64,000 bases of DNA from Phytopythium helicoides (taxonomy: Eukaryota > Oomycota > Peronosporomycetes > Pythiales > Pythiaceae): positions 62,001-126,000 of the forward strand of contig JANFNE010000068.1 of the NCBI GenBank assembly GCA_024867545.1. Direction: 5' to 3'. Below, in pieces: positions 1 to 64,000 of the stretch. Position 1 is the stretch's first letter, and every line of letters starts with the position of its first letter. The notes beneath the pieces are model-generated. The model made no database searches. It worked only from the letters and a program-made list of their open reading frames with translations, and was not told the origin of the DNA. A program made the position numbers and the translations under genes.

Positions 1-206
1 CCGTTCCGCTCGTCCGCCGCCGCCTCGTTGGTCCGCTGGCGCTTGGCCGCTCGACCATCTCCGCGCCCCGCTGAGGGCCCAGAGGCCTCTAACGCCGCGC
101 ACTCCGTCGGCCGCTGCCACTGCGTCTCGCCTGTGCGCGCGTTGTGGTAGAACACGCGGCCCTTGGAGCGCGACACGCGCAGCTCCCAGCCGCCAGGCAG
201 CGCCAT
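1..206 (-). CDS. PIN1: Pin1-type peptidyl-prolyl isomerase, 5' part (runs off left edge)
   Basis: Reading the minus strand from an ATG at 206, 68 codons stay open to the window edge. The product begins MALPGGWELRVSRSKGR, a WW domain (about residues 5-37) with both signature tryptophans (GWEL and TQWQRP). The SRSxGRVFYHN stretch is the form found in Pin1 rather than in other WW proteins. A basic linker (AAKRQR) follows. In this family the WW domain binds phospho-Ser/Thr-Pro motifs and a C-terminal parvulin domain isomerises the bond. That catalytic domain would lie beyond the left edge, so it is inferred and not seen. Nuclear action is likely from the family. Confidence 0.75.
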   Translation of the reverse strand, partial: MALPGGWELRVSRSKGRVFYHNARTGETQWQRPTECAALEASGPSAGRGDGRAAKRQRTNEAAADERN

Positions 207-393
207 GACGTTTGCCCTTCCGCGGCGACTGCGTGGAGGCCATGTCCCGCATCATACGGTTCACTAAAGCGTTTTTACTTGACTATTCATCCATATATTA
301 CGGATCGAAATAGAGTCACTAAACCGATTTAGTGTCTCGCTCACCATTCGCGGCACTTGCTCGGCAACCAAACCACCGCAGCTGAGCTGCAGC

Positions 394-3300
394 ATGAGCT
401 CCGGCGGGGAGCGGCGCTTCGGCGCGCGGCGCTCGTTCCGCATGAGCACGGGCGGCCACGAGCGGTCGGCGCTACAGCAAGGCGGGCGGCTGGCGGGCTC
501 GTCGCAGTTCCAGAGCGTGGCGGACCGCGTGAGCAGGTGGGCGAGGGAGCGTTGAGTGGCGAGGGATTGTCGAGCTGACGCGGAGCATCGGCAGGTCGAG
601 ACGCGGAGACGACTCGTGGACGGGTGCGAGCCAGGACTTCGACTTCTCGGGCCTCCACGAGCGCCGCGACGAGCGAACTCACCACGTGCACTGGGGGGAC
701 CACGAGCCGCGGGACGAGCGCGACGGGCGGCAATGGCACGGCCACCACGACGAGAGAGACTCGCGCTACCATGAGCGAGATCACCACCGCGACCGAGATT
801 CGCAATATGACCGAGATTCGCAGTACGACCGAGGGCGGGACTCGTACTACGGGCGAGAGCAGGACGCGCGCTTCGGCCGGGACCAGCAGGAGCGGTGGGG
901 ACCTGCCAAGTACAACAGGGGAGTCAAGGCGTCCGGCACGCCCGTCCGAGCTGGCGCGGCAATCATGGACGAGTCACTTCCCAAGGTTGTGGAGAAGACG
1001 CTGATAAAGGTGTGCGCAGCGTGCTGTTGGCGATTGTTTTGGCACACTTCCTGACGATTTGCGTGATCGCGAGACAGAACTTCAATCCGCCAAAGAAACA
1101 GGACTCCTTCATTGGAGATATCATGAAAAAGTCTAACGCAGCCAAGAAACGCTCGGTACGACCGACCGGACCTTCCTTGGAGGCGGCGAGTGCGCCGTCC
1201 CCGCCATTTGCCCTTCGTAGGCAATCGCCCCATGAGGCACTCTCCACTTCTCAGCCACTCGGCACTAGCGGATGGACGCAGAAGCGTAGAGAGCCCGAGC
1301 CGCAGCAACAAAAAGCTAAGCCACGTGTGTCTCTCGCAGACGTGTCGTCGTTGCGCAGCCACTCGCCACCAGAAGCAAGGCTACGACGCTCGAGTGGGCT
1401 TTTCACCAGTAGTGTGTCATCAACCAGCCGGGGGAGCGACCATGCACCTACCAATAGACAGATGGCCCTTCGAGCGAAGGGAAATGACACAGGCAGGAAA
1501 ACGACGACGCGGGCAACAACGAAGAAAGATATCTCTGGATCAGCCGACCAGCCTATTGCTCTTGATGATTCCGATTCGGAAGAGGAGGAAAAGAGAGAAA
1601 CAGCCCCACCCCGCTCCGCCGACGACCAAGAAATGATTGATGCAGATCAGTCAGATGCCAGCACGTTGGATCTTGCTGAAATCAGCGCTACATCTGTGGC
1701 TCAGGATACTTGTGACGTATTCTTTGGCTTGTTCCAGTGCACTGCAAGGCTCATATTCCAAAACGACCGCGTTTATATCTGCAACATTAGGTGAATTGGT
1801 TAGTTGTGCTGTGTGTGTGGTTGCCGCAGTATGCTAATTCTCTGCACTCAGTGGCAGTCATGAGAAGTGGCCCTTCCAGTCGATCTACGAGTTGAAATTT
1901 GACACGCTTGATGAAGCATGGTGCGTACTTCACTCATAGGATACGCATGTTGTGTTCGGGCTGCTAATAGCTACCTTTGGGGCCTGCTAGTGTGTTTTGG
2001 GGGCTTGACAACGAGAGTGAAGAGGTAACCAGCGAGAAAGAGCTAAGCCAAGAAGATGCGCTACCGTTTATCCCAGTCGAGGAAGAGAATGATCCTTTCG
2101 TAGCAGTTCGGTGTCCGTGTCTTGATCCCGGGAAGGAGGCAAGCTGGCAGAGCTTCTTTGACCCTGCTGACTCGGGTAAGTTACTTTTTTTTTCTGGGAT
2201 CGTCAGCATCCTGTTATGTTGCCTCACCACCATTTCTTCCAGGGATATCCAAGAAATTCATCGTTTTCAAGCCAACTGACACTGCTAAAAGCAAGTCCTC
2301 GGTCGATTCCATGGTGTCGATCATGCGGTCGTTCCATAACGTCGAGGCGTGAGTGACTTTTATATCTTTCACCATTTCCGAGCTGCTAATCCTGACGTGT
2401 TTGTGCTGGCCGAGTAGTATTACGAAAGCTGACAGCAGAAAATACCTTGAGGCGTTGAATGGCGACCCGTACTCGTATGCCAAAGCTACTCGCCGTCGAG
2501 CCGGGAATCGGAAGAGAAAGAAGCCTGGTGGTGAAGAGTATGTTGACTTGGGTGTCTATATGGTAATGCAGCTTTGCATTAACAGTGAGTGGATTGGCTG
2601 GCTGCAGTTCCGATGAAGACAGTGACGCTGATGATACCATGCTGACGTACCCTCTCCCGCCATGCACGACGGATATCGTGACACTGATTCGACGTGATGT
2701 GTCGCGACTAAAACCTGAACGGTATCTGAACGACAACCTCATCGACTACTATTTCAAGTACGTATAAACTGTGCAAGTGACTGGTTGGGTGTAGAGATTT
2801 GCTGCTAACTAATAGTGCACCTTTCCGCCGATGACTGTGACGCAGGCGTCTGATGCAGGACACGTTCCAGGACAACCCTGTGATTCAGCAGCGGGTGCTG
2901 TTTCTGAGCTCGCACTTCTATTCGTTGTATCGTGTGGGTCGTGGCTCCAACTACAAGGACCGCCTGGCGAACGGCTACAAGAATGTGTCCAAGTGGTTGG
3001 CGCGTGCCGACTTCTTCAACCGTTCCATGATATTTATTCCGATCAACAAGGAGTGCGTCAGGGTCAGTACTGTTTATCGGCGCTTTATTGTAGCTGACGG
3101 CATTGCTTGGTGGTATTATTCGCAGCTGGCATTGGAGTCTCGCGATGATTTTGAATCCCAAGTGCGCAGCGATGGTCGAGTCGCTCGATGACAACGAGGA
3201 TGATAAAGTGCGTTCTATCGCCGTGAGCGAGTCGTATTTCTCTCTCAATCACCTCGACCCCTGACTGAGAGGACTGCTGTCAAACCCAGGAGGATGCCCC

Positions 3301-3954
3301 ACGCTCATGCATTGCCGTACTGGACCCGCTCGGTAGCTATCACAACCGGAAGCTTATCGTGCGCAACCTAAAAACGTGCGTTTTCGTCGATTTTTTTTTT
3401 CGCGAGAAGTTGCCAACTGCTAACGACGTGTGCGTGGACGCAGGTTCTTGCGGCTTGAGTGGGAGAACTCACAACGCAGCAGCGATGTCGACGCGGCAGC
3501 TGGAGCAGTCGAGTCCTACTGGCCGACGTATGATGAGGAGCGCGTAGAGGCTGTGATGATGAAGGCTCCGCGACAGGAGAATGGCTACGACTGCGGCGTG
3601 TACGTTCTCAAGTACGCCGAGGAGCTGCTGCGTAATGCGCAGCGGATGGGGCTGTTTGAGCGCGGCGCAGAGGGTGTGGTGGGCGGCCGCCTCGTGGCGC
3701 AAAAGCTCGAGCCGCTGCTGCCAGCCAACGCTTTTGGCCAGGAGGGCGTCGACCGCGCGCGCGTCGACGTGCGGCGGTGCATCGAAAGCGACATGCGGCG
3801 TTTCCGAAGTCTCGCGAAGGTCCTTCCCGCTGCAGAAGCGCCCGCGCCGCCGCAAGTAGTAGTAGCTCCTGCGAGTCGCTCGCAGGAAGAAGCCTTGACG
3901 CCGAGCACGTCGAGCGCATCGGACGAAGAGGGCGGGCAGCTGGCGGAGATCTGA
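394..3954 (+). CDS. SENP/Ulp1-family SUMO protease (peptidase C48)
   Basis: A gene of about 12 exons. The C-terminal catalytic domain is clear: ERYLNDNLIDYYFK opens it, then DWHWSLAMILNP (catalytic His; the Asp-Trp codons are made by splicing at 3050/3126), AVLDPLG (catalytic Asp), and RQENGYDCGVYVL (oxyanion Gln and nucleophile Cys near 3600). The spacing, with a long insert between the opening motif and the His block, resembles SENP6/7. The N-terminal half is low complexity: an Arg/His/Asp/Tyr-rich stretch (660-900) and an acidic SDSEEEE segment. The start at 394 is the best ATG. Intron 537-594 joins exon 1 in phase to the RD-rich exon; the 5' exons are less certain than the protease. The family removes SUMO, often from SUMO chains, mostly in the nucleus. 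Confidence 0.82.
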
Positions 3955-4176
3955 GAGCACCGACGTAGTTGTTTTTCCTGGGACCCCTCCTCATCCGTGT
4001 CATTGAGCTCGTTGACGTTGAAGTGTCTTCACTGTGCTGACTACCCGGTCGCTCTCATTCGCTGGGACAGGAAACCTGACTACCAGGTAGTCGATTACGC
4101 GATAGTCCGGCCGACGGAGGCTCGCCACGTTTTGGGTCGGCCAAAGAGCGAAAATCCGCCGTCAACTCGCGTCGCC

Positions 4177-5565
4177 ATGGGGATCCTGGCCGGAGGACTC
4201 GTCGCTCGCGTCGCGCTGCTGCTGAGCCTGGCCGCGCTGGTCGCCGTGCGTGCTGCGTGACGCCGGAGGGGGCGAAGTGCCTACCAACCGACCGACCGAC
4301 TGACTGACTGACTGGATGACTTGCGACTGACAGACGCAGCTGGCGGCCGCCGCCGAGCCCGTGGAGCTGGCAGAGGGCACGTTTGACCAGTCGACGCAGT
4401 CGGGTGTGTGGCTCGTCAAGTTCTACGCGCCGTGGTGTGGACACTGCAAGAAGCTGGCGCCAACGTTCGCCGAGGTGGCCGAGGACCCGCGGCTCGAGGG
4501 CACCGAGGTGCGCGTGGGCAAGCTCGACTGCACGGCCGCGCGCAGCGTCTGCGAGCGCTTCAGCGTCAACTCATACCCGACGCTCAAGGTCATCGCCAAC
4601 GGCAAGTACTACGACTACCCTGGCGCACGCGACGCCGACTCGATGGTCAAGTTCGCGCTCGAGGGCTACAAGGTGCGTCAGCGTCGCGCAACCGAGAGGA
4701 ATGCTCGTGTGTTTTCTCACACGTCGTCATGACCGCCAGGCCAAGTACGCCGAGCGCATCCTGTCGCACGCCGAGTTCGTCAAGCAGCGCGAGATGGTGG
4801 CCCGCGAGCAGGCCGAGAACGAGGCCAAGAGCGCCGTCGTGAGCATCACGTCGGCGTCCTTCGAGGAACTCGTCAAGGACAGCAAGGAGCCGTGGCTCAT
4901 CAAGTTCTACGCGCCGTGGTGTGGCCACTGCAAGCGTCTGGTGCGTTCAAGTGTGCATGTCGGACGGCAGTGTGACCCCAGCTCATTTCTTTCTTGATGC
5001 TTCGTAGGCGCCGACGTGGCACAAGCTCAGCCGCTCGCTCGAAGAGAGCGGGAGCACGACGCGCGTTGCCAAGGTACTTTTTCACTTGGCTAGCTCACGC
5101 GGTGACAAGTACATCCTCTCTGACACCAAACGTGTTCCCATGCAGGTTGATTGCACGGTGCACCGTCGCGTTTGCTCGCGCTTCGGCGTGAATGGCTACC
5201 CGTCGCTGTACTACATCAACAACGGGCAGGTGTACAAGTACCAGGGCGGCCGCACGCTCCCTGCATTCTTGGACTACGTAAATGGCGGCTGGGAGAAGGC
5301 CGAGCTCGTTGGCCCCATCCCGGAGGAGTCGTTCCTCTCGTCGATCGTGGACTCCGCGGTCGAGTGGGCGGCCGAGAACACCATCGCTGCCATTGTAGTC
5401 GCCATCCTCGCGATCGCCATCCTCGTGGCAGTCCTGGTGGCGCTCCTCGATTACTGCCTCGGTGCCGATGAGGGCCCAAGCGTGCACGTGCAGCGCGTGG
5501 AGCAGAAGCCGTCGAAGAAGGACGTCAAGAAGGCGGCCAGCAGCGGCAAGCCCAAGGAGGAGTAG
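4177..5565 (+). CDS. membrane-anchored protein disulfide isomerase with two thioredoxin domains
   Basis: Five exons (4177-4245, 4340-4672, 4740-4940, 5008-5073, 5146-5565) give 362 residues. An N-terminal signal peptide rich in Leu/Ala/Val is split by intron 1. Two thioredoxin domains follow, each with a complete redox site in the context FYAPWCGHCKKL and FYAPWCGHCKRL, and each with the later cis-Pro turn (SYPTLK, GYPSLY). A single transmembrane helix near the C-terminus (AAIVVAILAIAILVAVLVAL) is followed by a Lys/Glu-rich tail ending KPKEE. It lacks a KDEL-type end, so the helix probably anchors it in the ER membrane with the redox domains in the lumen, as in TMX-type PDIs. It would form and shuffle disulfides in secreted proteins. 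Confidence 0.9.
4286..4335. repeat. ACCG/TGAC tetranucleotide repeat inside PDI intron 1
   Basis: Intron 1 of the PDI gene holds about three ACCG units running into four or five TGAC units and a further imperfect copy. It is a short microsatellite likely to vary in length between strains. No function is implied. Confidence 0.6.
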
Positions 5566-5719
5566 ACGCCGACTCGCGGAGTGGACTGGACCGGCCACCA
5601 CATCAGCCAAAATGCTTGAACTCGGTGAGAGCTGCGTGCATCGGCTCATTGCCGCCGATGAGCAGCTCTTTGTCGATGATCAATACCACGTTGGCTTGAA
5701 AATGTGTTGATTGGACTAG

Positions 5720-6248
5720 TCACCGAGCAACGACGGCCGACCAGTACTCGATGACCTCTAGGAACCACACGGCTTCTCGCTGGGGCTTGGCGTTGAGCAC
5801 CACGACCTGGTGCGCCACCATGCGGGGCTCCCCGCCTTTGTGCAGCGGCCCGATAGCCATCACGTAGTCTCCTGTTACCACAGTCAGTCAAATGCCTAGC
5901 GCATCGCCTCCACAGTGCTTGCGGCAGCGCCTCACCGACGGCTGGTCGAGCACCTGGGACGTCCGGCGGCGCGTTCCGCAGAAAGGCGCGCAGCTCAACG
6001 CGTAGGAGGCCCGTGCCATCGTCCAGCTCGCAGCCGCCGTTGTCCACGGCTGTCACCACGCCCTTGGGCATCGAGTTGTGGATTGGTCAGCTAGCGTCGG
6101 CGGCTGCCTCTGGAAGCGTAGAGAGGCGCACCTGCACCCACAGCCGCGGGCAGTCGAGCCCGTCGATCGTGGGCGTCGCGCGCGCGGGTGAGCGCAGCGC
6201 GCGCAGCACTTGCGCGACGAACACCTTGCTGGTCGAGGCCGCCGCCAT
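5720..6248 (-). CDS. RMI2: RMI2-like OB-fold protein (BLM/TOP3-RMI complex subunit)
   Basis: Three exons on the minus strand (6132-6248, 5871-6062, 5720-5871 with the middle exon ending at 5936) give 131 residues, close to the 147 of human RMI2. The order matches an OB fold: SKVFVAQVLRAL, then DCPRLWVQGVVTAV (first strands, made by splicing), DDGTGLLRVELR, PAVGDYVMAIG (second splice) and the closing REAVWFLEVIEYW. The last motif resembles the ExMWELEV end of RMI2. The family stabilises the RecQ helicase-TOP3-RMI1 complex that dissolves double Holliday junctions in the nucleus. The match is by motif only; another small RPA-like OB protein is possible. Its start codon lies inside a perfect inverted repeat shared with the divergent neighbour CFAP36. 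Confidence 0.62.
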
Positions 6249-6312
6249 GTGGCGTTCGTTTCGCTTGGACGTCCGCCCTCGACTGACTGACAGGCGAAAC
6301 GAACGCCACATG
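6246..6312. promoter_or_regulatory. perfect 19-bp inverted repeat between divergent genes RMI2 and CFAP36
   Basis: Left arm 6246-6264 and right arm 6294-6312 are exact reverse complements over 19 bp, with a 29-nt spacer that contains the palindrome GGACGTCC. On each strand the arm ends in GCGAAACGAACGCCAC followed by ATG. On the minus strand that ATG starts RMI2. On the plus strand it opens an 8-codon mini-ORF (6310-6336) upstream of CFAP36. It could be a symmetric promoter/leader element, a cruciform, or the footprint of an inverted duplication of the RMI2 leader. Confidence 0.7.
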
Positions 6313-6438
6313 AAACGACGCATGCGGTGCTGGTAGCTGCGGGGGCTGCAGCCTGCTTGGGGAGGCATTCTGCGTTCGCCAGTGCTCCCAACAGCAGCAG
6401 CAGTAGCTCACGGTACAGTCAACAACACGAGCGAGACC

Positions 6439-7910
6439 ATGAGCGCGCTGACGGCCGAGGAGAACGACTGGGTGTTCGACTACGTGATGAACGTGTTCCG
6501 ATCACCGGCGTGGGAGGTGCCAGTGCTGTGCTTCATCGACGAGCACTGCGCCGTGTTCGACGCCGAGGACGAGAACAAGTTCGTGCACTCGGAGCTGCAC
6601 GAGCAGTTCCGCGAGCTGGTGGAGCGCGTGCTGAGCGACAACCTGGCCGAGATCGGGCTATCGGCCGCCGACTTTGCCGACGTGTGCGAGCGCAGCCGCG
6701 GCAGCAGTGGCGGCGGTGACGATGCTAGCATGGATGTCGTCAACCAGATCCTGGCCATGGACGACTTCCTCACGTTCAAGAAGCTCATGGTCAAGCGCAA
6801 CCTGGAGCTCGAGCTCGAGGCCATCCGTGCGCTGCGTGATGAGGTGGCGGATGACGTTGCGGCCGACGCCGCAGCCAGGGACATGGAGGCGCACCTCATG
6901 GAACTGAGCGTGCTTTATAAGCAGGAAGAGATGGAGCAGGCCGAGCTCGAGGCCGCGCTTGCCATGTCGCTGAGCGTTCAGGAGGAGGAACTACGGCGCG
7001 CCAGCGTCGCGTCCAAGGCCGCCGAGGACAAATTCGCGGACCCCACGACCATGACGGTGCTTTCGCCAGAGGAGGCACACCGGCAGCTGCGCGAGAGCAA
7101 GAAGAAAGCCGAGGAGATCTGCAAGAAGAACAAGGAGGCCCTGGCGGAGAACCGCTCGAAACAGCGCGAGTGGCAGCAGGCGGCCGAGATCTCCGAGGCC
7201 GAGCTGCGCCGCCGAGAGGAGTACCTGCGCAAGCAGCGCGATCTGCTCGTAGAGAAGAAGCGCAAAGAGCGCGAGACACAGCTCAAGGAGTTCCGCCAGG
7301 AGACCAAGGAGACCCCACCCGAGCCGGTGCGTCGCGTTGGTGCTGCTGGATTAGCGGTGGTCCTGCTTGTAGCTGCGTATTGACTAGATGCGTTCGTTGC
7401 CTCAATCATGAAGCCGGCGCAGCTCGTGGAGAAAATCCAGAGCACGACGCCCGAGGAGCTGAAGAAGGCAGAGGTTGAGGAGCGTCGTGCCGCGCTGCGA
7501 CTCGCTCTGGCGCGCCGCATGAAGCAGGACCTGCTCGACTCGGCCGTTCCCACGGACGACGCAGACGGCTCCTACGGCGGCTTTCGTGCGCAGCAGGTAT
7601 CTTTTCTCGCTGATTTGTCGTGCAGAGGCTGTCACCACTGACGCGACTGTGATATGACCGCAAGGTGGTCGAGCTGGACGGAAAGCTGCAGCGAGTTGAG
7701 GAGCTGCGGCGCAAGAGCCAGGAGCGAGAGCAAAAACTGCATGCACGGCTGGTACGTGGCTTGCTATAAGATCGATTCAGACACTAGGATAGTTGCGGAT
7801 GATGCCAACGATGGTGTGGGCGCAGGCGGGAGGACTGCGAGCGTAAGGACCTCGAGTGGATTGGACTCGGGACAACATCGGCATCAACTGCAAGCACTGG
7901 GATTTCTTAA
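6439..7910 (+). CDS. CFAP36: cilia- and flagella-associated protein 36 (BART domain + coiled coil)
   Basis: The first exon (from ATG 6439) encodes about 296 residues. The N-terminal 110 or so form a BART domain: DWVFDYVMNVFRSPAWEVP, FIDEHCAVFD, ENKFVHSELHEQFRELVE and ILAMDDFLTFKKLMVKRN align in order with CFAP36/CCDC104. A long Glu/Lys/Arg coiled coil follows. At least three further small exons continue the coiled coil; the last acceptor is ambiguous, so the end may be 7846 or 7910. In other eukaryotes the BART domain binds ARL3 and the protein acts in cilia. Its presence fits an organism with flagellate zoospores. It diverges from RMI2 across 190 bp. Confidence 0.8.
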
Positions 7911-7981
7911 ACATATCATCTGCCGGGTGTCTGCTTGTCCTCTGCTATTACACCCTTGCGAGGCGTACTTGTTTCCGATGC

Positions 7982-10207
7982 CTAGTTGTCGTGGAACTTC
8001 TTGTTGGTCTTGGCCATGTCCTGCAGCAGCGGCGCAGGCGTGAACTGTTCGCCGTACAAGTCCGCAAAGCGCAGCATCATATCGTTGAACTTGGCGCTGC
8101 CAAAGCGGTCCACAAAACGGAATGGACCACCGATGAAAGGCGGGAAGCCAATGCCGAACACGGCACCAATGTCACCCTCGCTCGGCGACGCGATAATCTC
8201 GTCCTGCACACACAGAACCGCCTCGTTCACGAAGCGAGACACAAGACGGTTGATTGTGTCCTCGTCGGAGAGCTTCAGGTCGGTTTTCTGGAACTTCTTG
8301 ACGATCTCAAGCGCCTCGGCGTTGATCGACTTCTTCTCCTTCTTGCTCTTGGGCTGCGTGTAGAAGCCCTTGCCGCTCTTCTTGCCCAGGAAACCCTTGC
8401 CGATCATCTCGTCGAAGATCGTTGCGTCGCCGCCAGCCATACGCACACCAAGAGCGTCCGACAGCGTGTGGTTCACGTGGGAAGCAACATCCAGACCCAC
8501 CTCATCGGCAAGCGTGATGGGACCAACAGGGAGACCCCACTTGGTGACAATCTTGTCAAGGTGCTCCGGCTGGACACCACTCTGGACAAGCGCGAGCGTC
8601 TCGGCAATGTACGGACCGAGGCATCGGTTCACGTAGAAACCAGGAACGTCTTTCACAACGATGCACGTCTTGCCCTGGCGGAGACCAACGTCAACAGCCT
8701 TGGCGGCAGTCGCGTCAGACGTACCCTCGTGGCGGATGATCTCCAGCAGCGGCATGCTCGGCACAGGCGAGAAGTAGTGCATGCCAATCACGTTCTCCGG
8801 ACGCTTACTCGCCTTAGCGATCTCTCCAATCGGCAGCGCTGACGTGTTCGTCGCGACGACGGCATGCTCCGGGAGGTACTGCTCAAGGTCCTTGATCACC
8901 TTGTGCTTCAGAGCCATGTCTTCGAACACAGCCTCGATCGCAAGGTCAGCCTGCGCAATGTGCTTCTTCCACACCGGGTCCTCGTCGGACAGCGGAATCA
9001 CGTTCGCCATGACCGAGTCACGCTCGTAGATTGTCATGCGCTTGCGCTTAACCTTGGTCTCGAGGTTCGAACGCACGTAGTCCTCGCCACGCGCAGCAGC
9101 AGCAGCATCACGGTCCTTCAGGAGCACGCGCAGCTGCTTTGCTGCTGACACCTGAGCAATACCGGCACCCATAAGGCCGGCGCCGACCACAGCCATGGTC
9201 TTGACGGGCTGCTCAGGCTTGCCAAACCGGTTCTTCTTGAGCGCGGTCTGACCAAAGAAGATGCTCATGAGTGCCTTGGCCTCGCTGGTCATGCCCAGCT
9301 TGGCAAAGTTGGAGGCCTCGACTTCGAGGCCCTTCGTGAGGCCATTCTCGACACCAGCCTGAGCCGACTCGAGGATGAGCTTAGGCGCCGGGTAGTGGCC
9401 GCCCGTCTTCTTCTCGACCATCTCTCCGGCCTTCTGGAAGACGATCGAGCGCAGCGGCGTGTCCTCGAGCACGCGGTTAACGATGCTCTTCTTGCCGCGC
9501 TTGGGCTTGAGGCTTCCCGAGGCAAGCTGCTCGGCCGCTGCGACGGCAGCGCTCTCAAGCGCGAACGGGTCGGCGACCTGGTCGACGAGGCCCATCTTCT
9601 TGGCCTTGGACGGCACGATGGACTTGCCCGTGAGCATCATGTCGAGACTGGTCTGCAGTCCGACCAGCTTGGGCAAGCGCTGGGTGCCACCCGCACCAGG
9701 CAGCAGTCCGAGCATGACTTCCGGGAGCGCGAGTTTGGTCTTCTTGCTGGACGAGGCGACGCGGTAGTGGCATGCGAGCGCGACCTCGAGCCCGCCGCCC
9801 ATGCAGGAGCCGTCGATGGCTGCCACGAAAGGCTTCTTGGATCCAGCGAGGCGGTTCATGAAGCTCTGTCCGGCCGCCGACATGGCCTTCATCTCCTCCT
9901 CGGTGGTGCAGGCGCGCAGCTCGGCGATGTCGGCGCCAGCGATGAAGACGCCGGGCTTGGCCGAGATGAGCACGACCGACTTGATGCTGGGGTCGCTTTC
10001 GACCGTGTCGAGCATGGCCGACATCTCGGCCGTCATCTTGCTCGAGATGGTATTGACCTTGGCGGCCTTGTCGTCCAGCCGCACAATGGCCACGCCCTTG
10101 GGCGTCGTCTCGAGCGTCAGGAAGGCGCCGCTCGAGGCCGCGGCGGTCGACAGCGCGCGCGTCGCGGCGGCGCCGGCTCCGCGCTGCAGGGCGATGGTCG
10201 TCAGCAT
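7982..10207 (-). CDS. HADHA: mitochondrial trifunctional enzyme alpha subunit (enoyl-CoA hydratase / 3-hydroxyacyl-CoA dehydrogenase)
   Basis: A single-exon gene of 741 residues. The frame is open further upstream, but the Met at 10207 starts a typical mitochondrial presequence (MLTTIALQRGAGAAATRAL), so I chose it. Residues about 30-220 are the crotonase fold, with SCMGGGLEVALACHYRVA and PEVMLGLLPGAGGTQRLP carrying the catalytic glutamates. Residues about 345-640 are the dehydrogenase, with the NAD-binding VGAGLMGAGIAQV and the HYFSPVPSMPLLEII signature. Length is near the usual 760. It performs steps two and three of long-chain fatty-acid beta-oxidation in the mitochondrion, normally with a beta-subunit thiolase. 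Confidence 0.95.
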   Translation of the reverse strand: MLTTIALQRGAGAAATRALSTAAASSGAFLTLETTPKGVAIVRLDDKAAKVNTISSKMTAEMSAMLDTVESDPSIKSVVLISAKPGVFIAGADIAELRACTTEEEMKAMSAAGQSFMNRLAGSKKPFVAAIDGSCMGGGLEVALACHYRVASSSKKTKLALPEVMLGLLPGAGGTQRLPKLVGLQTSLDMMLTGKSIVPSKAKKMGLVDQVADPFALESAAVAAAEQLASGSLKPKRGKKSIVNRVLEDTPLRSIVFQKAGEMVEKKTGGHYPAPKLILESAQAGVENGLTKGLEVEASNFAKLGMTSEAKALMSIFFGQTALKKNRFGKPEQPVKTMAVVGAGLMGAGIAQVSAAKQLRVLLKDRDAAAAARGEDYVRSNLETKVKRKRMTIYERDSVMANVIPLSDEDPVWKKHIAQADLAIEAVFEDMALKHKVIKDLEQYLPEHAVVATNTSALPIGEIAKASKRPENVIGMHYFSPVPSMPLLEIIRHEGTSDATAAKAVDVGLRQGKTCIVVKDVPGFYVNRCLGPYIAETLALVQSGVQPEHLDKIVTKWGLPVGPITLADEVGLDVASHVNHTLSDALGVRMAGGDATIFDEMIGKGFLGKKSGKGFYTQPKSKKEKKSINAEALEIVKKFQKTDLKLSDEDTINRLVSRFVNEAVLCVQDEIIASPSEGDIGAVFGIGFPPFIGGPFRFVDRFGSAKFNDMMLRFADLYGEQFTPAPLLQDMAKTNKKFHDN

Positions 10208-10405
10208 GCTGCTGCGCGTCGAGGGGCAGGCCGGTCGGGGAGGAGCGGCGCGGCGGCGAGAGCGAAAGCGAAAGTGAGCGCTCGCAAGATACGGCGGCGC
10301 TGACGGGGCGGAGGCATACAAGCGCCAAGAGAGCTCACGTGGAAAAGCTGCGGAGAGCTCGACGTGCACTTCAAGCTGGCGCCGACGTGACGGCCCGCAG
10401 CGTCG

Positions 10406-10438
10406 ATTGGCTGAAAATACAGATCCATTTCATCCAAT
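10406..10438. promoter_or_regulatory. pair of inverted CCAAT boxes in the HADHA / V-ATPase E divergent promoter
   Basis: The 335-bp gap between the divergent starts at 10207 and 10543 holds ATTGG at 10406-10410 and CCAAT at 10434-10438, about 24 bp apart in opposite orientation. CCAAT boxes are common core-promoter elements in oomycetes and other eukaryotes and are bound by NF-Y. Use as a bidirectional promoter is an inference. I see nothing else in the gap. Confidence 0.4.
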
Positions 10439-10542
10439 AAAGGGCCGCCTATGCGCCGCCGCAAAGATCCTTCCCTTCATGGAGTCTCAAAGATCAAGAA
10501 CGCGGACGGACGGAGAAGCAGGCGGATAGGACAGCGGGAAGG

Positions 10543-11386
10543 ATGAACGCGAGCGACGCCGACCGGCAGATCAAGCAGATGGTCAACTTCATCCTGCAGG
10601 AGGCGCAGGAGAAGGCCAACGAGATCCGCATCAAGGTGCGTTGGTGCCCCGGCGAGCTGGCGCTAGCCTTGGAGTCCGCAGCGAGCGGGGGTCACTCACG
10701 CATCGCTCCTTTCGCGCGTCCCTAGACGGAGCACGACTTCAACCTGGAGAAGCAGATGCTGGTGCACAACGCCAAGATCAAGATCCAGGAGGAGTACGCG
10801 CGCAAGGAGAAGGAGCGCGAGATCAACAAGCGCATGTGCGTGGCTGGGCTCGTGGGGGTTCTGTCGGACGGGGGAGTGGACGCTGACGCATGTCCTCGCA
10901 TTTGACAGCGCGCGCTCGGCCGAGATCGGCGCGTCGCGGCGAAAGAAGATGATCGCGCGCGACGAGCTGCTCAAGACGCTCGTGGCCGACGGCCAGGGCC
11001 AGCTGCGCAACTTCACGACGGACGACAACCGCAACAAGGTGCTGATGCGCGACCTCATCGTCCAGGGTCTGATCAAGATCTTTGAGCCCGAGGTCATCGT
11101 GTCGGTGCGCGCCAAGGACGTGCGCCTCGCGGACAGCGTGCTCAAGGAGGCCACGGACAAGTACATCGGCATCATGAAGAAGGAGGCCAACCAGGACGTC
11201 AGCAAGGTCAAGGTGACGATCAATCACGCGCCGGAAGGCATGATGCCGGACTCCAAGGCCGGCGGCGTCATTCTGTATGCCAAGCAGGGCAAGATCGTGT
11301 GTGACAACACGCTCGACACGCGCCTCAACCAGGTCTACTACGATCTCAAGCCGACGGTGCGCAAGATGTTGTTCCCTTCCACCTAA
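10543..11386 (+). CDS. V-type H+-ATPase subunit E
   Basis: Three exons (10543-10635, 10726-10835, 10909-11386) give 226 residues, the usual length of subunit E. It starts MNASDADRQIKQMVNFIL, followed by the long charged helix (QEAQEKANEIRIK, EEYARKEKEREINKR, ARSAEIGASRRKKM). The C-terminal globular part carries LLKTLVADG, DLIVQGLIKIFEP and the family end CDNTLDTRLNQVYYDL near LKPTVRKMLF. Intron 2 splits an Ile codon (AT/C) in phase. The subunit is one of the peripheral stalks linking V1 to Vo and helps acidify vacuoles and endosomes. Confidence 0.95.
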
Positions 11387-11561
11387 GCCAAGCGCATGAT
11401 GGTGGGCAAGCGGCGAAGAAAGGAGTGGGTGCTTGCGTTTCGTTTTCTCAACTTTGACTGGTGAGTCCGAGAATATAGTCTACGTCTCGGCACACGAGCA
11501 GCGCTGCATTTGCTGCAGTATCGTTATCTCTCTTAGACTTGTGAAGTTGGTTAATCATTGG

Positions 11562-12132
11562 TCACAGCACTGATGTGCGTGCATCAGAGGGTCGACTGGC
11601 AGCAATCACCACCACCTCGTCCTCGCCCTCTGACAGGCTCACGGCGACAACCACCGCGTGGTGCTCGATCGACAGCGCTGCGTCTTCGTCTGAGTGGATC
11701 TTTGGTGACTGAGCCGTGTCATTCCGATAGAACTCGGCCCTCTTGACGTTCATGTCGACGAAGACGCCGACGGTGTCTCCTTGTGTGTATGCCTCCGCTC
11801 TCAAGACGCCGCCGCCATCCTTGACCACCTCTCCACTGGAGCAATAGCCAACAGTTCCCCATGCATGGCGTCCGCATAGTGCTCTGGCTTCTGACGCGAG
11901 CGACGCCGAGACGATGCCGATGACGACTCCTTTCGGACTCGCCAAGCGCTCGATGAAGACTTCCCAGTAGTGCGCGCCGCTCGTGACGTGCAGCTCTCTC
12001 AGCACGCGCAGCTGCCGGCGCTCGTCTGTGTGGAGCGCACGCCAACACAGTTAGGAACAGCGAGGCGGGGCGGGCGGCGGCGTGGCGTGGCGTGGCGTAA
12101 ATCCTCACAGCACCTTCGGGCGTCGCGAGCAT
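11562..12132 (-). CDS. small SPRY-domain protein
   Basis: Two exons (12114-12132 and 11562-12025, phase 1 join) give about 160 residues that are nearly all SPRY domain. ERRQLRVLRELHVTSGAHYWEV is the typical first strand, followed by GVVIGIVSAS, GTVGYCSSGEV, YTQGDTVGVFVDM (the hallmark GDxxGVxxD) and AEFYRND. SPRY domains bind protein partners, often in E3 ligase adaptors, but no partner domain is present here, so no specific role can be given. An alternative first exon from 12241 is possible but does not join in phase as cleanly. Length and start are moderately certain. Confidence 0.65.
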
Positions 12133-12239
12133 GGGCTCGAGGCCGCCGGCATCTCACCGCGACCGTCGACTGGGCGAAACTATTTACAAGAGCTACATCC
12201 AAATACCTTTTCGCGCCAACCGGCAGCCCGTAGTGACGC

Positions 12240-14620
12240 ATGACGCCGCCGGCGCGCTACGTGCAGCGCCTGGAGCTGGCGCCGCCCTGCAGCGGGCGCG
12301 CGCGCGCCTCTCGATGCGCCGTGGACCTGTCGGCGCTGCTGGCGGACGCGGCGTCACTCTCTGCGCTGGTGGACGACCTGTTCCTGCCGTTCGAGGGTGG
12401 CGTGGACGCGGTGGTGGCGCTGCTGGTGCAGGTCGTAGGCGCGGAAGATCAGGCGGAAGCAGCAGGCGAGGGCGAGGGCGGCCACCGGTTCTCGACCGCA
12501 GTCGCGGCGGCGATCGCGGGCGCCAAGCAGTGCGGTGCGGTCGCGTTCGGCCAAGGATCGGCTGTTGCACCCGGGCACTAACCATGTGCTCTTGCCAGCG
12601 TACGGCGAGGTGACGGTGCTGCGCGCACCCGAGCTGCCGACCAAGCGCTCGAGGAAGCGCACGAGAGCGGACCCGGGAACAGACGCGGACGCCAAGCGGG
12701 ACCTGGTGGACGCCCGGTGCGAGCGCGTCGCGACTGTCGATGTTGCCGAGCTGGGGCTGAGTGTCGAGTTGAAGCGGCGCGTCGTCACGCCCGGCTCGCG
12801 GGTGCTATTAGGTGTGTGACTTGCTGGTCTGTCTGTTGGTCATATCGAGTGCGTTGACAATGGCGTGTTGAAAGTGATGGACTGGGTCGACGAAGTGGAG
12901 ACTGTCATGGCTGCTCGCGACGCGATCATTCAGCTGGGAGGAGACGTCGCTGGCGTCAGCTTCGTGGTCGCGGCGAGCTCGCGCTTGCTCCACATTTTGA
13001 AAGCAGCCCAGATCCCATTTTCCTGTTCGTGGACGCCGCCATTCGGTGGGGAGCTTGCGATTGGGTCCCGTCGAGCACCATCCGGAACAAATACTCCTGC
13101 GCGAAGATGCGTTTGTCGCCAACCGAAGAGTGGGAAGAGCCAAGGGGCTGGCTTGAGCGCCCTTGAACCCGAGCTCTCGGAGCTACAACTAAATCATGTG
13201 ACAGCCCAATACCAGGTAGGAGTGGCATTATTGTACGAATCGGTAGGTCTGGCGCGAACTAATTCATGTTGGCTGCGAAGGCGAACAATCCGTGCGAAGA
13301 CAGAAGTCTGAACGTCATTAGTCCAGCCGATCCAAGTCAGGGTGATCTTACTATTGGAGGAACATGCAGGTTGCTTAGCTTTGTGTTTTATTTGTTGCCG
13401 CAGATATTCAAGTTCACGCAGTCTTCGACGGCCACGGCGGCATCCTTGCTGTTGAGTACGGCAAATGTCCCCAAACTAGTGGTGTAGAGAAAAGAGTTGT
13501 GGACCTAATGATACGTCGTGTTGCTTTCTCCAGGCACGTCAAATCGTCTCTGTGCCGTCGCATCCTCGACTCGATCTCTTCCACTTCATCTAATGAAGAG
13601 GTATCGTCTCGTACATTAGACTTTTAACTTCAAACAAGTTTGCTAACGAACGTTATGATCAGGTCAAGGCTGCCGTGACAGAAGCATTCCTGAAGTGCGA
13701 TACGGACCTGAAGAACTCGCTGCTAGCTCTTGCACCAGAGCTGCGCTTATCCAAAGGTTATTGCAACGCCGGCAGCTGTGCGGTAGTTGCACTTTTTGTC
13801 GGTTCGACGCTTTATGTCGCCAATGTCGGCGATTGCGCCGCCGTGTTAGGAAAGGCAGGTGAAGGAAACGGTCCAACTCGCGGGATTCAACTCAGTGTCG
13901 ATCACTCGTGCGGGAACCCAACTGAAGTGCGACTGGTTACTGAGCGTTCTCGGGACCGCCACCCTGTCCGGCTAAGCAAAGATGACCAAGGTAGTAACGA
14001 GCTAACTCTCGGTGTCAAGCGCGTTGCCGGAAGTCTAGCAGTGACCCGTGCATTTGGCGATTTTTACTTAAAATGCGAAGAGCTCAGCACAGCGCCGTTC
14101 AAGGTGCGATTTGGTGCCACATCGCATTGCTTTGCCATACTGGTAGTCTGATGATCGTGATGACAGAGCAAGGTCCCATACATTACGGTCGAGCCTAGCG
14201 TGGCTGCTGTCGAGCTGTCCTCCAACGACAAGTTTGTCATCTTGGCAAGCGATGGCCTGTGGGAAGTCATGTCTTCCGACGAGGCTTCGCAAATCGTTCA
14301 AAACTTCGGTAAGTTTGGAGAGTGCTTTGCACGACCTAGTTTTGGCATTCTCACTCTTACGATATACTCGGATAGATCCGAACCAAGAACTATTCTTTTC
14401 GTCTGCAAGCGCCGCTCTCATTCATGCCGCCCTAGAGAAGATCGCACATCGCGACGGCATGCTCATTCACGAAGTACTAGCTCTTCCGAAAGGCACGGCT
14501 CGGCGTAGATTGCATGATGATATCACTTGCACCGTCATCTACATCAGCCAACGAGATGACCCCGCTGCAACTCCAGTTATGAGCATCGAGTCTCAGAATT
14601 CCTCCCTAGAAGAAGTATAA
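12240..14620 (+). CDS. phosphoribosyltransferase-like / PP2C phosphatase fusion protein
   Basis: Exons 12240-12534, 12599-12811, 12875-13215, 13281-13341, 13404-13455 and later ones join in phase. The first three encode a type I PRTase-like fold: GEVTVLRAPELP, a VDVAELGL strand, then PGSRVLLVMDWVDEVETVMAA followed by QLGGDVAGVSFVVA. That loop sits where adenine phosphoribosyltransferases have DDLLATGGT, so the PRPP loop is degenerate and catalysis is doubtful. Without a stop, the frame continues into QYQ/ANNPCEDRS and a full PP2C: AVFDGHGG (metal Asp), NAGSCAVVALF, YVANVGDCAAVL, AVTRAFGDF, ASDGLWEVMS and HDDITCTVI. The NNPCEDR start resembles pyruvate dehydrogenase phosphatases. PP2C identity is firm; one fused gene, rather than two, is inferred from the open frame and lack of a separate PP2C start. 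Confidence 0.65.
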
Positions 14621-14683
14621 GGTGTCACGAAGGGAAATCGACTACGAGAGAGGGTACGTTTGTGATGGCGCTTAGATTTATGA

Positions 14684-15277
14684 TCACTCTGACATCATCA
14701 TGTTGACATACTCGACGTAATTGATGTTGCCATGCTGATCAGGCTCAAGCTGTGCGCACAAAAGCGCCATTTAGCATCGTTATTGAGCCTCAGTCAAACG
14801 TGTGTTCTCGTCGTCGTACCTGACTAATGAGCTCCTGTGCCTGCTCGGGTGATATTTTGTCGGCACCATACGTAGTGAGCGCGAGTAGCAAACGGTCGGC
14901 CTTGATAAAACCCGGGGTGGTTGTGATGCCTTCGAATGCCTTGAACGCGTTCTTGACCTGCTCGGATGTGTATGTTGCGTTCACCTTCCGTGACATGACG
15001 GCCACGAATTCGTCAAAGTCGATCTCGCCGTTGCTGTCTTGGTCAATCTCGTGAATCATGAGATCAATTTCCTCCGGGGATGTATCGATGCCTAGCGTGT
15101 CCATGAGCTCGCCAAGCTCAGCCTTCGTGATGGACCCTCCACGATCCTGCAAAGCTCCGAGCGGTCAGTTGTCGAGCGCAAGTGTGATATCGCGTATGGT
15201 ACGCAGCATACTCGATCAACGAGGTTGAAGATCTCGCGGAACTCGGCAACTTCTTCCGTCGACAAGCTGTGGCTCAT
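14684..15277 (-). CDS. calmodulin/centrin-like EF-hand protein
   Basis: Three exons (15212-15277, 14820-15146, 14684-14749) give 152 residues, calmodulin-sized. EF1 is formed across the first splice (VDR/DRGGSITKAELGEL). EF2 is canonical (DQDSNGEIDFDEFVAVM). EF3 is degenerate (TTPGFIKADRLLLAL, lacking the acidic ligands). EF4, recovered only by the last small exon, reads EPDQHGNINYVEYVNMMM. At most three, probably two, sites bind calcium. It would be a Ca2+ sensor; sequence alone cannot say whether its partner is cytoskeletal (centrin-like) or a kinase/phosphatase. Confidence 0.82.
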
Positions 15278-15386
15278 GATGGCACCTGCAACGTGCTTTT
15301 GACCGGAGGTTGCAGAGCAAAATACAAAAAGTGTTGGGAATTTGTTTGCGCAGAAAAACCTAGCGTACAAATACAAACATGTTGTC

Positions 15387-17279
15387 CTAGTATTTTGGGA
15401 GACGCGAGGGTAAACGAGGTGTCGTAACTGCCTTGCCAGCTGCCCCAAGCTCTCTCTGAGGCATCTCGGAGAAGATGGAGTCTCTTTGATCGACAGATTG
15501 TGCTCTCCCCTGTCTCTCTGAGATATTACTTATGATGCTATTAGAGCGCCAAATGCGCTCGGTCCGTAGGGCTGCCATCAACTGCCGCAGCTGCGGTCTC
15601 TTACTATCGGATGTCGTGAGTGGCATCATAAGTGACGACAAACTGCGCGGTTTCGCAGGCGCAGATGAAGTTGGTGTGGTGGGAAGCACCAACGCGGGTC
15701 GAGTCATGAGCACTTTCATTGCAGCACAGGAAAAGCTCGGTTTGTGGCTCAAACTTGCGTTTCGGGAAATGTCACCTTCTTCTTGACTTAATGCTCGGGA
15801 CAATGTCCTCTGAATTGAAGTCGTAGAGATGTCTTGGTTGTTGTCAGCGATTGAGAAACTTTGGAGCGGATTTGACGCTTTCCACTCCCGTAAGTCGGCC
15901 CAAGTATCGCTCGATCTAATGTTGAAGGTGCCAATGGGGTGGATATTGGAGTCTTCAGCCTGAAATCTGGATGTGTTAGTAGAACTCAAGTTGTCATTGT
16001 TTGGGTTGCTAGGAGTTGTACACTCAATTTTATCTTCTTCGCAGCATTCGGTCTTGATGTGTTGATTCACAATCCTGTCGCTAGCTTTCATGGTCGTGCT
16101 TGCATTGTCTGCTAATTCCTTTGGTGTCGATGACAATGAGAAGCTTGCAGCTTTCTCAGTTTCAGATAATCCGTGGTCTTGAGGAGCGTCACTTGCTACG
16201 AGATTAAAGAGTAGATAAATGCTCGCCAGCACCATGCTCAGTACGAGTGCCGCAGCCCACTGCAACGCATTCGCATATTCTACTAAACCCGTTTCTCGTG
16301 AGTGCTGGCGATACTGGAGCTCTTGGTGAATATCGCGAGGGTGGTGCGTTTTTGCCGGTACGATAAACGTTCTGTTAGTCAAGCCCCCACGATGGCTATC
16401 GTTAAGAATCACAGATGGTTGTACAGGATCCACGATGGGAAAGCTGAGCCTGGGAATTTCCTCTGATGCCTCGCTGAGCTCCACGTGTTTGTTAATCTCC
16501 TCGGTTGAAGGAATTCTTTGAGCCACTGAGAGCGTCGATGAAGTAGAAAGAGATGGGTCTGCTGCGTTCAATTCTGAGTGTAGCTCGTGCGTACTTGGAT
16601 GGTCGCCGTCCTTGTTATCTTCCGCTCTCGAACTTTGTGTGAGGTCTAAGAAAACATTCTTCGGTTGTTCTGTTATTGTTGGCTGCAGAGCCTCTGTACT
16701 GCGTTGTATCACTTTGATGATGTCAGACTGTTCACCATCTAGCACTGCATCGCATGGGTCGAGTGACAGCAGCCACTGAAAGGACTCCTCCAGGGATGTG
16801 CTCAACGACGTCGAGCAGTCTTTTTCGGTCGCTGATGCTTCTGCCCCCTGATGCACGAAGATGCACAAGTCGTTGGCGATATGGGCTGACTCGTCTTGGA
16901 GCCAAGTCGCCCGAGCGACACCTTGGCTGTCGCGCTGTTCACCCCTGCGGCTCGCTGGAAGAGCGTTCTTGATCAAGAGAAATCCAGGGAGCTTGCCGCC
17001 CGCGTCAGCGCGTCGGCAGCGCAGGTTCACGTCCGCCACCTCCCCTATGCCGCTTGCGATTGCCCGACTGCAGCGCTGCGGGTTCAGTCCATGTGCGTGA
17101 CAGAACCGGTCGATCTGCGCGTGGAACGGCTGCTCCGTGTCGATGGGGAGCAGCGCGGGCTGAAAGTCGAGCAGCAGCGGCAGCGCGAGCCACGAGGCAC
17201 CGCCGTGTTGTGCACGCGACTGCGACACAAGCAGCAGCAGCAGCAAGAACTGGAGCGACGAACGCAGACCCGCGCACAT
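15387..17279 (-). CDS. type I single-pass membrane protein, unrecognised
   Basis: A single open frame. I chose the Met at 17279 (630 residues) because it begins a strong signal peptide, MCAGLRSSLQFLLLLLLVSQ, ending SRAQ; the frame is open 29 codons further upstream. The luminal part (about 300 residues) has several cysteines near its start and a long Ser/Thr/Glu-rich stretch with NxS/T sites (NDS, NRT). One helix (ALQWAAALVLSMVLASIYLL) spans the membrane around 16210-16270. The cytosolic tail of about 240 residues is Ser-rich and basic. I recognise no domain. A secreted or plasma-membrane receptor-like or adhesion role is possible but unsupported. Confidence 0.75.
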   Translation of the reverse strand: MCAGLRSSLQFLLLLLLVSQSRAQHGGASWLALPLLLDFQPALLPIDTEQPFHAQIDRFCHAHGLNPQRCSRAIASGIGEVADVNLRCRRADAGGKLPGFLLIKNALPASRRGEQRDSQGVARATWLQDESAHIANDLCIFVHQGAEASATEKDCSTSLSTSLEESFQWLLSLDPCDAVLDGEQSDIIKVIQRSTEALQPTITEQPKNVFLDLTQSSRAEDNKDGDHPSTHELHSELNAADPSLSTSSTLSVAQRIPSTEEINKHVELSEASEEIPRLSFPIVDPVQPSVILNDSHRGGLTNRTFIVPAKTHHPRDIHQELQYRQHSRETGLVEYANALQWAAALVLSMVLASIYLLFNLVASDAPQDHGLSETEKAASFSLSSTPKELADNASTTMKASDRIVNQHIKTECCEEDKIECTTPSNPNNDNLSSTNTSRFQAEDSNIHPIGTFNIRSSDTWADLREWKASNPLQSFSIADNNQDISTTSIQRTLSRALSQEEGDISRNASLSHKPSFSCAAMKVLMTRPALVLPTTPTSSAPAKPRSLSSLMMPLTTSDSKRPQLRQLMAALRTERIWRSNSIISNISERQGRAQSVDQRDSIFSEMPQRELGAAGKAVTTPRLPSRLPKY

Positions 17280-17847
17280 TTGGAATCGACTTTGTGAATG
17301 TGGAGGATGCTCGCGCCAAGGGGCGCGAAGAGCTCGGCGCTCAAAAAGATCGGGGACATTTTTCAAAACGAATAGAATCTTTCTAATGAAACTCCCTATT
17401 TGTTCAATATCGCTGGCAGTTCATGTGCTTATGGTAAGATACAACCAAGGGGAGTGGTGGTATGCAGTCCTTCGAGCACCTTTGCGTCCATAGACTCGGA
17501 CGCGCCTTTGTCGGATGTCGTGTGTGTACAAGTCTGCGGCCATCATGGGCTCTCGCGAGGTGACGCCATCGAGTGGGCAGCGTTGCTGCCGCCGATATTG
17601 TCACGATGAGCTCGGCAATACCTCCGACGCGACCGATGTGTGTGAAGTGCGTCAAGTTGAAGCGGTCATGGTCACGCTCTGTAAATACTCCGCTCTTCCC
17701 CTCCGGATTGCCAGCTCCGTCGCGGATTGCGGAGGTTCAACCTCTCTGGCGTCTCATACGAGCGTTTAGTATCCGGGCGGGCAGGTCGACGTCGAGCTGC
17801 TGGCGCCGAGTGCGGCGCTCACTTCCCAAGTGGCGCGAGAGGCCGCG
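17280..17847. other. intergenic region, no gene seen
   Basis: Shared upstream region of the minus-strand membrane protein and the plus-strand thiolase. Short open frames on both strands show no protein-like composition or splice structure. No repeat or RNA gene was recognised. Confidence 0.5.
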
Positions 17848-19275
<1,428 letters not shown>

Positions 19276-19396
19276 GGGAAGAGCTAGGTTAGCTGAGCTA
19301 GCTGCGCGTTGCGGTCGAGAAAGGTTCTGTTGGGTATCCGAAAATTATCATTTCTCTTTGCACGAAAACGAAAGCTGTCTCGATCGCTTATCGATT

Positions 19397-21667
19397 CTAA
19401 TCGTCCGTGGCCAGCTTCACGTAGACGCGGACCGTGTACAAAATCGTCACGAGGCAGATGACTAGCAGCGGTACAAACGTCCAGTTCAGGACGTACTGAA
19501 TACCTGGAAGTCCCACGACCGTGATGGCAACATCTCCGAGAGTACGACCAAACGTGCCAGCTTCTGTTGCGAGCAAACCCGAGTTGAAGGTGCCCTTGGC
19601 GAAAGCCTTGGGGATTGTCTTCGACAGCAGTGCCATGTTGACGCCCTCCAAGACGTTCGTCGAGATAAAGATGATGACTCCACCAGCGATGAACTGGACG
19701 GCCGTGTAGTATCCGTAGCTCACGATGACTCCGACGCCAAGGAACATGGCAAGCTCTGACAGCAAAATCATCTCGCGATCTTCATATCGGAAGCTAAGCC
19801 ATCCAACCACAACATTCGTTGGGAACATGAGCAGTCCAAGCGCTGCGAGGTAGAAACCCGAGTCGCTCGTGGTCCAGTTGAAGTGATACTGCGCAACGGT
19901 GGAGCTTGAAGTAATGAGGCACTCGAGCACGAGCTTGAGCACGATGTAGATCCACAGCGATGCCACAACAGGCACGTTATCCCACAATGATGACAGCGAC
20001 GGGGGCTTTGTAGCGGCAGCATGTCCATTGAGAAGAGGAGTGTTCTCGCGCACACCATTCTCAACGGTAGCGACCGCACTCTCCTCCGTCACGATGGATC
20101 GACGGCGCTCAAGGATCAGTTCCAGGGCTTCACGGTCCGGCTCCTCAAAAGAGACAATGGTAGCGAGCAGGTAAGCTAGCCAAAAGATAAACATGACCCA
20201 GCCAGGTGCGGTCTCAGTCGTGACAAGCACTCCACCCATGTAGAAGTCTGGCACATAATGAAGGGCCGCAGCCATCGCTGGACCTGCAGCCATACCGAGC
20301 GCGCTTGCAGTGACAAACATGGCCGACGCCTGTGTTCGCTCCTCACGAGAGTAGTTGTCCGCGATGTACCGTCGGTTGATTGCGCGGGCTCCTCCAAAAC
20401 CGTTCAGCAAGCGACCCGCGATCGCCATACCGATGCTGTCAAACGACAAGGCCATTGCGTACAGCAAGTTTCCGATGACGAGACACCACGAAGAGAAGAC
20501 AAGCGGAGACTTGTACGACCGATTGGCCCACCAACTGTACAGCACAGCACTTGCCAGTGACGCTAGCGGAGTCATACCGACAATAACACCACTCATTGCT
20601 GCCTCTGCTCCGAGAGCCGCCGCGTACTTGCCGCTCGTCGGTGCGACGATGTAGTAGTTGGTCATGTACAGGAACGTGTTAAGCATGTTGAGAAAGCGCG
20701 ACATCTCGGACGTCTTCTTCAACCGCTTGAACGCCTCGTACGTGACTTCGTCCTCATCTTCCGACGTCTCGTCGTCGAAGATAAGTGCTCGTGCTGCCAC
20801 TGACTTGACATACTGCGTTGATTGCCGCAGTCTCCGTCTGGCCATGTTGATCTTGGCCAACACGGGCTCATCTTCCGAGATTGTCCGCACCAACGCGACG
20901 CTGGTATGGTCCGTGCTCAGCTGGATCTGCATTAAGTGCAAGCATCAAGCGCAATGAGAATTCAGTGGATTTGTTAGCATGATGCATTCTTTTGCAGCAC
21001 GAACCTCAAGCCGGCGAGCCTCCGACAGCGCGGAGCGGATGGTGGCGATGATAGCCGAGATGCCCTCATCATGGTACAGCTGCTGCAGATGCGAGGCCTG
21101 CGAGTCCGTGCGCGAAGACAGGTAAGAGCCCATGATCTTGTGCTCCTTGAGCGTTTTGTCGTGCTTCTTGAGGATCTTACGGATGCCCGTGGCGTTGAGC
21201 TCGACGAAGTGCAGCAGCTGCACGAGATCGTCGCCGATCTTGCGGAAGCGGTCGGCGATCGCGTGCATGGCGTCCATGTCATCATTGTCGAGCTGGTCCT
21301 GCTGGCCACGCAGCTCGCTGAGCGTGCGCGCAAACTCGCCCTGCTTGGTGAGGAAGAAGAGCACCACGCGCTCGACCTGTGGAAAGATACGCTAGCGTGA
21401 GACGGGCGCCTGCGTCTCCGCGGCCTCTGCAGCGCGCTCGCACCTCCGAGTCGAGCGCGCGCTTGAAGCTCTCCTGCTCGCCGTATGACTCCTCCTTGGC
21501 GGCCAGCACCACTTTCTTGAGCCGCTTCTTGAGCTGCTTGTACTCGAGGTAGTGGCTGCGCACACGCGTCCGTCAGTCCAGAGCCTCCCAGCGCCGCCTC
21601 CAGCGCGCACGCACCCCTGCCACTCCGGGCGCTGCGCCGCCACGAGCTTCTTGGCGAACTGGACCAT
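19397..21667 (-). CDS. SPX-MFS protein, vacuolar phosphate transporter type
   Basis: Four minus-strand exons. Exon 1 (21615-21667) gives MVQFAKKLVAAQRPEWQG and joins in phase to HYLEYKQLKKRLKK, the start of an SPX domain. The second SPX helix pair (FVELNATGIRKILKKHDK) has the Lys-rich surface that binds inositol pyrophosphates. The last exon (19397 to about 20925) is an MFS permease of about 10-11 helices, with the RLLNGFGGARAINRRYIAD and LPLLNGH-like loop features of SPX-MFS proteins. The family moves phosphate across the vacuolar membrane and is gated by cellular phosphate through SPX. An inverted CCAAT pair lies upstream. Confidence 0.88.
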
Positions 21668-22372
21668 GGCGGCGGCGGGCGAGCGGCGGCACGACGAGCA
21701 GCGGGCGCCTGCGTCCGCCTGGGGGAAACGCCGAATGCAGCCGAGGCGACTGCTCGATACTGTGAGACGCCCGCGGATTGGACCGAAAAGGTGGGATATC
21801 CGCCAATGGGAGTGCTGACGCTGCTGGCGTGTCCCAGCTCAAGCGCGTCCTTTGCGCACTGACTTTTGGCCGTTATTCACAGGTGAGTTTGAATTGTTCG
21901 ACATGGAGAATCCCCATGCGGCACGTCGCTAAACAGAGTCTCGCGACCGAAGCGCGAATCTTGGCGAAAGCAAGGTAGTGACCAGGATCTCACTCGCTTC
22001 AAACCAATACTGGCATGAAAGTACAGTATCAAGCATACTCGGCGAACAAAGGGAATCCTGAGCACCAATCGTTTCCGACCCAGGATTCCTGTTGAGGCAT
22101 GACGTGATCACTATTCAGCGCGTATTCGGACCAACGCGCAGCATTCCTACAAGCAACGGCTCTCCGCTGACTGAGACGAAGCGAGACGATTCGCATGTGC
22201 AGCAGACTCGATCGTGATGATCTGCAGTTCGGCTTCGTGTCTGGCTTGAAGTGGCTACCGCTGCTGCCGATCGAACAATCAATCTGGAAGTGAAGACAAG
22301 TTATGGGTTTGCGGCCAACAGATCAGCCTTATAAGCAATGATATGCAGAGAGATATGCAGGTGGGGGCTATC
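21668..22372. other. intergenic region between SPX-MFS start and Ca2+-ATPase end
   Basis: It holds ATTGG at 21777-21781 and CCAAT at 21803-21807, an inverted pair about 110 bp upstream of the SPX-MFS start. It spans the 3' flank of the Ca2+-ATPase, and no gene or repeat is visible in the remaining 500 bp. Confidence 0.45.
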
Positions 22373-25300
22373 TTAGCTTGCGCGGCCGCCAGAGATACCG
22401 ACGCGACCGGTGCTGCCTGTGGCCTCGTCAACATCACGGCAGAACGCAGGCATCTTCTTAGACGAGAACTCGCGCAGGAGCGCGCGGATGGGGATCGAGG
22501 CGGCCCCGAAGCCGATTGAGACGCCCCATTGGGCGGCAGTGAGACCCGTGCAGTTGAAAAAGTCGCCAGTCCCCTCCACAATGAGAATCTGCATCAGGAT
22601 CTGCAGCACCGTAACGTACATGTACACGCGGTTCTGCAGCACACCCTCCAGCACGTTGAACTCGTCGTGAATCTTCCGACAGTTGATCTCGTTAAACAGC
22701 TGCATCCAGACAAAGGAGTTGAAGACCATCGTCATGTGCTGCGTTGGCTTATTCTTGTCCTCGTCGCTGAGGTCAGAGTAGCGACCCGACGGAATGTCCA
22801 TCATGGAATCTCCGACAAATGTCAGCAACAAAAGGATCGCAAGCTGGTAAACCGACTGACCGAGCATGTGCTTGGTCATGATCTTGGAAAGCAACGGTTT
22901 TGTCCTTGGATACGGCCGGCGCTCCAGCAAGGCTGGTGTCGGTGGTTCCGTTGCCAGTGCCAGAGACGCGAATGAGTCCATAATAAGATTGACCCAAAGC
23001 ATTTGCACTGCTGTCAGCGGTGACTGTTCCAGGATAACAGCACCTAGAAAAGCAAGTGAGATGGCCACAATGTTCACAGTCAGCTGAAACTGCAAGAACT
23101 TGGCGATGGAGTCGTACACATTTCGCCCCCACTTGATGGCGCTCACAATGGACGTGAAGTTGTCGTCCATCAAAATAATGTCAGACGCATCCTTGGCGAC
23201 TGCAGTGCCGCTGATGCCCATTGCAAAGCCAACATTCGCCTTCTTGAGCGCGGGGGCGTCGTTGGTGCCGTCACCCGTCACGGCGACAACCTGCGGCCCA
23301 TATGGCATCAAATTGGATTGAATCAGACCCGTCACCAGTGTGTACTTGTCCTTTGGTGACGACCGAGCCATCACACGCAGATGTGGCCATATCTTGTCAA
23401 ACTCGGCCTGAATAATGTTGCCGTTGCCGTCGAGCACACGCTTACGGAATTCCTGACCTTCGATAACAAGCGAGTTGTCGCCCTGCGAGATGATTCCACA
23501 CTTGCCAGCAATTGAACGAGCCGTTGAAATGTTGTCTCCGGTAACCATGCGCACCACGATACCTGCTCGATGACAAAGTCGAATAGACTCCGGTACCTCT
23601 TTGCGAACAGGGTCTTCGATACCGACAATTGCAACGCAGGTCAGGTCTGTCTCCACATCGTCATCGTTCCACTTGCTGATCTCCTCGGCGGAACACTCGA
23701 CATCGCGGTATGACAAACAAAGAGTACGGTATCCCTGCGACGCATACTTTTCGATGATCGAGTTGCCAATGATCTCCTTTTGGTTTGAATCGAGACTGGC
23801 AACAGAGCCATCAAGACGCTTCATCTTGTTGCAAAGACCGAGTACAACCTCCGTCGCACCTTTCGTGTAGATGCGACACGTTGACATGGAGCGCTTGACG
23901 ACCACGGACATGCGCTTCTTTTTGCTGCTAAACGTCAGCATGTGTGCAACTTCGGTGTTAGCTCGAACTTGAGGGTAGTCAACACCGCAGTCGCGTACAA
24001 ACTGAAGCAGTGCGCACTCCGTCTTGTTGCCTGTGTGATCAGGTTGTCCTCCCGGATTCTTTGGGGGAAGGATTTCGGCCGTCGAGTTAATACAAATGCC
24101 ATTGCAAAATACATCCTTCGTCGACTCAGACATTTCGTCTGCCACTTGAGCAGCCGACGAGAACTCTTGGCCACCAATCCACGCTTGCATGACGGTCATA
24201 CGATTTGTTGTCAGTGTTCCTGTCTTGTCTGAGCAAATAGTCGTCGCGCTGCCCATTGTTTCACACGCATCAAGATGGCGCACCAGGTTGTTGTCGAGCA
24301 GCATTTTCTTGACCGAGTAGGCGAGCGAAATCGTGACTGCGAGTGGTAGACCCTCGGGGATAGCCACAACTAGCACCGTGATCGCTGTGATGAAGAACTG
24401 CAAGTAGTCACTGATGTACTTATTCTCCCACTTGTGCTTCCCACCACCAAACATGCGCGCGGAGTACCGAATGCAAAGAATGATGAATACCAAGATGGAG
24501 ACCGCGGTGCCGAGCTTGCCGATCTGCACAGTCAACCGATTCAACTTTGACTCGAGAGGAGACACGCCGTGCTCCTCGTATTCCTCCTTCTGCTCGACCG
24601 TTCCGTTTTTGCTCGGATCTCCAGGAGTCTGTGTTGGAACTTGGTGAGCGGGTGTAACTGGAGTTGCTGCCGGCTTTCCTTTGTCGTCCTTTTCTTTCTT
24701 CTTGTCCTTTCCTTGAATGAGCTTCTTAATGATGCCTGCCTGTGAGTTTTCACCGACACAGATTATCATCATCTTGCCCAGCCCTTCCATGACTTTTGTG
24801 CCCGACAAGAGGAATGGGTTTTCTACATTCTTCACCAGCAGGTCGGATTCACCCGTCATGGCTGACTCATCTAGCTTCAGTTCTTTTTCGTCGAACACGA
24901 TGCCGTCTGCAGGGATGATATCGCCCAGATCGACGCGCACGATGTCGCCGACGACGATGCCATACTTGCTGACTTCGGCAGGCTGTCCGTTGCGGACGAC
25001 CTTGATCTTCTCGTCCTCCTTGACGGCGTTGAGTGAGCGGAACTGTGCTTCTTTCTGGTAGTCGTTGATGGCGGTCACGAAGGTGACAACGAAGACGGCA
25101 AAGATAATGCAGGCGCCTTCGATCCAGCCTGTGTCTGGGTGGTCTCCGACCGTGACGGAGAGGATGACGGACACGATGCCCGAGAGCGTGAGCACCATGA
25201 TGGTGAGGTCCTGGAAGGCGTCCCACATGAGCTCGAGCAGGCCCTTGGATCTCGGCGGAGGGATGTAGTTGGACCCGAAAGTCTCTTCTCGGCGCTTGAG

Positions 25301-25486
25301 ATCGCTGGCGTTGTTGCTATCGAGCCCCTTGGAGATGTCAACGCCCAGCGCTGCTGCGACGCCCGCGATACCGCCGAGCTTGGCGAGCTGTTCGCCCTGG
25401 TGCTCGTGCGGCGTCTCGACGAGCCGGATGAGGTCGCTCGCCAGCAGCTTGAACTGCGCCGAGCCCTGCGGCTCCGAGTGGATCAT
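22373..25486 (-). CDS. plasma-membrane-type Ca2+-transporting P-type ATPase (P2B)
   Basis: A single-exon gene of 1037 residues. All P-type hallmarks are visible: DESAMTGES (actuator domain), VVAIPEGLPLAV (M4 with the Ca2+-site Glu), CSDKTGTLTTNRM (phosphorylated Asp), MVTGDNISTA and VTGDGTNDAPALKKANVG (hinge). LQFQLTVNIVAI and MLWVNLIMDSFASLALATE in M5-M6 are PMCA-like (one Ca2+ site). It is somewhat shorter than animal PMCAs, and I see no long C-terminal calmodulin-binding tail after M10; the end is basic (FSSKKMPAF). A Lys/Asp-rich insert follows the actuator domain. It exports Ca2+ at the plasma membrane or into the vacuole. Confidence 0.95.
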   Translation of the reverse strand: MIHSEPQGSAQFKLLASDLIRLVETPHEHQGEQLAKLGGIAGVAAALGVDISKGLDSNNASDLKRREETFGSNYIPPPRSKGLLELMWDAFQDLTIMVLTLSGIVSVILSVTVGDHPDTGWIEGACIIFAVFVVTFVTAINDYQKEAQFRSLNAVKEDEKIKVVRNGQPAEVSKYGIVVGDIVRVDLGDIIPADGIVFDEKELKLDESAMTGESDLLVKNVENPFLLSGTKVMEGLGKMMIICVGENSQAGIIKKLIQGKDKKKEKDDKGKPAATPVTPAHQVPTQTPGDPSKNGTVEQKEEYEEHGVSPLESKLNRLTVQIGKLGTAVSILVFIILCIRYSARMFGGGKHKWENKYISDYLQFFITAITVLVVAIPEGLPLAVTISLAYSVKKMLLDNNLVRHLDACETMGSATTICSDKTGTLTTNRMTVMQAWIGGQEFSSAAQVADEMSESTKDVFCNGICINSTAEILPPKNPGGQPDHTGNKTECALLQFVRDCGVDYPQVRANTEVAHMLTFSSKKKRMSVVVKRSMSTCRIYTKGATEVVLGLCNKMKRLDGSVASLDSNQKEIIGNSIIEKYASQGYRTLCLSYRDVECSAEEISKWNDDDVETDLTCVAIVGIEDPVRKEVPESIRLCHRAGIVVRMVTGDNISTARSIAGKCGIISQGDNSLVIEGQEFRKRVLDGNGNIIQAEFDKIWPHLRVMARSSPKDKYTLVTGLIQSNLMPYGPQVVAVTGDGTNDAPALKKANVGFAMGISGTAVAKDASDIILMDDNFTSIVSAIKWGRNVYDSIAKFLQFQLTVNIVAISLAFLGAVILEQSPLTAVQMLWVNLIMDSFASLALATEPPTPALLERRPYPRTKPLLSKIMTKHMLGQSVYQLAILLLLTFVGDSMMDIPSGRYSDLSDEDKNKPTQHMTMVFNSFVWMQLFNEINCRKIHDEFNVLEGVLQNRVYMYVTVLQILMQILIVEGTGDFFNCTGLTAAQWGVSIGFGAASIPIRALLREFSSKKMPAFCRDVDEATGSTGRVGISGGRAS

Positions 25487-25508
25487 GGCTGTCCGCTCGC
25501 CGCCCCCG

Positions 25509-25560
25509 GCGCTGCTGCTGCTCCTGCTGCAGTTGCTGCTGCTGTTGCTGCTGCTCGCCG
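25509..25560. repeat. interrupted CTG/CAG repeat just upstream of the Ca2+-ATPase start
   Basis: On the minus strand this is a run of CAG/CAA-type codons starting about 25 bp upstream of the ATPase ATG. It would lie in the 5' leader. A different frame from an ATG at 25709 reads MGAEISSSAGLAVVTPSSLQ and then poly-Gln through the repeat, overlapping the ATPase start, so it could be an upstream ORF. Confidence 0.6.
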
Positions 25561-25692
25561 CGTCGAAGTCGAGGCCGGCCGGTGCTGCGGTGTCGCTCGC
25601 TGCGAATCTCGTCCAGCGACTTGCCCAGTTGTTGGGGAATGCTCACGCCCTGAAGACTCGAGGGGGTTACGACTGCGAGCCCCGCGCTGCTG

Positions 25693-26061
25693 CTAATCTC
25701 GGCTCCCAAGCTCGCGGGCGCCAGCTAAATTTGAGCTGCGTCTTGGAATAGCTCGGCGGTTGATAGGATGATCGGAAAATAGCGATGCGTGTCCCATGGC
25801 GGCCAAAAACAGATCCATTGGCTGGTAAAAAAGTATCCTTGCGTACATGTCGTAGTACGAGATGACGGTACCGATGGGTACTCCTTTCCGCGTGAACATG
25901 GTGATCACTTCAATCAAGCCCGACCGCGCTGGTGGCAAAATGGCCACTTGCGCTCTTTCACCCTGTATGGATACCGCTTCGACAGATACGACTGATGCAA
26001 CGCGGTGCTGCATCCTGGAAGCTGTCGCTGCGACCGCCCGTGCTGTTGGCCGCACCATCAC
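25693..26061 (-). CDS. uncertain 122-codon ORF, unrecognised
   Basis: Open frame with varied composition (MQHRVASVVSVEAVSIQG, GTVISYYDMYARILFYQP) but no recognisable domain. Another frame just upstream (26112-26209, VEEKLSDTAARLGAA) also looks protein-like but ends in a stop and does not join by an obvious intron. It may be a real small gene, a decayed one, or chance. It shares its 3' flank with the leader of the Ca2+-ATPase. Confidence 0.22.
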   Translation of the reverse strand: MMVRPTARAVAATASRMQHRVASVVSVEAVSIQGERAQVAILPPARSGLIEVITMFTRKGVPIGTVISYYDMYARILFYQPMDLFLAAMGHASLFSDHPINRRAIPRRSSNLAGARELGSRD

Positions 26062-26482
26062 CCACCCAACGGGTTGCTGTTGTACTGCGCAGCCGATTCA
26101 CGATAATGTGCGGCCAGTCGAGTCCAACGACGAGATCGCTGTAGCTGCGCCGAGACGAGCAGCAGTATCACTGAGCTTCTCCTCTACGTCCGCGATTGTC
26201 ACTACTATTTAGCTGCTCTTAGCAGACCACTCGATTGAGGGCAAAAGTAGATTGTCACCGTCCATTCTCTCGAGGCCCATCAAGAGCGACAGCACTACTG
26301 CTATTGCCGCCGACTCGCTCACCTGCCTGACTGCAAAGCGGCTCCATAGACTTAAGGAGCATCCGCCTTCGTCCGCGTCGGCGCGCATTAGCTGAGTCTT
26401 CTCCAAATGTAGAAAGAGATTCTGGAAGCTCCAGAATGTTAGCATACTGCAAGCCAAAACCGGCCTGGGTGAGATCAGTCAT

Positions 26483-27039
26483 GCGAGTTTTTAAATGTTT
26501 AAATCGTAAACGTTACGTATATGTTATCGAATATTGCAGTGAGATGTTAATTAAAGTAGGTTGCTAAATAAGGGTGATCATAACTGAGTATACTTTAAAA
26601 AATAAAAGTATATCAAATATTTATGACGAAACAAGCAGTATAATTTAATGTGACCGAAAAACGGTATAAATAAACTTATGCCATATGACAGGGGTGACTA
26701 TCAGGACTCATTGGCTAGTTTTGGCGGCAACCAAAATGGGTGACCTCAATTGAGCAGTATCGGTGCGAGTGCCTTCCGCTTGGCTCTTGTCGAGCGTGGT
26801 TATAACACGAATACCTATGATTCCATGACCTGCACGAAGGGCTCGGAAGCAGCCTCTTTTACTCTCTGCCTGCGAATACCGGCCGACTGCTCCTTTCTCA
26901 ACAAGTTCGGGGACAAAATCTTCATCTCCATATCTGTCGCACAGAATTACAGCTTTCCAAGTCTGGTTGCGTACCCTACACTGCGTCGCCATAATTCTCG
27001 TCATCACAGTCGTAGTCGCCATCATATGTAACCATCGTT
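26483..27039. other. AT-rich region without a recognisable gene
   Basis: From about 26,490 to 26,690 composition shifts sharply to AT-rich, unlike the GC-rich gene block to the left. A minus-strand frame of 105 codons (26708-27025) contains no recognised motif. This is the boundary between the conserved genes and the transposon island. Confidence 0.5.
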
Positions 27040-27470
27040 TGTAACGGGGTTACACGCACGACGAGTTATTGTGAATCTCGGTCGAGTTATTTTGAATCTT
27101 GGTCGAGCTTTTGTGAATCCCGATTCAAAACAGTAGTGTGTTGCACACTACGGAGAAGTCAAGGTCCTGACGGAATTGTGCGGACACACTATTTTGCTGC
27201 ACATGCCCGGACAGCCACCCATGGCTGTCCCCAACCGTGATTGGCTATTAGCGAGCACTAACAGGCCAATAAGCGTCATTCTTGTTGGGTGCAGCGCTCG
27301 TGTCCATTCACGAGTGTCTGCCACATTGCATATATTAGTTTTACGAGGTCAGGACCTATGCGTCCGCCTTGCGGGTCGCTAAACAGATAATTCAGTTCTC
27401 AATTTTACCAGTCAACCGCTTCCTCCTTACACGCGCACGTGTACGCTTGTAGCTGGGCAGTCCAGTTACA
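27040..27470. repeat. possible solo LTR
   Basis: A 431-bp segment starts TGTAAC and ends GTTACA, the short inverted ends expected of an LTR. It contains an ATTGG/CCAAT pair (about 27,240 and 27,270) followed by a TATA-like stretch near 27,330, as in an LTR promoter. I found no flanking target duplication and no second copy in the window, so the call is tentative. Confidence 0.33.
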
Positions 27471-29204
27471 CAAATTATTCGTCTGATTGACCAAATGATT
27501 ATCACCACTTCCAGATACTGCAGGTGATGCCAACGCACATCCTGACGTCGTTGTGATTGTAGACATCAAAAACGTACCGGTCGTTTAAGATGATGCCGAG
27601 GTTAGCGTTGACGACGAAGTTGATCAGGGGATATTTCTTGCGTCGCCGTTGACGTTCGAAGTCGACGTCGTCGTCGATGCTAATGTAGAGTTTAGGTCTC
27701 CCACTTGGTTTAACGACAGTTATCCGGTATTGGTCGACATAGCAGTGGTATTTGAGGTGGATAAAGTGGCTTTAGGAATGCGTGCCGCTTCCTAAGGACG
27801 GAGTTACTACTCTGTCAGGTGCTGGGGTTCTACCGGATTCCGTATACATACGCAGATAATTCATAGACTCAGTGGCAAAGCCGACATTGAGTAATTATTA
27901 ACACAGAAATATAGAGTACGTTATCCACAGTAAGTCTTGACTTCCAAACAAAGATGAGATCCTAGGCTCTGCTGAAAGAATGCCACATCAGAGCTAACAT
28001 TGTAGTGTCTTAAAATTACTAGGCAGTTGAGGTTTCGAAATGAACGCCTTCACAAAAACGCGCGGATTTTCTTGCCACCGTCAATAACTGCTTGTCAATG
28101 ACGCATAGATACTGAGGGACATTATCCAACAACTAATTCTAGATGTGACACTCACGACAGTCATCTGTGCTTGGTTGAGCCCTCCCCACCACTTTTTGCG
28201 GCAGCCGAACACAACACCCTATTGTCCACATACTTTGTTGATATTGGTTAGCTTGGCATCCTTCCAGATTGGGGTCACGAAGCACACAGGATCAACCACA
28301 AGGGATCTTGGCGTTTGAGGTTAGTTCTGACTAGAGTGTTTGGACACACACAAGAGTCCACTGGTGGATCAGGAAGAACTCTGATTGCTGCTGCCGCTTC
28401 TCTAGAACCTTTAGCGCTATCGAAATTCCAATACTTGAACAATTCAATCCTCGGCTGCTCATTAGTCGCAACCTCACACTAGTCAACGCCTCGCACGACG
28501 ACAGCATTGTAGAGCTCGTGAGGATAGATCGTGTCGTGAAAAACTTGAGCGCCGCCACGAGCAACTCATGCAGACTTTTGTAACCATGAAGACAGCTTTC
28601 TCGATATGTGGTGGAGCTCGCGAAGAAAAAAGATCCGCGCACTCCTGATTGGAAGATTGTCAGCGACCACGATAACGTTGGCGAACGCCCTGATGCGTGC
28701 ACACTCAGTGACGAGGACCACCACAGTGCAGCACCCAAGGATCCGAACATCATTCGTGGGTCCTCCAAGGATCACTTGATGACGGCACTAGCATCAGTGA
28801 AGGAGTTGATTATGCGACTCGGACCAGATAATCTTCGCGCACCGCAGGTATAAGGATAGGTAGGCATATATATGTAGGTAAACAGTCAGTCGAGAACTCA
28901 ACTTGGGACATCAAGACGTCTTCCTTGTTCTCCTCTCCCGACCAACTCCCCGAACTCTACGCCCGATAAGAGAGTTAGTAGACTTGAACTACTTTGGGTG
29001 GCTAGGCGAGGAAGGTCAATCACGTCTATCCTTTGGCTCGCCAGGACTAGAATCCAGCGCAGCGGCCACATATCGTCTATAGACCGCACCACGGCGGAGT
29101 GAAGAGCATCTACGCCGTGGTTCAGTGCCCCTCAGCCTTCGACTACCCCCTGCTTCACCGGAACGTGCGAAGATCGCTACCGCCCACCGACAGGTACACA
29201 ACGT
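27471..29204. other. decayed repeat DNA, no intact gene
   Basis: Short broken protein-like stretches occur, for example a plus-strand Val/Asp-rich frame near 27,530-27,790 and an 81-codon frame at 28608-28853 (VELAKKKDPRTPDWK), each hemmed in by stops. None is recognised. The last 350 bp resemble the 3' part of the adjacent LTR at low identity (GGTACACAACGT shared), suggesting a related older LTR. Confidence 0.4.
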
Positions 29205-30063
29205 TGTGGTGAAGTGGACCAGGAATTACTGAGTCTCGCAACGTCAGTGTCGATTATCAACTGAGTGGTGGCGGATATCAAAATGGTGATGTCCGATACC
29301 AAATATGGGGTGGTGTATACCAATACCGACCGTCAACACTCAGTGACCGTCGACACTCAGTGACCGTCGACATTCAGTGACCGTCGACGCTCAGTGCTCA
29401 TCGACAATCAGTCCATCAACACTCAGTGACCGCCGACACTCAGTGACCATCGACACTCGGTGATCGTCGACACTCAGCGACCGTCGACTCAGCGACCGTC
29501 GACGCGCGGCTACCATCGATGTCCGATAACAGTCGACAATCAACGACCATCGGCATCAAGCAGCCGTCGGTCCAGCGGTCCCGCGGAGGCAAGAGAGCCA
29601 GCGACAAGGATGGGCACGAAGGGAATTCACAAGCGGTAGGACATCAAGGTTAGCGCAAGATGAGTGGCTAGGATCAGTCTCGAATTTACTTCGGAGGGCG
29701 CAAGTCCTCACCTCTCTTTGGTTCTCCGTTTCGATTCTCATTCAAGTCTAACACTCAAGGGGAGTGGAAAGGTGATACAAAAGGTTTTGGTCTGCTATTT
29801 GGCGCGTGCGGGAGAGCACCCCGCCACACACTACACACCCGAGGAGTGAGGATTTCCACGCCGCGGCACACACTCCAAACCCCAACTCTACCTCAACCAG
29901 CGTGGGCACTACCCATCGAGATCGTGACCGAACGTCGCCCCAGGCCGACGGGTACACAACGTGACTATTACCACACCGGGGTAACCCCTCCGTAAGTCGG
30001 CATACACGGGCACGCGTGAGATAGGCGACGAGTCTGGTGATTCCAGACACGCGCTTCTCCACA
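29205..30063 (+). repeat. 5' LTR of the Gypsy element
   Basis: Begins TGTGG and ends CCACA, preceded by the target duplication ACGT. It appears identical to the 3' copy over 859 bp by reading. It contains a diverged array of 17-18-bp units at about 29327-29500. Confidence 0.95.
29327..29500. repeat. diverged tandem array inside the LTR (unit about ACTCAGTGACCGTCGAC)
   Basis: About ten units of 17-18 bp, related to ACTCAGTGACCGTCGAC, repeat with small changes. The same array lies in the 3' LTR at about 41596-41769. Each unit holds GTCGAC-like palindromic cores, which could be protein-binding sites in the U3 promoter. This is inference. Confidence 0.75.
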
Positions 30064-32346
30064 ATGGTGCGCATGCCCGGATCTCGTGACACTGACGAAG
30101 ATGCGCATATCAAGGAAGAGCCCGGGGCTCATGGTAATGGCGAGTACGAGGTGTCGCCGGCGTTTACCGACGCCACAACACCCGTCGAGCAGCAGACAAC
30201 GGAGGGGGCATCTGCTGCAGGAGACGAGGGCTATCTCGAAGATAAGCCACAAGCCCCCGTTTTGGGTCTCGACCTTCGAGATCCACTTGCTGGTGAACTC
30301 AGAGTAAAATCTGAATCACCAGCACCAAACCAGGCGATACGAGCGGTGGTCTCTGCTGTGACGCTGAAGAAGAAGCCCGCCAAGGTGACCAAGGCCAAAT
30401 CGTCGACGGGGAAGAAGAAGCTGAAAGCTCCGAGCTCAGACGCCGAGACGACGACCGAGAAGAATGCCTCAGCCGTCGACAAAATGCTAGAGTACGCTTA
30501 TGCCCGGCAAGCGTTGTTCGAGTTCATTCGCCGTGATCCAGTGTTGCGTTTGTACACGACCCGGCTCCTCAATGACCTAACCGGCCCGGTGGCACCCCCG
30601 CTCCCGCCCGTGAACATGCTCGCTGCAGGCCAGACTCTCACGCGTCTACTAGCTGACGCAGGCTTCGCTGTTGAGTCAGTGGAGGCGAACGAGTTCCTGG
30701 AGCTGGAGTTGGACGACGTTCGCACAGCGGTTGGCAAGTTGTTTGACCTTCTCTCGTCGTTGGTCGGCACCAAGGCGGCAGGCAAGCGTCCGGCTAGTCG
30801 CGCGACAAACCCGGAGGTCCAAGACGCTCACCCCGACGCTCCAGGATACCAGACGGGGTCCTCGCACTACCTCACACCGTCGTCAGAACCAGACTCGGAC
30901 GCGTCAAGCGGAATCCAACGGATGACACTGGGACCCGGAGGAGCAGCAATGCTCCGCGCACGGCAGTCACTTCGCGCAGATGCGGAAGAGTATACACCCG
31001 TCCGAGACGCCAACACCCGAGGTGCAGCAACGGCAAACCCCGCGAACACCGCCAGGAAAGTCAAAGCTGTGTCGACGACGCCGCAAGCCGCGTTCGATGC
31101 AATGATGGAAGAGTACCTTCGACGCCAGCAGACAACGGCAAGAGCGACAGTCACGCCTCGGGCTGAAGAGGACATCGAGATGGAGTCTGTCGATTCTGCC
31201 GTACACCGTTGGGAGTACGACCCGGACGACCTAGACTGGACGCCAGCGCGGGCTGTGGCAGCTGCCACTGCCATCACCCCCCAAGCGATCATGCCTCGTG
31301 TACGGATGTCGGCGACGTCGGACCTGAAGGAGTTCTCTGGGAAGGATACGGACGACGATCGAGCCCGCAGTTGGCTCGGCAAGGTCAAGACAGCGTTCAG
31401 CCGAGACCAAGCAACGGACGAGGAGAAGTGTTTGATCTTCGGAGATCTTTTGGTTCGACCAGCCCGCGATTGGTATCGCCAGCTCAGCCGATCGACGCGC
31501 AACTCGTGGCCAGACCTGGTGGAGCAGTTCCAAGTTCAGTACTGCGGGCAAGGCGTCTCAGTCGCTCGCCAGTACTACCACGCGCGTAAACGCTCAGACG
31601 AGTCGCCACTGGATTACTTGTACCGGCTGAACGTCGCTGGACTGCGTGCCCGCCTGAAGATCAAGGACGGGCCTGCGGCAACACGCCGAGAACACGTGGA
31701 GCACTTCATCGAGACACTCGACGATCAAGACCTCGCCGATCAGCTGACCATGCTACGTTTGCCCGACGCCGAAAGTCTGGAAGACGTCTTGCGGTCGAGG
31801 CAGCGCGCGAAGAATCGTCAGCGTAAGGCCACTTATGGGTCCAACAAGTTCAGACAGAAGCCAACGTCGACACCAACCCCGGCGGCAAATACCCGGGCCG
31901 TCCATATCATCCACGCCGGAAGGGAAGACAGCGAGTCGGACGGCGACGCCAGCAGCTCCGAAGGAGAGGGCGACTTGCGACGCATATACCTTGCGACAGC
32001 CAATGAACGTCCGACCGTCGACGGGGAGAAGCAAGTGCCACCTGACCGCGGCGACCAAGGCCGACAGCCCCGTGAACATCGTGTTGACCTCAGCGGCAAC
32101 CGCTGCTCGCACTGCGGGTCACTCAAGCACAACGATCTGGGGTGCTGGAAGCGGCTAACCTGCCAGAAGTGCGGTAAGCAAGGCCACCCGTCCGATCGAT
32201 GCTTGTTCGTCTGCCGTGGATGTGGAGAACTGCACGACATCGGAAAATGTCCGATGGAGGAGTTTTACAACCTTGTCCGCCAGTGGTACAACCCGTCCAA
32301 GCATGCGGGGATGTTGCCCGGTGACGCCGAGAAGATGTTAAACTAG
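30064..32346 (+). CDS. gag: Gypsy Gag polyprotein
   Basis: 760 codons from the ATG that directly abuts the 5' LTR. An N-terminal disordered Ser/Thr/Lys-rich part is followed by a capsid-like retrotransposon-gag region (DLKEFSGKDTDDDRARSWL, WYRQLSRSTRNSWPDLVEQF, around 31,320-31,540). The C-terminus carries zinc knuckles: CSHCGSLKHNDLGC and CQKCGKQGHPSDRC are both CX2CX4HX4C, and CRGCGELHDIGKC is a variant third one. It forms the particle and binds element RNA. The stop at 32344 follows directly on a slippery heptamer. Confidence 0.92.
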   Translation: MVRMPGSRDTDEDAHIKEEPGAHGNGEYEVSPAFTDATTPVEQQTTEGASAAGDEGYLEDKPQAPVLGLDLRDPLAGELRVKSESPAPNQAIRAVVSAVTLKKKPAKVTKAKSSTGKKKLKAPSSDAETTTEKNASAVDKMLEYAYARQALFEFIRRDPVLRLYTTRLLNDLTGPVAPPLPPVNMLAAGQTLTRLLADAGFAVESVEANEFLELELDDVRTAVGKLFDLLSSLVGTKAAGKRPASRATNPEVQDAHPDAPGYQTGSSHYLTPSSEPDSDASSGIQRMTLGPGGAAMLRARQSLRADAEEYTPVRDANTRGAATANPANTARKVKAVSTTPQAAFDAMMEEYLRRQQTTARATVTPRAEEDIEMESVDSAVHRWEYDPDDLDWTPARAVAAATAITPQAIMPRVRMSATSDLKEFSGKDTDDDRARSWLGKVKTAFSRDQATDEEKCLIFGDLLVRPARDWYRQLSRSTRNSWPDLVEQFQVQYCGQGVSVARQYYHARKRSDESPLDYLYRLNVAGLRARLKIKDGPAATRREHVEHFIETLDDQDLADQLTMLRLPDAESLEDVLRSRQRAKNRQRKATYGSNKFRQKPTSTPTPAANTRAVHIIHAGREDSESDGDASSSEGEGDLRRIYLATANERPTVDGEKQVPPDRGDQGRQPREHRVDLSGNRCSHCGSLKHNDLGCWKRLTCQKCGKQGHPSDRCLFVCRGCGELHDIGKCPMEEFYNLVRQWYNPSKHAGMLPGDAEKMLN
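30065..30082 (+). other. primer-binding site of the Gypsy element
   Basis: One base after the LTR end the sequence reads TGGTGCGCATGCCCGGAT. TGG is the complement of a tRNA 3' CCA end, so this is the expected PBS. It would pair with a tRNA ending ATGCGCACCA; which tRNA that is cannot be decided here. The PBS overlaps the gag start codon (ATGG at 30064). Confidence 0.65.
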
Positions 32347-32387
32347 GACGCTCGCCAGGTTGGAATCTGGTACGAGCCGAGCGATCC
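32337..32387 (+). promoter_or_regulatory. candidate -1 ribosomal frameshift signal, gag to pol
   Basis: The heptamer GTTAAAC (32337-32343) is read G TTA AAC in the gag frame and directly precedes the gag TAG. Slipping back one base leads into CTA GGA CGC of the pol frame, which is open only from 32325, a 19-nt overlap window. Five nt after the heptamer, CGCTCG (32349-32354) pairs with CGAGCG (32378-32383). GGA/TCC extends this stem and an inner CCAG/CTGG stem nests inside. GUUAAAC is a proven slippery site in some nidoviruses. Confidence 0.72.
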
Positions 32388-35300
32388 GAAGTTTGTATCT
32401 TCGCTTTCGTTGAGAAGCAGCCCAAGGAGGTGATCGACGCCACGTTGGTCCCTCCAGTTGATAATACACGTGAGTTGCATGACAGCCACGCGGTCTCGAT
32501 CGCCACCCTCCACACGACAGATGAATATCGACGAGTCGAAGTAGCGATGGCCCTGAACCTGTTGCCCGGAGAGTCGAGAGGGTACTGGAAACACCACGCT
32601 CCGGACAAGTGGTTCAAGCAGGCGAAGGTTCACGCGAAGCTCAACAACGAAAAGGCCATGCTACTGTTCGATACTGGCGCCGAGGTGTCCATCGTGGACA
32701 CCACCTTTGCTCGTAAGGTAGGCTGCCACATTGACGACAGTAAGCGGCAAGAATGCGTGGGTATCGGCGAGGGTTCATACCTCACAGATGGACGGACGCG
32801 AATCAAAGTGACGCTGGGAGGATCACTGGTGTACTTCTTCGACGCCTGGGTAGGTCGACTGGCTGGTCAAGATGCGATCCTGGGAATGGACTTCATGGTT
32901 CCTGCGGGCGTACGCCTTGATATGGCCGACGGCTCCGTGTGTCTCCCAGAGGAAGTGCGGCTTCGACTAGATGGGCGACGACAGCTATTCAGCGATCGAG
33001 CACGGCTCGTGACAGCCGAAGGATTTCCGTCAATCGATCCTGGAGAGTCGGTGGAGATTCCTTTGCGTGTCAACCGATCGGAGAAGCAAAAGCTCTGGGT
33101 AACGCGAGGTGAAAAGTGGGTCCCGTCGATTGTCCAAGGCCCGGGGCAGAAGCGATTCTTGAAAATCACGAACGTCGGCGACGAGGAGCTGAGGTTAGGT
33201 CGACTAGAACGACTTGGTCTCTGGTTATCCGGCGACCACGTACCAAGGCTGCCTGGATTCGTCTCGGAAGGTTCTCGCCGCTATGAGGAGTGGCAAAACT
33301 TGGCGTACGAAGCGACTCAGGACTCTGCACAGCTGGATGAACCAGAAGACTCAGAGCGGGTACCGAGCGTTTCCCGCCGAGAATATGTTGTTCCACGCGG
33401 GATACTGAGCAGGCCGAAACTCGAGGCCCCCACGGTTAGCTCCGTCGTCGCTCCCAGACAGCGGATACACCCCGTCAACGTCAGAAACAGTCGAGAATCG
33501 CAGGACGACCACGCGGAACCAGTCTCTTACTATCATGAGGGTAGTGAGCTGTTCGCCGAGGACATCGAGTCACAGATGGCGGTACTGCCCGAAGTGGCGT
33601 CAACGACAGAGGAAGTGAAGATTGACGATCTAAAAGTTGGTGATCCTGCCGTGAACACTCCCGAGGAAATCGACCGGTTACGCGCGATTATCTGGGAGAA
33701 GAAACACCTCTTGATCGACAAAGGCAATGCTCTTCCACCGGCTGCAAAGGGAGCCGTCTGTGACATAGATGTCGGAGGAGCGAAACCGATCGCCCAGCGG
33801 GTCAGGAAGATACCACCTCAGTTCCGCGAGAAGGTGGCTGAACTCTTGAAGGGGTTGCTGAGCGCCAAGATAATCCGGCCGTCGACTTCACCTTGGGCGT
33901 CACCGATCGTCGTGGTGATCAAGAAGAATGGAGTTGACATCCGGTTGTGTATCGACTATCGCCTCGTGAACAATTTGACGAGGCTGATGGTATACCCGAT
34001 GCCTCTGATCAACGACCTGTTGGAGGATCTCGAAAAGGTCTTGTGGTTCTGCTCCTTGGACATGGCAAGCGGCTTCTGGGTTGTCTCGATGACTGAGCGA
34101 GCACGCGCGATATCAGCCTTCGTGACACCATTTGGGCTCTTCGAGTGGAACCGGATGCCGTTTGGGCTGAAGAACGCGCCGCAGATCTACCAGCGACTAG
34201 TCGATAATGCTCTGTATGGGTTTCTCCGACTCCCATCGGCCGAATATGAAGCAGCCGATCTCTACGCGGTAGGAGTGCCCGACGACGTCCACCGACCGTC
34301 CGTCCTGGGTCGTCGATCCTATATCGACGACATACTCATCGCTGCTGAGAGCTGGGATGACTTGTGCGAGAAGACGTCCCGACTGCTGAACGCCTGCGAC
34401 CAGTGGAACCTGTCGATCAGCGTCGCCAAAAGCTACTGGGGAATGCCGAACGTCGACTACTTGGGGCATCGAGTGAACTCCAACGGTCTGGAGGCTCGTC
34501 CGAAAGAGCTGGAATCTCTGTGTAATTTGCCGTTTCCCACTTCATTGCGGGCAATGCAATCCTTTCTGGGAAGTTTGAACTACTACAATCGCTTCATCGA
34601 AGACTTCGCAGTGTACGCGACCGTGCTTTACGAGCTTCGCGAGGTCGATTTTCACGGTAAGTCAGAGATCGATGCCAGCGACAGTCGACTAGAGCGGGCA
34701 ACAACGGCATTCGAATTGCTCAAGCAGAAGATCGCTGCAACGCCAATCCTCCGGCACTTCGACTCGGAGAAAGAGTGCGTCGCAATCGTGTATGCCAGTG
34801 AGTGGGCCGTCGCGGCCGCCCTGGTCCAAGAACACGACGGAATCATCGAGCCAGTGAAGTTCACGAGCCGCACTCTGAAGCCGAACGAGCTGAATTACTC
34901 GGTGGTCGAGAAAGAGATATTGGCGCTGCTTCGTCTACTCGACAACTGCTTTACGATGCTTGCAGGCAGGTCGGTGCGCGTACTGACGCGACACAGCACT
35001 CTCGGTTGGCTTTTACGGTCGCATGGACTCCAAGGTCGACTCGCACAATGGGCCGCCCTTCTCTCGCCTTGGTCGCTGGAAGTTACACGCTGTACTGGGG
35101 GCGAAGACGAAGTACTGGGGGCGATCTCAGCGAGCATAACCCCACGCGATCAAGTTGACGAAGCGTTAGTCCGAATAGCCCCGAAGAAGCATCCATTTCG
35201 GTCAGTCCAGGTTCCTTTACCGGTCATCGACGACGAAGAAGAGTTGTTGGTCATCAGCTTCGATGGATCAGCTAAGATCAAGCGAGGTGACAGCGCGTAC

Positions 35301-35756
35301 AGTGCCATTGTGTGGCAGTTACCCGAGTGGACGGTTGTCGCTGGTGGATCAAGGCATGAACAAGGGCTCACAGTCAACGAGGCCGAATACCGCGGGCTGA
35401 TGATGGGGTTGGATCTGGCAGCGGAGCTCGGTAGGCAACGGCTAGTCGTCTGCGGCGACTCCAACTTGGTCATCCGGCAACTTCGCGGTGAGATCGACTG
35501 CAAGGCACCAGGGCTACAGCTGCTACGTGGTCAGGCACTCGACAGGCTGAAAACTTGGCCAAGATTCGAGTTGGTACATGTCAAGCGCGAATGGAACAAG
35601 AGTGCCGACCTCTTGGCTGGCGTGGCCCTCCAGCAACAGAGAGGGTCGACGGTCGAGAAGGATGAAGCCCGTGAAGACTTGATGGTGCTGACCGCCTCGA
35701 TGAAATCATCATGCCCAAAAGTCGGAGTCATACCCCGAGGGTCGACGCCGTCGTAA
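32343..35756 (+). CDS. pol: Gypsy Pol part 1: protease, reverse transcriptase, two RNase H domains
   Basis: About 1137 codons in the -1 frame relative to gag. Protease: LLFDTGAEVSIV, active Asp at 32670. RT: CIDYRLVNNLT, FCSLDMASGFW, FGLKNAPQIYQ and YIDDILIA (34320-34331; the catalytic pair is intact). The normal RNase H after RT reads IVYASEWAVAAAL where active copies have a TDAS motif, so its first catalytic Asp is lost. A second RNase H follows (35260-35630) with all four acidic residues: ISFDGSAKIK, VNEAEYRGL, VVCGDSNLV and NKSADLLAG. There is no ATG near the start, consistent with frameshift expression. It ends at TAA 35754. Confidence 0.93.
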   Translation, partial: LGRSPGWNLVRAERSEVCIFAFVEKQPKEVIDATLVPPVDNTRELHDSHAVSIATLHTTDEYRRVEVAMALNLLPGESRGYWKHHAPDKWFKQAKVHAKLNNEKAMLLFDTGAEVSIVDTTFARKVGCHIDDSKRQECVGIGEGSYLTDGRTRIKVTLGGSLVYFFDAWVGRLAGQDAILGMDFMVPAGVRLDMADGSVCLPEEVRLRLDGRRQLFSDRARLVTAEGFPSIDPGESVEIPLRVNRSEKQKLWVTRGEKWVPSIVQGPGQKRFLKITNVGDEELRLGRLERLGLWLSGDHVPRLPGFVSEGSRRYEEWQNLAYEATQDSAQLDEPEDSERVPSVSRREYVVPRGILSRPKLEAPTVSSVVAPRQRIHPVNVRNSRESQDDHAEPVSYYHEGSELFAEDIESQMAVLPEVASTTEEVKIDDLKVGDPAVNTPEEIDRLRAIIWEKKHLLIDKGNALPPAAKGAVCDIDVGGAKPIAQRVRKIPPQFREKVAELLKGLLSAKIIRPSTSPWASPIVVVIKKNGVDIRLCIDYRLVNNLTRLMVYPMPLINDLLEDLEKVLWFCSLDMASGFWVVSMTERARAISAFVTPFGLFEWNRMPFGLKNAPQIYQRLVDNALYGFLRLPSAEYEAADLYAVGVPDDVHRPSVLGRRSYIDDILIAAESWDDLCEKTSRLLNACDQWNLSISVAKSYWGMPNVDYLGHRVNSNGLEARPKELESLCNLPFPTSLRAMQSFLGSLNYYNRFIEDFAVYATVLYELREVDFHGKSEIDASDSRLERATTAFELLKQKIAATPILRHFDSEKECVAIVYASEWAVAAALVQEHDGIIEPVKFTSRTLKPNELNYSVVEKEILALLRLLDNCFTMLAGRSVRVLTRHSTLGWLLRSHGLQGRLAQWAALLSPWSLEVTRCTGGEDEVLGAISASITPRDQVDEALVRIAPKKHPFRSVQVPLPVIDDEEELLVISFDGSAKIKRGDSAYSAIVWQLPEWTVVAGGSRHEQGLTVNEAEYRGLMMGLDLAAELGRQRLVVCGDSNLVIRQLRGEIDCKAPGLQLLRGQALDRLKTWPRFELVHVKREWNKSADLLAGVALQQQRGSTVEKDEAREDLMVLTASMKSSCPKVGVIPRGSTPS

Positions 35757-37441
35757 CGCGTGCTCGAGCTAGACAAAGGCGCACGGACATCGTGCTGGAC
35801 GAAGATCTTGTCCAGAGGATCCGAATAGAGAGGATTGTGCGCGCACAGAACGAAGAGGTGTGGATCGACAACCTCAAAAAGTTTCTGCGAGGTGATCTGG
35901 GGGCGATGGCACAAGCGGATGTGAAGACCTGCGCAAGTATCGCTAGTCAATTCGAGGTCGACGAGAGCGGGTTACTCTTCTACATCGTACCGACAGATGC
36001 TGCGGGCGAGGACCGAGACTCTGTCGCACGCTTAGTGTTGCCGGAAACACTACACGACGACGTCCTCCACCACTACCACGCGAGCCTCGAAGGAGGTCAT
36101 CAGGGGATTGGCCGAACATACCAGAGGGTGCGGCGTCACTTCTACTGGAGAGGCCTATACCGCAGCGTGCAACGTTACGTGGGCGAGTGCGTCGACTGTG
36201 AGACTGGCAAAGGCCGACCAACCATCCGAGGAGAGTCGCCAGGGAACATCGAGGCCACTTACCCTTTTCAGGTCGTCGCGATGGACCACATCCCGTCGCT
36301 ACCCAAGTCGTTCAAAGGCAACACTGAACTCTTGTTGTGGGTCGACCTCTTCTCCGGATTTGTAATCGCAAAGGCCAGTGCATCACGCACGGCGCAGACG
36401 ATTGCCGAGTCATACGAAGAGTGTGTCTTTCGTCGGTTTGGGGCCAGTGAGGCGATACGACACGACCGAGAACCTGGGTTCATGTCCGACTTTTTCAGAG
36501 CTTTCAACAAAATCGTCGGGCAGAGGCAACGAGCCACGTTAGCATATCGACCGCAAGCAAATGGAACGGCCGAACGCATGGTGCAGACACTCACCCGAGC
36601 AATCAAGATGTACGTCAGCGATGAAGCTCAGCGCGACTGGGACGAGTATGCCGAACGGCTGACGTTCGCGATTAACACCGCTCACGACCGCATCAGGCTG
36701 GACACTCCATTCTATCTGGTCCACGGCTGGGACCCTCGCTCAACTTTGGAAGCATCGCTGCCTATTGGAAGCACAAGACGTCAGGACCGAGACGCAAGGC
36801 GATGGCGCTTCCATATGCAGCAACACTACCAGCGAGCGAGAGCACACGTTAATGACTTGCTTGTCGAGGCACGAGGAAGCCGAGCTGAGAGACAGAACGA
36901 ATCAGTCAGACCACATCACATCGAACAAGGCTCACGTGTTTGGCTGTACCTCGATCGCGTCCGAGAGGGCTACGCAAAGAAGTTGGCACACCTCTGGCAC
37001 GGCCCGTTCCGGGTGGCTGACAAGGTGTCAGAATTTGCAGTCCGTCTGGAAGTGGCCGGTAGCGATTACAGGGTGTTCCCGATTGTGCATGTCTCCAAGC
37101 TGAAGCTAGTGCGGCAATATCCGGAGCGACCAACAACAGCGCTTACTGTCGACGAAGACAGCCGACTCGACTTCGACGAGGAACTCTTGCCTGGAGATAG
37201 TTGGACACAAACGTTGGAAGACGACGAGTACGAGGTTGAGAAGATATCTGACGTACGTACGGGGCGTCGCACTCGATACGGGCGCGTCTACCGTGAGTTT
37301 TTGGTGCACTGGAAGGGGTATGACGAACCCACATGGGAGGATGAGGCCGATCTCAACTGTGGAGCCCTCCTCCACGAATTTCTGCGAGACAGAGCTCGAC
37401 GCGGGCGGTTCGGGGTCATGCAGTCGCTTGACGCCGAATAG
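35711..37441 (+). CDS. Gypsy Pol part 2: integrase with C-terminal chromodomain
   Basis: 576 codons from ATG 35711; the frame is open from 35675. A zinc-binding HHCC region (HASLEGGHQGIGRT, CVDCETGK) precedes the DDE core: VVAMDHIPSLP, AIRHDREPGF and RPQANGTAERMVQ supply the three acidic residues. A GPY/F-like module (LWHGPFRVADKV) is followed by a chromodomain (EYEVEKISDVR, FLVHWKGYDEPTWEDEADL). Chromodomains of chromoviruses bind modified histone tails and steer integration, here presumably to heterochromatin. It is intact. Confidence 0.94.
   Translation: MPKSRSHTPRVDAVVTRARARQRRTDIVLDEDLVQRIRIERIVRAQNEEVWIDNLKKFLRGDLGAMAQADVKTCASIASQFEVDESGLLFYIVPTDAAGEDRDSVARLVLPETLHDDVLHHYHASLEGGHQGIGRTYQRVRRHFYWRGLYRSVQRYVGECVDCETGKGRPTIRGESPGNIEATYPFQVVAMDHIPSLPKSFKGNTELLLWVDLFSGFVIAKASASRTAQTIAESYEECVFRRFGASEAIRHDREPGFMSDFFRAFNKIVGQRQRATLAYRPQANGTAERMVQTLTRAIKMYVSDEAQRDWDEYAERLTFAINTAHDRIRLDTPFYLVHGWDPRSTLEASLPIGSTRRQDRDARRWRFHMQQHYQRARAHVNDLLVEARGSRAERQNESVRPHHIEQGSRVWLYLDRVREGYAKKLAHLWHGPFRVADKVSEFAVRLEVAGSDYRVFPIVHVSKLKLVRQYPERPTTALTVDEDSRLDFDEELLPGDSWTQTLEDDEYEVEKISDVRTGRRTRYGRVYREFLVHWKGYDEPTWEDEADLNCGALLHEFLRDRARRGRFGVMQSLDAE
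35714..35720 (+). promoter_or_regulatory. candidate second -1 frameshift site, RNase H to integrase
   Basis: CCCAAAA is read C CCA AAA in the pol frame and fits the X XXY YYZ rule in exactly the phase needed to enter the integrase frame. The two frames overlap only over 35675-35753, and this is the best slippery heptamer I see there. An ATG at 35711 in the integrase frame would alternatively allow reinitiation. Downstream pairing is weak (ACCC/GGGT). Confidence 0.55.
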
Positions 37442-38524
37442 CATCCAAAATATCGCAGGTGGGCTGGCCACTCTGCGTGAATGGGCGAAGCGTCAATGGG
37501 GTGGCCACGGATCGAGGAAGGAAGGGAGGGGAAAGGAGATACGTACCGAAGAAGTTCACTCAAGCGAGCGCAGTTGTCCAAACGGCAGCTGCTTGCCAGA
37601 TGTATGTCTCGAATAGGCACAACGGTCGATGGCGGTGAAGTTCAAGCCCGACGACCGACTTCCGAGGAGGACGCCCCGCTGTCACCGATCAACCGTAGAC
37701 GTGTGAAACATTCAGCGAGCAGTCGATGGTCGCCAAATGGTGATGACTACCGACGATCGACGATGGTCGGGAGCCGATGGATGCCGACAACGATGGCCAG
37801 CAATCGACCGACGACGGCCGAGGTTCGATAGCTGACAGTCGACGACTGACTATGGCCAATGATCAAAAGCTGACAGTCGACAACGACGATGATGTTCCGT
37901 GACCATTGGCCGAGGACCAAAGATCGGTGGTTGGCCAGTCTCGACCGTACTTGATGATGGACGGCCGATGAGCCCCGACAACGAGCGATGACCAGTGAAA
38001 AGTAACGGCGACGGTCGTTTTGAACGTCGGCTGAGGCGAAGGCTGACGGTTGTAAACCAGCGATATTAACGCCGACGACCAGTGGACGACTTTCACGGGT
38101 AGCAGATGCCTATGGCAGTCGATGATCAGTGGTACCGACGGCCAACCACTAGCAACTCCAGCCAGCAAACCATTCAACACCGACAGTCGTTTGAGTGTCG
38201 ACCAAGATGTGTGCCGATCGTCGATGGCAGTCGAAAGAGACTAGATTGCTAATTGTCAGCCGACAGTCGATGCCGGCGACAATTACGACCAACACTGACG
38301 AAAGTCGGCAGGCGACGGCCGACCTTCGATGCTCGGTAGTAGCCGCGGTCGACAACCGGAGTCAAGAAGCAAGAGATAAACAAGCTGACGGGCGCAAGTC
38401 ACGTGGTGGAAGTCGAAAGATGAAGTCGATTGAACTCAGGCGCGAAAAAAAGGGGAAACTACCGTCGATGAGAAGAATGCCGTTGAGGCGCAATTTCGGC
38501 TACAGGAGATCGCGCGCCAGCTGC
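37442..38524. other. non-coding spacer of the Gypsy element
   Basis: About 1.1 kb with many scattered, degenerate GACCGNCGA/CGATGGTCG motifs reminiscent of the LTR array, and no long open frame on either strand. It separates the integrase stop from the 3' end of the antisense gene. Confidence 0.55.
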
Positions 38525-41388
38525 TCACGAGTCGGCGACCGTGGCCACAGAGACGAAGAACTTGCGTGAAAGGCGCTGGATACGGAGTGCAGGATGGTCG
38601 CGAGGCGAGTTCACGAACTGGAGGCGCCATGGTTCTTCGCTGTCGAGAGTCACCAACGCCTCGGATAATGACTTTGGGGCGATAGGCTGACCCAGGCCAG
38701 GGTACCAGTGTCGCTCCTGACGACGCGACGGCAGGCGAAGGAAGAAGGGGTCTAGTAGCACGTCAAGGTCGCAGACACCACGACGGATGAGGAGCAGGAG
38801 TTTGGCCATCACCTTGGAGACTTGGGCGCCAGCACGAGAGCGATGAGCGTGACGCTTGCGCTTGTAAACCTCGTATGCTTCCCACTGCTCTTTATCCACC
38901 GGCTTGGGTAGTACATGTGTGGCTTCCCAGAACGCAATCGCGTGGCTCTCGACCGCCGCCTTGTAAGCTGCCACGATAGGTGCAAACGAAATGTCTTCAG
39001 CGTCGAAAGTCACTGGCGAGGGGCGCTCTCGTAACACTTCCCATGGCTTGGAAGCATAGAGAGTTGTGATCTCAGCTTCGGTGATCAGTGCAGGGTGGTA
39101 CGCCGACAACGGAGCCGCCTTGGTCGACTGCGGGAATAGCCAGTCGTCTGGAAGGAGGTGAGCGTCGACCAAGTGGTGGACTGTCAACTCCCCAGCCGTC
39201 AGCCCACTAACCTCGGCGGCTACCCAAGGCCGCACGTCGGACGCAACAAACTCTTGAGGCGCCAGAAAACCAGGGATACACGGCCTAAATGTTGGTGTAG
39301 TTTGGACAGACGCGTCGTCGCCCGTTGAGGTGTTGGGAAGGTCACCATCGACTGCCCTGCCACCTGTCATCTCGCCGTCGTCGTCGGACGAGAAGCCACT
39401 GTCCTCGCTGCCGAACAACTCGTCATTCCGAGCGACTCGCAGCGTCGAAGACGAACCTATCACGGATGACTCGCTGGTACCAACGGAAGAGGTGCGCCGT
39501 GCAGCACTGCGGGACTTGGCCAGCACCGCCTTGACGATCTCGTCGTCGCTGCTGATGTCCACTCCCTCGTCGTCAGATGCCTCAACGCGCCGACTTGCCG
39601 CCTTCATGCGGGAAGAGCGATTGCCAGAAGACTGCACAGAATGCGTCTGTGGGTTGCCCACACCTTCGGTCAGCTCCACCACGTCCACCGCGTCTATCCA
39701 ATGGCCAACACAGACGGGTTAACAACGGGCTGTATTGAGAGCGTTAAGAACGGCGGTGAGACGCACCTGCACCGGTAGATGAGTCGGAAGCTGGCGGAGA
39801 AATGGTAAGGTCGACGTCGACCCCGTCGCCCGATGTGGCAGCACGACCAGCCGCTCGGTCAACAGTCCGCGCCGACTTCTTGTGCGGCGGGGAGGATTCC
39901 GAAGTGCCGCTGGATCGCCGACGCTTCGGTCTGTCGGGAGCCGTGCCCACCTTCTTCTTCTTTGAGCTAGCACCCACACGACCAGTCGCCGGAGGAGGCG
40001 AAACCGCTGATGAAGCCGCTGGAATGGATGAGACCGAAGGAGGAGTGCCACTTAGAGGTGAGTTCTCGGAGGCGGCCGTTGAAGGTAACGGCGGAGCGCC
40101 TCCAGAGTCAGTGGGAGCTTGGGGGGATGGAGCACCTGCGGGCTGGGAGAGAGATACCGAAGCCAGCAGCGGGGTGCTGGCCCAGTCCATCACTCGCGCG
40201 ATCGACCGAAATCGATCCGCAAGAGCATCACGCTCACTTTCGACTGTGCGGAGGCGCTCGGTAACAGTGGCCGCTTCCGCCAATGCCTTCTCTCGGGCCG
40301 CTGCCGCAACTAGCTGTGCAGCCTCCGCGGCTGCCCGCGCACGCTGCAGCCCGTCACGCTCGCGCGCCAAGCCGCGCACTTCTCCTTCCAGGCGTGTCAC
40401 GTCGGTCTGACAGTCTGCGAGAAGGAGTCCTACCACACAGCAAGGTGTTAGACACCGTGGAGCAAAGGACAAAGAGTCACAAGCACGTACGGAGCTCTTT
40501 CAGTTCGCTTGCAGCAGCGGTTGCCGCCTTCTCGCTGGCCTCTTGCGATGTCACTGCCGCTTGTAGCTCACCGCGGATGTGGTCGAGCTCCGCCTCGATC
40601 GAGTTCTTACGGCCTGCGACGTCCTCCAGCAATCGCTCGAGCTCGTGCTTCTCGTAGCTCGAAGCTACACGGTCGCGGGAACGCGCCTCCAAGGCGTCTG
40701 ACAGCTGACGTTTTGCGCGAGCGAGCTCTTGTCGGAGCCGATCTACTTCGTCGACGGCACGCGCACGCTCCGCCTCAGCTGCTTGACGCCGGTCGGCTGC
40801 AGCTTGTGCGGCTCGTAGCGCCCGATCACGCGATGCAGCAGCTTCACGAGCAGTATTAGAGGGTGTCACCGAAGCTCCTGTGGTTAGAGGCGATAGTCTC
40901 GGTGACGTAGAAGCTGAAGCAAACGCACTCGCTTCATCAGTTGACTCAACAGATGCGCTTGGAATGACGCTGACACCGCTGTGAGCTGCCGTCGAGAGGT
41001 TGTGCACCTCGGCGTGCAGATCCGAGACATGGCGGCGCAGGCCGAGATACGATTCAGCCAGCGCAGTGCGCTGGCGGCCGAGCTCGGAAGCCACGTCGCT
41101 CAGCGTAGACACAGCTTGAATCACGCCGAGCACCGAGCGGAAGGAGGCTTGTGCGGAAAGCAGTGCAGCAAGGTTCGGAGATGATGCCAGGGCAACCGCT
41201 CGAAGGTCTTCACACGCGTCACACGCCCTGAGGGCGACCGGCGTCGGCGGTAGAACGGGTGGCCGAGCCGCAGTCAACGCAGGCGCTACGGTTGGCACGG
41301 TAGATGATCCTTCTGGCTCCGTCGCAGCAGGAGCGCCACCACTGGATGCATCAACCGCAGAGCCATCGGCGGGGTCGACTGTTGTCAT
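38525..41388 (-). CDS. antisense three-exon gene inside the Gypsy element, 909-residue nuclear-type coiled-coil protein, unrecognised
   Basis: Exons 40491-41388, 39767-40429 and 38525-39693 join in phase (each junction phase 1). Intron 1 (61 nt, GTACGT...GGTAG) has a CTAAC branch site; intron 2 (73 nt, GTGCGT...GATAG) has TTAAC. The protein has a Ser/Pro/Ala-rich N-terminus and a long coiled coil that crosses the first splice (AELDHIRGELQ ... ELRLLLADCQTDVTRLEGEV). Basic clusters KKKKVG and RPKRRR suggest nuclear import, then an acidic SDDE stretch, and a folded-looking C-terminal half (FLAPQEFVASDVRPWVAAEV, WYPGLGQP). I recognise no family. Its upstream end lies 85 bp from the 3' LTR, so LTR-borne antisense promotion is likely. 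Confidence 0.8.
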
Positions 41389-41460
41389 CTTGTGCGCGCG
41401 CTGGAGAAGTCCAAGAATGAGTATACTCTCACCCCAGCACGGCTGTACCACACTGGGGCG

Positions 41461-41473
41461 ACAGGGGGGCGGC
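41461..41473 (+). other. polypurine tract of the Gypsy element
   Basis: ACAGGGGGGCGGC lies immediately 5' of the 3' LTR, where the plus-strand primer of reverse transcription is expected. It is G-rich and nearly all purine apart from single C residues. Confidence 0.6.
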
Positions 41474-42332
41474 TGTGGTGAAGTGGACCAGGAATTACTG
41501 AGTCTCGCAACGTCAGTGTCGATTATCAACTGAGTGGTGGCGGATATCAAAATGGTGATGTCCGATACCAAATATGGGGTGGTGTATACCAATACCGACC
41601 GTCAACACTCAGTGACCGTCGACACTCAGTGACCGTCGACATTCAGTGACCGTCGACGCTCAGTGCTCATCGACAATCAGTCCATCAACACTCAGTGACC
41701 GCCGACACTCAGTGACCATCGACACTCGGTGATCGTCGACACTCAGCGACCGTCGACTCAGCGACCGTCGACGCGCGGCTACCATCGATGTCCGATAACA
41801 GTCGACAATCAACGACCATCGGCATCAAGCAGCCGTCGGTCCAGCGGTCCCGCGGAGGCAAGAGAGCCAGCGACAAGGATGGGCACGAAGGGAATTCACA
41901 AGCGGTAGGACATCAAGGTTAGCGCAAGATGAGTGGCTAGGATCAGTCTCGAATTTACTTCGGAGGGCGCAAGTCCTCACCTCTCTTTGGTTCTCCGTTT
42001 CGATTCTCATTCAAGTCTAACACTCAAGGGGAGTGGAAAGGTGATACAAAAGGTTTTGGTCTGCTATTTGGCGCGTGCGGGAGAGCACCCCGCCACACAC
42101 TACACACCCGAGGAGTGAGGATTTCCACGCCGCGGCACACACTCCAAACCCCAACTCTACCTCAACCAGCGTGGGCACTACCCATCGAGATCGTGACCGA
42201 ACGTCGCCCCAGGCCGACGGGTACACAACGTGACTATTACCACACCGGGGTAACCCCTCCGTAAGTCGGCATACACGGGCACGCGTGAGATAGGCGACGA
42301 GTCTGGTGATTCCAGACACGCGCTTCTCCACA
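41474..42332 (+). repeat. 3' LTR of the Gypsy element
   Basis: 859 bp, TGTGG to CCACA, followed by the target duplication ACGT at 42333-42336. It matches the 5' LTR without a difference I could find. Confidence 0.95.
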
Positions 42333-42558
42333 ACGTGAACTTCTCCTGCAACGACCGGGGCACACCCTCCGGTATAGACCATGGAAAAGTGCCCTGGAAA
42401 GCACGCATTCCACATTTCGGAGACTGACACAGTGCTGTCGCTTGCCTCTTTAGTCACTAAGTCTACTCCGCTCCAGGAAAGCGTACAATCTAAACGTGTC
42501 AACAACTACGACTCGCTTACTGGTAGCATCGAATACAGCTTCAACCTGTGGGTAAAAT

Positions 42559-42582
42559 CCCCCCCCCCCCCCCCCCCCCCCC
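42559..42582. repeat. poly-C tract of 24 bases
   Basis: An uninterrupted run of 24 C. It is prone to slippage in the genome, during sequencing and in assembly, so its length should not be trusted. A short plus-strand frame reads through it as poly-Pro and is not a credible gene. Confidence 0.9.
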
Positions 42583-42632
42583 AGCAACCGGTGAGTCGCG
42601 CTTATATCCCAGAGCGTTGACACTTCGTAACA

Positions 42633-43179
42633 TTACATGATGGCGCTGGCAGGCGAGAACGGAAATACAGAGATCACGAAATGGTCGTACGTCAATTCGT
42701 TATAGAGCATGTTTTTCATCTGTGAGTGCCCTGACGCCTCCACTCGCAGCTTCAGGCAGTGAGCCATTGCGAAGGCGTCATGGAGAGACAGATATTTGTT
42801 CTTGGTTACGTCTAGATATCTCGCTACATCAACTAGTGCCGGTTGCACCACGCGTGAATTAGCGTCGCTACATTGAAGCATGATGAACAGACGGCGATCA
42901 AGCTTCAGAAAGCTATACCAAAGTATGTGTGACCTCGAAAAACTTGCTGAGAAAAACGAAGCTGTACTTCGCAATCGGCTTCACGTCTGAGTAAGTTCCA
43001 AGCAATGCGTTGCTGACAATGAACGAGACATACCGCACCTTGATTGGCGAAGATGTGCCCTTACGGGGCGTTGAGCGCGTTGAGCCCATAGAGCTTGGCG
43101 TGAACCAGGAAGCACTCGCGGCAGAGGGGCTCTCGTTAAAGCAACTTCTCAAATTAGCAACTTCGGCAACTTTTTGCAT
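42633..43179 (-). pseudogene. remnant of a third Ulp1-module upstream region
   Basis: Two overlapping minus-strand frames. One contains SCFNES and SSPIKVRYVSFIV, weakly like the SCFNES and SDCPIRVDQITLWA stretches that precede Ulp1 copy A. No protease motifs remain. It is probably an older truncated duplicate; similarity is by eye only. Confidence 0.3.
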
Positions 43180-43327
43180 GAAGTTGCGCTACTTCATCTA
43201 TAGTTTGCAGAGTCGGAGCAGAATATGACGCGAAAACTACAGCGGGGAAGTCGGTGATGAAGTGTACAATTAACCGGTCCGGGTTGGGGGAGAGGTGAGG
43301 ACTGGTGTTCTGGCGTTATTCTTCAAG

Positions 43328-43865
43328 ATGCCGCCTGGCAGTGACGACAAGAAAGGCCCCGCACTGCTGCCAGCCAAGCAAGTGACTCCACCGGTGACGA
43401 CCCTGTCGAGTCCTCCTGCAACCGTGCAGTCGAACGCAGTCCAGTGCCCTCCTTTTGCCGCCCAGCGCCCACCTCTTGCTACCCGGCGCCCGCCTCATGC
43501 TGTCGTAGCGGTCGCTAGGAATGCGCCAGCTCGCAGCTTGACTGGGCGACTCAACACAGGGGGGCGTCGACACACGAATCGCTCTCATCGTACCGAGCAG
43601 TACGAACGCACCGCTGCCAAGCGTGCGGTATCGAGGCTCTTATGGAGCCGACTGTCGGAGCTGGAAGACCTTCTCAAATCAGATGAGCGCACTGAGCGAG
43701 CTGGTGCAGGCTGTTGTTCAGCTCGAAAGCGAGATTGCGGAACGTGTGGACGAGCAGCTTGTGATGGCACTTGACTTTGCCACCGCGGCAACAGAGAGCA
43801 GACAACAGGTAGCAACATGTTTCTCTGCTGTACTAAACAAGACGATGAGAGATCTCACAGGCTAA
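43328..43865 (+). pseudogene. small coiled-coil protein gene A, frameshifted
   Basis: From ATG 43328 (MPPGSDDKKGPALLPAK) the frame runs through a Pro/Ala-rich part to SRLLWSRLSELEDL, then needs a 1-nt shift near 43675 to continue as ALSELVQAVVQLESEIAERV to the stop at 43865. The paralogue B (45518-45982) reads the same two parts in one frame (SRLLWSRLAELEELC, VVQLQQELIDRV), which shows the break. It ends 46 bp from the convergent Ulp1 copy A. No known domain. Confidence 0.5.
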
Positions 43866-43911
43866 ATGCGTGAACTAAATGCGATTGAAATAGGCGTGTA
43901 GCTACATATAT

Positions 43912-45330
43912 CTATTTTTTCTTATTCTGGAAGTACCGATTGACGTGCTTTCCTATCTCGGCGGCTTCAATCCAAGCCTGTGCCTGCTCTCCCTCTTCTC
44001 TTTGATGATGACGAAGAATATCTGCGAGCAAACGCAATCGATTTAGTCTCGCCTGTTGGCCCTTCATCTCTTCTCCATTCTCGAGACTTCGCGTCTCATC
44101 GGCGAAGCTATAGGTGACCGCAAGGCAGTACATCCCACAGCTTAGATGATCATGCTGTCGCGGAGCTAGCACTGATGCTGTCTTCACAGAAAAAGCAAGA
44201 GACGTTTCCGAACCGACTTGATCGGAATCATCTCCACCAAGCAAAAATTTGGATGGCGTGCCCGAGGTCTTTGCACAGTCACGAGCATACCATGCTTGGA
44301 GAGTGGGTAGCGTAAACTGTGTCCACAGGTTCTGCAACGTCACAAGGCCACCGAGAGGATTGTACATCCACACTGTGATGTTTGGCAGCCCATCTTCATC
44401 ATCTCCGTGATCAATTTCAATAATTTGCACTACCCAATGAGCAGCTTTGCACAGCGGGACGATCACAAGTCGGTGTGCTATGAGTGGTGTGTCAGGAAAC
44501 ACGCCAACACCGCGCGATACAGCAAGTGGGTCCATAGAAAAACACCCCGCAAACCTTGTGCACATGCTTTGCAGAGCCCAATCCATCACTACATCATTTA
44601 AACGTGTGTCACCAGCGAGGCGGCCGATAACTTGACGCAACGTCACTGTGACCGATGTTCGATGCCCTCCAACGACGCTGCATGGGCGACACGGCTGAGA
44701 AAACTTCTCTTCTAGACCCGATCGAAGAAGAAGTTGTGCAACTTCTGTACTAAGAACTGAAGGAGATGCGTCCATAAAGCTCATAAAGGATATCGAGAGG
44801 TCGGCACAATTGCTCCAGCCTTCTTTCACCCGCGCAAAATCGACAAGGAAAAGCGGGATGATGTCCTTGGTCTCGTAAATTTTTTGACCTCGCATATGTA
44901 GTCCCTGTTGACACCATTGCAAATTGTTGTGTTGGTAAGTCACAGACACAAATCAGCTCAAACTCCACATACATTGACAATCCGACGAGATCTGACGAGA
45001 TGAAGACATCTGGGAACGTTGAGAGTGGTGATCCAACTACTTGTGGCGAATGTGCATCTCTCCACTGTTGCAGAGCTGTGTTCACGCGACCAAGCAGAGC
45101 ACGTGGGATAACAAAAGTGTACAAAAGTCCCCCACGCGACCGCGCTGCTCAATCACAGTCGGGTTCTTCTGTAGCAGAAATCGTTCTTGAAGTAATACCG
45201 GATAAGCATCCAGGACACTAAGCGCTCTATCCATATTCACAGTTTGCGATGCCCACAAAGTAATCTGGTCAACTCGTATGGGACAATCACTCGCAGTTAC
45301 AACAATACCTCGACGCGTCCGAGTAGCTCT
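43912..45330 (-). pseudogene. Ulp1-like cysteine protease, copy A (MULE-associated)
   Basis: The main frame (43912-44949, 345 codons) carries the C48 core: RLNDVVMDWALQ, AAHWVVQIIEI (catalytic His), YNPLGG (Asn where the Asp normally stands) and RQHDHLSCGMYCL (Gln and nucleophile Cys). Upstream, YTFVIPRALLGRVNTALQ and ASDCPIRVDQITLWA match copy B but lie in other frames; one break sits in a G5 run near 45135. An intron with GTATGT donor may join the parts. The Asp-to-Asn change may weaken activity. Confidence 0.65.
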
Positions 45331-45517
45331 TCCTGGAGACGTTTTCGGCTGAGCCTGGGGTAGGCGGCTCTCGTTAAAACAACTTATTAGGAGCACCTTC
45401 GACAACTTTGTGGTAGAAAAGGTACGCATCTGCATCGTTTTATAACGTGAAAGTGTGAATTTTACATTATAAATTCGCGTCTTTCTCCCCACACCGAATA
45501 TTTCAAAGTGAACTGTG

Positions 45518-45982
45518 ATGGGCTGCCTTGCACGGTTCGGTGCTGGGAGCTCCCACTCGGCAGGGCTGTGCCGTGTCAGTGGCACAGGACAGTTCTCGAA
45601 GAGATCGCAGCTGAGGAGGAGGATATGGACGACTCGTCCGACGATCGAGCCCACATCGCGCCGCGGCCAGTACTTGTCGAGGATGACCACCACGCGCTGT
45701 TCAGCGAGGCCAGCGCGGAAGAGCGTATGCGCGCGCTATCGCGCAGCATCCCGGCTCCTTTGGAGTCGACTCGCCGAGCTGGAGGAGCTGTGCAATCATC
45801 TTGTGTGGATGAGCGAAGTGGTGAGCAATGTTGTGCAGCTTCAGCAAGAGCTCATCGACCGCGTTGACGTCCAGATGGCGGCTGTAATCGAGTGCGCAAC
45901 TACAACTCCAGAGCGGCAAATAGTTGTAAAAGAACCATTTTCATTAGTTCTCACCGACGCTATTCGTCGCCTACGTGATTAG
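45518..45982 (+). CDS. small coiled-coil protein B, convergent with Ulp1 copy B
   Basis: 154 codons in one frame from ATG 45518. The N-terminal half is Arg/Ser/Thr-rich; the C-terminal half is helical with SRLLWSRLAELEELC, VSNVVQLQQELIDRVDVQM and ends TDAIRRLRD. It is the intact paralogue of the broken gene at 43328-43865. The stop lies 17 bp from the end of the opposite-strand protease. Role unknown; conservation of the pair suggests it belongs to the element. Confidence 0.55.
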   Translation: MGCLARFGAGSSHSAGLCRVSGTGQFSKRSQLRRRIWTTRPTIEPTSRRGQYLSRMTTTRCSARPARKSVCARYRAASRLLWSRLAELEELCNHLVWMSEVVSNVVQLQQELIDRVDVQMAAVIECATTTPERQIVVKEPFSLVLTDAIRRLRD

Positions 45983-45999
45983 CCCTGCCGACAAATACA

Positions 46000-47400
46000 C
46001 TAACTCTTTTCTGGGAAGAACTTGTTGACCTGCATGCTGATCTCGCATATCTCAATCCATCGGTCGTCCGGCTTTGTTGGTAGCTTAAGAATCTCCGCCA
46101 TCATCCTCAAACGGATAGTTTCTAGATAGATGGCAGGAATACGTTCTTGCTTGGCAAATAAATCGCTGCCCCTCATCATGCTCTCAGCAAAAGCCAGACA
46201 AAATATGCCGCAGCTACTCCCATCTTCCTGTAGTGGTGTCATAATGTCATCACGGCCAGCTTCATACGATATTGCCGCAACTTGGGAGAGCTTGTCCTGG
46301 TTGGCCTCCTCCGAGCCACTGTCAATCCCGTGATCACCGAGCCCAACGTTAGACCCACTGTTGTCATCTTTCGCTCCGAGGTCGTCAGTCACGTCACATG
46401 TCGAATTATTGGGGTCATACAGAGCGATAACACCTGGTTTATCATTGCCAGTCTGCTGCCGGCTCTTGAAGTCTCGGTTGTACCAAAATTGAAGCAGTGG
46501 CATCGTGTAGTCGGTCCATTGGTCACTCAGCTGATGAATGTTTTTCTTTGAGGCCAATAGGGTCGTAGTTGAGTGGTCTGATGTTGAGTTTCCCGTCTGG
46601 ATTTGATGGCGGCTCAATTATCACGACTTGAATAATCCAGTGACTCTCGTGCTTCAAATGAACAGGTACCACGATGCAGCGATACGAAAACAGCGAGCCT
46701 TCCGGAAGTGCAATTCGCATACGACTGCGAACAGCGACAGGATCGAGAGCAAAAGTACCAGGATATCGACAACAAAAAAATTGTAGCATTGCGTGGATGA
46801 CAGTATCATTCACTAGCTCGGTCCGTGCTAGTCGCCCCAATATCTCACGCAGAGAGATAGTAGTAGGGCGATGGTTTGGCTTCAATCCTTCGAAACCCAC
46901 GCCAAATCCAATTTGAATGTCTCGGTCGCGTCCAAAGTTTCGTAAAAGCGCGTGCACTGACCGAGATATTCCCTAATACGACAGTTATTCGTGAGCACGT
47001 GAAAGAAGTCAGTTCAGACAGCAAACAACGTACAATGAAAATCCTGCTTGGCCACCAGCTATATATGCCACTGGAATATTGCTGCTTATTTCTGCGCGAG
47101 TTGTGGGCTCAACTAATGTCCCAGTATCTTCGAGCCATTGAACAAAGGCGCTGTTCACTCGCATGATTAGAGCTCGAGGGATGACAAACGTGTATAGGTA
47201 CTGGAGCTGGAGACCTCGTCGTGTTGACACAGTAGGATTTCTCTGCAGCAAGACAATCTCCTTGAACGCTACAGGATACTGCTTCAGGACAGTGACAACT
47301 CGCTGTAGATCAGGGTTGTTGTTCGCCCAGTCGACGATAATATCGACTCTGATAGGGCAATCACCGGTAACAGCAGCATGTTGACGTCAGCATCACGGGT
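46000..47400 (-). pseudogene. Ulp1-like cysteine protease, copy B (MULE-associated), frameshifted
   Basis: From upstream: GDCPIRVD (about 47,360), LLQRNPTVSTRRG and YTFVIPRALIMRVNSAF (47,160-47,250), TELVNDTVIHAML, ESHWIIQVV (catalytic His), YDPIGL (catalytic Asp), then a 1-nt frame break in an A-rich run near 46,540, and LQEDGSSCGIFCL (Gln and Cys). The protease quartet is all present, unlike copy A, but the frame is broken at least once. The family cleaves SUMO-like tails; in MULEs its function is not known. Confidence 0.65.
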
Positions 47401-48443
47401 CGAGGCAGTCTGATAACAGAAAGCCGGTTAGGAAATTGCGTAACTTGTCTTTGAGATACCTCTTCTGAAGCGACGTACTCTGAATCACCACTATCCGATG
47501 GCTCATCATCACTTGATGAATCTGGTGGCTCCTCCCAGTTCATCTTCTTGCGCAAACTTGCCAATATTCCCTTCCCCCTGTGGACAGGAGCTACAGCAGT
47601 TACCTTGTCGCGTCGTGGTAGCTTCGGTGACGAACCGTACGGCACGTCTTCGTCAATAGCCTCGTCAACGCGTTTTAGAAGCGCGCTCGTAGATGCAATT
47701 AGCTTTTGTGACAACTCGCTGACCTCTAGATCCGGAAGGGTAACCTGGGAAGCAGGTGTTGCCGGAACATTATGCGATAGTGGAAGTCCTGGTTGCGCTC
47801 CACCAGTATCAGTGCCGTCTTCTTCCGAATAGTAGAATGGTATATCAGAGTCGTCGGAAACATCACTTTTTGCCATTGGTGCAGAATTGTTGAGAGGATC
47901 CGAGTCCAATTTAACAGGTAGATCAGACATGTCATTGCTGGTATGCATACTAGTTTCTTCAGTGGCATTTGATGGCACCACTTGTGCGCCGAGAACTGAG
48001 TCATCACCACCAGACATAACAACGGGCTCTTGAATCGCTTGCTCAACCCTGTCGACGTTATCATTGTCCATTGCTGCCTCTGCTACACCAACATCATCTC
48101 TCTGAACTCTAGCGACGGGATTGGTTGCACTAATATCATAGTGCAAAGTGTCAGCTCCAACGATGTTAAGTGCCTCGTCTTCGTCATCATCACCGACTGC
48201 ACCATCAAAACCCAGATTCAACTCCCACTTCTCGACGAAGGCTTGGATAGTAGATCGCAAATTCGCGAAATGACGGTAGAACATGTGAGTAGGCAGCGCC
48301 GGCATTGCGCTATTTTGCGAGCGGGATGAGCTCGCTGTGTACAATATTGTACTTTTCGTCTCCTGAAAGCACGGCTTGCTTGTACACTTCTCGACGCTTG
48401 ACCTTCGCATAAGTAATGCGCGGATTTCGATCAGGAAGATCAA
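47361..48443 (-). pseudogene. acidic linker region of the MULE protein, upstream of Ulp1 copy B
   Basis: A 360-codon frame, interrupted on its upstream side by the Copia element. PTHMFYRHFANLR near its start matches PTHTFYKAFQDLR after the SWIM finger on the other side of Copia, and both are followed by long Asp/Glu/Ser-rich stretches. It therefore looks like an internal duplication within one long polyprotein or a second element copy. Confidence 0.5.
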
Positions 48444-48446
48444 CTG

Positions 48447-48813
48447 TGTTGCGGGTAGCCGGTTTGACCTGGACCGACTAGCCCGAGGCAGTCCAATGCG
48501 ATCCCACGTTGATTACGCTCATCGATTACGTCAACTCGTGGGTACGAGATTGTGGGTACAAGATGGGATCCACGTGGCGCCCTCTGATTGGCTGCCGTGA
48601 ATCAGTATCCAGGAAAAGATCAAGTTGAGTGAACCCAGTAAAGGACAGGCAGGCTTAGAGGTAGCAAGTAGTTGCGAACTAAGGACCTCAATCGAATCAC
48701 TTTCGAATCTTCCTTCTACCCCTCAAGTGGTCTTCGCTCCGGTCTTCTGTCCAAGTGAAGAACTCCCTCCGCTCCGCCCAAGCTTCGTGTCCAAGACCTC
48801 ACTACCTCCAACA
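48447..48813 (+). repeat. 5' LTR of the Copia element (367 bp)
   Basis: TGTTG to CAACA. It contains a 62-bp segment, including an ATTGG box, that the 3' LTR lacks. Confidence 0.93.
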
Positions 48814-48829
48814 GGTTATGAGCCCAAGC
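48814..48829 (+). other. Copia primer-binding site, half-tRNA-iMet type
   Basis: GGTTATGAGCCCAAG directly follows the LTR. The first 12 bases are complementary to the anticodon arm of initiator tRNA-Met (GGGCUCAUAACC), not to a tRNA 3' CCA end. Drosophila copia likewise primes from a half tRNA-iMet. The PBS contains the first ATG of the gag-pol frame (48818). Confidence 0.7.
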
Positions 48830-51800
48830 ACCATGTCCTCTGCGCAAGACGCCTCGACCAAGGTCTCCATCGACAAGTTCAACGGAGACAACTACGCGAC
48901 TTGGAGCCGCTACATGCGTGGCGTGTTCCTGACCAAGTCGACGTGGCATGTCGTGAACCGCGAGACGACTCCGAGCTTCACGGATCCGCGGGCCAAGGAC
49001 GACTACGTCAAGGCAAGCAGCATCGCGTTCGGCCTGATGTTGCATCATTGCACTGAAGTCCTCAACATCAGCTCCAAGCTCAGCAGCATCGGCGCCAAGA
49101 TGGAGGACGAAGATGTGGCGATCTGCTTGTTGCGCAGTCTCCCCAAGAGCTACGAGAACCTCGTGCTCAACTTGGAGATGAGCAACGCAGAGCTGCGGAC
49201 GCGAGATGTTGTGAAGGTGCTCACGAATGAGCATATCAAGCGACAAGGCGAGAAGACTCCGGCGATGAAGACTGAAGACGCGACCAAGGCGTTCAGTGTC
49301 GACCGAGAGCCTCGCCAGTGCACTTACTGCGGCAAGATGGGGCATTTGGTTGACAAGTGCTGGACCAAGCAGAAGGACGAGAACCGAGGAGGTCCGAGAC
49401 GCGGCGGCAATGGCCGTGGACGCGGGGCCAACAGCGCTCAATGGAGGAACGACGACTACGACTACGACAACCAGCGAGTTGCGTTTGCGGTTTCCCTCGA
49501 GTGCGGAGTTTCGACGGGCGAGAAGATGCCCGGGATGTGGGCGGTCGACAGCGGCACAACGCACCACATCTGCAACGACAAGACCAAGTTCGCCAGCCTG
49601 ATTGAGCGAGATGACGGCGAACTATCGGTGGCCAACGGCAACAAGGCGGCTATCAAGGGTGTGGGAAGCATCTTCGAACGAGTGCTTCTGCCCAACGGTG
49701 AAGAGCGCGAGATCGAGATCAAGGACGCGCTGTATGTTCCTGAAATGAGCAAGAATCTTCTATCGGTGCCGCAAATCAACAAGAGTGGCCAGTTCCAAGT
49801 GATCTTTGACGGCACCAAGATACACGTTGCGCGCAAGGCTTCAAAGCAAGTGGTGGCGATGGCAGACCTCGTTGACGGACTCTACTGGCTTCGCACACCT
49901 CAGCGATCGGCTAACGCGGCAACCAGTGGAAGAGCTGTTGATCTGCACGCGCGTATGGGTCACGCTCCAGTCGAGGTGCTTCGCAAGATGGTCGACAACG
50001 AAATGATCAAGGACGCGAAGCTACCCTCCAGCTCGAGTGGACCAAGCGTGTGCCGCGGCTGTCAACAAGGAAAGATGGTCCAAAGGCCATTTCCAAGCAA
50101 TCGTGACAAGTGCCACTACGACACGTTCGAGTTGCTCCACTTCGACATCTGCGGACCCATGGAAGAAGACTCTCTGGGTGGAGGCAAGTATCTGCTGCTG
50201 ATCGTCGACGAAGCCAGCGGATGCATGAAGGGATTCTGTCTGAGTGCCAAGTCGGAAAGCGAGGACTGCATCAAGACGTACATCACCAAGGTCCAGAACC
50301 AGTTCGGCAAGAAGGTCAAGTTCGTGCGTCATGATGGAGCGCGTGAGTTTGCCACCAACTCGCTCAAGATGTTCTACGAAGACGAAGGCATCGAGCAGCA
50401 AACGACGGTTCCCTACGCGCACCAGACCAACGGCACGGCAGAACGAGCCATCCGGACAATCGTCACGATCGGCCGCAGCATGCTTCACCACGCCAAGATG
50501 GACAAGATCTTCTGGGCTGAGGCAGCGATGACAGCCATCTACGTCAAGAATCGTCTACCGTCTCCCAAGTTCCAGCACAAGACTCCGTTCGAGATTCTGT
50601 ACAAGTCCAAGCCAAGTGTGAAGCACATGCGTGTGTTTGGCTGTCGCGCTTACGTGCTGACTCCGAAAGAGAAGCGGCTCAAGTGGGACCCGAAGTCTCG
50701 TGCTGGGTTGTTCGTCGGATGTGAGGAAGCGTCAAAGGCCTATCGGGTATATGGCATCAAGGCGGGGCAGGTGGTTATCACTCGCGATGTCACCTTCGAC
50801 GAATCGACTTTCGGCTTCTCGTCAGCGGCCTCCGACGAAGACGTGGATGATCTCGCCTTCGACTCTCTCGAAATTGCTGAAGATGGACCAGGACAGACGG
50901 ACTACACGCAGGCGGGGAAGCGCAAGAGCCGATCGGCGAATGAAGATGACACTACTGGAAAATCGCGGGCTGTTCGACACCGAGTTGGACTGGAAGAAGC
51001 AAGCGCACCGCGCAGTTCTCCCTCGCGCCAAGAAGATGAAGAAGAAAAATCTGGCGACCGACACGACGGCTCGGACCCCTCGACTCCTCCTGTGTTTTGG
51101 CGAGCAAGTGCCAATGCTGTGGAAGCCTCCGACCTCTCCGAGCCAACTACATTCGAGGAAGCAGTGAACGGTCCGGATCAAGCTCACTGGCGCAAAGCGA
51201 TTCGCGCTGAGCTGGAATCGATGCGACTTCGAGGTGTGTTTCGTGCGGCCAAGCTTCCAACGGGACAACGCGCCATCGGCACCAAGTGGGTTTTCAAGAT
51301 CAAACGAAAGGCTGACGGGTCCATCGAGAAGTACAAGGCACGCCTCGTGGCCAAGGGTTTCAAGCAGAAGTACGGCATCGACTACACGGAAACGTTCTCG
51401 CCCGTTGTCAAGTACACGACGCTGCGCATCGTGATCGCACTCATCGTCTTCTTCGGTTGGCAACTCGATCAACTGGACGTGGTGACGGCATTCTTATACG
51501 GCGTGATGAAGGAGGTCGTGTACTGTGTGGTTCCTGAAGGCGTCGAGTTGGACGGCGGCTTTGACTGCCTTGAGCTGGTGAAGGCGATCTACGGCCTCAA
51601 GCAAGCTTCGCGTGTGTGGAACGAGACCTTCGACGAGTTCGTGTGCTCCATCGGCTTCCAAGTGTCAGCGTTCGACCCGTGTCTCTACATCAAGATCGTC
51701 AACGACCACTGCGTGCTCATCTTGGTCTACGTCGACGATGTTCTGGTGACGGGAAGCTCGATCGAGCTGATTGCACGCACCAAGTATGACCTGAAGATGC

Positions 51801-52690
51801 GCTTCGAGATGACCGACAGCGGCAAGTGTGCGTTCGTGCTCGGCATCGAGTTGGTCTATGGACCCGATGGAAGCATCACACTGTGCCAGCGACGCTACAT
51901 CAACGACATCCTCACGCGTTTCAACATGCTCCAGTGCAAGGCTGTGGTGAGTCCGGTCGACATGAGTTCGCGTCTGGTTGCAAGCGACGCATCTACCAAG
52001 GTGAGCGCTCCGTTTCGGGAAGCGGTCGGCGCCTTGATGCATCTGATGACAGCGACTCGACCGGACATCGCGTATGCCGTGGGCTACGTATCGCGCTTCA
52101 TGGAGAACCCGCAAGAGGAGCACTGGGTTGCGGTCAAGCGTATCTTTCGCTACTTGCAAGGCACCAAGGACCACGGAATCTGCTTCAAGCCCGGCAACGT
52201 CATCGACTTTCGCGGCTACTCCGACGCCGACTGGGCTGGTGACCTCGCTGATCGCAAGTCGACATCCGGCTACACCTTCATGTTGATGGGCGCACCGGTC
52301 AGTTGGGGAAGCAAGAAGCAGTCAAGTGTCTCTCTGTCGACAAGCGAAGCGGAGTACATCGCGCTCAGCCTGGCCATCCAAGAAGGCAAGTGGATTCATC
52401 GCGTGGTTTGCGAGATCCTTGCGGCTGCGAACAAGTCGGGACCAGAGCTCATGATCCGCGAAGACAACCAGTCGTGCATCAAGATGACCAAGAACCCGGT
52501 CAACCACGGTCGCGCCAAGCACATCGACATCAAGTACCATCACATCCGCGATGAAGTCAAGCGTGGTGAAGTCAAGCTCGAGTACTGCGAGACTGCGACG
52601 ATGCTGGCCGACATCATGACCAAGGCGCTCCCGGGACCTCGCCACACGGAACTCACGGCGGCTCTCGGCATCCATGGGACTTCGCATTGA
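48818..52690 (+). CDS. Copia Gag-Pol polyprotein
   Basis: 1290 codons from ATG 48818 (an alternative in-frame ATG is 48833). In order: gag ([14 protein letters not shown]), zinc knuckle [14 protein letters not shown], protease [11 protein letters not shown], integrase HHCC ([14 protein letters not shown]) and DDE ([28 protein letters not shown]), RT ([31 protein letters not shown]) and RNase H ([29 protein letters not shown]). The frame has no stop or shift, so it could still be coding. The single-frame layout contrasts with the three-frame Gypsy. Confidence 0.95.
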
Positions 52691-52697
52691 GGGGGCG
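52690..52697 (+). other. Copia polypurine tract
   Basis: AGGGGGCG abuts the 3' LTR start at 52698 and overlaps the gag-pol stop codon by one base. Confidence 0.6.
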
Positions 52698-53002
52698 TGT
52701 TGAGGGCAGCCGGTTTGACCTGGACCGACTAGCCCGAGGCAGTCCAATGCGATCCCACGTTGATTACGCTCATCGATTACGTCAACTCGTGGGTACGAGA
52801 TTGTGGGTACAAGATGAGTGAACCCAGTAACGGACAGGCAGGCTTAGAGGTAGCAAGTAGTTGCGAACTAAGGACCTCAATCAAATCACTTTCGAATCTT
52901 TCTTCTACCCCTCAAGTGGTCTTCGCTCCGGTCTTCTGTCCAAGTGAAGAACTCCCTCCGCTCTGCCCAAGCTTCGTGTCCAAGACCTTACTACCTCCAA
53001 CA
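52698..53002 (+). repeat. 3' LTR of the Copia element (305 bp)
   Basis: Matches the 5' LTR except for the missing 62 bp and at least five base changes. Confidence 0.93.
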
Positions 53003-53008
53003 AAACTG

Positions 53009-55870
53009 TAATCGAAGTCGTGTTCATCACCCAATCTGGTGTCAAGCTCCGGCTCTAGTTGTCGTACAGCATTGTTTTCCGAAGTAGCACCAGCACTTTC
53101 CTTGATTTTTTTGTACGGAGTTTTGTTCGAGAGTAGGCATAACGGAATTCTTGCTGACCTCTTCATTCTCAACATTTTACTGGAGGGTACTGAAACTATC
53201 AGTATCGTTACCACCAGTTTTATTGGTGTCATCACTGACACTAGTTGTCTACTTCGACAACATCGGTAGTAGTAAGCCTCTTAGCGTTCTCCTCACTGAT
53301 GTCACATTCGTTTGGGTTGCACTCATCAGCATTGAACTCATTAGCATTGTACTCGTCATCGTCATACACATCAGGAACATTGTCGCGAAAATCGATATCA
53401 CTATCGTGCACGCCAGTGTCAGGGTCGTGACCAGCACTAAAGTTATCGTGGCTACTGTCAGCCGCATCACAGTCCACCTGATTGCTTGTAGAGGTTGGCC
53501 AAAGTGCCTCTCGATGCTGAATTTCACTCGCCGTTGAGATAGAACCATTGCTTTCATCACCACTGTCGAGCGTTTGGTCGGCAGCTAATTTTTCGTCGGA
53601 GTTGTCATCATCAACAACATCACGAAGATCTTGAAAGGCCTTGTAGAATGTATGTGTGGGATGGGAATCGCTGTAACGTATAGATAACGGGCATTTCTCT
53701 CGTCGAGCTATCTTCACATATCGGACTTTTCGGCCTTGGGTAGGGAGCCGGACCGGTGTTGTATCATCAACTTCTGATGTCGATCCACTATGCACGCTTG
53801 AGAGATGCGCAATCGACTCACTCAGTGCCTGCTTAACTTTTCTCGCATCAACCATTGACCAGCGCGGTGAAAGTTGCGCAACTTTTATTGCTGTCTCACT
53901 CCGACACGTCAACATCACGTTCATGATGTGTCGGCACGACAGCAATGACGATACAATAAACAGGCAGTCACATGTGAGGTTGTCGTTCTTGCAAACCACG
54001 ATGTATGTCGTTGACTCTAGCGTTGCCGTGTAATATGTAGCTCCCTCGTCAGCTGATACATCCCATTTCCAATCTTTCCCATACATCACGTGCAAGTCTC
54101 GCTGCTTCCGCATGCGCTGAAGACAACACAAGCTGAGAACCTCCGCCAATGGGCGAAGTTCACTGGGAAGCAGTGCATCAGCAGGCGGATTTAGCTCAAA
54201 GTTCGTCATCGCAACTACGAGCTGGCGCATGACGCATACTTGGTCTTGGAACATCACGCGCACTTGTCGATGTTCGTCTTTTTGCCAAGTAGCTACTTCT
54301 ACTGGTTTCAGTTGGCCTCTATGCGGTTTGTAGTCGTGTTGTCAGCCAAGAACTAGTTACGAAGCCCATAGTTGCTCTACATTGAACTGCTGCTATCCCA
54401 GTTCTTGTTGAAGTATACGGCGAGCCTCTTCGCGATATTGGTAGCCCTCGTCAGAAACCTATATATGTATATGTATAGTTCGAGTGTTGGAGCATAAACC
54501 ATAGCTTGGAAAAGGTTCTCCAGTTTATCTCGATGAACAAGAGGTACAAACTGCGCTTTACCGCACATGACGAGGCAAAAGTGCCGCAATGCGTGAAATT
54601 GACAGAGAAACACCTGCAGAAACAGTCTACAACATGATTGTCATTTCTCAAGAGTAGTTTTTTTTCCTAATCAAAGCTACCCAAATCGTACCTTGCAACC
54701 AGGCAGCACAGCTTCCAAAGCACTCCACTCCATTCGGCGAAATCTTTATCGATAACGACAGATTTAACCCGCGTCCATGTCGGATTTATTTCTTTGAAAT
54801 GGTCGATTACAGCCATCAGAGTCTCCTATCGACGATTTAGACACAGGAAGTCCAACACAGATCCGCCGTGACCAGTAGCAGTGGTCATCACAAAGCTGCC
54901 TGCATTGATGTGCATACCTATTAGTCGATTATGCTCGATTCCCGTGCGAAGTTTCGCAAATTTCCCATACAAAAACCAATATTGTTTGTATTGTGAGTCC
55001 AGTCAAGAATTAGCGTGTCTCCCCATTCACGAAAGAGTGCCTTTTCTGCAGCGCTCTGCATGACGATCCCACAAGTGAGGTCCCATTGGTCAAGGATCAG
55101 AAGACAAGTGTTACCGTCGTGGTCAATAAACTTTCCCAGTAGCTGCTTTACTCTAGATTCAGCAACGCCATTCCCTAGATGCAAGTTGATCACAGATTCC
55201 TGATCTGCTGGGAGGTGAACGGCAGCCCTGCTAAACCGAGAGAGTTAGAGTTGAGCATCGTCGTATCTGTGGTGGACACACGCACCGACTAGGCTGGAAA
55301 TGCACTCGGTGATCTGTTTCGTGTCAGTATTCGTTTCGACAAAGGCGTTGAGTTGCTCAAGAATTCGATCATCCGTCACGTCACGGCTCCGTTTCAAGGC
55401 GACAAAAATAGGCGGGCTCAGTCTGTGGTTGTAAATAGCATGCTACAACATCGAAATTGTAATCAGAATCGTATTCACACATTTTGAAATATGGCAAACA
55501 CAAACCTCAGCAGTGACTCGAATGACCCAATTTCTTCGAATGTCTGGTGTGACTCGTACAACAGCGACTCGAATACTAGCATTGCAGCCCTTGAACGTAA
55601 TTACTTGTCAGCGTGTTTCCTGTTTGTTGCGGCTTCAGCATCCGAGAGTGCAAGCATAACCAAAGCATGCTCAAAAGTAGACAGGACAGCGCTCAGGGTA
55701 AAGCCGTTTCGGCTTTTCGCTGTTTCACTTTTCCCTTGAGCGTGGGTCACGCTTTCGATAGCAGGCAAAATCCTCCCTCTCCAATTCTTCAAAGAACTCA
55801 AACCATGCGTCCCACGATACAAATTTGCGGCCAACAAGCTCTGGTACTGGTGCTCGCACGGGCTCAACTA
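53009..55870 (-). pseudogene. MULE transposase with SWIM zinc finger, broken
   Basis: The transposase reads across several frames and probable introns. ALFREWGDTLILDWTHNTNN (first Asp, about 55,010-55,060) is followed by the strand after GMHINAGSFVMTTATG, then VIDKDFAEW (second Asp, about 54,750). An in-phase intron near 54,610-54,700 leads to VFLCQFHALRHF (the C/H motif). The 340-codon frame 53241-54263 carries the SWIM finger CDCLFIVSSLLSCRHIM and an Asp/Asn-rich tail. A TAG interrupts the DDE region (LCLNRR then ETLMAVIDHF). MULE transposases cut and move the element in the nucleus. The C-terminus continues beyond the Copia insertion. Confidence 0.72.
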
Positions 55871-55906
55871 TATGGATTCACCCCATAATCGTCAAAATCG
55901 TATCAT

Positions 55907-56185
55907 TCATAATACTTGATTCCAAATCGTACCGAATGGTGTGCTCGACGTGTCATCTCGTTCATCATCTGCTTCAACTGGGAGTCCAGCCGGCGGGTTT
56001 GTCGGCTCGTCTATCCTGCTGATCTGCCCGCCACTAGATTGGTCGGGGAGAAGGTCGCTCATTGATACAGTCTGATCCTCACTCTGGTGACGCCTTTCTA
56101 CCCGTGCTCCTTTTGCCTTATGCACTCGCTTGATCGCTGCACACAAATGTCGTGTGATCTCAGCTTTTCTTTGCGAATCAACCAA
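55907..56185 (-). pseudogene. probable N-terminal part of the MULE protein
   Basis: Open frame with ITRHLCAAIKRVHKAKGARV followed by an acidic stretch. It lies directly upstream of the transposase on the same strand. No domain recognised; assignment rests on position. Confidence 0.3.
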
Positions 56186-56634
56186 CGATCTCGTACCCTA
56201 TTTCATTGCAGTTTGTGGTTTCGACGCTTGTTGTGCACGCTGAGTTGATGGGAGAAAGTCGTCTTCGTCTAATAGATCGAAGGCTGCGGTAATAGCTGCA
56301 GCTAGTCGTTGCCGCTTTCCGTTGAGCAATAGACCCGACCCGCCCGACCGTTTATTAGCGGTCGACCTGCTGGAAGTTGCTCAACTTCCGATCGACTGTT
56401 TTCAGCTGTTTACTGATCTGTGTGGGACCCGGCGAGATCCGAAATGCCAGCTGCGAAGTTACAGAAGTCAGCAATACCCGGTTCTGCTGGGTTTTTATGT
56501 AGGTGCGCTGAACCGCGGTTAAAAGATGATGGGTGAATATTACTTTGAGCCGTATTTTACGAAAGAATAAAAGTTGCCGAAGTCGCTCAAAAAAAGTTGC
56601 TTTGACGAGTGCGCGGCAGAGGTTCATTTAGCTT
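56186..56634. other. intergenic region, nothing recognised
   Basis: About 450 bp between the MULE remnant and the next minus-strand gene. Short frames on both strands look random. The outer end of the MULE probably lies here, but I could not identify an inverted repeat. Confidence 0.4.
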
Positions 56635-57221
56635 CTACGGCTTGATGGTCACGACGTCTCCATTTGCTGGGCCTCCATGAATGCCAGACGCAAACTCGCA
56701 CTCGTGAGCGCAGCAACGCGTCCGCCATCTACCGCTGCCACAGATAAGTACTTGCTGCTGCTCCTCAAAGGGCTCCGCCGCCTGCCACTCTCCAAAGTAT
56801 ATTCGCAAGAACGGCAGCGTGCCCACCATGTCGGTCGCGATCCACAGCAGACGTGTCTTGATACGGATGGCTGCGATCAGCTCTTTGTCGGTGCAGTCGT
56901 GACTCGAGATGAACTCACGCAGCTCTGTGGGGCAGCAAATGTTAGCATCGTCCTGGCGCGCGAACAACTGCACTAACCGTCGACCGTGTCGATGGAGACG
57001 CGCTTGTGCAGTGCGATCGCGGTCTTTAGCTTCTTTAGCGGCGACTGGTAGCTTGTAGCGCGGGCTGGCTCAGGCGGCGGTCGGGGTGGAGATTGAAGCG
57101 CGAGCGCGGTGGTGGGCGTGTGCTCCAGTTGCGTGACGGCTGCTGCCACCCCCGGTGCGGCTGGTGCGCTGGTTGCTTGCGTTGGTCCAGGCGCATGCGC
57201 GTCGCGCTTCTTTGGTGGCAT
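56635..57221 (-). CDS. two-exon gene of unknown function
   Basis: Exon 1 starts MPPKKRDAHAPGPTQ and is Ala/Pro-rich with a basic patch (SPLKKLKTAI). A 50-nt intron (GTTAGT...CCCCACAG, near 56930-56978) joins VSIDTVD to ELREFISSHDCTDKELI in phase. The second part has a folded-looking segment (LLWIATDMVGTLPFLRIYFG) and several Cys (CCAHECEF), and ends GDVVTIKP. No family recognised. Its 3' end abuts the MULE and its 5' end faces the SET pseudogene. Confidence 0.5.
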
Positions 57222-57719
57222 TGGCGATGGAGAAGAAAGTGGCTGGTACGCGAAATGCTGCTCAAAACGAGGACTGCGGCCGGTGGATGCAGCGCAATGG
57301 CGGTGCTAGTGGCTACGTAGGCTATGAGATCCGTTGGATGCACTCGACGGCGCGGGCATAGGCGACCGCCGCCCAAAGTGCAGCTGCCGGTTCGTTTCAA
57401 ACGCAACGACACTTTCAGCAGTCCATTTGCAGCGCACAGGCTTGCGGGGGTTGAAGTGGATCCCAGTCGGCGCGGGCGGTCTCTCCGCACTGCTTGGTTG
57501 GCATGGACTAGGAAGAGGAATGTGCGGTGACAAGGCTCCTACTCCGGCAATTGCCCTGGCGTCGACAGCCGTCGGCGCAGTGGAGCGCGCTTTTGCAGCG
57601 TTCAATCTCGTAGAGGCAAACGTTTGCGTGGGCGGGACGTGGCTTGCGCCGCAGACTGTAAGTGAGCGAGAATGACCGCATCGGCTCGCCAAGCGAGGTC
57701 ACGCTGACCACTCTGCGCT

Positions 57720-58601
57720 CAGTACAACCACCAAGTGTGCGTCTGTTAGCTCGGTGGCGGGGCAGAGTGGGGCTGCGGCGACGGGCGCACAAACAGAGCG
57801 GTGCGCAGCGCGGCATGCGGCGTGTTTTGTGCACTTTGTTTAACACGACGAGCTCAGGTGGTCGGTTGCGTTGTATCGCAGATGAGGTACGAGTGCTCGC
57901 CGGAGTTGTGCCTGTGCAGGTCTCGCTGCTCTAACCGACAGGTGCAATCCGGCTCGACATCATCGATCACGGAAGCAAGGGCGTGGCTGGAAGCTATCGA
58001 ACCCGGCCGCAACATAGGCGATTATGTTGCATAAGTGCTCTTGAACCGGGTGGCCGTGCAGCGTGCTCAGGTTCACAGGTACCGGTGGGTGCGCAGCAAT
58101 CGTTCACGTGTCGCTGACAACTCGTCTGGTTAGCAGCTCTACCGACGCAAGAGCCATGGCTACATGCTCCAGTTGAGCCCCGACCGGGCGGGTGATCGAC
58201 GCCACTCGCTTTGGCGGGCGCATGCGGTTCGTCAACCACTCATGCGCCCCCAATCGCAGCTTTGAGAAGTGGGTGGTTCGCGGGGAGGAGTGCTGCGGTG
58301 TATTTGCAGTCCACCGAGTAGAGCCTGGTGACGAGCTCACGCTTGATTATGCGTTCCAGTACATTCAATGCGCGGTACGCTCGGCGACCGCGCGCTCTTT
58401 TGACCGTATTCCTCGCTTCTGACCGATGTAGTGCTGCTATGTCGTGGACAGAACGTCATCCAGTGCCTGTGCGGTGCTCCGTGCTATCGAGGCATCATTG
58501 GCAGCAAGCGCAGCACTAGTCGAGCATGTGCAGGCGCTCCGGCCCCAACCAGCCATGACATGGTACAGCTCACGGTGTATCCGTTTCTTGTCCATCAGTA
58601 G
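57720..58601 (+). pseudogene. SET-domain histone methyltransferase (AWS-SET-postSET), broken
   Basis: AWS region: VCVC, TAG stop, LGGGAEWGCGDGRTNRAV (Arg replaces an expected Cys), then an intron to MRYECSPELCLCRSRCSNRQ. SET region: LYRRKSHGYMLQLSPD, a frame break in a GGGCGGG run near 58190, VIDATRFGG, RFVNHSCAPNRSF and VEPGDELTLDYAF. An in-phase intron (58375-58451) joins to QCLCGAPCYRGIIGSKR, the post-SET zinc motif. Order and motifs resemble SET2/ASH1-type H3K36 methyltransferases. With one nonsense codon, one lost Cys and one frameshift I call it a pseudogene; the frameshift alone could be a sequencing error. The N-terminal exons are not resolved. Confidence 0.6.
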
Positions 58602-58645
58602 CTGTCTGTTGTCAACTGTCCTAACCTCGACGCCAAGTCCGCTCC

Positions 58646-61640
58646 ATGGCACTCCCAAGTTGGCTAGCAGCCCAAAAGCTAAGTAGACTAGAGGCTAAGG
58701 TTCCAAAATTGCATCCCACATTCGCGATCTTTGGCGTGGTTGTTCAGGCCACCATGGTCCTCACCGCCGGCGAACGCCGAGCGAAGCACCGCCTTACTGT
58801 GCGACGTCACCTGGCGCGAGAGAGTAGCAATTCGCGGTCGGAGAGTCTGCGCCAGGACCGCGAGCGACAGCACCGCCGCCGCAGCCGCGAAGTAGGAGGT
58901 TCGGATAGACGGGCCCCGCTCCATGGCGAGTCGCCGAAAGGGTGGCTCGACCGTGGCGCCTCGAGGCTGCGTCCGGTGTCGGCTAGCACCAAGGAGGAGC
59001 TTCTGTATCGGCTGAGGATGGCGTTTGGCCCGCCAAGTCTGTACGCTGCGACGTGCGCTGTGTGCGACCGCAGTGAGCTGTTGACGTCGATGCGCACGCT
59101 GTCGATTGGCGATGACCGCGACTTCATCGAGCGGATGCGCCCCTTGCTGTCCAGCGCCGACGAGCAGCTACCAGTGCCACACCTGGCTGAGTATGACTGC
59201 TCCGTCCAGTTTGAATGTCTAAAGGGAATTCTCTTGTCGAAGCGCGGCGTGCTTCGCACTGGGTACATTCATGTATGCAGGGAGTGCAGTTCAATTATTG
59301 TTACAGAGGCAGTCCCAAAGTTCGCGGTAAAGAACGGCTTTTGAGTCGGCACGCTGCCGACTGACCTCGCCAGCGCCTCGCTGCTGGAGCGTCTCATGAC
59401 ACAGCTCGTGTCGGTTTCGGCGATGACGCGCGTTATGCGCGGCGGCGCGCACCGAGCAATCCGCTCGCACTGCCTCGCCTTCGACTCGACGCCAGGCCCG
59501 CCAGCCACGCTACTACCCACGTCCGCACGCGGCTCCAACTGCTACCGAGTGGTGATATCAGGCCCGTTCATGGCGGAGCAGCAGGCTTGCGTGCGCAAGA
59601 TGCACGTCGTTCGGCGCTGGGTGGTCGAGTAGTTGCTGGCTTTCTACTGCGAGGCCAACTCGCTGTACACGGACGTTGCTGTCGATTGCTCCAGCATCCC
59701 GACCGAGTCCGTGGCGGAGTACTCGATTTGCGAGGCGCCCGGCGCCACCGTGGAAGCCAACATCGTCGAGGTCGAGCGCGACGGAGTCGGTAGCGTCGCA
59801 GAGTTTGGCGGTGCAGGCGGAGAGACGGACGTCATCGAGCACCGCGTAGTATTTATTATCGACGATCGCGAAACCACCTCGCAAGACGCACCGCACGCCC
59901 CTGTTCAGGTGAGCGAGCTGTTAGCCCAGGACACGTCGCAGCCCCAGTTCCTCGTCCGACTCTCGAGCCACTTTTCGTCGTCGAGAGATGGGAAGCTGTT
60001 TGCGCGCATGTTCCCCCACCTCTTTCCGTACGGGCGGGGTCACCCAGGAGAGCAGCGCCGCGTTGCGGTGTCGCTTGACGCGTGCATTCGGCACTACTGC
60101 CAGCTCAGTTCGAGAAGATTTGCCGAGGACGAGCTGTTCACGCTCGTTGGATTTGACCACCTGTGTTTGCGACATATGTACACGCAAGTCGCGCTGAAGT
60201 GCCAGCGCGATCAATGCTCGCTTCGAGCGCTTCAGCGCCATCTCTGAGGCCTTGCTGGCCGAAGCCCTTCGCAAGAAGGAGCTGCATCGCCAAGGCCGCA
60301 CACCAGCGCGGTACCACGACGAACCGAGCACCAGTGGCTTCTTGAGGACAGTCGAGCTCAGCGGTGGCATGGTTTGGAGGAGTGATGCCGAGCGGGCCCA
60401 ATGCCGCCGCCGCGCCTTCTCCTACCAGGTCAGGTACGATCAGCCTGCGCTGTTCTTGACGCTCACCCCGAACGTTGCCGAGTCTTTCGCCATAGCCCAC
60501 TACACGGGCATTACATCGGTGGACTCGCTTTTCGACGCCGTCCTGGCGGAGCCGCCCACGCGGTCGGTGCTCCACAGTGCTTGTCTGCGCAACGACGCAG
60601 CTTCGGCTCGGCTGTTCATGCATACCATGGACGCATTCATCGAGCACGTGCTCGGTGTGCCGCTCAAGCTGATGAAGAGCAAGCCATTCAACGGCCTGTT
60701 CGGCGACGTGAATGTCTATTTGGGCATGATGGAGACGCAGGGCGGCGGCACGTTGCATGCCCACTTCCTCATCTGGCTCGCCGGCGCGCTGCATAACTCT
60801 GACGCGTTTTGTCGAGCCGTCATCTAGCATGGCGAACAGTACTACCTCGACGTTGCCGCCTACACCGAAAGCGTCGTGAGCACTTCCTTGCTGCTCGACG
60901 TGGCGGCGGAGAGCTGCAGGTTCTGCGGGCACTCGTTTGCGGACTTGCAGGCGCTGCCGATCCCGCCCGTGGCGTACGAGGACCCGAAAAGAGACCGCGC
61001 CCACACTTGCAGCGAGCCCTCCTCCTGCTGTGCGCAGGATGCGGCACCGAGATGAGCTCACAGGATGTGCTACGACGCACTCTCCTGCAACATCGGCCCG
61101 CAACCTGGCCACCGCCGATGCAACTGTACTTCCCGGTAGAGCTCGACGCAGCGGTGCATATGGAGGCTGGCAGCCGATGCAGCGTTCGCGCTGCGAAAGC
61201 AACGGTGTTTTGGCGAGACATGCATTTGGCGACGATGGACTGCGCCGGGGACGACTTCTATGGCGCCTACTTGCGTGTGCTCAACGCGATGCCAATGCAC
61301 CGCGAGCTTCGAGAAGACGACGCCTTCTGCAACGACAGTGTTGCTCAAGCCATCATGACCCTCCCTCCATCGGTCGGGCGGCCGCTGGTCTCCGCAAGAC
61401 GCTGCGTTCGCGGTGTCCTTGCTTGTGTTCATGTTTAACGTCCACTCGTGGTTCCACGTTGGCAGTTGCTTCAAGTCGAGCCGGGCGGCCGCGAAGGGGC
61501 AACGTTGGTATCGGTTCCCGCGAGCGCACGTTGCTGCAACGGCATGCACTAGCGTTGGCGTCGAGCTTGCTCGGCGGGCGCCCTTCGAGTATGTCAACGG
61601 CTACAACGCCACCATCATGGACACGTTGGAAATAATTATT
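58646..61640 (+). pseudogene. Helitron Rep (replication initiator) gene, broken; helicase part absent
   Basis: The plus strand encodes pieces of one protein: CAVCDRSELL, CRECSSIIVTEAVPKF, TGA (59342) replacing an expected Trp before VGTLPTDLAS, TAG after VVRRWVVE (59630), LFARMFPHLFPYGRGHP, a frame change near 60,245, then the Rep core FLTLTPNVAESF and GGGTLHAHFLIWL with the HxH metal motif. A later frame gives AFNVHSWFHVGSCFK-like and YVNGYNATIM. At least two stops and two or three frameshifts are present. No PIF1-type helicase follows. Helitrons transpose by rolling circle and often capture host genes; the SET remnant lies directly upstream. Confidence 0.7.
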
Positions 61641-61876
61641 TTCTGTTACTTTTGCGCTGACCTGCAGTTTTCAGTAGTCAATACAATGAATGCCTGTTAC
61701 GCACACTGTCAGTGTGTTACTTCACTACACATATTCAACCCTGCTGGCCTGTTATATCTAACTATCTGTTACATGTGAATGTGCCTCCATGTTGGCCATT
61801 CATCCGCACAAGACTGCGGACGACCGCGTCACTGCAACTCACTTCGAGTTTTGGCTGCCCAGTGGAACGCATCACG
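61641..61876. other. junction between Helitron remnant and MULE transposase
   Basis: AT-richer 236 bp. It contains the short hairpin CACACTGTCAGTGTG (61702-61716; 6-bp arms). A Helitron 3' hairpin would be followed within about 10 nt by CTRR; CTAC is seen instead, so the match is poor. Nothing else was recognised. Confidence 0.35.
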
Positions 61877-64000
61877 ATGGAAGAAGACTATGACTCGTCG
61901 TGGAGCAGTGAAGATGAGGCATCTGACTCCAGCATCACCAGCAACGCCTACGTCGAGAGCGACTCGGATGCGAGCGACATCGACTTTCATCGGCCAGCAG
62001 TGATCCGGTTTGGGGTCCTGGGGGAGTTCTCGAGCTTAGACGAGGCCAAGGAGGCGATGGAGAACTTCAATGGCTACGTGTACACGTACGATACCCGCTA
62101 CGAGACCGAGCGGCAGCACGTGAGGCTCTTCACATGCCGTTCCCACCTCTTGTGCGGTCATCGTATGAAGATCCGCTGGATTCAAGATGATGGAGAAGAA
62201 GACGTATTCATTCTTGAAGAAGGTGGAGAGCACTCGGGAACGGTGGTCCCTGCGCGACGTCGCGGCATTCACCCAGGAATGAAACGCGAGGTTGACGCAC
62301 TGCTACGCATGGGATGGAGCGCTGGGAGGTTGCGCAGCGTTCTTCTACAGCGATATCGAAATCAAGAAAGCGTTTCCGGAATCATCCCTTGTGTGGGTCA
62401 GATCGAGAACCGGCGTTCGTATTTGGTGCGGATTGCTCACACCGGGTGGGAGATCACCAGTCACGCGACGTTCAGCCAGTGGGCACGCAACAGATTGTGC
62501 ACCACACGCGACCAGTTCTTCGCTGCAGCTACGCCAGCAGCTATGGACGACATGATCGTGCTCGACTCGTTTGTTCTTCCCAGGCAAGATGAAGAAGAGG
62601 CAACGTTCGGCATCATTGTATCGTCTCGACGTGTGTTCGAGAATGTCAGGTCAACTGTTGAGAGTCAAGGCGATTCCCTCGTTTGTTCTACGGACGGAAC
62701 GTACAAGCTTCATTTCGGCGGGTGGACATTGGTTGACTGTGGCTCTCATCATGTCGCTTGGTCGCGTGGGTCCTTCGTTCATCGGTTCGTCCCATGGGCG
62801 TACATGTTTGTACGAAGTGAGTCGACCGCTTCGTATTCACGAATGTTTCAAGTCATCCGCCAGCGTGCACAAGATTTCTTTGACATCGACTTGCGCGTGG
62901 CATTTGGGTGCTTGGACCACAGTGAGGCCATTGCTTCAGCTTTCGAATCAACTTGGCCAAGCATCTGCTTGGTTACGTGCTGGCCGCATCTCGCCCGCCA
63001 AGCGCGCAAGAAGCGAAGCTTGCTGGCCGACAAGGACAAGTACGACGGCATGATCAATCCTCAATTGCAGCAGCTCCGACTTGCGCGGACACACTCACAG
63101 TTCTTGAAGCTGAGTTCGATCATCACAAGTCACTGGGCACAAAATGGCGAAGAGTACGCTGAGTGGCTGGAGTCGGTCTATCTGTCGCGTCGCTGGTGCA
63201 GGTGGCATGTGAATGGGGCGGGGGTTGGTGGTATTGTTCCGAGTCAGCAAGCGATCGAGTCACACCATGCTGTTATCAAGAAAACGTGCGCTCCAAGCAA
63301 CCGAGCTTCGACTAGTGGAGTTTGCGATTCGATCATTCCGCGAATTCTTCAATACGACGGAGACAACCTGTGCTTTCAAGAAGTCAGTCTTGTCGGAGAA
63401 GGCATGATTTCTCCAGATATGATGGCGAAAGCAGTTCGGTTGCTTGCACACGCGGGGAACTACCGACGAGTTTTTCAAGGAAGAGGCAGCGACAAGGCTT
63501 TGGTGGCGATTCTTTTTAACTCCAAGCGCTACATCGTTGGTGGTAACGGTATTCTTGGTGCTGAGGTTAACGCAAAGCGGGCAAGAGTCTTCCTCAACTC
63601 ACTCGATGGGCGGATTCCTCGCAGGGTGTCAGCAAGTGAGCTCGAGTACGAAGTCCTCTCACTTCATCGTGTGTTGGTTACTCCAAACGTGCCAACAGGA
63701 CGCATCGAGCTTCAAGCTGTGTGGCCAAAGGAGGACACTGAGCGAGTACGTCGTGTGTACTCTTGCACCTGTTCCAGTTTTCTCCAGTCTGGTTGGATCT
63801 GCTCTCACATATTGGCGACGCTTTCATTGTACGGATGGATCAACCTGGAAGCATTCATGGGGCGTGTTGCTCCTCGACGTGCCCCAGGCCGACCGAGAGC
63901 ACGACGTCAAGCACTTGAAGTTGACCAAGACCAGGAAGGGTTTTTCAATGTCGATCGGCTTATCCGGCGCTTCATCAGGCAGCCTGGTTACCCACTCGGT
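61877..64000 (+). CDS. intact MULE transposase with SWIM finger, cut by the right edge
   Basis: From ATG 61877 (MEEDYDSSWSSEDEASD) 708 codons stay open to the end of the window without a stop. An acidic N-terminus is followed by a FLYWCH/FAR1-like DNA-binding segment (RLFTCRSHLLCGHRMKIRW). The DDE core has CSTDGTYKLHFGGW (first Asp), AFGCLDHSEAIASAF (second Asp) and VTCWPHLAR (C/H motif). The C-terminal SWIM finger is YSCTCSSFLQSGWICSHIL. It is a different family from the broken MULE at 53-56 kb (motifs diverge strongly) and looks intact. It starts about 240 bp after the Helitron remnant. Confidence 0.85.
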   Translation, partial: MEEDYDSSWSSEDEASDSSITSNAYVESDSDASDIDFHRPAVIRFGVLGEFSSLDEAKEAMENFNGYVYTYDTRYETERQHVRLFTCRSHLLCGHRMKIRWIQDDGEEDVFILEEGGEHSGTVVPARRRGIHPGMKREVDALLRMGWSAGRLRSVLLQRYRNQESVSGIIPCVGQIENRRSYLVRIAHTGWEITSHATFSQWARNRLCTTRDQFFAAATPAAMDDMIVLDSFVLPRQDEEEATFGIIVSSRRVFENVRSTVESQGDSLVCSTDGTYKLHFGGWTLVDCGSHHVAWSRGSFVHRFVPWAYMFVRSESTASYSRMFQVIRQRAQDFFDIDLRVAFGCLDHSEAIASAFESTWPSICLVTCWPHLARQARKKRSLLADKDKYDGMINPQLQQLRLARTHSQFLKLSSIITSHWAQNGEEYAEWLESVYLSRRWCRWHVNGAGVGGIVPSQQAIESHHAVIKKTCAPSNRASTSGVCDSIIPRILQYDGDNLCFQEVSLVGEGMISPDMMAKAVRLLAHAGNYRRVFQGRGSDKALVAILFNSKRYIVGGNGILGAEVNAKRARVFLNSLDGRIPRRVSASELEYEVLSLHRVLVTPNVPTGRIELQAVWPKEDTERVRRVYSCTCSSFLQSGWICSHILATLSLYGWINLEAFMGRVAPRRAPGRPRARRQALEVDQDQEGFFNVDRLIRRFIRQPGYPLG

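Follow-up and report, generated by a model that had tools for sequence, protein, structure and literature searches.

Additional genes on the antisense strand are known from several groups of LTR retroelements. For plants, the cited passages describe antisense open reading frames (aORFs) in Tat/Retand, Grande and RIRE2 elements, and the antisense product of Grande is given there as nuclear (PMC11963269, PMC7264820). A regulatory role was proposed for the TRP28 antisense ORFs of plants in a passage of PMC11963269. The word "intron" has no occurrence in the main texts of these two papers. Boty-like Gypsy elements of Botrytis carry an additional antisense gene, brtn (passage in PMC8365987), the function of which is described as unknown in the passage cited from PMC7264820. 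The HBZ and APH proteins of HTLV, which derive from antisense transcripts of the 3' LTR that undergo splicing, are mostly nuclear, and some APH proteins lack a bZIP (passages of PMC10186651). The Chronos elements of oomycetes contain two RNase H domains and a chromodomain 3' of the integrase, as stated in the cited part of PMC5348765. The word "antisense" occurs neither in the main text of that paper nor in that of PMC10508981. Among the open-access papers listed in literature searches, no antisense retroelement gene of oomycetes was found.

The element described here lies in a window of 64,000 nucleotides from Phytopythium helicoides (the whole stretch of DNA that was analyzed). It is a Ty3/Gypsy LTR retrotransposon on the plus strand with a length of ~13.1 kb (29205-42333). 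The 5' LTR (29205-30064, 860 nt) shows no difference from the 3' LTR (41474-42333), and with the LTR taken as TG..CA (859 nt), ACGT flanks the element on both sides. Because of the identical LTRs and the ACGT on both flanks, the insertion is considered recent. The gag frame (30037-32346) contains zinc-knuckle-like motifs in its translation and is without a Pfam match. In the pol frame (32430-35756), Pfam identified a protease, a reverse transcriptase and a dual RNase H, consisting of RT_RNaseH (778-879) and a second, RVT_3-type RNase H (944-1063). The following frame (35711-37441) encodes the integrase and, after it, a Chromo domain (507-558 of this frame, Pfam E 9e-9). By this predicted domain set, dual RNase H and chromodomain after the integrase, the element matches a Chronos-like type, whereas the account of Chronos (PMC5348765) is without an antisense gene. 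A nearly identical copy is located on contig C28 (L017, C28:430000-439999) and has a second Gypsy element nested in pol on the opposite strand. The window also contains a Copia-type frame of 1311 codons with RVT_2 and gag domains (48755-52690) and four ordinary host genes according to Pfam, encoding a BART-domain protein (6382-7383), a fatty-acid oxidation enzyme (7982-10369), an MFS transporter (19397-20941) and a P-type cation ATPase (22373-25486).

Between the integrase and the 3' LTR, a further gene is located on the minus strand, tail to tail with the integrase frame and separated from it by ~1.1 kb. Its exons (41388-40491, 40429-39767 and 39693-38525) join in frame into 909 codons with one terminal stop. 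Exon 1 (40491-41388) begins with the ATG at 41388. Exon 2 (39767-40429) encodes a charged helical stretch, a Ser/Pro linker, basic clusters and a VDLT motif, and exon 3 (38525-39693) an acidic linker and the C-terminal domain. Intron 1 (40430-40490, 61 nt, phase 1) reads GTACGT...CTAAC...TAG and intron 2 (39694-39766, 73 nt, phase 1) GTGCGT...TTAAC...TAG. Neither length is a multiple of three, and therefore the removal of both introns is needed for an open frame. The intron scan also permits one alternative in-frame acceptor per intron (76 and 103 nt). The frame join of the preliminary description, with three exons and two GT-AG introns carrying CTAAC and TTAAC in phase, was reproduced. An 85-nt spacer (41389-41473) separates the ATG from the 3' LTR, which is the presumed upstream region of the gene and a putative promoter.

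The layout resembles the known cases to different degrees. Like the gene of Retand, the window gene lies antisense between pol and the 3' LTR, but TRP28 (PF04195), which Retand encodes, was not found here. The Boty-like elements and the window element are both Gypsy elements with an additional antisense gene, a likeness that is one of description only. HBZ is also read antisense from the 3' LTR side, as is presumed for the window gene, but it is small and carries a bZIP. In contrast, the window protein has 909 predicted residues, its gene has two introns inside the coding region and no bZIP was found in the Pfam search. The likeness of the predicted gene to HTLV HBZ/APH is one of layout, not of descent. 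Antisense genes at the same place are known from plants and Botrytis; new is the intron-bearing variant, and the host relatives described below are surprising.

Homologues were identified by several searches. A protein search with the C-terminal part, of the kind that the preliminary description had suggested, matched residues 660-909 to 11 proteins with 33-40% identity, and no genus other than Phytophthora was among the matches. A profile search revealed 33 proteins, of which 32 were named, all from Phytophthora; the profile alignment included coiled-coil parts, so that lower-scoring matches may be cross-matches. A search with the C2-type domain returned one protein, P0044. Some of the "hypothetical proteins" in Phytophthora proteomes may therefore be retroelement genes. 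The Phytophthora fragariae relatives P0021 and P0033 carry the UniRef label autophagy-related protein 16, possibly a coiled-coil misnomer, and P0001 carries a GRF zinc finger, perhaps through a mis-joined gene model.

In the same genome (49 Mb, 100 contigs searched), exon 3 shows at least 16 matches. For a wider comparison, 43 related integrase loci were picked by hand among the matches listed (at least ~40% identity; fragments were merged or dropped, and an integrase of 36% was excluded). At 30 of the 43, a match of the antisense family was located less than 4 kb downstream of the integrase on the opposite strand, and at none on the same strand. The other 13 loci are without a match within 4 kb downstream. 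At one of them, C36:423525, two antisense frames (398 and 757 codons) show weak similarity (E 0.004-0.012) and form a two-exon antisense gene; this leaves 12 loci without any match. When the fetched flanks were mapped with gag, pol and exon queries, antisense matches were always found downstream of the adjoining integrase and on the opposite strand. The exceptions are a truncated copy on C44 without integrase and an integrase at the end of contig C86 without an antisense match. The distant H, C57 and C2 types and the C25 type also carry the gene, which is present in every integrase subgroup whose DNA was fetched. The preliminary description had called it a passenger gene. It is indeed intron-bearing and, as shown below, under selection, but its recurrence at 30 of the 43 Chronos-like loci contradicts a confinement to a single element.

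The trees of the integrase and of the antisense domain agree for the families A-F. The antisense domain changes faster: A shares 52% with either B or C, while the integrase values are 96% and 87%. In copy B (L019/L020, C86), the integrase is 96% like that of the window and the antisense domain only 52%, a contrast that could be due to fast change or to recombination between elements.

The introns are also found in diverged families. Both are located at matching places and in the same phase in families A, B and C, the proteins of which share only 41-44% identity. Intron 1 of B and C was obtained from the automatic scan, which gave no candidate for their intron 2; the latter was picked by eye with the frame kept. 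The first intron of B (60 nt) and the second introns of B (75 nt) and C (72 nt) are all multiples of three, and they must be removed because they contain in-frame stops. Family D possesses a single intron, with the first place empty, and family H has one intron directly before its MIDLT motif. The C2 and C57 types consist of single frames of 908 and 806 codons, which hold the helical and the C-terminal parts; the gene models of families E, F and G are incomplete. With two introns in A-C, one in D and H and a single frame in C2 and C57, introns were gained or lost as well as persistent. The comparison of the D copies revealed 33 gap columns in an exon and one inside the intron, as expected if the latter stretch is cut from the message.

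For the analysis of selection, dN/dS was calculated across element copies as had been proposed beforehand, using pairwise Nei-Gojobori estimates; distant pairs are saturated and the model of B starts too far upstream, so that both were disregarded. Purifying selection acts on the antisense gene in the C pair (dN/dS 0.30; 23 synonymous and 20 non-synonymous changes) and in the D pair (dN/dS 0.17; 81.5 synonymous and 39.5 non-synonymous). The gag and pol pieces of the same pairs show values of 0.13-0.24. Third positions carry 81 of the 121 changes in D (p=5e-14) and 23 of the 43 in C (p=0.005). The A pair, formed by the window element and its near-copy on C28, has a dN/dS of 0.37 (9 synonymous and 9 non-synonymous changes), and its third-position excess is not significant (9/18, p=0.11). 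The 1323-nt LTRs are free of mismatches in both C elements, and the D elements show 0 and 1 mismatch. In young elements, the LTRs of which are identical or almost so, the antisense frame is open, and the C2 type occurs in at least 6 copies, query included, with open frames of 873-926 codons. According to the preliminary description, introns that can be spliced out in the antisense direction alone are retained in the sense genomic RNA; the young elements keep their introns, in line with this argument.

Because the opposite-strand placement recurs, the introns recur in diverged families, purifying selection is seen in two pairs and homologues exist in Phytophthora, we are highly confident that the antisense gene is real. 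Oomycetes thereby become a third lineage with a group-wide, and here intron-bearing, antisense gene, in which diverged copies allow selection tests. The origin of the gene by capture or domestication, the persistence of introns through retrotransposition and the function become directly testable.

The predicted protein is composed of a variable N-terminus, a charged, Gln- and Ala-rich stretch, a Ser/Pro-rich linker, basic clusters, VDLT, an acidic linker and the C-terminal domain. The latter shows the motifs RSRAG, CDLD-LLDPFFL, WYPGL and EPWRLQ. The nuclear-import-like clusters of the preliminary description were located as KKKK and KRRR at residues 456-471, followed by VDLT at residue 505. 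We take the basic clusters to resemble nuclear-import signals. The VDLT motif next to acidic residues and serine presumably resembles SUMO-interaction motifs. A motif [VIM]DL[TG], followed by D, E or S within few residues, is present in 8 of the 16 representatives and missing from the other 8; basic clusters lie near it in the 8 that carry it. Shuffling gave a mean of 0.69 and a maximum of 5 in 2000 rounds, for a motif that was picked after inspection and in rows that are kin. A regular expression for the common SRS motif was tried and rejected as too narrow. With a threshold of 0.001, Pfam assigned no family to the three exon frames, and exon 3 stayed without one even with E-values up to 5. 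PDB sequence searches were empty; the C-terminal domain is without a match in either database. At E up to 5, 4 of 5 Phytophthora relatives match Pfam families, mostly as coiled-coil noise. Two AlphaFold predictions have mean pLDDT values of 50.8 and 45.7 and suggest only helices in the C-terminal part, a quality too low for a fold to be read from the models. The label "coiled coil" stands for composition, the weak Pfam matches of the Phytophthora relatives and helices of low confidence.

Promoter motifs of oomycetes are described in a passage of PMC3599244, with YCAYTYY as initiator and MWTTTNC as FPR element. In both A copies, an initiator-like TCATTCT precedes the ATG by 32 nt, and in both C copies TCACTCT precedes it by ~34 nt; these are short motifs for which a chance occurrence is possible. 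The likewise short AATTTCC is intact in one D copy but disrupted in the second. In this comparison, the B row was aligned from a wrong start.

By comparison with HTLV HBZ/APH and the plant TRP28 antisense ORFs, we propose that the gene is a genuine spliced accessory gene of Chronos-like elements with a nuclear regulatory role, and we assign a probability of roughly 0.55 to this reading. Antisense transcription would start from the 3' LTR side, against gag-pol. The introns would be spliced by the host from the antisense transcript only, would stay in the sense genomic RNA and would be copied along with the element. The predicted product would enter the nucleus, most likely as a nuclear adaptor composed of a charged helical N-terminal half, a basic cluster, a SUMO-interaction-like motif by the acidic linker and a C-terminal interaction domain. 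Such a protein may tune how the element itself is expressed or how it relates to the chromatin and silencing of the host, comparable to the action of HBZ/APH proteins in HTLV, and SUMO-dependent contacts are a concrete guess for the nuclear role. As a counterpoint, silencing could be fed by the spliced antisense mRNA, since its sequence is the complement of the genomic RNA.

Relatives of the C-terminal domain were also found outside of recognizable elements. For their identification, the query was a 668-codon part of a long frame located on C68 (L043, C68:1153900-1156900). Among the matches listed, the domain forms groups of at least 5 on C68 (1129-1164 kb), at least 7 on C90 (1156-1178 kb) and at least 8 on C57 (495-518 kb), and it occurs singly on C16 and on C4. 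The groups on C90 and C57 resemble mirrored copies of one another. Integrase H2C2 is absent from these stretches among the 118 matches listed, and RVT_1 among the 139 matches listed. Overall, 22 of the 55 hand-listed domain matches (short ones within LTR ends excluded, fragments merged or dropped) lie in stretches without a listed integrase H2C2 or RVT_1, and one more is the copy on C44. The fetched DNA covers a small part of the groups on C68, C90, C57, C16 and C4. The C68 domain matches the protein of the C57-type element with an E-value of 1e-14 in a database of eleven sequences. Such seemingly non-mobile host relatives are not reported for the plant and fungal cases in the passages of the cited papers. 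Judged from these similarities, the gene seems to have been either captured from the host or domesticated by it.

In the case of domestication, the element gene came first, and the tandem host genes would be kept and multiplied descendants of a C57/C2-type antisense gene. We favor this direction tentatively, at somewhat below even odds. The two host rows group with C57 and C2 in an unrooted tree, with a support of 85 (73 for the host pair), and the presence of the gene in every fetched integrase subgroup suggests a long residence in the elements. However, the tree holds only two host rows of fast evolution, has no outgroup and includes the badly trimmed row P0044, which is to be ignored. Alternatively, a Chronos-like ancestor may have taken up, in reversed orientation, a gene of a host family still present as tandem clusters. 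This direction is possible, if rather doubtful. It is favored by the 22 hand-listed places on C68, C90, C57, C16 and C4 without a listed integrase H2C2 or RVT_1, by spliceosomal introns, which are typical of host genes, and by 3 kb of the C68 group, which as DNA query match only themselves and are single-copy by the search used (very common words are skipped). The position of the host rows in the unrooted tree speaks against capture, and the groups that look non-mobile may be elements without pol. The captured host gene considered in the preliminary description gains unexpected support from gene clusters that share the C-terminal domain and lack a listed reverse transcriptase or integrase, but the small unrooted tree leans to domestication.

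The protein could also act against the host, by blocking small-RNA or SUMO-linked chromatin silencing or by steering integration together with the chromodomain. The SUMO-interaction-like motif and the basic clusters would fit such a role, and LTR elements of P. infestans are targeted by small RNAs of both strands according to a passage of PMC3522703. However, the motif is missing in half of the representatives (8/16), and we regard an anti-host role as unlikely. Still more speculative is an arms race, in which a SUMO- or chromatin-linked adaptor of the element shields it from silencing and the tandem, fast-diverging host relatives oppose the elements. If this were true, a retroelement accessory protein and a defence-like host family would share one origin. 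The strand of the gene makes an env-like identity unlikely.

It is highly improbable that only an antisense regulatory RNA matters and that the frame is incidental. A passage of PMC7264820 states that retroelement antisense transcripts can function at the RNA level, but the dN/dS well below 1 and the third-position excess in C and D, the protein homologues and the introns common to A-C led us to reject this explanation. A long frame by chance in GC-rich DNA, which the 59-61% GC of the region and further long frames such as 39802-40410 on the plus strand would permit, can be dismissed in view of the Phytophthora homologues, the placement at 30 of 43 loci and the selection.

Among the copies compared, one C and one D element (L026/L027, L028/L029) adjoin tandem-repeat arrays, with many staggered blast matches between the flanks.
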